From assembly GCA_938048165.1 (NCBI GenBank), contig CALIBP010000042.1, forward strand, positions 1 through 33,299: 33,299 nt of DNA. Reading direction: 5' to 3'. Position numbers and translations under genes: made by a program. How positions within the stretch are numbered: the first letter of the stretch is position 1; each line of letters opens with the position of its first letter. Positions 1 through 33,299 of this stretch are shown here, piece after piece. The notes beneath the pieces are model-generated. The model worked only from the letters and a program-made list of their open reading frames with translations. It had not been told where the DNA came from and did no database searches. This DNA comes from an uncultured Alphaproteobacteria bacterium. Lineage in GTDB: Bacteria > Pseudomonadota > Alphaproteobacteria > MPNO01 > UBA2964.

Positions 1-2
1 TT

Positions 3-410
3 ACCCATTATATACCGCGCGCCTTTGATCAACTGGCTGACATCATCACGTCGGAGTCGATGGATTTTGTGCAGTTACCTTACTCCATCGCTGTGCGAGA
101 GGCAGAACGCCGGTTGCTGCCGTTGGCGGCGGATAATGACGTTGCCGTAATCGTCAATCGGCCTTTCGATGGCGGAAATATGTTTGGCGCTGTTCGAGGA
201 AAGCCGTTACCGGATTGGGCCAAAGAATTTGGTTGTGAGAGCTGGGCAGCGTTCTTTTTAAAATATCTGCTTGGAAATCCGGCGGTTACCTGTCTCATTC
301 CCGCAACCGGAGTCATATCGCATATGTTGGATAACATGGCCTCCGGGCTAGGAGATTTGCCGGACGCCGAGATGCGTCAACGAATGGTAAATTTTATAGA
401 GAGGCTATAG
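3..410 (+). CDS. Aldo/keto reductase, C-terminal part (5' end outside window)
   Basis: The open frame runs in from the left edge without a stop, so only the last 135 or so codons are present. The visible protein has the C-terminal half of an aldo/keto reductase barrel: a THYIPRAFDQL-type strand and helix, then DFVQLPYSIAVREAERRLLP, then AVIVNRPFDGG. These match the late strands and the NADPH-contacting segment of this NAD(P)H-dependent carbonyl-reducing superfamily. The catalytic Asp-Tyr-Lys-His residues lie in the missing part. An ATG at 60 falls inside the conserved fold and is not a real start. The substrate is unknown. Family assignment is from remembered motifs. Confidence 0.8.
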   Translation, partial: THYIPRAFDQLADIITSESMDFVQLPYSIAVREAERRLLPLAADNDVAVIVNRPFDGGNMFGAVRGKPLPDWAKEFGCESWAAFFLKYLLGNPAVTCLIPATGVISHMLDNMASGLGDLPDAEMRQRMVNFIERL

Positions 411-430
411 AGCTTTTTTGAAAGGTGGGT

Positions 431-1267
431 TTAGCGCCGTATAAACCGGAATCCTGCGATACCAATTCCAAAAATTAAGATCGTCGCTGGCTTAGGAATG
501 GGTGTATCCTCTAATCCCACGTTCGCTGCCAGAAGATCGATGGTGGCTTGTGTCCCTGCCCCCTCTATGCATGATGTCGAAAATTCTCGATCATTCAGCC
601 GGTTCGCGTTGGGTAGTCCTGTTGCGCCGGATGCCATCAGCGGGTCGAGTCCATTTGGCGTTACCGCACCTGAAAAATTACAATGCTCCAGACCGAGCGT
701 ATGGCCGATCTCATGCGCGAGAGTGCCCTCTATGACGTGGGTCGTCTGAAACAGGTCACCAGCCGTTCCATGAGCATTCAAAATACCCGAGAAGATTTCA
801 TCGGTATATAAGGCTGCAATGGTGTTGCCCGCGAGGCCGAACGCACTATTTAAGAACGCTTCTCCGAGTGGTTCACTCGCGTTATTGGCGTTTCCCACGG
901 CAACATAGTAATAATTGCTGTCGCCATTTGCCGTAGCACCACCATCGCCGATCGTTCCTCGGACAAAATCGACAGCAAGTTGCTGACCCGAGGGAATAGA
1001 AGGGGAAACTATATTGTGAAAGTCGTTTTTGAGTTCTGTCATTATAGACGCAATAACGGTATTCCTTTGCCCACTACTAAATCCGTAAGGCGTTACATCG
1101 AATGAAGACATGGCCACTGTATTAAGGCCACCGTAGATTCCAACTGGATCGAAATCGATTACGAACATCAAAGCATTTGCCCGATTAAACGGGGCGCTGA
1201 CGATCGCGGACAAAAGCAAGACTATTGCTACTGCGGAGGTAATCGAACGATTCATCTTATAAGTCAT
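431..1267 (-). CDS. Metzincin-like zinc metalloprotease with PEP-CTERM sorting tail
   Basis: The product is a predicted secreted zinc peptidase of about 278 residues. The N-terminus is a signal peptide (basic residues, a run of Ala/Ile/Val/Leu, then a likely cut after FNRANA). The zinc site HEIGHTLGLEH has the metzincin form HExxHxxGxxH, with a probable Met-turn Met about 16 residues later (LDPLMASG). The last 20 or so residues are a PEP-CTERM-type signal: a PKPA motif, a hydrophobic helix (ILIFGIGIAGF) and a terminal RFIRR. This signal is known to be handled by an exosortase; none is in this window. A GTG at 1309 opens the same frame, but ATG 1267 or ATG 1255 is more likely, and neither has a strong ribosome binding site. 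The substrate is unknown; a role in surface or biofilm matrix is inferred only from the tail. Confidence 0.75.
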   Translation of the reverse strand: MTYKMNRSITSAVAIVLLLSAIVSAPFNRANALMFVIDFDPVGIYGGLNTVAMSSFDVTPYGFSSGQRNTVIASIMTELKNDFHNIVSPSIPSGQQLAVDFVRGTIGDGGATANGDSNYYYVAVGNANNASEPLGEAFLNSAFGLAGNTIAALYTDEIFSGILNAHGTAGDLFQTTHVIEGTLAHEIGHTLGLEHCNFSGAVTPNGLDPLMASGATGLPNANRLNDREFSTSCIEGAGTQATIDLLAANVGLEDTPIPKPATILIFGIGIAGFRFIRR

Positions 1268-1659
1268 CGACCCTGATAGGTGGCCAGAAAACCCCCGTTT
1301 ATCTGGCACAGACTTTAATTCGTTGTTATATGGACACTACGGGAAATAATCGTTTATTTCAAAGACAGTTCGCAAGAAATATCTGAGCCGAAGAATTAGA
1401 ATTTCTTTTATATTTCAATGGGTAACAGAAAAAATTCGAAAAAATTATAAAATTAATGGCATGGATTAAACTTATTTCAACCAGTGATGTGTTTTTGGCT
1501 TCCCTAATTTACCGACTCCTATTGGATTTTAGGAATTTTTATTCCCCTGGCCTTGTGAGCTTGCTGTTGGAGTATCAATTGTTGTCACCAAGGTCGTGTC
1601 TCCTGATAATAGGTCTGCTGAATAATAAAGAATAATATACTTTAAACGGGATAGAAAAA
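1268..1659. other. Long AT-rich intergenic region
   Basis: This is the only gap over 300 bp. It is clearly more AT-rich than the flanking genes, especially around 1380-1470 with runs of A and T. It separates the divergent protease gene (minus strand) and HtrA-like gene (plus strand), so both promoters should lie here. I could not pick a convincing -35/-10 pair, and saw no tRNA, repeat array or small gene with coding character. Confidence 0.6.
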
Positions 1660-2682
1660 TTGACAGAAGTAACGCGCGCCAATGGGCACCGACTTGATGG
1701 CATCTTGCCTCTGGGTGAACCCCCTATGCCAGGGCCACAGCCAACTGACGACGATGTCGCCTTTGATCTTGAGGTGGGGTTATCCGCGGTAAGGTCGCTG
1801 CGGTCTAAAATACCGGCTGACGCTCATAGTGCCAGAAATCTTGGCACGGAGAGGGAAGGCAATGCCGTACTCATTGATACCGACGGTACTCTGGTTACAA
1901 TTGGCTACCTGATAACCGAGGCGACAGACATAGAAATCGGTGGACCAAATGGCGATGAGGTTCCGGCACAGGTTGTTGGATATGACCATAGAACCGGATT
2001 TGGTTTGGTCAGAACGGTGGAACCTCTCGATCTCACACCACTTCCGATAGCTTCCAATGTCGACAATATATTGACCGATGATCAGGTTGTTGTCGCAGCA
2101 TCGGGAGGTATTCCGTCCGCAATATTAGGGCACGTTGTTGACCGACGAGAGTTTGCAGGTTCTTGGGAATATTTGCTCGATTCCGCAATTTTCACTGCAC
2201 CGTTGCATCCGAGATGGAGTGGTGGTGCTCTAATTGACCCTCGTTCCGGCTCTCTTGTCGGAATTGGATCGCTGTTTGTTCAGGATCCCGGAGGGAATAG
2301 CAGTGAAAGTCAGGGGAACATGTTTGTCCCAATCGATTTGTTGCCGCCAATTTATCAAGAGCTTGTAGATACCGGACGTGCGCAAAAGAACGCAAAGCCT
2401 TGGTTAGGGATGCAAACAACTGAAGCGCTGGGGCATTTGGTTGTTTCAGGAGTTCACGATGGTGGGCCGGCGGATCAAGCTGATTTACAGGTTGGTGATA
2501 TTATCGAAGAAATTGAATCTCAGGCTGTCGAAAGCCTATCAGACATGTATCGTAAGATTTGGTCGGCCGGTGGTGCAGGCGCCGATGTTAGTATTAGCGT
2601 TGTGCGTGGATCGCGCCAAATCGACGTTGTTATCCGGTCAGGTGATCGTCATGATTATCTGAAGGTGCAGCGTCGGCACTGA
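1660..2682 (+). CDS. HtrA-like trypsin-fold protein with PDZ domain, catalytic triad degenerate
   Basis: This 340-residue protein has a trypsin-like domain (about residues 45-235) followed by one PDZ domain (about 248-335, starting PWLGMQT, with the GPADQADLQVGDII segment). It resembles the DegP/HtrA architecture but lacks a signal peptide. Where proteases have VTNxHVV, this protein reads LVTIGYLI, so the catalytic His position holds Tyr83. Where they have TDLALLK it reads TGFGLVR, so Asp becomes Gly113. The Ser motif WSGGAL (Ser187) is kept. From memory, a family of HtrA relatives with GYLI and TGFGL motifs exists in other proteobacteria, so this is probably a stable non-proteolytic or altered form. 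The start is TTG at 1660 with only a weak upstream GGGAT. A peptide-binding or scaffold role is inferred. Confidence 0.75.
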   Translation: MTEVTRANGHRLDGILPLGEPPMPGPQPTDDDVAFDLEVGLSAVRSLRSKIPADAHSARNLGTEREGNAVLIDTDGTLVTIGYLITEATDIEIGGPNGDEVPAQVVGYDHRTGFGLVRTVEPLDLTPLPIASNVDNILTDDQVVVAASGGIPSAILGHVVDRREFAGSWEYLLDSAIFTAPLHPRWSGGALIDPRSGSLVGIGSLFVQDPGGNSSESQGNMFVPIDLLPPIYQELVDTGRAQKNAKPWLGMQTTEALGHLVVSGVHDGGPADQADLQVGDIIEEIESQAVESLSDMYRKIWSAGGAGADVSISVVRGSRQIDVVIRSGDRHDYLKVQRRH

Positions 2683-2722
2683 GGATTACTTCGCCGAAAT
2701 AATAGATCACATCATTCCAGAA

Positions 2723-2947
2723 TTATTTGTCAGCGTTCAATCTAGCGATTCTGGCATCTGCGACGGCGATCGCAACCCGGACATTCTCATTTTCCTGCGG
2801 TAATACTGAAAGCGCCTGCCTATAGGCGTGCCACTTATCCAGAGTTCCTGTAAGCAGATCGGGCTCGCCTTCAATCTCTATTCGTTGGTTAGGTCGTTCG
2901 GTGTTTTTATTAGGCGAATTACCTTTGTTTGATGCAGGCAACATCAT
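2723..2947 (-). CDS. Small uncharacterised protein, 74 aa
   Basis: I do not recognise this protein. It has a polar N-terminus rich in Asn, Lys and Pro, then an acidic linker, and a C-terminal part (about residues 35-72) that looks helical, with a WHAYRQAL segment followed by alternating Ala/Val/Arg. There is no signal peptide or membrane segment. Its ATG at 2947 lies two bases after the TAA stop of the upstream PEP-CTERM frame (TAA-AA-ATG), which suggests translational coupling. If the upstream gene is truly broken by its amber codon, expression of this gene could suffer too. Existence is moderately supported by the spacing and reasonable composition. Confidence 0.5.
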   Translation of the reverse strand: MMLPASNKGNSPNKNTERPNQRIEIEGEPDLLTGTLDKWHAYRQALSVLPQENENVRVAIAVADARIARLNADK

Positions 2948-2949
2948 TT

Positions 2950-3759
2950 TTACGTCGAGAGCGGTCGTGCCCTGCGGTGTCGGATAAATCCAATACCGAT
3001 CACCGCCAAGGACAATAGGGCGAATGAAGGTGGCGCGGGAACTTCAGCATATCCCCGAGCATCGACAAAAAGACCGACGCTGGTAACCGACCCTGCGAGA
3101 ACGACAACATCAACCGAGAAAATATCAGAATCTGAAAACGATTCGGAAGTGCCGTTAAGACCATTCGCTATTGCGAGTTGATCAACGTCGAAAATATCTT
3201 CACCTACTTGTTCGCCGATCGAGTCAAAAATCAACGTGTCTACAATGATGCTGGAGAAGGAGATCGCTTTTTGGTTTATGCCAGAGGTCGACGCCATGAC
3301 AGAATAGGCCCAATCAATTCCTAACGTGACAGTGATATCTTCGGTGCCGGCATTGCCGAAAAATATTTCACCATTTGTAACCTAGTCTGAGGTGGACTGT
3401 CCCCCGAGAGGCGCCGCGCTACCGCTAGCGGTAGACATGTTAGAGACGCTGACAGCGGTGATAATCGCCAAAGGTGTCCCTGAAATTATCAGGGTTGATT
3501 CGGTTATTGCAGCACTAGCCGTACCGCTTGTAACCGTCCCACTCTCGGGAAGGCTCGCTTCCGACGTACCCTCGATTACGAGTGTCGGTGGTTTGGAAAC
3601 GGGCCCTGAGGTTGTGCTGAATCCTGTTATCGTCACCGTCGCTGAGGAACTGGAGCTATAAGTCGCGATGGCATGGGCAGGTCCGGACACAGCAATGATC
3701 ACACCAAAGGCGGCAATCATCATCGCAATCATCCTGTTCCTGAACTTTAAAACCGTCAT
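2950..3759 (-). pseudogene. PEP-CTERM surface protein gene interrupted by one in-frame amber codon
   Basis: Two open frames on the minus strand lie in the same frame, separated only by a TAG (complement of 3382-3384). The upstream half (3759-3385) carries a signal peptide ending GPAHA and a Ser/Thr-rich low-complexity domain. The downstream half (3381-2950) continues without another stop: VTNGEIFFGNAGTEDITVTL, then a Ser/Asp-rich domain, then a PEP-CTERM tail (VPAPPSFALLSL, a hydrophobic helix and RHRRA). Read through, it is one protein of about 269 codons (281 from an upstream GTG at 3795). Neither half makes sense alone: one has export but no anchor, the other an anchor but no export signal. 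Start choice: ATG 3759 gives a basic n-region; ATG 3732 has a better AGGA ribosome site. A nonsense mutation, a sequencing error or genuine readthrough are all possible. Confidence 0.7.
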
Positions 3760-3943
3760 TGACCATATTTTCAGTGTAAATACTTTGTGAAGCACACACT
3801 GCCCCGCTACGTCGAAGCAAGAAGTGTGCCATTGTCGTTAAAATGATGGATTCCAGCTAGTTATCAAGGGTAGCTGCAATTTGATATGACCTAACTGTAA
3901 AATTTACCGACAGTACACAGCCAAACGCCGCTAAATCCCAGGA

Positions 3944-5080
3944 TTAACCTCTGTCCTCCCATTCTTGCTGAACCTCTATGTCGGGTTCATTCTTCTGATG
4001 AATTGAGCGCAATTTCGCATATGAATTGGATGATATTAGGTGTGAAAGAGCCCACACAGCCATTGCCCTTACCAACGGGGATTTGTCTTCTAGTTTAGCT
4101 TCTGCATAAGGTATTAACTCGGCCATCCTGCTGTTGCCGATGGCGATCAGGACATTTCGGATAAATCGATCACGGCCCAGCCGTTTTACCGGTGAACCTG
4201 AGAAGATTTGTCTAAAGGCGGCATCATCCAGCTGCACCAGGTCTACGAGCCGCGGCCACCGTAACTCCAGCCTAGCTTCAAGTTCTGGTTCGTTCGTTAG
4301 GTGTGCAAATTTATTCCAAGGGCAAACAGCGAGACAATCGTCGCAGCCATAAATCCGATTGCCAATTGCTTCTCTGAATTCGAGGGGAATGTGACCCTTA
4401 TGCTCAATTGTTAAATACGAGATACATCGGCGAGCATCGAGCTTATAAGGTGCCGGGAAGGCATTTGTGGGACAGGCAGAGAGACAGCGAGAGCAACTAC
4501 CACAGTTGTTTTCGCCTTCACTCTCCTCAGCCAATGATAAGGTCGTGTAGATTTCGCCCAGGAAAAGCCAGGACCCGGCGGTCTTCGACACCAGGTTTGT
4601 GTGTTTACCTTGCCATCCAAGTCCAGCCTTTGCAGCTAGTGGCTTTTCCATAACCGGCGCAGTATCGACAAAAAGCTTTACGTCACCGTTGAGATCATCG
4701 GCGATATATCGGGCGAGAACCCGGAGTTTCTTTTTGGCGACATCGTGATAATCCCGTCCACGGGCATATACGGAAATTGCACCACGCTCGGGCTTGTCGA
4801 GCACTTCTAGCGGGTCGTCTTTCGGGCCGTAATTCAATCCGACGACGATTACACTTTTCGCCTCTGGCCATAGATCCGTTGGTTGAGATCGCTGCTGAGT
4901 GCGTTCGGCTAGCCAGCCCATATCGCCGTGATATCCGTTTGAAATATAATCACAGAGACGTTCACGCGCTTTCTCGCTGAGCGTTGCTGGCGCAAACCCA
5001 ACAACGTCAAACCCCAATGTCAGGGCGCGATCCCTTATCGAAGCTGTTGCGTCTGCTTTGTCTGGTTGTGCTTTGCTCAC
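3944..5080 (-). CDS. queG: Epoxyqueuosine reductase QueG
   Basis: QueG reduces epoxyqueuosine to queuosine in tRNA, using a cobalamin cofactor and two [4Fe-4S] clusters. The protein shows the catalytic-Asp region [18 protein letters not shown] (Asp139 counted from the GTG start). It also has both ferredoxin-like cysteine sets: [12 protein letters not shown] plus a later RRC, and [10 protein letters not shown] with its preceding CP partner. A HEAT-like C-terminal segment follows. The frame is open to an ATG at 5122, but GTG 5080 is preferred: it overlaps the queF stop in a GTGA, giving 378 residues, close to the usual length. It is the last gene of queA-tgt-queF-queG and is very likely co-transcribed. 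Confidence 0.93.
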
Positions 5081-5541
5081 CCGCGCCCGCGATAGGTAGA
5101 GACGCCTTGATCCGGAATCCACAGATCAGCGGGCGGATGGCCATTTTGATAGAACACGTCTATCGGCATACCGCCCCGCGGATACCAATAACCGCCAATC
5201 CTTAACCAATGTGGTGACAGTAATTCTTCAAGCCGTTTTGCAATGCCGACCGTACAATCTTCATGAAAAGCACCGTGATTTCTGAATGACCCAAGAAAAA
5301 GCTTTAAGGACTTGCTTTCGACAATCCATTCGTTCGGCGCGTAGTCGATAACCAGATGAGCAAAATCGGGCTGGCCGGTAACCGGGCACAGGCTGGTGAA
5401 TTCCGGGCAGGTAAACCTCGCGAGATACATCGTACCCGTTTGTGGATTGCTGACCCGCTCCAATACCGCTTCTTCTGGAGATGCCGGCATCGGCGTATGG
5501 GCACCAAGTTGGGTCAATGTTTCGTCACTATTCGCAGTCAT
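5077..5541 (-). CDS. queF: NADPH-dependent 7-cyano-7-deazaguanine reductase QueF
   Basis: QueF reduces the nitrile of preQ0 to the aminomethyl group of preQ1. The 154-residue protein is the short, unimodal form. The QueF signature [20 protein letters not shown] is present (residues 75-94). The nucleophilic Cys52 sits in [14 protein letters not shown] with Asp59 close by, and His93 is in place. The ribosome binding site CGGAG lies about 7 nt before the ATG, which is 16 bp after the tgt stop. The stop overlaps the queG GTG start. Its position between tgt and queG matches its place in the pathway. Confidence 0.95.
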
Positions 5542-5557
5542 TGACTATCTCCGTCAT

Positions 5558-6697
5558 CTATTTGGTTTCCGACACAACTGCACCAGCTTCTTGTTCCGCA
5601 GCAAATGTGGCCACGAAGTTACTCATCGTTTCATTCTCAATCGCGTCACGCATGGCGGCCATCAAGGCCTGATAGTAATGCAGGTTGTGCAGTGTCAAAA
5701 GCATTCCCGCCAGCATTTCGCCGGCTTTAATGAGGTGGTGAAGATAGGCCCGGCTATAGTTGGTGCAAACTCGACATGTACAGCGCGTATCAAGCGGTCT
5801 TTCATCCTCCGTATGTTTTGCATTGCGAAGGTTGAGCGAGCCGCCGCGGACAAAGGCCTGGCCGGTACGACCTGATCGAGTTGGAATGACGCAATCGAAC
5901 ATATCGATCCCGCGTTGAACAGCGCCAACGATATCGCCTGGCTTGCCGACACCCATCAGATAATGGGGTCGTTCCTTAGGCAGGCTAGGGACCGTATAGT
6001 CAAGCACTTCAAACATGACGTCTTGTGGTTCGCCAATGGCTAACCCGCCAACCGCGTAGCCATCAAATCCGGTTTCAATTAATCGCGCTGCAGATTCATG
6101 GCGAAGTTCGCGGTACATGCTTCCCTGGACAATGCCAAACAGCCCGTAGCCTGTTCTTGCGTCAAAGACTTCTTTGCAGCGGACCGCCCACCGCATGGAA
6201 AGCTCCATCGATTTGCGGGCATCCGGTTCTGATATAGGCCACTCAGTGCATTCATCCAGAACCATCGTGATGTTGGAACCGAGCAGATTTTGAATTTCTA
6301 TTGAGCGTTCCGGTGTTAGGTCAATTTTCGTGCCATCGATGTGAGACTGAAAGATGACACCGTCCTCGCTGATCGTCCGCCGCTTCGAAAGCGAGAACAC
6401 TTGGTAACCGCCGGAATCGGTGAGGATTGGTTTTGGCCAATTCATAAATCGATGCAATCCGCCTAGCCTGGCGACCCGCTCAGCCGTCGGGCGTAGCATC
6501 AGATGATAGGTGTTCCCTAAGATGATCTCAGCACCCGTTGCTGCGACATCTTCTGGCATCATGGCTTTTACGGTTCCTGCTGTACCTACAGGCATAAACG
6601 CCGGTGTATTGATCTCGCCATGAGCGGTTGATAGACGGCCCCGACGAGCGGCACCATCGGTGGCAATAAGTTCGAATTTGATGCCAGTCGGGGTCAT
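5558..6697 (-). CDS. tgt: tRNA-guanine(34) transglycosylase
   Basis: Tgt exchanges the wobble guanine of GUN-anticodon tRNAs for preQ1. The 379-residue length is normal for the bacterial enzyme. Visible features are the active-site Asp94 in [12 protein letters not shown], the substrate loop [17 protein letters not shown], and the nucleophile Asp268 in [14 protein letters not shown]. The zinc site is Cys306, Cys308, Cys311 and His337 (CTCRVC then LTLHNLH). The ATG overlaps the queA stop as ATGA, which indicates translational coupling. It is the second gene of the queuosine operon. Confidence 0.96.
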
Positions 6698-7725
6698 GAT
6701 GGCTCGTTTTTCTCCAGCAAACAGGCGTCGCCATAGGAATAGAAGCGATATTTCGAATTGACGGCATGGGCGTAGGCGGCCTTCATCCGGCCAAGCCCTG
6801 AAAAGGCCGAAACCAACATGAACAGGGTTGAACAGGGCAGATGAAAATTTGTTATCAATCTATCGACAATCCGAAATTTATAGCCGGGCGTAATAAATAT
6901 ATCAGTATCGCCCTCAAAGGGGGCGAGTTCTCCAACAGCAGGCGCCGCTGATTCCAGGAGCCGTAGTGCGGTAGTGCCGCACGCCATTACTTTGCCACCG
7001 GCATGACGTGCTTTCATTATCCTCTGGACAGCTGTTTCATCGAGCTGTCCCCATTCAGAATGCATTTTGTGTTCGTCGGTATCCTCGACCTTCACCGGGA
7101 GGAACGTGCCAGCGCCTACATGCAAAGTGAGTTCAACGATGTCGATACCCACGTTTTTTATTTCTGATAGCAAGGAGTCCGTAAAATGAAGTCCAGCGGT
7201 TGGTGCGGCAACCGCACCAGCTTTGGCAGCATAAACTGTCTGATAGTCTTGGTGATCGGTTTCTCTGACGCCTTCTTTTCGACCTATGTAGGGTGGCAGG
7301 GGCATAAAGCCATTTTCAGCAAGGCCACTGAAAACCTCTTGTCCTGAAAACCCGACAACAATCTCGCCGCTATCTCTTTTCTCAACAACGGCAGCAGAAA
7401 AGTTGGAGGCGAATTCTATGATGTCGCCTTCGCGCAGGCGTTTTGCGGGGCGCGCAAAGGCGCACCAGGTTTCATCGCCGTTGCGTTTGTGTAGCGTGAT
7501 CTCGATTGACGCTTCCCCCCGGCGTCCGCGCAAACGGGCAGGAATGACCTTTGTATTATTGACGACCAAAACGTCGCGAGGATTGATTAGCTTTGGTAAA
7601 TCTCGAACCGAAAGATCGACAAGATCTTCGCCGATATGCAGCAGGCGCGCTGAATCCCGGGGTGTGGCGGGCTCCTGGGCGATTAGCTCTTTTGGGAGAT
7701 CGAAATCGAAGGCGTCAGTTTTCAT
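6694..7725 (-). CDS. queA: S-adenosylmethionine:tRNA ribosyltransferase-isomerase
   Basis: QueA transfers and isomerises the ribosyl part of S-adenosylmethionine onto preQ1 in tRNA, giving epoxyqueuosine. The 343-residue protein starts with the typical [20 protein letters not shown] and contains the family blocks [47 protein letters not shown] and [18 protein letters not shown]. It is the first gene of the operon; the promoter should lie in the 112 bp between it and the divergent EamA gene at 7838. Genes for the earlier steps (queC, queD, queE) are not in this window. Confidence 0.96.
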
Positions 7726-7837
7726 GTTCTTTTTGGACTATTGCGTGTTGTCAGCGTTGTTTATCAGGTTTCAGCAAAGCTGTGCCATCTTCTATGAATC
7801 ATGATAGAGGTAAGGTCCCGCACTTATTGTTTCGCAC

Positions 7838-8755
7838 ATGGCCAATATAAAGACCCGACTATCCGCGCTATTTGGCTCGGCGCCCGATGGTGCCAAAGGG
7901 GTCGGGTTCATGCTTGGCTCTGCGGCATCCATATCCGGCGCGAACGGGGCTGTCCAGCATCTGTCACACAGCAACCTGCATGTCTTTGAAATCGCGTTTT
8001 TTCGGCAGTTGCTTGGCCTGATATTTATGTCCGCGCTTTTTCTCCGCGGCGGCCTCCGCCCTTTAATCACTCGGAAGTTCGGTCTGCATGTCCTGCGATC
8101 AGTCCTGAACGTTCTGGCGATGCTGGCGTTTTTCTATGGATTGAGTCTGGAGCCGCTGGCCAAAGTGGTTTCGCTCGGATTGACGGCACCACTCTTTGCG
8201 ACGGTTGGGGCCGTCATATTTTTGCGGGAACGTATGACCCCGCATCGATGGATTGCGCTTGCGATTGGTATCGCCGGGGCTCTGATAATTTTACGGCCAG
8301 GTATACAGGTAGTGTCTCTTGGCGCCTTAATGGTTCTGATATCCAATAGTTTGTGGGCGGTGGCCTTGGTCGTAATCAAGGTACTGACACGAACAGAGTC
8401 ATCAGTGACCGTGGCGCTCTATTCAAGTCTTTTGCAAACGCCTATCGCCTTTATGTTTGCGGTATTCTTCTGGCAATGGCCAACGGCAGAACAATTATTG
8501 TGGCTGGCCGGAATTGCGATTTTTGGAACAATTTCACAGCTCGCATTGACGGAGGCCTTCCGAAAGGCTGATGCGACCCTGGTGCTACCGGCTGATTTCA
8601 CTAAGGTTATTTGGGCGAGCTTGATTGGTTATTTCTTCTTTAGTCAGGTGCCAGAGATCTGGGTTGGCGTCGGCGCAGTCGTTATTTTCTCGGCGGTTTT
8701 CTATAATTCCTACTCGGATGCCCGGTTTTCACGTGCGGGCAGTTCAACGCCGTAG
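7838..8755 (+). CDS. EamA/DMT family transporter (solitary copy)
   Basis: This 305-residue protein has about ten hydrophobic segments in two EamA repeats. The first repeat ends at GIAGALIILRPG; the second ends with the VGVGAVVIFSAVFY helix. It belongs to the drug/metabolite transporter superfamily, whose members carry amino acids, sugars, purines or drugs across the inner membrane; the substrate cannot be told. It diverges from queA, so the two may share a control region. The last 46 bp overlap the 3' end of the convergent metallopeptidase gene. It is more diverged from the six-gene array than those are from each other: its first-repeat motif reads EPLAKVVSLGLTAPLF instead of MPIAD.FALQF. Confidence 0.88.
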   Translation: MANIKTRLSALFGSAPDGAKGVGFMLGSAASISGANGAVQHLSHSNLHVFEIAFFRQLLGLIFMSALFLRGGLRPLITRKFGLHVLRSVLNVLAMLAFFYGLSLEPLAKVVSLGLTAPLFATVGAVIFLRERMTPHRWIALAIGIAGALIILRPGIQVVSLGALMVLISNSLWAVALVVIKVLTRTESSVTVALYSSLLQTPIAFMFAVFFWQWPTAEQLLWLAGIAIFGTISQLALTEAFRKADATLVLPADFTKVIWASLIGYFFFSQVPEIWVGVGAVVIFSAVFYNSYSDARFSRAGSSTP

Positions 8756-9468
8756 CGATGAAGCTCATGGCCGTTTAGGCGTAGCCATTTTCGTCCCTTC
8801 TCGAATTCATCAGACAGCTGTTCGACGATGGTCCAGAAACTCGTTGAATGGTTCATCTCTGCGAGGTGAGCAACTTCATGAGCGACCAGATAATCGAGAA
8901 CGTAGCGGGGTGCCATGACTACTCGCCAAGAGAAATTTAAATCGCCCCTCGCCGAGCAGCTGCCCCATCGGCTCTTAGTGTCACGAATGGATAACCGGCC
9001 ATAAGGTGTGCCAAGCATCTTTGATTTTTGGTTAGCGCAGAGGGTAATTTCACAGCCAGCCTCACGCCGATACCAGTCGTGAACCGCCTTGGAAATGCGG
9101 GCTGTGGGTGCCGAGACTATTAATTGCTCGCCGTCTTTTTGAACGTCGGCCCGTTTGGCGTTTAGGTGACTGATGGTTAAGGGCTCACCGAGGAAGGGGA
9201 CGATTTGTCCATCTTCAAAGGGAATTGGGTCGGGGTATTTGGCGAGCCGTTCTTCAAGCCAACTCGTTTTACTTTGTAGAAAGGCGATTCCTTTTCTTTC
9301 AGAAAGACGGCCCGGTAAAACCAGCTCGGCTTGACCGGTGCCTGGTGCTATCCGTAACGTCACCCGTCGCGACCGGGAACTTCGTCTGATATTGACGATA
9401 GCGGTTTTGCCGCTTGGTAACGTTACCGTTGTGCTGTTTGGTGAAGATGTTTGTGACATTGGTGCCAT
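8710..9468 (-). CDS. YgjP/SprT-like M48 (DUF45) metallopeptidase
   Basis: The 252-residue protein has the YgjP-type layout: an N-terminal domain rich in beta strands (RSRRVTLRI, ELVLPG), a middle SKMLGTPYGRL and SRWGSCSARGDLNFSWR, and then the zinc site VAHEVAHLAEMNHSTSFW. Zinc ligands are His197, His201 and probably His207. It is a cytoplasmic predicted zinc-dependent hydrolase; the substrate is unknown. Start is ATG 9468 or ATG 9459. Its start lies only about 19 bp from that of the divergent DUF123 gene, and its tail overlaps the EamA gene by 46 bp on the opposite strand. Confidence 0.88.
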   Translation of the reverse strand: MAPMSQTSSPNSTTVTLPSGKTAIVNIRRSSRSRRVTLRIAPGTGQAELVLPGRLSERKGIAFLQSKTSWLEERLAKYPDPIPFEDGQIVPFLGEPLTISHLNAKRADVQKDGEQLIVSAPTARISKAVHDWYRREAGCEITLCANQKSKMLGTPYGRLSIRDTKSRWGSCSARGDLNFSWRVVMAPRYVLDYLVAHEVAHLAEMNHSTSFWTIVEQLSDEFEKGRKWLRLNGHELHRYGVELPARENRASE

Positions 9469-9487
9469 GATCGCCGATAGGCCCTGT

Positions 9488-9976
9488 ATGATGCAAGATG
9501 ATCGATTTCTAAAACAATCTGGTGCCTACGTCCTATCAATTGAGCTAAAGGATGGCTTCCAAGGTACTGTTGGAAACCTCGGAGATATTGCGCTTCCTCC
9601 TGGGCTCTATCTCTACTTTGGCAGCGCTCGTGGCCCAGGTGGTTTGGCAGCCCGATTAAAGCGCCATATTCGTTCAGAAAAAAAGCCACACTGGCATGTC
9701 GATTGGCTCACACTTGCGGGTCAGGTTGTTGAATTTTTGGCGGTGCCCGATGGACATGAATGCGCGCTGTGTCAAAGGGCAACCGCGTTGAAGAATTTGA
9801 TGGTTCCAGTGACTGGCTTTGGGAGTTCTGATTGCCACCTCTGTCCGGCTCACCTGCTATCCGTTCTGGATGAAGGCTCTCCTTTGCTAAGGAAACTTGC
9901 CGAAATCATGGGTGGAAAAATTTATTCGGCGGCGTCTTTGCTGCCGACGACCGCTGCGCACCCTTCCACAGTTTGA
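9488..9976 (+). CDS. DUF123 GIY-YIG domain protein
   Basis: The protein, 162 residues from ATG 9488, is a Uri-type GIY-YIG domain: GAYVLSIEL, then GLYLYFGSARGPGGLAARLK, then HWHVDWLTL. DUF123 members are small stand-alone or fused relatives of GIY-YIG nucleases with unclear function. Four cysteines in two C-x2-C pairs (Cys92/95 and Cys116/119) could bind a metal; this is inferred. The frame is open back to 9338, but that stretch is antisense to the metallopeptidase gene and lacks family similarity, so a start at 9488 or 9491 fits. The last 55 bp overlap the convergent dehydrogenase gene. Confidence 0.8.
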   Translation: MMQDDRFLKQSGAYVLSIELKDGFQGTVGNLGDIALPPGLYLYFGSARGPGGLAARLKRHIRSEKKPHWHVDWLTLAGQVVEFLAVPDGHECALCQRATALKNLMVPVTGFGSSDCHLCPAHLLSVLDEGSPLLRKLAEIMGGKIYSAASLLPTTAAHPSTV

Positions 9977-10818
9977 CGCATCGTCCGGCTTTTATCGACG
10001 GTCTCGCGAATTTCAGAGGCGTAGGGAGATTTGGTCATTAACCCGTAAAGCTCGGCTGAACCGTCATGAAACCCTGTTGGCATGCCAATCGCCCCCATGG
10101 TTTTCGCTATTTCTTCCATTTCTCCGATATAACGGTCTGAAACAGCGGGAAGGGCCGACGTCAGCGCTTCCATACGTTTATACATCGCTCCCTGACTATA
10201 GATGAGTTCGTCATGAAGGTCGTCGGCAATACCGAGCTTTTCGGCTGCCATCAGCATCGCCGCATGCAAAGCGCTGGTGCCTTTGGTTATGCCCGCATAA
10301 CACATCTTAATGGCGGATGCTTTCCCCGACTCGGGGCCACATTGCTTGATGTCCACACCTTTTCCATCGAACACGTTCATTTCTTCAGCACCGCTACCGC
10401 TCACAAAAAAGCGGGTTGGAACGGAGGCCCCAGGAGGATTACCAACGATGCCTCCATCAATATAGGCGGCACCGGCGGCTTCGATGACATCGCCGATCTG
10501 TGCGGCAGTTTCGGGAGATACGGCGTTGCAATCGAAATATGGGGGTGTGTGTCCTGTTTCTTTCATTGCGGCCGCAACACGCTCGGCCTGAGCTAGCGCA
10601 TCGCCGGGCGGTAAAATAGAAAACACGATATCAGCTTCTGCGAGGACGGACGCGATAGAACCGCAGTCGCGAAATCCAGCAGCGGCGGCGCGTTGACGCG
10701 ACGTTTCACTGCGACCATCAAGAGACGTGATGATATCGAAGCCATGTTCCTGAAACGCCTTGCCAGTTGCGGCACCCATTTCGCCAGGGCTCAATATCGC
10801 GACGGTTTTGATCGTCAT
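9922..10818 (-). CDS. NAD(P)-dependent dehydrogenase, 6-phosphogluconate/hydroxyisobutyrate type with DUF1932 domain
   Basis: The N-terminal half is a Rossmann fold beginning VAILSPGEMGAATGKAF, followed by DIVFSILPPGDA and FDCNAVSPETA, as in beta-hydroxyacid dehydrogenases. GGIVGNPP and the Lys-containing segment SGKASAIKMCYAGITKGTSA correspond to the substrate and catalytic-Lys regions. The C-terminal helical half fits the DUF1932 type. It probably oxidises a 3-hydroxyacid with NAD(P); the exact substrate is unknown. ATG 10818 was chosen because GAGGA lies 7 nt upstream (complement of 10826-10830), giving 298 residues. Confidence 0.8.
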   Translation of the reverse strand: MTIKTVAILSPGEMGAATGKAFQEHGFDIITSLDGRSETSRQRAAAAGFRDCGSIASVLAEADIVFSILPPGDALAQAERVAAAMKETGHTPPYFDCNAVSPETAAQIGDVIEAAGAAYIDGGIVGNPPGASVPTRFFVSGSGAEEMNVFDGKGVDIKQCGPESGKASAIKMCYAGITKGTSALHAAMLMAAEKLGIADDLHDELIYSQGAMYKRMEALTSALPAVSDRYIGEMEEIAKTMGAIGMPTGFHDGSAELYGLMTKSPYASEIRETVDKSRTMRQTVEGCAAVVGSKDAAE

Positions 10819-10874
10819 TGTTAAATCCTCATCTAAAAGGTCTTGCAAATTCTATGGCGCAATACCGTGAGTTT

Positions 10875-12308
10875 CTAGCGACCGGTGCGGAATTTCCAGC
10901 CCCAACCGACGGCTCTGTAGCAAATAAAGGCCGCGAAGGCGGGAATCAACGCTGTGAAGCCGAGAACCCAGGCCGCGACTCGATAGATGGTCTCTCTGGA
11001 GGTACTTTCGTCTAGCCCGGCACTATTCGCGACAAGTCCAGCTGCTGCAGCCCCAAAGGCAACCCCAAGCGACCGAATTGTCGGCATTGCAGCGGCAGTG
11101 ATTCCCTCTTCGCCTTCTTGCGCGACACTCATCCCGTAACTCGTCATCAAGACATTCGTTACGCCTATGCCGAAGCCCACCAGCGTAATCCATATCGTAA
11201 TCATCGTGACGGTTCCGGACAGGATTGCCACTGTAAAGGCAACTGTAGTCGCCGCAGCGAACACCATACCCGCGACAGATCCCACGCGCTCCTTCATGCC
11301 TGTTAGTCCCGCCACGGCAATCGAGCCGATCGTCCAGCCTGTTGAGAAGACGAGTGATAAATAACCGAGCAGAAGAGGGGTGACGTTATGGAGTTCCTGA
11401 AGGAATAAAGGCGCGAAAATCAAGAGCGTCGTATAGGTGATTGAAATCAAGAAATAAGACCAGTAGGCGAGCCCCACCGGTTTAAATAAGGACAAGGCAT
11501 TGCTGGGAAACAACTTGGTTTCTGAGGCTTGATCGCGCCGGAAGGTCATCCAGACCAGAAAAACAGCCAACAAGATTAACGTCGCACTAGTAACAGGCGC
11601 TTTATATTGACCGGTAAGCCCCACAGACAATACCCCGGCGGCCAGCATGAGCAGGCGTCGCCAGGGTAAATTGCCATGTGGCTCAGAGTTAACTTTCTCA
11701 GGGATGAGGTGCCATGACATCGCGACAAAGGCGATGACAAACGGAGCCTGTGCCCAAAAGGCTCCTCGCCAGTAATCGACCTCAGCAAAGACTCCACCAA
11801 TTCCTGGCCCAAAAAAGGAGGCAACTGTCCACGTTGTTGAGATTAAGGCGAGGATGCGGGTTCTGATAGAAGGCGTATAAAGATCGCTAATGAGGGCCAT
11901 CGACTGCGCAATGACCAACCCGCCACCGATTCCCTTTACAACCCTCGCTGCTAAAAGCGTTCCCATATCTGGTGGAATGGCGCAGGCAATGGTTCCCACC
12001 AGCAAGATCAGGCCACCCCATACATAGCCGCGTCGTGTTCCCAAACGGGCGCGGAAATAACCTCCCGCGGCAGAGCCGATAATAGTGCCGACCATATAGA
12101 GCATGGATGTCCAGGCATAAAAGGAAATGCCGCCGATGTCCGCGACGACAGTCGGCATAATGGTCGTGATGACGAAGATATCGATGGCATGCAGCGCGAT
12201 GCCGAGATTAAGTAAAATTGTGTAAGGGCCGAGCCCTCCCCGAAATAAATCCAGCCATCCTGCTTTTTTTGCGATGGCGGTGTTTTCGGAAGGTGATTGA
12301 TCTGTCAT
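10875..12308 (-). CDS. MFS transporter, multidrug (DHA2/EmrB-like) type
   Basis: A 477-residue polytopic membrane protein with many transmembrane segments. MFS features include LHAIDIFVITTIMPTVVADI in the first helix, as in EmrB-like proton-driven drug exporters, loop motif A (RARLGTRRGYVWGG), and RVVKGIGGGLVIAQSMALI, motif B-like. The substrate cannot be told. It is divergent from the LLM oxidoreductase at 12388 (79 bp between starts) and lies 56 bp upstream of the dehydrogenase gene on the same strand, so those two may be co-transcribed. Confidence 0.85.
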   Translation of the reverse strand: MTDQSPSENTAIAKKAGWLDLFRGGLGPYTILLNLGIALHAIDIFVITTIMPTVVADIGGISFYAWTSMLYMVGTIIGSAAGGYFRARLGTRRGYVWGGLILLVGTIACAIPPDMGTLLAARVVKGIGGGLVIAQSMALISDLYTPSIRTRILALISTTWTVASFFGPGIGGVFAEVDYWRGAFWAQAPFVIAFVAMSWHLIPEKVNSEPHGNLPWRRLLMLAAGVLSVGLTGQYKAPVTSATLILLAVFLVWMTFRRDQASETKLFPSNALSLFKPVGLAYWSYFLISITYTTLLIFAPLFLQELHNVTPLLLGYLSLVFSTGWTIGSIAVAGLTGMKERVGSVAGMVFAAATTVAFTVAILSGTVTMITIWITLVGFGIGVTNVLMTSYGMSVAQEGEEGITAAAMPTIRSLGVAFGAAAAGLVANSAGLDESTSRETIYRVAAWVLGFTALIPAFAAFICYRAVGWGWKFRTGR

Positions 12309-12387
12309 TGATGCACTCTATGCGGCACGTCGGACTCCGCCAAGGCAATCCGGTGCATTCATATACAACTATGTTTAAAATGATTTC

Positions 12388-13419
12388 ATGACTTTACTCA
12401 GTGTTCTAGATCAATCGCCGATACGAACCGGCGCTACCCCTGCAGATGCCGTTGCTGATACGTTGGCCTTGGCTGAGCATGTCGATAGGCTTGGCTATCA
12501 CCGCTACTGGCTGGCAGAGCATCACAGTAGCAATGGGCTCGCCGGTGCAGCCCCTGAGATAATGATTCCGCAGGTTGCCGGCCGAACGCAGGGTATACGG
12601 GTTGGTTCTGGTGGGATCATGCTTACCCATTACAGCCCTTTGAAAGTGGCAGAAACCTTCCGCACAATAGAGACTTTATATCCGGGGCGAATTGATCTTG
12701 GGATCGGGCGTGCGCCGGGAAGTGACCGGATAACAGATCAGGCACTCCAAACCGGGCCGGGAGCGCTGGGTGCCGAGCACTATCCGACACAGGTTCGCGA
12801 TATGATGGGCTATCTGAGCGGTAACCTTCCGGAGGATCATCCGTTTGCCAATGTAAAAGCCATGCCCGCTGGCCCTACTGTGCCGGATGTCTGGATGCTG
12901 GGCTCGAGTGATCAAAGCGCGGCTATGGCAGCCTATTTCGGTGTACCATTTTCATTTGCCCATTTCATTGTCGCAGAGGGTGGACCACAAGCCGTCGCGG
13001 CCTATCGCGACAACTATCGGCCGTCGGAGGCCTGGCCCGAACCCGTCGTTAATATCGGCGTATTTGCGGTGGCAGCCGACACAGAAGACAAAGCCGAACA
13101 GTTGATGAAATGCCGTGACCTTTCCTCTGTTCGGCAACGCAAGGGACTTGCGGCACCGGTGCCGTCGATTGAAGAGGCGGAAGCCTATGTGTATCCGCCG
13201 CAAGAGGAAGCTCTGAGGGTGTATAATCGTCAGCGCTGTTTCTGGGGCACTGGCGAGCAAGTACGGGATGCGATGTTAGCGACGGGCAAGCTTTATGATG
13301 TCGATGAATTTGTTGTTTTGACGATGTGCCCGACTTTGGAGGCCCGGTTCCGTTCCTATGAACTGCTGGCGGAGGCCTTTGATTTGACGTCGCGGAAGAC
13401 GAATGCGACCAGTGGCTAA
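12388..13419 (+). CDS. LLM-class flavin-dependent oxidoreductase (luciferase-like)
   Basis: This 343-residue protein begins SVLDQSPIRTGATPADAV and continues GYHRYWLAEHHSSNGLAGAAPEI, VGSGGIMLTHYSPLKVAETF and GRIDLGIGRAPGSD. These are the hallmark segments of the luciferase-like monooxygenase group that includes E. coli YhbW. Members use reduced FMN (or F420 in other branches) to oxidise organic substrates with O2. No partner flavin reductase is adjacent. The gene seems single; the next gene starts after 116 bp. The substrate is unknown. Confidence 0.9.
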   Translation: MTLLSVLDQSPIRTGATPADAVADTLALAEHVDRLGYHRYWLAEHHSSNGLAGAAPEIMIPQVAGRTQGIRVGSGGIMLTHYSPLKVAETFRTIETLYPGRIDLGIGRAPGSDRITDQALQTGPGALGAEHYPTQVRDMMGYLSGNLPEDHPFANVKAMPAGPTVPDVWMLGSSDQSAAMAAYFGVPFSFAHFIVAEGGPQAVAAYRDNYRPSEAWPEPVVNIGVFAVAADTEDKAEQLMKCRDLSSVRQRKGLAAPVPSIEEAEAYVYPPQEEALRVYNRQRCFWGTGEQVRDAMLATGKLYDVDEFVVLTMCPTLEARFRSYELLAEAFDLTSRKTNATSG

Positions 13420-13510
13420 ATAAAGACCATAAATTCAGTTACTTATCTATAAAATGCTGTCGAATTCCTACGAACGAAGAAACTAAATTTTAAGGCTGTT
13501 TCATTAGCAT

Positions 13511-13531
13511 TCACCTCAATAGACGAGGTGA
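13511..13531 (+). promoter_or_regulatory. Hairpin hiding the ribosome binding site of the DUF2336 gene
   Basis: TCACCTC (13511-13517) can pair perfectly with GAGGTGA (13525-13531) around a 7-nt loop. The right arm holds the GAGGTG Shine-Dalgarno sequence, 5 nt before ATG 13536. In mRNA the hairpin would mask the ribosome binding site, as in RNA thermometers or other translational switches. The structure is seen directly; its function is inferred. Confidence 0.5.
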
Positions 13532-13535
13532 TTCC

Positions 13536-14810
13536 ATGGCAACGGCAGCCAAACAGTACCAAGAGTTAGGCGGAATTCTGCAAAGTGATGACGATGCGGC
13601 GCGTAAAGCCCTTGCCGCTGATCCCACCACGCCGCCTGAGGTCCTCTATTTTTTCGCTGAGAAAGGCGAGGTGGAAATCCGGCGGATTGTTGCCGAAAAC
13701 CCGTCAACGCCAAACCAGGCCGATGTGATGTTGTCGCGTGACGACGATGTTTCGGTTCGCTGTGCATTGGCGCGCAAAATTGTTGGTGACGGGTTGGATG
13801 ACGATACCAAGCGCAATCTGTGGCGCATGGGCTTTACAATCCTTGAGACATTGCTGCGGGATCAGGTCGTGAGTGTGCGGCGAATCTTGTCGGAGGCCTT
13901 TAGGTCTTCGCCCCATGCCCCTCGGGAGATTGTTGTCGGGTTGGCGCGTGACACTGATCAGGAGGTCGCGGCCCCAGTTCTCTCGAAATCACCTGTTCTC
14001 ACCGAAGCGGACCTTGCGGAATTGATAGAAGTCGGTGCGCCGAATTGGGCAAAATGCGCTATCGCGGATCGTGAGCATGTGTCATCGCATTTGTGCGATA
14101 TATTGATTAGCGACGACTGTCCGGTGGCGATGGCACGGCTCGCTAAAAACAAGAAAATTTCCTTGTCCGAACCGGTGTTGGAAAAGATTGTTCATAAGGC
14201 GGAAACAGTACCGGAAATTCAACCCGCTTTGGTGGAGCGAGGTGATCTTTCTGATAATTTGCTTGTTCGATTGGTTCGGTTTGTTGCCGCCCCACTTCTG
14301 TCCAAACTTTGTGACTGCCGGGAAATAGACAGCAAAGTTGCTGTCCGTATGAACCGGGCGATCGAAATGAGAAGGGATCAACCCGCCGCACGTGTCGTCG
14401 CGAAAACACCAAAGGGTGACCACAAATCTAGCGCAAAAACGAAATCGGTCGGCACGGCTGAGAATGGTGAGGCGCCGCGCTATCGGGCCAAACGCTTGTT
14501 TGATGAAAACAAACTGACGAATGAGTCGCTCGCTGCGGCTTTGGACAATAAAGACTATGAGTTCGTCAAAGCAGCACTCGCATTGCGCGCCAAAATTCCG
14601 ATGCCGACAGTCGAACGCATGGTCCGCGTTAAAAGCGTTAAAACGATTGTCGCTCTCGCCTGGAAAGCAGGTTTAAGTGCTCGGTTTGCGATAGATTTGC
14701 AGCGTGACCTCGCTTTCATAGCGCCAAATAAAATTATGAATGCGCGCGACGGTATTGATTTTCCAATGCGCGTCGACGACATGGAATCCCAGCTTTCCAT
14801 TTTCGAATAA
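13536..14810 (+). CDS. DUF2336 domain protein with HEAT-like repeats
   Basis: The 424-residue soluble protein consists mostly of short helical repeats (for example DDDVSVRCALARKI, DQVVSVRRILSEAF, DTDQEVAAPVLSKSP, RFVAAPLLSKL), matching DUF2336, a domain I associate with alphaproteobacteria. Such repeats usually mediate protein binding. A low-complexity, Lys/Ala-rich linker (about residues 285-310) separates a C-terminal helical part. No signal peptide or membrane helix is visible. Function is unknown. Ribosome binding site GAGGTG is within a hairpin (13511-13531). Confidence 0.8.
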   Translation: MATAAKQYQELGGILQSDDDAARKALAADPTTPPEVLYFFAEKGEVEIRRIVAENPSTPNQADVMLSRDDDVSVRCALARKIVGDGLDDDTKRNLWRMGFTILETLLRDQVVSVRRILSEAFRSSPHAPREIVVGLARDTDQEVAAPVLSKSPVLTEADLAELIEVGAPNWAKCAIADREHVSSHLCDILISDDCPVAMARLAKNKKISLSEPVLEKIVHKAETVPEIQPALVERGDLSDNLLVRLVRFVAAPLLSKLCDCREIDSKVAVRMNRAIEMRRDQPAARVVAKTPKGDHKSSAKTKSVGTAENGEAPRYRAKRLFDENKLTNESLAAALDNKDYEFVKAALALRAKIPMPTVERMVRVKSVKTIVALAWKAGLSARFAIDLQRDLAFIAPNKIMNARDGIDFPMRVDDMESQLSIFE

Positions 14811-14839
14811 ACAGCTGACCGTGCGTCCGTCAGTTGTTT
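14809..14839 (+). terminator. Probable terminator hairpin after the DUF2336 gene
   Basis: AAACAGCTGAC (14809-14819) pairs with GTCAGTTGTTT (14829-14839) over 11 positions with one G-U, around a 9-nt loop. The first bases overlap the TAA stop. The right arm ends in TTT, then C, so the T tract is short. It separates the DUF2336 gene from the EamA array that starts at 14917. Confidence 0.5.
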
Positions 14840-14872
14840 CCGATATTCTTCACCTAATAAATAAACACAATT

Positions 14873-14893
14873 CGTCTCGCTAGCAGCGAAACG
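14873..14893 (+). promoter_or_regulatory. Hairpin in the leader of the EamA array
   Basis: CGTCTCGCT (14873-14881) pairs with AGCGAAACG (14885-14893) apart from one mismatch, around a 3-nt AGC loop. It lies 24 nt before the TTG start of the first array gene and just upstream of the AAGGA ribosome binding site at 14906-14910. It may affect expression of the array or be part of an operator; no function can be shown. Confidence 0.3.
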
Positions 14894-14916
14894 TCTTCGC
14901 CAACTAAGGAACAAAG

Positions 14917-15810
14917 TTGAAACCAAACCGTCCTATCGCCGGGATTCTTTGGATGAGTCTGGCAATGTTGCTCAGCGCTGCAGCCGGTGCCTGTGTACGC
15001 CAGCTCGCGGGTGAAGTGCCGACTTTAGAGCTGGTCCTTTTCCGAAATGTTGTTGGTTTGCTTCTACTAGTGCCCTGGCTTTTTCGTGAGGGGTTTGGCG
15101 TGATGCGAACCAGTCGCCTACCTCTATATTGTCTACGGGTATTTTTCGCCTATACCGCGATGGTCACGCTGTTTTACGCCTGGGGAGAAATGCCGATTGC
15201 GGATGTGTTTGCCCTGCAATTCACCATCCCCTTGTTCACGATCATGCTCGCCGTATTTATCCTTAAACAACAAACAGATCGTCAGGCTTGGGCGGCATGC
15301 CTCGTTGGCTTTGCCGGAGCGTTAATAGTTATGCGACCTGGCGTTATCGAGCTTACCTTGGCCGCAGTTGCTGCTATTGCTTCCGCAATGATGTCAGCAG
15401 GCTCCAACACCACGATAAAGCTACTAACCAGAACGGAAAGTGTTGGAACCATTACGGTTTATTCCAATTTGCTTATGCTGCCGCTGGCAATGATCCCAAC
15501 CGTCTTTATCTGGGTAACGCCAACTCTGGAGCAAATCCCGTGGATATTTGGGGCGGCGTTTTTCAGTGCTGTCGGGGGCATCTGTTTTACGATGGCGGTT
15601 GGTGCAGCGGATGCCCGTGTGGTCCAACCCTTCCAGTTCACCCGAATGATATTTGCCGCATTGATTGGTTACGTCATGTTTCTTGAATTGCCCGATATTT
15701 GGACCTGGGTTGGTGCAGCAGTGATTTTTGGTGCGTCTTACTACATAGTGTGGCGCGAAACCAAAATACGAAACGCCAACCAAGCACCGACTGGATCCCC
15801 AACATCATGA
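14917..15810 (+). CDS. EamA/DMT transporter, array copy 1
   Basis: First gene of the six-member array, 297 residues. Repeat one covers about residues 8-143 and ends GFAGALIVMRPG. Repeat two covers about 145-282 and ends LPDIWTWVGAAVIFG. The half-way signature MPIADVFALQFTIPLFT is present. About ten membrane segments and no signal peptide are seen. The start is TTG 14917 with AAGGA 6 nt before it, so translation may start at a modest rate. Its stop overlaps the next ATG (ATGA). The promoter should lie between the hairpin at 14839 and the gene. The substrate is unknown; DMT members move small amines, amino acids, nucleosides or sugars. Confidence 0.9.
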   Translation: MKPNRPIAGILWMSLAMLLSAAAGACVRQLAGEVPTLELVLFRNVVGLLLLVPWLFREGFGVMRTSRLPLYCLRVFFAYTAMVTLFYAWGEMPIADVFALQFTIPLFTIMLAVFILKQQTDRQAWAACLVGFAGALIVMRPGVIELTLAAVAAIASAMMSAGSNTTIKLLTRTESVGTITVYSNLLMLPLAMIPTVFIWVTPTLEQIPWIFGAAFFSAVGGICFTMAVGAADARVVQPFQFTRMIFAALIGYVMFLELPDIWTWVGAAVIFGASYYIVWRETKIRNANQAPTGSPTS

Positions 15811-16691
15811 AAAATGGAATTTTATCAAACGCCGTCGTCCGTGGTGTTCTGTGGATGGTGCTGGCAACAGCCTTTCAGGCTTTGGCGAGCGGCTTTGTCA
15901 GAAAACTGTCCTTCGACTTCGGCGTTGCAGAACTTCTTTTCTTCTTTAGCAGCATCAGCGCCCTGTTACTCCTGCCGTTGGCAATGCGCCTCGACAAAGG
16001 ATCATTTGCTGGCATTCGTCGTCGCTCAGGTCTCTACATCCTTCGTGGGTTGCTGTCGTTCGGCGGGATGTACGCTTCTTTCTATGCCTATTCTGTAATG
16101 GATATTGCGAACGTCCAATCACTGCTCTTTACCGTACCGCTGTTCACTATTTTGCTCGCAGGTTTATTACTCGGAGAGTATGTCGGTCTGCGGGGTTGGC
16201 TATCTTGCGTAATCGGTTTTTGTGGGGCGCTCATCATCGTGCGTCCGGGTATCATCCCGATAAATCCCGGCGCTCTTGCTGCAATTGTGTCGGCTTTCGC
16301 TTTTGCTGCAGCCAATATCACCATTCGCAAACTCGGCAGCAGCGAGAGCCCTATCATGATTACGATGGTGTCTAATTCGATCGTGGCGCTACTTTCCATT
16401 GTTCCCGCCGCGATTAACTGGGTGACACCGAGCTGGGAACAAGTGCCGGGGATTTTGTTCATGGGGGTGCTGTTTATGTTGGCAATGGTTTGCCTCACAT
16501 TCTCCATACGTGAAGCCGATGCCCGCATAGTGCAATCAGTCAATTTTTTACGGCTGCCGTGGTCGGTGGCTGTTGGATGGGTCATGTTTGCAGAGTTGCC
16601 AGATATCTGGACCTGGGTTGGTGCTGTCGTCATTTTTGCGGGAGCCTATGATGTGCTGCGTCGCGAAAGCCGAGGCGTAAAAAAGGCATGA
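15807..16691 (+). CDS. EamA/DMT transporter, array copy 2
   Basis: 294 residues. The start is ATG 15807, within the ATGA shared with copy 1; upstream codons are open back to 15699 but overlap copy 1 out of frame. Repeat one contains FYAYSVMDIANVQSLLFTVP, where the other copies have MPIAD.FALQF; the conserved acidic residue is replaced by Asn, the most divergent form in the array. Repeat two has EADARIVQSVNFLRLPW and LPDIWTWVGAVVIF. No clear ribosome binding site is seen, so translation should depend on coupling to copy 1. Its stop forms ATGA with copy 3. Confidence 0.9.
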   Translation: MKNGILSNAVVRGVLWMVLATAFQALASGFVRKLSFDFGVAELLFFFSSISALLLLPLAMRLDKGSFAGIRRRSGLYILRGLLSFGGMYASFYAYSVMDIANVQSLLFTVPLFTILLAGLLLGEYVGLRGWLSCVIGFCGALIIVRPGIIPINPGALAAIVSAFAFAAANITIRKLGSSESPIMITMVSNSIVALLSIVPAAINWVTPSWEQVPGILFMGVLFMLAMVCLTFSIREADARIVQSVNFLRLPWSVAVGWVMFAELPDIWTWVGAVVIFAGAYDVLRRESRGVKKA

Positions 16692-17575
16692 CCGCGGCCA
16701 ACGCCAGCACGACCAACCGCAGCGCTGCCATGCGTGGCATCGCGTGGATGGTACTGTCTGGTATCGGCTATTCAATAAATGCCGGACTGGTTAAGCAGTT
16801 GTCGTCCGATCTAAACACGATGGAGATTGTGTTTTGGCGTTCGGTCGTTGCGACGGTCATATTGCTGCCCTTTCTGTGTAAGCATATTGGTTCAACAGGG
16901 AAAGAGTCCCTGAAGAACTGGCATCTGTTTTTGTTGCGCGGCCTGTTCACCTACCTGGCGATGGGCGCGACATATTATGCCCTGGCGAACATGCCAATCG
17001 CTGATGTCTATGCCCTGCAATTCACCCTGCCGCTTTTTATGATTCTCGCGGCGATACTGTTCCTCGGGGAAAAGGCGCGCGTTGGTAGCTGGGTAGCCTG
17101 CATCGTCGGATTTATCGGCACCCTGATTATTTTGAGACCGGGGTTTGAGACTATTACCATCGCGGCGCTGGCAGCACTCACTTCCGCAGTGCTCTATAGC
17201 TGTACAAATATCTTTATTAAGAAACTGTCGCGCACTGAAAGTACGACGACAATCACTGTCTTTGGCAATCTGGTGATGGTCGTTGTGGCGGCAATTCCGC
17301 TGTTATTTGCCTGGCAATTGCCCCCGTTACACACTCTCGGATGGATAATAGCCCTTGGCGTCTTTACGACGGCTGGGCAGTGGGCGCTGGCACGGGCGAT
17401 AGCGACGGCAGATGCGCGTATTGTCTGGCCGTTCGACTTCCTCCGCATGCCATTTACGGTGGCCGTTGGGTATGTGATGTTCGGCCAGCTGCCCGGCATT
17501 TGGACCTGGGTTGGTGCCGTGGTCATTTTTGGGGCTGCGTATTATGTCATTCGCGAGGAGGCCACGACCAAGTGA
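16688..17575 (+). CDS. EamA/DMT transporter, array copy 3
   Basis: 295 residues with two EamA repeats. A polar N-terminal extension (about 14 residues, Ala/Asn/Ser/Thr) precedes the first helix. The first-repeat signature is MPIADVYALQFTLPLFM, close to copy 1. Repeat two shows TADARIVWPFDFLRMPF, with Trp in place of the usual Gln. The end is LPGIWTWVGAVVIFG. The start lies in the ATGA shared with copy 2 and has a weak AAGG 4-6 nt upstream. The stop shares GTGA with copy 4. Confidence 0.9.
   Translation: MTAANASTTNRSAAMRGIAWMVLSGIGYSINAGLVKQLSSDLNTMEIVFWRSVVATVILLPFLCKHIGSTGKESLKNWHLFLLRGLFTYLAMGATYYALANMPIADVYALQFTLPLFMILAAILFLGEKARVGSWVACIVGFIGTLIILRPGFETITIAALAALTSAVLYSCTNIFIKKLSRTESTTTITVFGNLVMVVVAAIPLLFAWQLPPLHTLGWIIALGVFTTAGQWALARAIATADARIVWPFDFLRMPFTVAVGYVMFGQLPGIWTWVGAVVIFGAAYYVIREEATTK
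17555..17561 (+). promoter_or_regulatory. Strong ribosome binding site of array copy 4
   Basis: GAGGAGG lies 10 nt before the GTG start at 17572, inside the coding sequence of copy 3. It is the only strong site within the array before the GST, and it supports the GTG start over the longer open frame. Confidence 0.6.
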
Positions 17576-18435
17576 CCGATGCTGCCTATTCCAATGCTAT
17601 CAAGGGCGCTCTGTGGATGCTTGGCGCGTCGGTTTGCTATGTATCCTCAGCGACGCTGACTCGCTATCTGGCGGGTAGTTATCCGACCTTTGAACTAACA
17701 TTTTTGCGCTGTGTTGTCGGGGTGATCGTTCTCACACCGCTGATCCTGCGGGGCGATCTCAAGGAGTTAAAAACCACCGCTTTTCCACTACATTGCGTGC
17801 GGGCCGTATTAACTTATATCTCGATTCTTTTATGGTTCTACGCCACTGAAAAAATACCCGTTGGTGACTTCTTCGCTATCCAGTTTGTTTCGCCACTCTT
17901 CACGATTGCCGTTGCGGCAATTTTGTTGCGCGAGAAAGTCAGCGCCAAAAGCTGGTTGGCAGCATTAATCGGTTTTCTGGGTGTGACGGTCATTATCCGA
18001 CCAGGCTATATACCTGTTTCGCTTGGTGTCATTGCAGCGCTCGGCACGGCAGCGGCATACGCGTTTGTAAATACCTGTATTAAAGTGCTGTCGCGTCAGG
18101 ACTCGCCGATGGTGATGACATTTTACGTCAACGTTCTTGTTCTGGTGCTTGCCGTGATACCAGCATATCTGACCTGGAAAACACCGGTTGCGACAGACTG
18201 GCCGATCCTGATCGCCGTGGCGTTGTTCGCAACGCTGGCGCAGTTTTGTGTGGCCTCCAGTATCTCGCTGGCCGATGCGCGGGTCGTACAGCCAATGAAC
18301 TTCCTGCGCATGCCGATCGCTGCCGCAATGGGCTTTATGGTGTTTGGCGAGTTCCCTGATCTCTGGACCTGGTTTGGGGCGGTGATCATTTTTGGCGCTG
18401 CTTGGTACGCTATTCAGCAGAGTAAAAAGAAATGA
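17572..18435 (+). CDS. EamA/DMT transporter, array copy 4
   Basis: 287 residues from GTG 17572. The frame is open back to 17341, but the extra N-terminal stretch overlaps copy 3 in another frame and shows no membrane pattern. GTG in the GTGA overlap, preceded by a strong GAGGAGG (17555-17561), decides the start. The first-repeat signature IPVGDFFAIQFVSPLFT and the end FPDLWTWFGAVIIFG place it with copies 5 and 6. Its last bases form ATGA with copy 5. About ten membrane segments are visible. Confidence 0.9.
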   Translation: MTDAAYSNAIKGALWMLGASVCYVSSATLTRYLAGSYPTFELTFLRCVVGVIVLTPLILRGDLKELKTTAFPLHCVRAVLTYISILLWFYATEKIPVGDFFAIQFVSPLFTIAVAAILLREKVSAKSWLAALIGFLGVTVIIRPGYIPVSLGVIAALGTAAAYAFVNTCIKVLSRQDSPMVMTFYVNVLVLVLAVIPAYLTWKTPVATDWPILIAVALFATLAQFCVASSISLADARVVQPMNFLRMPIAAAMGFMVFGEFPDLWTWFGAVIIFGAAWYAIQQSKKK

Positions 18436-19313
18436 AGCAGTTACCCGGTGCGGTTATCGGGTCACTCTGGATGCTGTCGAGCTGTGTTTTCTACGCTTGT
18501 GCGGCCTCATTGGTGCGTGAGGTGGGGGACACCTATTCCGCATATCAAATGACAATGATCCGCTCCTTCGTCGCGGTTGTTGCCTTGGCACCGGTCTATC
18601 TTAGTGAAGGTGGCAGGCTATTATTTATTCCCAAACGCTTCTTCATGCATTTGCTGACCGGGGTGTTTACCTATCTGGGGATTATTTTCTGGTTCATTGC
18701 CACGGCATCGATGCCGATTGCTGATTTCTTTGCGCTGCAGTTTGTGACACCGCTTCTGACAATGGCCTTTGCGATTTTCTTTTTACGGGAGAACGCAGAT
18801 GTCCGGAGCTGGATCGCAGCCTTGATTGGTTTCGCTGGCGTGCTTGTAATCCTGCGCCCCGGAATTATCGAGATTTCCTTTGCGGCCATGGCAGCGCTGA
18901 TTAGTGCGGTCTTTTATGCGAGCGACAATACGGTTATCAAATCGCTCTCTAAAGGCGTGTCGGCGACAATGATTGTCTATTATGCCCATCTTCTGATGAT
19001 TCCGATTTCAATTCCGATGGCGCTAGTGACCTGGAAGCAACCAACGCTTTATGACTTTGGCATCATCGTCGCGATCTGCCTGTGCCTGACAATGGCTTAT
19101 CTGTCTGTTACGAAAGCCATTTCGCTGACGGTGGCACGGGTCATCCAGCCGGTGAACTTTATGCGGATGCCGATTGCCGCCGTGTTTGGCTGGGTATTGT
19201 TCAGCGAGTTCCCTGACCTTTGGACCTGGGTTGGCGCTGTAATCATCTTTTGTGCAACGACCTATGCGGTTCGGCGTGGTGCTAAAACACCGGAAAAGAC
19301 GGCAGCCACATGA
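18432..19313 (+). CDS. EamA/DMT transporter, array copy 5
   Basis: 293 residues. Signature MPIADFFALQFVTPLLT in repeat one; repeat two carries ARVIQPVNFMRMPIAAVFGW and FPDLWTWVGAVIIFC. The two repeats are also joined by FAGVLVILRPGIIEISFAAMAAL, nearly the same as copy 6 (some segments shortened here). It is most like copy 6, which suggests the two arose by the latest duplication in the array. The ATG start is within ATGA; no strong ribosome binding site is visible. The stop forms ATGA with copy 6. Confidence 0.9.
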   Translation: MKQLPGAVIGSLWMLSSCVFYACAASLVREVGDTYSAYQMTMIRSFVAVVALAPVYLSEGGRLLFIPKRFFMHLLTGVFTYLGIIFWFIATASMPIADFFALQFVTPLLTMAFAIFFLRENADVRSWIAALIGFAGVLVILRPGIIEISFAAMAALISAVFYASDNTVIKSLSKGVSATMIVYYAHLLMIPISIPMALVTWKQPTLYDFGIIVAICLCLTMAYLSVTKAISLTVARVIQPVNFMRMPIAAVFGWVLFSEFPDLWTWVGAVIIFCATTYAVRRGAKTPEKTAAT

Positions 19314-20179
19314 ATGCTCTACCAGCGTCAGTCCAGGGTGCTTTCTATATGCTGGTTAGCGCCTTCTGCTATGTCGGTTCGGCGACGCTGATCCGTTATA
19401 TCGGTGAAGGCTATTCACCATTTCTTCTGACATTTTTCCGCTCGGTTATCGCGGTGATCATTCTGGCGCCGGTGATCTTTCAATTGCGAGGCTCTTCCCT
19501 CTGGCCGAAACGGCCCTTCGCGGTGCTGATGACGGGAGTCTTCTCCTATATTGGTATTTTTCTGTGGTTCTATTCAGCGGGCCGGATGCCGGTCGCCGAG
19601 TTCTTTGCCCTGCAATTTGCAACACCGCTCTTTACCATCGCCTTCGCGATTATCTTTCTCCGTGAACGCTCTGATATCGCCAGCTGGCTGGCGACCTTTA
19701 TCGGATTTGCGGGGGTGTTGATCGTTTTACGGCCGGGCATAATTGAAGTTTCGTTTGCGGCGGTCGCGGCAATCGCCTGCGCAGCGAGCTATGCGAGCGT
19801 CAATACAGTGATCAAATCGCTCTCAAAGACGGTACCGACGACGGTCATCGTATTCTATGCCAACTTTTTGTTAGTCCCGATTTCTTTGCCGATGGCGATT
19901 GTCGATTGGAAGACGCCTCTCTGGATCGATATGCCAGCAATTGTCGGTGCTTCCGTCCTCTCAACGATTGGCTACGTAACGGTCTCCAAGGGGATTGCGC
20001 TGGCGCCGGCTCGCGTTGTCCAGCCGGTAAACTTTCTGCGCATGCCAATCGGGGCGGCGTTTGGCTGGGTGTTGTTTAGTGAACTTCCGGATATCTGGAC
20101 ATGGGTCGGGGCGATTGTCATCTTTTGCGCGACGAGCTACGCGGTACAGCGCGGGGCACGTAACAAGGGAGACAGTTGA
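19310..20179 (+). CDS. EamA/DMT transporter, array copy 6
   Basis: 289 residues, last transporter of the array. Signature MPVAEFFALQFATPLFT, with Glu in place of the Asp of copies 1, 3 and 5. Repeat two has ARVVQPVNFLRMPIGAAFGW and LPDIWTWVGAIVIFC. It shares VNTVIKSLSK-like and WVLFSE segments with copy 5. The start is in ATGA with copy 5. Its TGA overlaps the ATG of the downstream GST (TGATG). The substrate is unknown. Confidence 0.9.
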   Translation: MNALPASVQGAFYMLVSAFCYVGSATLIRYIGEGYSPFLLTFFRSVIAVIILAPVIFQLRGSSLWPKRPFAVLMTGVFSYIGIFLWFYSAGRMPVAEFFALQFATPLFTIAFAIIFLRERSDIASWLATFIGFAGVLIVLRPGIIEVSFAAVAAIACAASYASVNTVIKSLSKTVPTTVIVFYANFLLVPISLPMAIVDWKTPLWIDMPAIVGASVLSTIGYVTVSKGIALAPARVVQPVNFLRMPIGAAFGWVLFSELPDIWTWVGAIVIFCATSYAVQRGARNKGDS

Positions 20180-20880
20180 TGATCACACTGCATGCCTGGC
20201 CAACACCCAACGCGCACAAAGTCTCGATCATGCTGGAAGAATGCGGGCTTGAATATCAGGTCGTCGCCGTAGACATCACCGCAGGCGATCAGTTTGCACC
20301 TGAATTCCTGGAACTCAGCCCGAATAATCGGATGCCAGCCTTGGTTGATGAAGAAGGACCGGAGGGTAAACCAGTCTCAATTTTTGAGTCGGGTGCCATC
20401 CTGTTTTATCTCGCTGACAAGACAGGCAAATTCATGCCCTCGTCAAGCAACAAGCGTTACGAGGTGATGCAATGGCTGATGTTTCAGATGGGCAATCTCG
20501 GCCCGATCTGCGGACAAGCGCATCATTTTCGTGACGCCGCGCCGGAACGGGTGCCATACGCGATCAACCGTTTTACCGATGAAGCAGGGCGGCTCTACGG
20601 CGTGATGGACAGACGGCTGGCGGAAGCGACCTATCTGGCGGGCGATGATTACTCAATTGCTGATATGGCCTGTTGGCCCTGGGTTCGCGTACATCGCTAT
20701 CATGGCCAGCCTTGGGACGATTTCCCCAATGTGAAACGCTGGTTTGATGATGTCGCTGCACGCCCGGCGGTGCAGGAGGGCATGAAGCTCCTAACTGACA
20801 AACGGGCCAAGACTCGCGACGTTCTGGATGACAAATCCCGCGACATCCTGTTTGGTAAAACCCAGATGACGAAGCGTTAG
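20179..20880 (+). CDS. Glutathione S-transferase (YfcG/YghU-like)
   Basis: The 233-residue protein has an N-terminal thioredoxin-like domain with ITLHAWPTPNAHKVSIMLEE, where Thr and Asn take the place of a catalytic Cys or Ser, as in the Nu-class disulfide oxidoreductases YfcG and YghU. RMPALVD and the glutathione gamma-glutamyl contact FESGAIL follow. The helical C-terminal half includes YLAGDDYSIADMACWPWV. The start is ATG 20179, overlapping the stop of array copy 6, with AAGGGAG (20165-20171) 7 nt upstream; a TTG at 20176 is less likely. It is the last gene of the array operon, so it may detoxify or reduce something linked to the transported compounds (inference). Confidence 0.92.
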   Translation: MITLHAWPTPNAHKVSIMLEECGLEYQVVAVDITAGDQFAPEFLELSPNNRMPALVDEEGPEGKPVSIFESGAILFYLADKTGKFMPSSSNKRYEVMQWLMFQMGNLGPICGQAHHFRDAAPERVPYAINRFTDEAGRLYGVMDRRLAEATYLAGDDYSIADMACWPWVRVHRYHGQPWDDFPNVKRWFDDVAARPAVQEGMKLLTDKRAKTRDVLDDKSRDILFGKTQMTKR

Positions 20881-21779
20881 CCGGATTTCTTGTCCGCGTC
20901 GTTGGCTTCCTTGCGGATTGAAAAATAGGTGCTGGCGAAGATAACCAGGGCACCAACTGCGACCCAGGGGGAGAAGGTCTCATCCCACAGCAGATAGGCG
21001 ATGAACGCGATAAAAGGCAGGCGCAGAAAATCGATTGGGAAGCATACCGAGGTGTCGATCAGGACCAGCGCCTTGCTGAGGCAGAAATGTGTGGTTAGGC
21101 CGGAGAGTCCCAGCAACAGGAGCCAGGGCAGATGATGCCATTCGGGCATCACCCACAGATAAACCGCCGGCCCTAGGAAAAGTAGACTCTGAATCACATT
21201 CATAGTGAAAACCATGGTGCTGGCGCTTTCGGTGTGCGACAGAACTTTGACCATGACGTTCTGGGCGGAAAATAACACTGCGCCAAAAATCACCATCATT
21301 GTCGGAATACCGACGGGGACGATGCCAGGGCGGACGATAATCATGACCCCGAGAAAGCTCACCGCCATGCCGATCCAGCGGTAGCGGTTAACCTTTTCGC
21401 CTATCGTCATCGCGGCGATCGCGGCGGTAAGGGCCGGGATGGTGTATTCAATCGAGGTGACCACCGCGAGAGGTACAGAAATCACGCCGAAAAACACGCA
21501 ATATTGTCCACCGGCATGGGTCGCGTTGCGCAGGAACTGAAAACCGGGCCGTTTGGTGATGAGGGACCGTAAACCCTCCTGAGGGATCATGATGGCGGCT
21601 ATGGCAATCAACCCGATCAACGCCCGGAAGAATAATAGTTGGGGCACCGTCATGTCTGGCTTGAGCGCCCGCACCGCGATGACAATCCCGGCCAGCCCGG
21701 CGACGGCGATCACCATCCACCCGATGCCGCGAAGGGTCTCGGCACGGGTCGCATTCGCAGTGCTGTTTTGGTCGTTCAC
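20877..21779 (-). CDS. EamA/DMT family transporter, convergent to the array
   Basis: 300 residues from GTG 21779, with two EamA repeats and about ten membrane segments. Its signature is VPLAVVTSIEYTIPALT, quite different from the array copies. Repeat two ends SPWVAVGALVIFASTYF, lacking the LPDIWTW of the array. The stop codon overlaps that of the GST on the other strand by 3 bp, leaving no room for a terminator. It diverges from the UbiD gene across 145 bp. The start is uncertain, since no ribosome binding site is clear. Confidence 0.85.
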   Translation of the reverse strand: MNDQNSTANATRAETLRGIGWMVIAVAGLAGIVIAVRALKPDMTVPQLLFFRALIGLIAIAAIMIPQEGLRSLITKRPGFQFLRNATHAGGQYCVFFGVISVPLAVVTSIEYTIPALTAAIAAMTIGEKVNRYRWIGMAVSFLGVMIIVRPGIVPVGIPTMMVIFGAVLFSAQNVMVKVLSHTESASTMVFTMNVIQSLLFLGPAVYLWVMPEWHHLPWLLLLGLSGLTTHFCLSKALVLIDTSVCFPIDFLRLPFIAFIAYLLWDETFSPWVAVGALVIFASTYFSIRKEANDADKKSG

Positions 21780-21924
21780 AGGAGAACCCGCTAGATTTCT
21801 TTGAGGTATTTTATCTCATCGCACGAAACCTCTCGTCACGCCAGCCTATCGGTGCAAGCTGGATTTACAGATCGGGCCCATCGTCTTAGTTTGGCGTATC
21901 AATATGATTTAGGAGACTCCACCG

Positions 21925-23418
21925 ATGGACGGATCGCAAGCCAGTAATCTCAAACACCACGTCACCTTTAATGACCTTCGGGAATATATCGAAGAGGTCG
22001 ATAAGCTCGGCGAGCTGCGCCGTGTTCAAGGAGCGACCTGGGAAGAAGATATCGGCATGGCGGCGGAATTACTGCTGCATAGCGAAACGGCGCCCTGCGC
22101 TTTGTTTGATGAAATTCCAGGCTATCCCAAAGGGCACCGGGTCTTTACCAACTTCTTTGGTGGTCGCCGCCAGAATATTACGTTGGGCTTTCCGCCGGAC
22201 CTTACCAAGTTTGAGCTAAGTGTCGCCTTTAACAAGGCCTATCAGGAGGTCGTTCAAAGACCACTACCTTACAAAACTGTTGAAACCGGCCCGGTGATGG
22301 AAAATATCATGGAAGGTGACGACGTAGACGTGCTTTCTCTACCGACACCGCTTTGGCATGAAGGGGATGGCGGGCGTTATATCGGAACCGGGTCTTTTAA
22401 TGTCACCCGTGACCCTGAAGAGAACTGGATCAATGTCGGTACCTACCGCGTGATGGTGCATGATGAAAAAACCGTCGGGTTTTATATTTCCCCCGGGAAA
22501 CATGGTCGGCTGCATCGTCAAAAATACATGGCCAAGAACCTGCCCATGCCGGTCTGCGTTGTCGTCGGTGTTGATCCGCTTAGCTTTCTGATGTCGTCAT
22601 CGGAAATTCCGTATGGCGTTTGCGAATTTGACATCATGGGCGCCTATCGTGGCCGTCCGGTTGAATGCGTCATCGGCAAACATACTGGGCTGCCGTTTCC
22701 CGCAAATGCCGAGATTGTCCTCGAAGGCTTTTGCTATCCGGACAAACTCCACTCTGAAGGACCATTCGGCGAATGGACAGGGTATTACGGGAATCCTGAA
22801 CATAATGGACCGACGCTGGATATTAAGGCTATCTATCATCGTAATGATCCGATCATGCTCGGTTGTCCGCCGCAACGTCCGCCAGAGGAACAGTCGCGTT
22901 ATCGGGCTGTGGTGCGCTCGGCGCTTCTCAAGGAGCAGATCGAAGCGGTTGGCGTTCCTGATGTTCAGGTTGCCTGGTGCCATGAATGTGGCGGCGGGCG
23001 CATGTTTACTGCCGTGTCTATTAAACAGCGCTATCCGGGACATGCGACACAGGCGGGCCAGATTGCCTCGCAGTGTCGTCTCGGGGCGTATGCCGGGAAA
23101 TTCGTTGTCGTCGTTGATGACGATATCGATGCGTCGAATCTGGAAGACGTCATGTGGGCGCTTTGTTTCCGGGCAGATCCGGCAACGGATATCGATATCA
23201 TCAACCGAGGCTGGTCCACGGGACTCGATCCGTCGATCCATCCTGATCGCAAGGAAATTGGCGATACGACCAACAGTCGTGCGATTATCAATGCCTGCAA
23301 GCCGTTCCACTGGATGGATCGGTATCCCAAGGTCAATACACCAGACAAAGAAACCTATGCTCGCGCTAAGGAGAAATGGGGTTGGCTGCTCAATACCAAT
23401 CAGCCGCCAACAAAATAG
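21925..23418 (+). CDS. UbiD family prenyl-FMN-dependent decarboxylase
   Basis: The 497-residue protein is a full-length UbiD-type (de)carboxylase. It carries the segment NWINVGTYRVMVHD with Asn170 and Arg175, GKHG with His193, CEFD with Glu234, and SEGPFGEWTGYY with the catalytic Glu278 and Glu283. These match the metal, prFMN and Glu-Arg-Glu active-site residues known from fungal Fdc1. The ribosome site AGGAG (21911-21915) is well placed before ATG 21925. The prFMN-making UbiX gene is not in the window. UbiD relatives act on aromatic, heteroaromatic or unsaturated acids; the substrate here is unknown. EamA genes on the opposite strand flank it on both sides. Confidence 0.93.
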   Translation: MDGSQASNLKHHVTFNDLREYIEEVDKLGELRRVQGATWEEDIGMAAELLLHSETAPCALFDEIPGYPKGHRVFTNFFGGRRQNITLGFPPDLTKFELSVAFNKAYQEVVQRPLPYKTVETGPVMENIMEGDDVDVLSLPTPLWHEGDGGRYIGTGSFNVTRDPEENWINVGTYRVMVHDEKTVGFYISPGKHGRLHRQKYMAKNLPMPVCVVVGVDPLSFLMSSSEIPYGVCEFDIMGAYRGRPVECVIGKHTGLPFPANAEIVLEGFCYPDKLHSEGPFGEWTGYYGNPEHNGPTLDIKAIYHRNDPIMLGCPPQRPPEEQSRYRAVVRSALLKEQIEAVGVPDVQVAWCHECGGGRMFTAVSIKQRYPGHATQAGQIASQCRLGAYAGKFVVVVDDDIDASNLEDVMWALCFRADPATDIDIINRGWSTGLDPSIHPDRKEIGDTTNSRAIINACKPFHWMDRYPKVNTPDKETYARAKEKWGWLLNTNQPPTK

Positions 23419-23420
23419 GT

Positions 23421-24362
23421 TTAGTGGTGTCCTGACGCTTTGGATTCGTGCCTTGTCATATAATAGGTTGAGCCGGCAATAACACTGGCTCCAATCCAGA
23501 CCCATATGTCCGTCGTTTGGTCGAAGACCAGATAGGCAACAAAGGCGGTAATTGGCAGACGCAAATATTCAATGGGTTCGACAATGGTAGCCTCGGCGTG
23601 GACGAAAGCCCGCACCAGACAATAGGGCGCTATGGTTCCAGAGACCGCCAATAGAAGAAGACCCGGGAAATCGAGTAATGTTGGCGTGACCCAGGTGAAC
23701 CAGTTCAAGGGTATTCCGGTATCCGGAATATTGGTTGCGATAAGCCACCCTACGAGCATTGAGACAGAAGCGAATATTGTCAGGGTAAACTGGTAATAAA
23801 AGGTCGTCGTCGTCGGGTGATCAGTCTTACCCAATGAGCGCGTGTAGATCGCTACACCGGCGTAGGAAAGGGCGGATCCGAGGACCAGGAATGCCGCGGG
23901 GCCGATGGGGACGGCCCCCGGTCTCAAGATCACCAATACACCGCAGAAACCAATTAATGTGCAGGTCAGCCGGGTGATGCCCGGTCTTTCCTTCAGGAAT
24001 ATAACCGCGAGCACGACGACCATCAGCGGTACGGTGAAATGAAGGGCCACCGCTTTGGCGATGGGTAAAAAGGCCAATCCAGCAAACCACAACCACATCC
24101 CGGTGAAATTTGCGAGATTGCGTTGTAGATGGAATCCCAGCCGGTTGGTTTGCCAAAACCGAACCCCTCGCCAGCCTACGATACTTAGAAGGATCAGGAG
24201 GCCAAAAAAATTTCTGAAAAAAACAAGTTCTATTGCTGGAATGTGGCTCAATAATCGGACGGCGATGGGAACAAATGAATGTGCTGCCGCCGCGCCGACG
24301 CCCCATGCGGCGCCAATGAGAACCTGGTTTCCGACGGTAGAGCCGGGGTATTTTGAGGTCAT
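23421..24362 (-). CDS. EamA/DMT family transporter
   Basis: 313 residues with two EamA repeats. The first-repeat signature is LPIAKAVALHFTVPLMV and the end is TDIWVWIGASVIAGSTYY. The loop in the middle of repeat two (around residues 205-225) is longer than in other copies. Its ATG overlaps the stop of the upstream unknown gene in an ATGA. Its stop lies 2 bp from the UbiD stop (convergent). It is therefore the last gene of a unit with the unknown protein and the polytopic membrane protein to its right. Confidence 0.88.
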   Translation of the reverse strand: MTSKYPGSTVGNQVLIGAAWGVGAAAAHSFVPIAVRLLSHIPAIELVFFRNFFGLLILLSIVGWRGVRFWQTNRLGFHLQRNLANFTGMWLWFAGLAFLPIAKAVALHFTVPLMVVVLAVIFLKERPGITRLTCTLIGFCGVLVILRPGAVPIGPAAFLVLGSALSYAGVAIYTRSLGKTDHPTTTTFYYQFTLTIFASVSMLVGWLIATNIPDTGIPLNWFTWVTPTLLDFPGLLLLAVSGTIAPYCLVRAFVHAEATIVEPIEYLRLPITAFVAYLVFDQTTDIWVWIGASVIAGSTYYMTRHESKASGHH

Positions 24363-25645
24363 CGATACATGCCGATGGCATCTATGCGGCGGTCAATTTT
24401 CGCAATCTCGTCTCTATATTTTTTGCTTTTCGTGTCGCGATAGCGGCTTTTAAACTGAGCGGTCGTCATCCCTTGAGGCAGGTCGGTAAAGGTCGGGAAA
24501 AAACTGCGTTCTGAGCTTGCGGCGGACAGCACTCTCTGAAATTCGAGTGCTTTGCTTCGGTTTTCGGTGGCCTTTTTCGCAAAGCGGACACCCATTCTAT
24601 CCGCGCCAATATCGGTGAAGCTGAAACCACTCTTCTTATTGGCGGCGTCTTTCACTTCTTTGAGGACACCAATGATATTCGCTGTATCTTCGCCACCGGT
24701 TAGCGTCAATCCGGCTGAAATTGCAAAATGCTGAACAAAATCGTGACGGTCATTTAGCCTGACATGAGAGATTTTCCCCCGTTTTGATTTCTGCTGAGCA
24801 GTTCGCACTTCGCCAATAAACCGCTCAAAGCGGGAATCGCCGAAATACAAAACCAGTGCCAAAATGGCTGCCCTGTTTTCATCGATAGGATCACCGGAGC
24901 TTGATCGCTGCCCTGCTAATTTGAATAGAGGGCGTATAAAATCTGTCAGGGAAACCCGGCTCAGCGAGGAATATTGCGCGGCAAGTTTTTCGATCAGGTC
25001 ATAGTAGGGTTTTACGGTCTTTGGACTGCTGATTTGTATTCGTTTTCTTGCTGCGGTTTTAATGTCCTTTAACAAATTCGGTGGCGGCTGAAAGCGAACA
25101 TAGATTGTTGGACCCAGGACCTTAACGGAGCGAACGCTCTTCAAAATCGGATCGGCCTTACCTTTGCCCACGATTTCATCCAGTGCATAGCGGAGAGCAG
25201 GATCGATGAGTTGCTGAGGAATTTCCACCTTGCCGACATAAAGGCGGTAAAATCTCAGGCCTCGTGAAGAAGACGCAATAACAGTACGGATGTTGAGGTA
25301 ACGCCCAAGGGGGTTGTCTGGTAACTCCACAGACATTCCTATGAGGATGCCAAACCGAGCCACTTTGACAGTGGTTACGACATTTGGAATCGACGCCATT
25401 GCGCCTTTCAGAACGGTGTTTAACTCACGTGTTGTCGCCCGAATTTCGGTGATCTTGTCTGGAGACATTAAGCGAGGATCAAAACGCTTTGCCAATTGCT
25501 GGGCGTTTTTTAAATCCTGCAGATTGATGGCGCCGGGTCTTTTGAGGGCGGGTACATCCTGGACAGCATTCATCGCTATCGCTATTGGCAATCCGATAAT
25601 AATTGCGAGAAAAAAAAGACCGCTAAGACGAAAAAGACAGCCCAT
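24359..25645 (-). CDS. Uncharacterised membrane-anchored protein
   Basis: The 428-residue protein has one N-terminal membrane segment or uncleaved signal (about residues 5-25) and a large polar part. I recognise no enzyme motif. Relatives, as I recall, share the blocks HDFVQHFAISAGLTLTGGED and GFSFTDIGADRMGVRFAKKA and a Lys/Arg-rich end. These suggest a conserved C-terminal domain of unknown role, perhaps in the periplasm. The stop forms ATGA with the following EamA gene, and its start lies 84 bp after the upstream membrane protein. No strong ribosome binding site precedes ATG 25645. Confidence 0.75.
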   Translation of the reverse strand: MGCLFRLSGLFFLAIIIGLPIAIAMNAVQDVPALKRPGAINLQDLKNAQQLAKRFDPRLMSPDKITEIRATTRELNTVLKGAMASIPNVVTTVKVARFGILIGMSVELPDNPLGRYLNIRTVIASSSRGLRFYRLYVGKVEIPQQLIDPALRYALDEIVGKGKADPILKSVRSVKVLGPTIYVRFQPPPNLLKDIKTAARKRIQISSPKTVKPYYDLIEKLAAQYSSLSRVSLTDFIRPLFKLAGQRSSSGDPIDENRAAILALVLYFGDSRFERFIGEVRTAQQKSKRGKISHVRLNDRHDFVQHFAISAGLTLTGGEDTANIIGVLKEVKDAANKKSGFSFTDIGADRMGVRFAKKATENRSKALEFQRVLSAASSERSFFPTFTDLPQGMTTAQFKSRYRDTKSKKYRDEIAKIDRRIDAIGMYR

Positions 25646-25729
25646 GGTGAAGTCGCTCTTACTGGCTGGTTACGCGTTTCTAAAAATCCGGCGAGCCGAA
25701 TGCCGTCTCTTCTATCAAATCATTGGGCA

Positions 25730-27070
25730 TTATGCCACGAGAACCGGATTAATGGCGGACAGAATTAGGGCACAAAGGGCACCGCCAACAAAGACATAAA
25801 TTATATTACTCCAGCTAATAAGGCGGGTCATTGGCAGGTCGAACATCGTAGCACCGGTTACGACCGAGAGGCTGCTCAAGGAAATAGCGGTGTTCAATCC
25901 CCAGCCTGTTAGAAGCGCCTGCATAAAGACGAGGTCTGACAGGCCGGTCGGAATATTCGTAAAGAGAACAAGTAATATCGTGCCGGAGACGATGGAGTGA
26001 ATAGCCATCAGCCCCATTAGGTTCATAAACGTGATAACAAAAAATATAATAAAGGTGGGCGAGAGCATTAAGCTCTGCAACCAATCAAGAAGCCCCATAT
26101 CAGGGAGGGCTGCTTCGAAGACGGCACCGAGGATTGTGGCGAAGGTCAGGATCGCCGTTTCAGGACCTATCCGCGTTACTCTTTGACCAGTTGCACGCAG
26201 GGCTGTTGGGATGGACCCGCCAGGTGCGAGGGCAACGGCCAGCAGACAGGGCAGGGGCATTGCCAATACCAGTGCCTGCAACGTTGAAAACCCGGTGCCG
26301 AGGGCCGTTCCTACGACGAGCAAAGCGGCAATGGCAATTGGTGGCGCGACGGGTGCCAGAGTCATAAGTGATTGCCAAAGGGCCCTGAGCCCTCCTTTGC
26401 GATCAAAAAAGATGATCGATAACACGATGCAGAAGGCAGATAGCGCCAGCCCCAGAAACATGATCTGCCACAAGGGAACTTTAGGTAAATATTGGCTGGC
26501 GACTGCCATCCCTACGACAAATGGCGACCAAAGAGGAACAAGCGCCATGCCGCGCATCGCGGCAACAAAGACTTCCCGACGCTCACTTGCGGGTGCATCG
26601 CGACCAAGAATCGGTGCCATAATGGCAAACACGCCAACTTGCAGAATAGAACCAACAAGAAAACCGCCGACGACCAAGCCGCTGTCCCGTCGCTCTCGAT
26701 CGAGGGCCGTAAAAAGGCCTCGGGCCACGCCGATTTCTGGTCGCTGATCTGCCGTAGCCCGCAACAAGACGATTGTCGCCAAAAATGCGGGGAAGATGGC
26801 AGCGCGTGTTAATCCGCCCTCGATAGCGGCCCATTGATCATAGAAATAGGCCAGCGAGATCGTTGAAATCGCAAGAAAAGCGCACAGAAGTTTTACGTTC
26901 CACGTGGCCTGTGGCAGAGCAATGATTGCCAGACAGGCAAGGAGGCCAACCATAACCGTCGAAACTTGCGGTGTCGGAAACAGAACCTGAACCAGCCCGA
27001 GGATCCAAAGAAGACCAATCAACAGAACGATAAGTCGAGCTATTGGTGAATAGGGGGAGGGGCTGTTCAT
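25730..27070 (-). CDS. Polytopic inner-membrane protein, putative permease
   Basis: The 446-residue protein is almost wholly hydrophobic, with about 12 likely membrane segments. One hydrophilic cytoplasmic-like loop (about residues 110-130, GLFTALDRERRDSG) is rich in charge, and another follows ILGRDAPASERRE. The length, hydrophobic pattern and absence of EamA or MFS motifs suggest an ion-transporter-superfamily permease. I cannot name the family. The operon with an unknown membrane-anchored protein and an EamA gene suggests joint transport or membrane work. Confidence 0.7.
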   Translation of the reverse strand: MNSPSPYSPIARLIVLLIGLLWILGLVQVLFPTPQVSTVMVGLLACLAIIALPQATWNVKLLCAFLAISTISLAYFYDQWAAIEGGLTRAAIFPAFLATIVLLRATADQRPEIGVARGLFTALDRERRDSGLVVGGFLVGSILQVGVFAIMAPILGRDAPASERREVFVAAMRGMALVPLWSPFVVGMAVASQYLPKVPLWQIMFLGLALSAFCIVLSIIFFDRKGGLRALWQSLMTLAPVAPPIAIAALLVVGTALGTGFSTLQALVLAMPLPCLLAVALAPGGSIPTALRATGQRVTRIGPETAILTFATILGAVFEAALPDMGLLDWLQSLMLSPTFIIFFVITFMNLMGLMAIHSIVSGTILLVLFTNIPTGLSDLVFMQALLTGWGLNTAISLSSLSVVTGATMFDLPMTRLISWSNIIYVFVGGALCALILSAINPVLVA

Positions 27071-27265
27071 GGGATGGGGTTCTGAAACGTTGTTTATTAT
27101 CGAGTTTTGACGAGGTTTAGAAGCAAACTGGGTGCATTCAAGTTTGGCTATTTGATCGGGAAGTCTGCCAACGGCCGAAAACTTGTATCATTTTGCCTTA
27201 TAAACTCCATATTTCATACTTATGGTATTTTTGACAGTGATTGATTTGGCAAAGGAATTGGAATT

Positions 27266-27967
27266 ATGACGAACAGGGTGCTTGCAGGTCTCACAGGGGC
27301 GTTGATTTTTTTGGCAGCTGGTACCGCCGTTGCTGATAATGATAAAACACGTTTTATCGCTGTTGAAGGCAAGGGAACGGTAATTGCGGTTCCCGATATT
27401 GCCAGCATAAATGCTGGTGTCACAACGCGGGCCGATACGGCACGCGAGGCTTTATCGGCGAATAACAAGGCAATGAGTTCCTTGTTTCGGCTCCTTTCAA
27501 AATCTGGCATCGACGATAAAGATATCCGCACCAGCAATTTTAGCGTCTCGCCCTTCTATGAACGTTATGAACGTAACAAACAGCGCAAGATTGCGGGGTA
27601 TCAGGCCGCCAATCAGGTGACGGTGACGGTACGTGATTTAACGAAATTGGGTCGTTTGCTCGATGCTGTTGTCTCTGCCGGGTCAAACCGGGTGAACGGT
27701 GTCCAGTTTTCAGTCGCGGAGCCAGAAAAACTTCTCGACCAAGCGCGCCGCAAGGCGGTCAAAGATGCCATGCGAAAAGCGACACTTTACGCAGAGGCGG
27801 CGGGCTCTGAGCTCGGTAAGATTTTACAAATCCAGGAGCGCGGAATACATCATCCGAGGCCGCGTATCATGGCGGCAGAAGCTCTGCGAAGTGATAAGGC
27901 CGTGCCGGTTTCGCGTGGCACCCAGACTTTGTCGGCAACTGTTGGAATTCGTATCGAGCTCGAATAA
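27266..27967 (+). CDS. SIMPL (DUF541) domain exported protein
   Basis: The 233-residue protein has a signal peptide (likely cut after AGTAVA) and one SIMPL domain. Visible blocks are FIAVEGKGTVIAVPDIASINAGV, shortened here to the core GKGTVIAVPDIA, then IRTSNFSVSPFYERY, GYQAANQVTVTVRDL and ARRKAVKDAMRKATLYAEAAG. The family is periplasmic or surface-linked with no clear biochemical role. AAAGGAA (27251-27257) lies 8 nt before ATG. The convergent MFS gene begins its end 3 bp away. Confidence 0.9.
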   Translation: MTNRVLAGLTGALIFLAAGTAVADNDKTRFIAVEGKGTVIAVPDIASINAGVTTRADTAREALSANNKAMSSLFRLLSKSGIDDKDIRTSNFSVSPFYERYERNKQRKIAGYQAANQVTVTVRDLTKLGRLLDAVVSAGSNRVNGVQFSVAEPEKLLDQARRKAVKDAMRKATLYAEAAGSELGKILQIQERGIHHPRPRIMAAEALRSDKAVPVSRGTQTLSATVGIRIELE

Positions 27968-27970
27968 CGG

Positions 27971-29104
27971 TCAGGTAGATTCTTTAGCGATTAAGAGGAC
28001 CGGGATTAGAAGCAGTATTCCGGCAACAGACATGCCTGCCATCGCGAAGAATGCGGCCCCGTCATACAACTCGTAAAGCCAGCCCGAGGCCAGCATGGCA
28101 AAAGCCATTGTCGTGCCGACGGCAAAGCTGGAATAGAGACTTTGTGCCGTTGCGGCAAAACCCGCCGGGACGGATTTGGCAATGTAGTAAAGAGCGGCCA
28201 AATGAGTAGCGCCGAAGGTAAAGGCATGAAGCCCCTGCACCGCCACCAGTCCGGGCAAGTCGGTTGTCATGCCGAGCACCGACCAGCGGATTAGACCGGC
28301 GATGCCGCCAATCGTCAGGAAGACCACTGGCCCAATTCGGTCGATATATTTTCCGGCAATAGCGAATAATATGATCTCGGCTATTACTCCTTCAGCCCAG
28401 AGCGCACCAATGGTAATTTCATCGAGACCGTTGGCTCGCCAATGCAAGGTAGAAAAACCGTAATAAACTGCATGGCTCGCCTGGATTAAGCTCGCTGACA
28501 TCATGAAGATAATCAGTCGCTTGTTGCGAAGAATATTGAGCAAAGGTTCGAGGAAATTCTTGGTGCCAGGGGTTTCTGCCCGCGGGATCAGGTGACAACT
28601 TGCGACAGTCAAGACCAGCAGACCAATGACCAACCAAAGAATGTAGTCTGCGGGCTGTCCACGGAGGAGAATGCCGCCCCCCAGAGCGGCGGCAATAAAG
28701 GTCAAAGACCCCCATAGCCGTACTTTGCCGTAATCGATACTGCCTTCGCGTACCTTGAGCATGGTGACCGCATCCGCCATGGGCATCAGCGCAAAGAGCA
28801 AAATTGACGAAATGACGCTGATGGCAAACAGGCTCCAAAACCCGTCCGAGAAAAAGAACAGAATGTGGGTCAGGAAAGCGCCCCAGCCAAGGAAGAGGAT
28901 CATCAAGTCGGGACGACCATATCGATCAGCCCGTTGCGCCAGAAGTGGATTGATAATAGCTCGGCTCCAGGTGGCGACAGCCAGTATTAAACCGATTTCT
29001 GTCGCTGTAATTCCACGGGATTGTAGCCAAACTGGCCAGAATGGCATCAGGATGCCAATAACCGCGAATATCGCGCCGTAAAACAAAGAAATCCTGAGAG
29101 CCAT
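27971..29104 (-). CDS. MFS transporter, MFS_1-like (HcaT-type)
   Basis: The protein has about 12 membrane segments and the N-terminus ALRISLFYGAIFAVIGILMPF with WLQSRGITATEIG, typical of the MFS_1-like group that includes the phenylpropionate transporter HcaT and nucleoside/sugar symporters. The loop QRADRYGRPDLMI is motif A. The frame is open to TTG 29140, but ATG 29104 has GGAA about 9 nt upstream and matches family N-termini, giving 377 residues. It diverges from the ThDP enzyme at 29199; a shared control region of about 95 bp would separate the starts. Confidence 0.85.
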   Translation of the reverse strand: MALRISLFYGAIFAVIGILMPFWPVWLQSRGITATEIGLILAVATWSRAIINPLLAQRADRYGRPDLMILFLGWGAFLTHILFFFSDGFWSLFAISVISSILLFALMPMADAVTMLKVREGSIDYGKVRLWGSLTFIAAALGGGILLRGQPADYILWLVIGLLVLTVASCHLIPRAETPGTKNFLEPLLNILRNKRLIIFMMSASLIQASHAVYYGFSTLHWRANGLDEITIGALWAEGVIAEIILFAIAGKYIDRIGPVVFLTIGGIAGLIRWSVLGMTTDLPGLVAVQGLHAFTFGATHLAALYYIAKSVPAGFAATAQSLYSSFAVGTTMAFAMLASGWLYELYDGAAFFAMAGMSVAGILLLIPVLLIAKEST

Positions 29105-29198
29105 CGGCGAGCGTTCCATTTCGAATGCAGGGGTGTGCAATCACTGCATCGTGGGCGATACTGGTCTTAAACCAAAACCGGATTCGGGGAGACCCACA

Positions 29199-30935
29199 TT
29201 GGGAAAACAAACGATTAAGGCGGATACCACTGCCGAAGCCTATCTCACACTACTTGCCGACCGAGGTGTCGACTATCTTTTTGGTAATGCGGGAACAGAT
29301 TTTGCATCTGTGATTGAAGCGCTGTCCAAGGCACAGCTCGGTGAAGCGAAAGCGCCGACTCCTGTCACAGTGCCGCATGAAAATGTCGCGGTTGCCATGG
29401 CCCATGGTTATTACCTGGCCACCGGACGTCCGCAGGCTGTGATGTTGCATGTAACCGTCGGTACCGCGAACGGTGTTTGTGGCATCATGAATGCAGCACG
29501 TGAGCGTATTCCCATGTTGTTCTCTGCGGGTAGGACACCCGTTACAGAAGAAGGGTTGCCTGGCGCCCGCAGTATTTACATTCATTGGGCCCAGGAAATG
29601 TTTGATCAGGCAGGCATGGTCCGCGAGTTAGTAAAATGGGATTATGAACTGCGTAATCTTGAACAGCTTGAAACCGTGGTTGACCGGGCGCTGACCGTTG
29701 CGATGTCGGAACCGCGCGGACCTGTTTATTTGACCCTACCCCGCGAGATGCTGGCGGAAAACCCTGGCGACTTCACTTTTGATAGCCCAACGGTGAGAAA
29801 TGCTTCACGGGCGGGTGTACCGCATCCGAACTCGATTGATCAGGCAGCGGATATGCTGAGTAAAGCAAAGAATCCGCTGATTATTTCTTCTTCTTTTGGA
29901 CAACATCCAGAAGATGTTGCATCGCTGGAAGCACTTGCAGAACGTTTTGCCATTCCCGTCATTTGCTACCGCCCGCGCTACGTAAACTTGCCAACTGACC
30001 ATCCGATGCATGTCGGGTTTGAGCCTGCCGAACGGCTTGCGACAGCCGATGTTATTTTAACGCTGGAATCCGATGTGCCGTGGATTCCGAGCCTGCATAA
30101 AATTTCCCCTGAAGCGCAAGTGATCCAGGCCGGGGTTGATCCTCTATTCACCAACTATCCGATACGGGGGTTCCGGAGTGATCTGACATTGGCCGGTGAT
30201 CCGGCATCTACTTTGCGGGCGCTATCGGCGGCAATGACCGAAAACGCAGATCGCATTGGCGCAACCCGAAAGGAAGTCGCAGCACAAAAGGCAGCATTGG
30301 CGGAAACGCAAAAAGCGCTGTTGGAACGTCAATCTGTCGGCGGTCCGATGGAGTATCCATGGGTCGCCCATTGTATCGGCCAGGTTATGAACGAAGACGA
30401 TGCACTTGTGAGCGAGTCACAATTACCGGTCGGCTTCCTGGGTTCCCGGAAACCTGGAACTGTCTTCGGCACCAGCCCTGCCGGTGGCCTTGGTTGGGGG
30501 AATGGAGCAGCACTTGGCTTACAGCTCGGTGATCGTTCTCGGCGCGTCTTTAACGTAGCGGGCGACGGTTCCTATATGTTTGGCAACCCAACGCCGGCAC
30601 ATTTCGTTGGTGCTTCGATGGAATTACCGATCTGCACTATTATTCTTAACAACCGTATGTGGGGCTCCGTCCGGAAATCGACACTCGGACTTCACCCGGA
30701 CGGTGCTGCTTCTCGACTGAATCGTTCGCCGTTGACGGCCCTTGAACCCAATCCGGATTTCGAAAAGGTTGTTGAAGCCAATGGCGGCTATGGTGAACGG
30801 GTCGATAACGCGGAAGACCTTCCAGGTGCCCTCGAACGGGCCTTGAAGGCGGTGGATATTGAAAAGCGTCAGGCAGTCCTCAATGTACAAACGTCTTATG
30901 ACGATGCGCAGGCACTGGCAGACGCACGGCGTTAG
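29199..30935 (+). CDS. Thiamine-diphosphate-dependent enzyme (acetolactate synthase-like)
   Basis: 578 residues. The N-terminal domain has FGNAGTDFAS and the activating Glu61 in VPHENVAVAMAHGYY. The C-terminal domain has the ThDP/Mg motif GDGS (residue 455) followed 30 residues on by NN (484-485). The central domain includes NPLIISSSFGQHPEDV. It is related to acetolactate synthase, benzoylformate decarboxylase and similar carboligases or decarboxylases; the exact reaction is unknown. Start: TTG 29199 has GGGGAGA (29186-29192) 6 nt upstream. An in-frame GTG at 29133 would overlap nothing conserved. It ends directly against the convergent methyltransferase gene. Confidence 0.9.
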   Translation: MGKQTIKADTTAEAYLTLLADRGVDYLFGNAGTDFASVIEALSKAQLGEAKAPTPVTVPHENVAVAMAHGYYLATGRPQAVMLHVTVGTANGVCGIMNAARERIPMLFSAGRTPVTEEGLPGARSIYIHWAQEMFDQAGMVRELVKWDYELRNLEQLETVVDRALTVAMSEPRGPVYLTLPREMLAENPGDFTFDSPTVRNASRAGVPHPNSIDQAADMLSKAKNPLIISSSFGQHPEDVASLEALAERFAIPVICYRPRYVNLPTDHPMHVGFEPAERLATADVILTLESDVPWIPSLHKISPEAQVIQAGVDPLFTNYPIRGFRSDLTLAGDPASTLRALSAAMTENADRIGATRKEVAAQKAALAETQKALLERQSVGGPMEYPWVAHCIGQVMNEDDALVSESQLPVGFLGSRKPGTVFGTSPAGGLGWGNGAALGLQLGDRSRRVFNVAGDGSYMFGNPTPAHFVGASMELPICTIILNNRMWGSVRKSTLGLHPDGAASRLNRSPLTALEPNPDFEKVVEANGGYGERVDNAEDLPGALERALKAVDIEKRQAVLNVQTSYDDAQALADARR

Positions 30936-31718
30936 CTAGGCGAGACCTTTTACCGCAACAGCGCGGCTTTCAAAGGAAATAGAGCCGTCTTTGGCGAAGG
31001 GCAGGGTTTGTTTTAGCCGCTCGCGGACGGCATTACGCTGATCTTCCGTCATCGTTTGGTAAAATCGGCCGACATTTTGTGAGTTTTTGGTAATTGGTTG
31101 CCAGTAATCTTCGAGATCCCGGAACTGGGTCGTAAAGGAAATGGTGTTTTGCTGAACTTTCGTTACGCTTGCCGCTTCAAATATTTGGGCAATTGAATCG
31201 ATTTCGGTCATTGGTGTTCGGTTGGTGGCCCGATCCTCCATACGCTCTGGGATGATGTCTGCAACAGCTCCCCAGAAGTGCCGCGTCGTGTTCATGTTGC
31301 TATCCATATCCCAGTCATAGAGGGCAATGACACTACCGGGACGGGCCACGCGTTTCATCTCGCCAATTGCTTTTACTTTGTTGGGTACGAATTTGATCAT
31401 GAGGCCCGAAACGACCGCATCGAACGTGGAATCCTCGAACGGCAGATCTTGAGCATCGCCAACCTCAAATCGAATACCCTTGTTATCCGGGTGTTGTTTT
31501 GCGGCAGTAATGGATTTTTCCAGAGGGTCGGCTCCAGTGACAATCGAGGGCGCGCAATTTCTGGCGACAGTTTGCGCCAACATTCCGGCACCGCAACCGA
31601 CGTCGAGCCAACTTAAATTCTGCCCGGGCTGAATCCAATCAAGGAATTGGCTCGCCACCTGACGGCTCCAGCGTCCCATGAAGTTGTCGTATTCAGCGTA
31701 GGTATTGTTGTCAGACAT
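30936..31718 (-). CDS. Class I SAM-dependent methyltransferase
   Basis: The 260-residue protein (from ATG 31718) has the SAM-binding motif I WLDVGCGAGM (about residues 37-46), an acidic loop VTGADP, then DAQDLPFEDSTFDAVVS, as in Methyltransf_11/25 proteins. The acceptor substrate is unknown. ATG 31718 was chosen over GTG or upstream codons because TAAGGAA (complement of 31726-31732) lies 7 nt before it; this site overlaps the stop of the acyl-CoA synthetase, so the two genes are probably co-translated. It ends immediately beside the stop of the ThDP enzyme. Confidence 0.88.
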   Translation of the reverse strand: MSDNNTYAEYDNFMGRWSRQVASQFLDWIQPGQNLSWLDVGCGAGMLAQTVARNCAPSIVTGADPLEKSITAAKQHPDNKGIRFEVGDAQDLPFEDSTFDAVVSGLMIKFVPNKVKAIGEMKRVARPGSVIALYDWDMDSNMNTTRHFWGAVADIIPERMEDRATNRTPMTEIDSIAQIFEAASVTKVQQNTISFTTQFRDLEDYWQPITKNSQNVGRFYQTMTEDQRNAVRERLKQTLPFAKDGSISFESRAVAVKGLA

Positions 31719-31729
31719 TTTTGTGTTCC

Positions 31730-33280
31730 TTACTGCGCAGCCTGCCAAAGCTCTTTGGCGGCATTGCGGTCAATTTTTCCCCGACTGTTCTTGGGGATTT
31801 TTCCGACAATTGTAATTGTTTTCGGTCGCTTTGCTTCCGGAAGGTTTGCGATGCAATAGACTGTCAGGTCATCGGCGCTGAGATTTGAATCGGTTGTTAC
31901 CGTTACCCAACTTACGAGATTTTCGCCGTAGACCGCGTCGGGAATTCCAAACGTTACAGCCTCAAGGACATTGGGGTGTCGAGATATTAAGGCGTCGATC
32001 TCGAGCGGTGATATATTGACGCCACCCCGGATGACGACATCCTTTGCGCGGCCGGTGATGCGTAGAAAACCGTCTTCGTCCAGATAACCGAGATCGCCGG
32101 TTTTCAGGGGTTTCCCTCTTATGACCTCTATGTCGCCACCGGCATGGAGATAGGCCTGGGCGTGTTGCGCGCTGACGGTCTCGATATCACCGATGTCGCC
32201 GGGCGGTAACGGATTGCCTGCATCATCACGGATCGTGATGTTTTGATACATTCCTGCAGTCCCGACACTGCCGATGACGCGAGTGCCAGGGGCATTTGCC
32301 GCGACGATGCCGCCTTCACTCATGCCATAAAGCTGGACCAGTTCTACTCCATAGATATCTTCAAACCGCCGGTGAGCATCGGGCATGAGAGGCGCGGTAC
32401 TACAGGATACAAACCGCACACTGGCAAACACCTCTTTGCCGTTTTGAATCGGTTGTTCCAGCAACATATTCACGACCGTCGGGACCGCGACAATGATGGT
32501 GGGTTGGTGAGCCTCGATCCAGCTGACAAAGCGTGAGCGCGAAAAGTTTTTTGCGAATAGAAGAGTCGCCCCCGAAAGCATCGCGGGATTAAGCGAAATC
32601 ATATGCGCTGAGGCCCAGCTAATAGACCGAAACTCCAGAATTCGATCGTCGCTTGTTAAAGACCAGCGGTCGAGCTGGTGTTGCGCGATGGCTTGATAGT
32701 TACTGAAGCTATGCAACACACCTTTGGGCTGCGCTGATGTTCCCGACGTAAAACAGATGACGCAACGATCCTCTTTATCATTCCCGGTGTTGGGCGGGTT
32801 TTCGGGATCGAGTCGAGATAGATTGGCAAATAGCCCCGTATCGAGGGTTCTGTCGTTAAAGGAAACCCATTCTCCGACTGTCCCGTTGCCAATGGCATGC
32901 CGATTGAGGTCCTGGTGCCATAGGATCAGTGTTGGTTCGATCCGGGCAAGCATCTCGACGAGATGGTTCTGGTTTATTTCGGTATTAATGGTGCAGTAGG
33001 TCGCGCCATAGGCCTGGATACCGTAGTAGAGAATTAAGTGCTCAAGCGAGTTCTCGCCGAGGACGACGATTTTGTGATTGCTGTGAATATCTTTGTTGTG
33101 CAGAAAGTGCGCAAGACGAGCAGTCCATAAGGAAAGCTCTTCCCAGCCTATAGTTTCACCAGTATCGACAGAGATGAATGCAGGTGTATCCCCCTGATTA
33201 CAGGCGTTTTGCGCAATTTGATCCGCTAAGGAAAGGTAATCGTCAGGCAGTATTCCGGTCGGTTCTAGCGTGTCGACCAT
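31730..33280 (-). CDS. AMP-dependent acyl-CoA synthetase (ANL superfamily)
   Basis: The 516-residue protein activates a carboxylic acid with ATP, then forms a CoA thioester. All core motifs are present: the phosphate loop CFTSGTSAQPKGV (about 176-188), the A5-type YGMSEGG, the hinge KTGDLGYLDEDGFLRITGR and the catalytic Lys502 in NSRGKIDR. It is complete in the window, with ATG 33280 just inside the right edge. The substrate is unknown. Its stop overlaps the ribosome site of the methyltransferase, so it is the first gene of a small operon read to the left. Confidence 0.92.
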   Translation of the reverse strand: MVDTLEPTGILPDDYLSLADQIAQNACNQGDTPAFISVDTGETIGWEELSLWTARLAHFLHNKDIHSNHKIVVLGENSLEHLILYYGIQAYGATYCTINTEINQNHLVEMLARIEPTLILWHQDLNRHAIGNGTVGEWVSFNDRTLDTGLFANLSRLDPENPPNTGNDKEDRCVICFTSGTSAQPKGVLHSFSNYQAIAQHQLDRWSLTSDDRILEFRSISWASAHMISLNPAMLSGATLLFAKNFSRSRFVSWIEAHQPTIIVAVPTVVNMLLEQPIQNGKEVFASVRFVSCSTAPLMPDAHRRFEDIYGVELVQLYGMSEGGIVAANAPGTRVIGSVGTAGMYQNITIRDDAGNPLPPGDIGDIETVSAQHAQAYLHAGGDIEVIRGKPLKTGDLGYLDEDGFLRITGRAKDVVIRGGVNISPLEIDALISRHPNVLEAVTFGIPDAVYGENLVSWVTVTTDSNLSADDLTVYCIANLPEAKRPKTITIVGKIPKNSRGKIDRNAAKELWQAAQ

Positions 33281-33299
33281 ACTACCCTAATCCGGTACC

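What the first reader, a model, noticed from the sequence alone, without database searches (positions are those of the whole stretch)
14917..20179. Six different EamA transporter genes in tandem, each joined by a 4-nt stop/start overlap
Seen in sequence: copies 1-6 are linked by ATGA, ATGA, GTGA, ATGA and ATGA. All have two complete EamA repeats and share ADAR..QP..F.RMP and LPDIWTWVGA blocks, yet differ in their first-repeat signature. Pairs of EamA genes are common; six co-translated, diverged, intact copies is in my experience very unusual. Inference: selected as a set, perhaps hetero-oligomers or a battery of related substrates.
Basis: partly seen in the sequence, partly recalled or inferred. 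Interest (0 to 1): 0.78.

Follow-up and report, generated by a model that had tools for sequence, protein, structure and literature searches.

The report
Six-gene bank of duplicated membrane transporters
Uncultured marine bacteria carry six related but different small-molecule transporter genes in a row, largely kept across their genus beside a few metabolic genes; it is an unusually long expansion of a common transporter family rather than a new kind of system.

Summary
Six intact EamA (DMT-superfamily) genes lie head to tail at 14917-20179, each joined by a 4-nt stop/start overlap. A GST gene (20179-20880) is the seventh gene. The array is syntenic in all 8 congeners drawn: with our own, six intact copies in 6 of 9 genomes, five in 2, five plus a frame-broken copy in 1. 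Three other genera of the family have 5, 3 or 1. Each copy is an old orthologous lineage under purifying selection.
Relatives show what the locus was: in other families of the order, EamA genes sit beside a tartrate-dehydrogenase-type gene and this GST, often with a UbiD gene and a second, facing EamA bank. The six genes are a local expansion of the first bank; our genus lost the dehydrogenase here. EamA lies within 1.5 kb of this enzyme in 11 of 14 loci of the order and 1 of 29 outside.
Long EamA runs are rare but not unique: a Lake Baikal MAG has eleven, of separate origin.
Best reading: a co-translated set of diverged carriers for related metabolites. Hetero-oligomers are unsupported. Substrates, direction and co-transcription are untested.

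The parts
14917..15810 (+). EamA transporter copy E1 (TTG start)
   Evidence: ORF; two EamA repeats, 87 bits; TTG start conserved in 5 congeners
15807..16691 (+). EamA transporter copy E2; ATGA overlap with E1
   Evidence: (94.7 bits)
16688..17575 (+). EamA transporter copy E3; ATGA overlap with E2
   Evidence: 116.7 bits
17572..18435 (+). EamA transporter copy E4 (GTG start); GTGA overlap with E3
   Evidence: (121 bits); AF2 model pLDDT 86.6, DMT fold
18432..19313 (+). EamA transporter copy E5; ATGA overlap with E4
   Evidence: 103.6 bits
19310..20179 (+). EamA transporter copy E6; ATGA overlap with E5
   Evidence: 110.6 bits
20179..20880 (+). glutathione S-transferase, seventh gene of the unit; TGATG overlap with E6
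   Evidence: GST_N/GST_C; nearest NCBIfam model PRK13972, 229 bits, below its 332 cut-off; follows the array in 8 of 8 congeners
20877..21779 (-). EamA gene facing the array (probable remnant of the second, convergent EamA bank)
   Evidence: groups with genes of the convergent banks of other families
21925..23418 (+). UbiD-family decarboxylase, recurrent neighbour
   Evidence: PF01977 217.7 bits; TIGR00148 266.6 bits, over its cut-off; distant UbiD genes also at the locus in other families
23421..24362 (-). EamA gene beyond UbiD (second bank, other subclade)
   Evidence: tree

Best explanation
A bank of six EamA/DMT carriers made by repeated local tandem duplication. The founder, in the ancestor of the order, sat upstream of a tartrate-dehydrogenase-type enzyme and a glutathione S-transferase. 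Shown: tandem paralogues of one clade, each kept for long; overlaps that point to one message with coupled translation; conserved neighbours. Inferred: one transcript makes all six at similar levels; each is a complete 10-helix carrier working alone; they share the gating scaffold and differ in the cavity, so together they move a range of related small metabolites, most likely organic acids or their by-products handled by the UbiD, dehydrogenase and GST enzymes of the locus. My confidence by step: local tandem origin 0.9; one transcription unit 0.8; diverged substrates rather than mere dosage 0.55; organic-acid-type substrates 0.25; export rather than import 0.55.
For: Tandem origin: E1-E6 fall in one 25-row clade (SH-aLRT 99) with the EamA genes upstream of the dehydrogenase and/or GST in other families, apart from the convergent banks; each copy is its own orthologue clade.
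Unit: 4-nt overlaps at all five junctions and 1 nt to GST in the window and 3 congeners, small variations in the rest.
Selection: dN/dS 0.026-0.062 for the six copies against the nearest congener, L017.
Complete carriers: two repeats each; AF2 model of E4, pLDDT 86.6, whose helices I read as ten membrane helices, the ninth broken; Foldseek hits to YddG 5i20, TPT 5y78 (TM 0.81), SLC35B1 and LicB.
Cavity: 17 sites are nearly fixed within copies (mean 93% or more) but have 4 or more different consensus residues between them. 7 lie in helices 1 and 8 (3.4 expected from helix length), which contact substrate in a solved relative (passages of PMC6508934); none lie in helices 5 or 10, which do not line the cavity of a modelled relative (passage of PMC7076037).
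Context: the dehydrogenase scores 545-560 bits on TIGR02089, cut-off 470.4, in L025, L026 and L032; EamA lies within 1.5 kb of this enzyme in 11 of 14 loci of the order and 1 of 29 outside, a relative of this GST in 10 of 14 and 0 of 29.
Against: No substrate, expression or transport data. The dehydrogenase is absent from this locus in our genus and was not found at all (E <= 1e-120) in 7 of its 9 genomes, four of them at least 96% complete, so the array does not need it there. In genus g4 of the family (L027, L028) both dehydrogenase and GST are absent from the locus. The UbiD of the own family shares only 25-29% with those of the other families, so they may be different enzymes. Copy number varies between genera. 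The cavity argument is a small post-hoc count without coordinates. No copy reaches the cut-off of a function-level NCBIfam model. Eight plus-strand terminator-like sites lie in the region, though the total is not above shuffles.
Confidence: 0.5

Rival explanations
1. Dosage and redundancy: the copies do the same job, and several are kept because more carrier is needed or because tandem duplicates are gained and lost easily.
For: Copy number changes: 6, 5, 3 or 1 in related genera, E1 frame-broken in one congener. One operon would give one level of expression.
Against: Copies are 29-60% identical by repeat and stay apart as orthologue clades; copies kept for dosage would be expected to stay more alike (general expectation, not tested). 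Gene conversion was not tested for.
Confidence: 0.25
2. Hetero-oligomeric transporter whose subunits are the six proteins.
For: Co-translation with short overlaps favours fixed stoichiometry; paired small DMT-superfamily proteins that work as heterodimers are known (recalled); some relatives of this fold may form oligomers in membranes (passage of PMC6508934).
Against: Each protein has both repeats and the one modelled has a complete carrier fold. The set shrinks to 5, 3 or 1. A solved relative is a monomer in detergent (same passage).
Confidence: 0.06
3. Unselected expansion: a passive by-product of tandem duplication, or an assembly artefact.
For: EamA genes are numerous in this genome (80 repeat matches) and duplicates may be tolerated.
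Against: Low dN/dS for every copy; five or six copies in all 9 genomes of the genus examined, one of them a single 4.15-Mb contig.
Confidence: 0.04
4. Multi-toxicant efflux bank: the carriers pump out toxic by-products or glutathione-linked products, the GST being the detoxifying partner; the metabolic enzymes are incidental.
For: GST is the end gene of the unit in all 8 congeners and follows the dehydrogenase or faces EamA genes in other families; the fold family includes exporters (YddG hit).
Against: The GST is nearest to disulfide-reductase-type GSTs, below their cut-offs, not to conjugating enzymes. No regulator was among the neighbours scanned with Pfam.
Confidence: 0.15

Closest known systems
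EamA / DMT-superfamily 10-TM exporters such as YddG (PDB 5i20) and E. coli EamA
   Same: Two EamA repeats each; predicted DMT fold of E4 matching 5i20.
   Different: 12-20% identity to the 38 best solved chains; below every function-level NCBIfam cut-off; six coupled copies instead of a single gene.
Pairs and short runs of EamA genes in other Alphaproteobacteria
   Same: Adjacent same-strand EamA genes: of 67 other loci 9 have pairs, 3 have triples, 2 have runs of four.
   Different: Shorter; the runs of three or more that were put in the tree lie outside the E1-E6 clade.
Eleven-gene EamA run in the Baikal MAG contig SHVQ01000026 (L096)
   Same: Long same-strand run of intact, diverged EamA genes (40-57% identity); 4 of 10 junctions allow a 4-nt overlap.
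   Different: A separate clade (support 97, FastTree) next to another EamA subfamily; different neighbours (histidine kinases, RpiB-type isomerase); fewer tight overlaps.
Tartrate dehydrogenase (TIGR02089) loci
   Same: The enzyme beside the EamA gene in other families of the order is over the curated cut-off.
   Different: Outside the order the enzyme has no EamA gene within 1.5 kb in 28 of 29 loci; in the window's genus it is gone from this locus.

Membership tests
EamA transporter family (PF00892), DMT superfamily | Two EamA repeats over the gathering score | tested here: met
   All six copies, 87-121 bits, two stretches each
EamA transporter family (PF00892), DMT superfamily | 10-helix inverted-repeat fold | tested here: met
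   AF2 model of E4; 38 PDB chains at E <= 0.001, all DMT-type carriers by title, or recall. The other five copies were not modelled.
EamA transporter family (PF00892), DMT superfamily | Transport of a small metabolite | not testable with these tools
   No assay
TIGR00950 carboxylate/amino acid/amine transporter (equivalog) | Score over the curated cut-off 230.2 | tested here: not met
   47-83 bits for the six copies
YddG aromatic amino acid exporter (NF050091) | Score over 300 bits | tested here: not met
   19-31 bits in three copies, none listed in the others
Single transcription unit (operon) | Same strand, overlapping genes | tested here: met
   Overlaps of 4, 4, 4, 4, 4 and 1 nt
Single transcription unit (operon) | No internal terminator or promoter | tested here: inconclusive
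   14700-21000: 12 terminator-like sites (8 on the plus strand) against 9.0 (sd 3.3) in shuffles, 2 promoter-like against 5.1
Single transcription unit (operon) | Co-transcription | not testable with these tools
   No RNA data
GSH-dependent disulfide-bond oxidoreductase (PRK13972) | Score over 332 bits | tested here: not met
   229 bits
Tartrate dehydrogenase TIGR02089 (relatives' loci only) | Score over 470.4 bits | tested here: met
   L025, L026, L032 545-560 bits; 14 matches in 13 of 27 genomes of the draw, all over the cut-off, one (G014, locus L029) with an in-frame TGA; absent from this locus in the window's genus

The most novel reading that the evidence does not exclude
This order of uncultured marine Alphaproteobacteria and Defluviicoccus relatives has an undescribed locus type: a UbiD / tartrate-dehydrogenase-type / GST metabolic module flanked by two facing EamA carrier banks that grow and shrink by birth and death (from 2 carriers to 8), so that a bacterium diversifies its small-molecule carrier repertoire at one dedicated site. 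The eleven-gene Baikal bank would be an independent case of the same evolutionary strategy.
Probability: 0.4. Interest if true: 0.58.

Novelty: new variant of a known kind. Interest (0 to 1): 0.43.

Why it matters
[quoted passage not shown] A locus where six diverged, co-translated copies are kept beside the same few enzymes gives a bounded set in which substrates can be assigned by comparison. It also gives a clear bacterial case of a carrier repertoire growing at one site, with an independent and longer example elsewhere.

Tried and rejected
Hetero-oligomer: no support (complete fold, variable copy number). Assembly artefact: rejected (9 of 9 genomes of the genus examined). Recruitment of unrelated EamA genes: disfavoured by the trees. 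Shared motif blocks as a special mark of the array: rejected. Plasmid relatives: 226 places in 212 records; of the 20 records listed at most 3 places in one, so no array seen. PDB by sequence: no hit for E4 at E <= 0.1. Promoter and terminator scan: no signal above shuffles. Relatives of the Baikal MAG: many EamA genes of that kind, but in the 5 stretches fetched the longest run was three, so the run of eleven was not seen again.

Literature: PMC searches found no paper; one found one, not on the subject by its title and abstract start; one listed 11 and 63 listed 12 of 113, none on EamA arrays by title; 47 listed 15 of 16, used for structural background only. Passages only were seen of PMC7076037, PMC6508934, PMC5898192 and PMC8707732; no paper was read whole. 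Absence from print is claimed only for these searches.

Rows left out: the tree used 120 of the 209 EamA proteins collected; the tree used 60 rows, dropped matches under 230 aa and did not include L035; the site analysis left out L024 (close to L021) and the frame-broken E1 of L020; dN/dS compared the window with 7 of 8 congeners, and saturated pairs gave no value; of 47 tartrate-dehydrogenase matches outside the order, only the 29 given as loci were examined, five of them with shortened flanks. The class scan was even over families but held no genome of the own order outside the own family.
Full report
What is there. Six ORFs at 14917-20179 on the + strand each encode a two-repeat EamA protein of 287-297 aa. 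The junctions are ATGA, ATGA, GTGA, ATGA and ATGA, read directly from the sequence. A glutathione S-transferase gene follows with a 1-nt overlap (TGATG, 20177-20181), so the unit has seven genes. The GST gene ends against a facing EamA gene (20877-21779, -). Beyond lie a UbiD-family gene (21925-23418, +) and another EamA gene (23421-24362, -); a ninth EamA gene is at 7838-8755. The genome, 68% complete, holds 80 EamA repeat matches, roughly 40 genes.

Is it real and conserved? Yes. In the 8 other genomes of the genus that were drawn the array is syntenic, between a luciferase-like monooxygenase gene (with a DUF2336 gene found between them in 5 of 8) and the GST gene. Six intact copies are present in 6 of 9 genomes including our own; two (L018, L019) lack copy E1, with under 120 bp between the upstream gene and E2; in one (L020) E1 has a frame break. 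L021 and L024 are very alike, so the nine are not fully independent. L018 lies in a single contig of 4,149,033 bases titled 'chromosome'. Junction overlaps are the same in the window, L017, L022 and L023 and nearly so in the others; the starts of E3 in L020, L021 and L024 and of E5 in L020 were extrapolated and are not certain. dN/dS against the nearest congener (L017, dS 0.72-1.10) is 0.026-0.062 for the six copies; more distant pairs are partly saturated.

Where it came from. In other genera of the family the same place holds five copies (L025, no E5), three (L027, L028) or one (L032). In other families of the order, one or two EamA genes sit upstream of a gene for a tartrate-dehydrogenase-type enzyme and then the GST (L026, L029, L034, L035), or of the GST alone (L036). 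A second EamA bank of two to five genes faces them or, in L172 and the g5 (Defluviicoccus-type) loci, faces the dehydrogenase without an upstream EamA gene. A UbiD gene is close by in the four f3 loci and in the four g5 loci, not in L026 or L172. The enzyme in L025, L026 and L032 scores 545-560 bits on TIGR02089, whose cut-off is 470.4; the copy in L029 holds an in-frame TGA. A tree of 60 proteins puts E1-E6 and the upstream EamA genes of L026, L029, L034 and L036 in one clade of 25 (SH-aLRT 99), and the facing banks outside it. In a larger tree of 120 proteins each copy is its own orthologue clade. So the array is a local expansion of one bank; in family f3 the facing bank is the long one. 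Our genus has lost the dehydrogenase from this locus; two of its nine genomes (G000, G001) keep a GST-dehydrogenase pair elsewhere, and none was found in the other seven. In genus g4 (L027, L028) both dehydrogenase and GST are missing from the locus.

How specific is that context? Within 1.5 kb of the dehydrogenase there is an EamA gene in 11 of 14 loci of the order and in 1 of 29 loci drawn from the rest of the class; a relative of this GST is there in 10 of 14 and 0 of 29. The 29 are those of 47 outside matches that were given as loci, and five have shortened flanks.

How unusual is a run of six? A pattern for 'conserved EamA C-terminus, then the next EamA start' was run on 385 genomes of the class. 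Ten have a match, five of them in the own family; the other five have one junction each. The pattern is insensitive outside this subfamily (4 of 5 here, 2 of 10 in the Baikal run), and the draw held no other family of the own order. Among 78 loci found in 84,980 species genomes by motifs of this subfamily, the longest same-strand run per locus was 1 in 52, 2 in 9, 3 in 5, 4 in 2, 5 in 3, 6 in 6 (one of these with the frame-broken E1) and 11 in 1; all runs of five and six are the own family's array. The eleven-gene run (L096, contig SHVQ01000026, Rhodospirillales MAG Baikal-deep-G42) has copies 40-57% identical and is a separate clade (support 97, FastTree) next to a different EamA subfamily. 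It is a separate expansion and the longest seen here.

What it probably does. The AF2 model of copy E4 (pLDDT 86.6) has helices that I read as ten membrane helices, the ninth broken, and its 38 best structural matches are DMT-type carriers, among them SLC35B1, YddG, Vrg4, the triose-phosphate translocator, the CMP-sialic acid transporter and LicB. These include exporters, exchangers and an importer, so direction is open. Each copy should be a working carrier by itself. Seventeen sites are nearly fixed within a copy but have four or more different consensus residues between copies; seven lie in helices 1 and 8, ten in helices 1, 3 and 8, and none in helices 5 or 10. Helices 1 and 8 contact substrate in the CMP-sialic acid transporter (passages of PMC6508934), and helices 5 and 10 do not line the cavity in a PfCRT model (passage of PMC7076037). 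This is a weak, post-hoc sign that the cavities differ. With the enzymes nearby, the best guess is a co-produced set of carriers for related organic acids or their by-products. It remains a guess: no function-level model is met, and seven of nine genomes of the genus lack a detected dehydrogenase.

Verdict. The new element is the wider locus: two facing EamA banks around a UbiD / dehydrogenase / GST group, changing in copy number across an order.

Noticed in passing
L096:9004-19253: Eleven consecutive EamA genes in a Lake Baikal Rhodospirillales MAG contig (SHVQ01000026), 40-57% identical, a clade of their own, next to an RpiB-type isomerase gene and PAS histidine kinases.
   Followed up: partly
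L026:2249-9952, L029:1855-9262, L034:2959-12939: Two facing EamA banks around a tartrate-dehydrogenase-type gene and a GST gene in other families of the order.
   Followed up: yes
window 21925-23418: The UbiD-family protein is the best conserved full-length protein of the locus in the 7 congeners where it was seen (90-99% identity, against 83-95% for E4).
   Followed up: no
window 3944-7725: Queuosine gene cluster (QueA, TGT, QueF, QueG) on the minus strand, with an EamA gene and a YgjP-like gene beside it; the YgjP-EamA pair is also in L021, L022, L024, L027 and L032.
   Followed up: no
L169:3922-5733 and L170:5065-6882: Own genome and one congener keep a GST-dehydrogenase pair at another place, in the reverse gene order to that of the relatives' array locus.
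   Followed up: partly
L020:11990-13000: Copy E1 is frame-broken in this long-contig assembly while its neighbours are intact; sequencing error or recent loss cannot be told apart.
   Followed up: no
window 24359-25645 and 25730-27070: Two ORFs of 428 and 446 aa without a Pfam match at E <= 0.001, with counterparts in several congeners.
   Followed up: no
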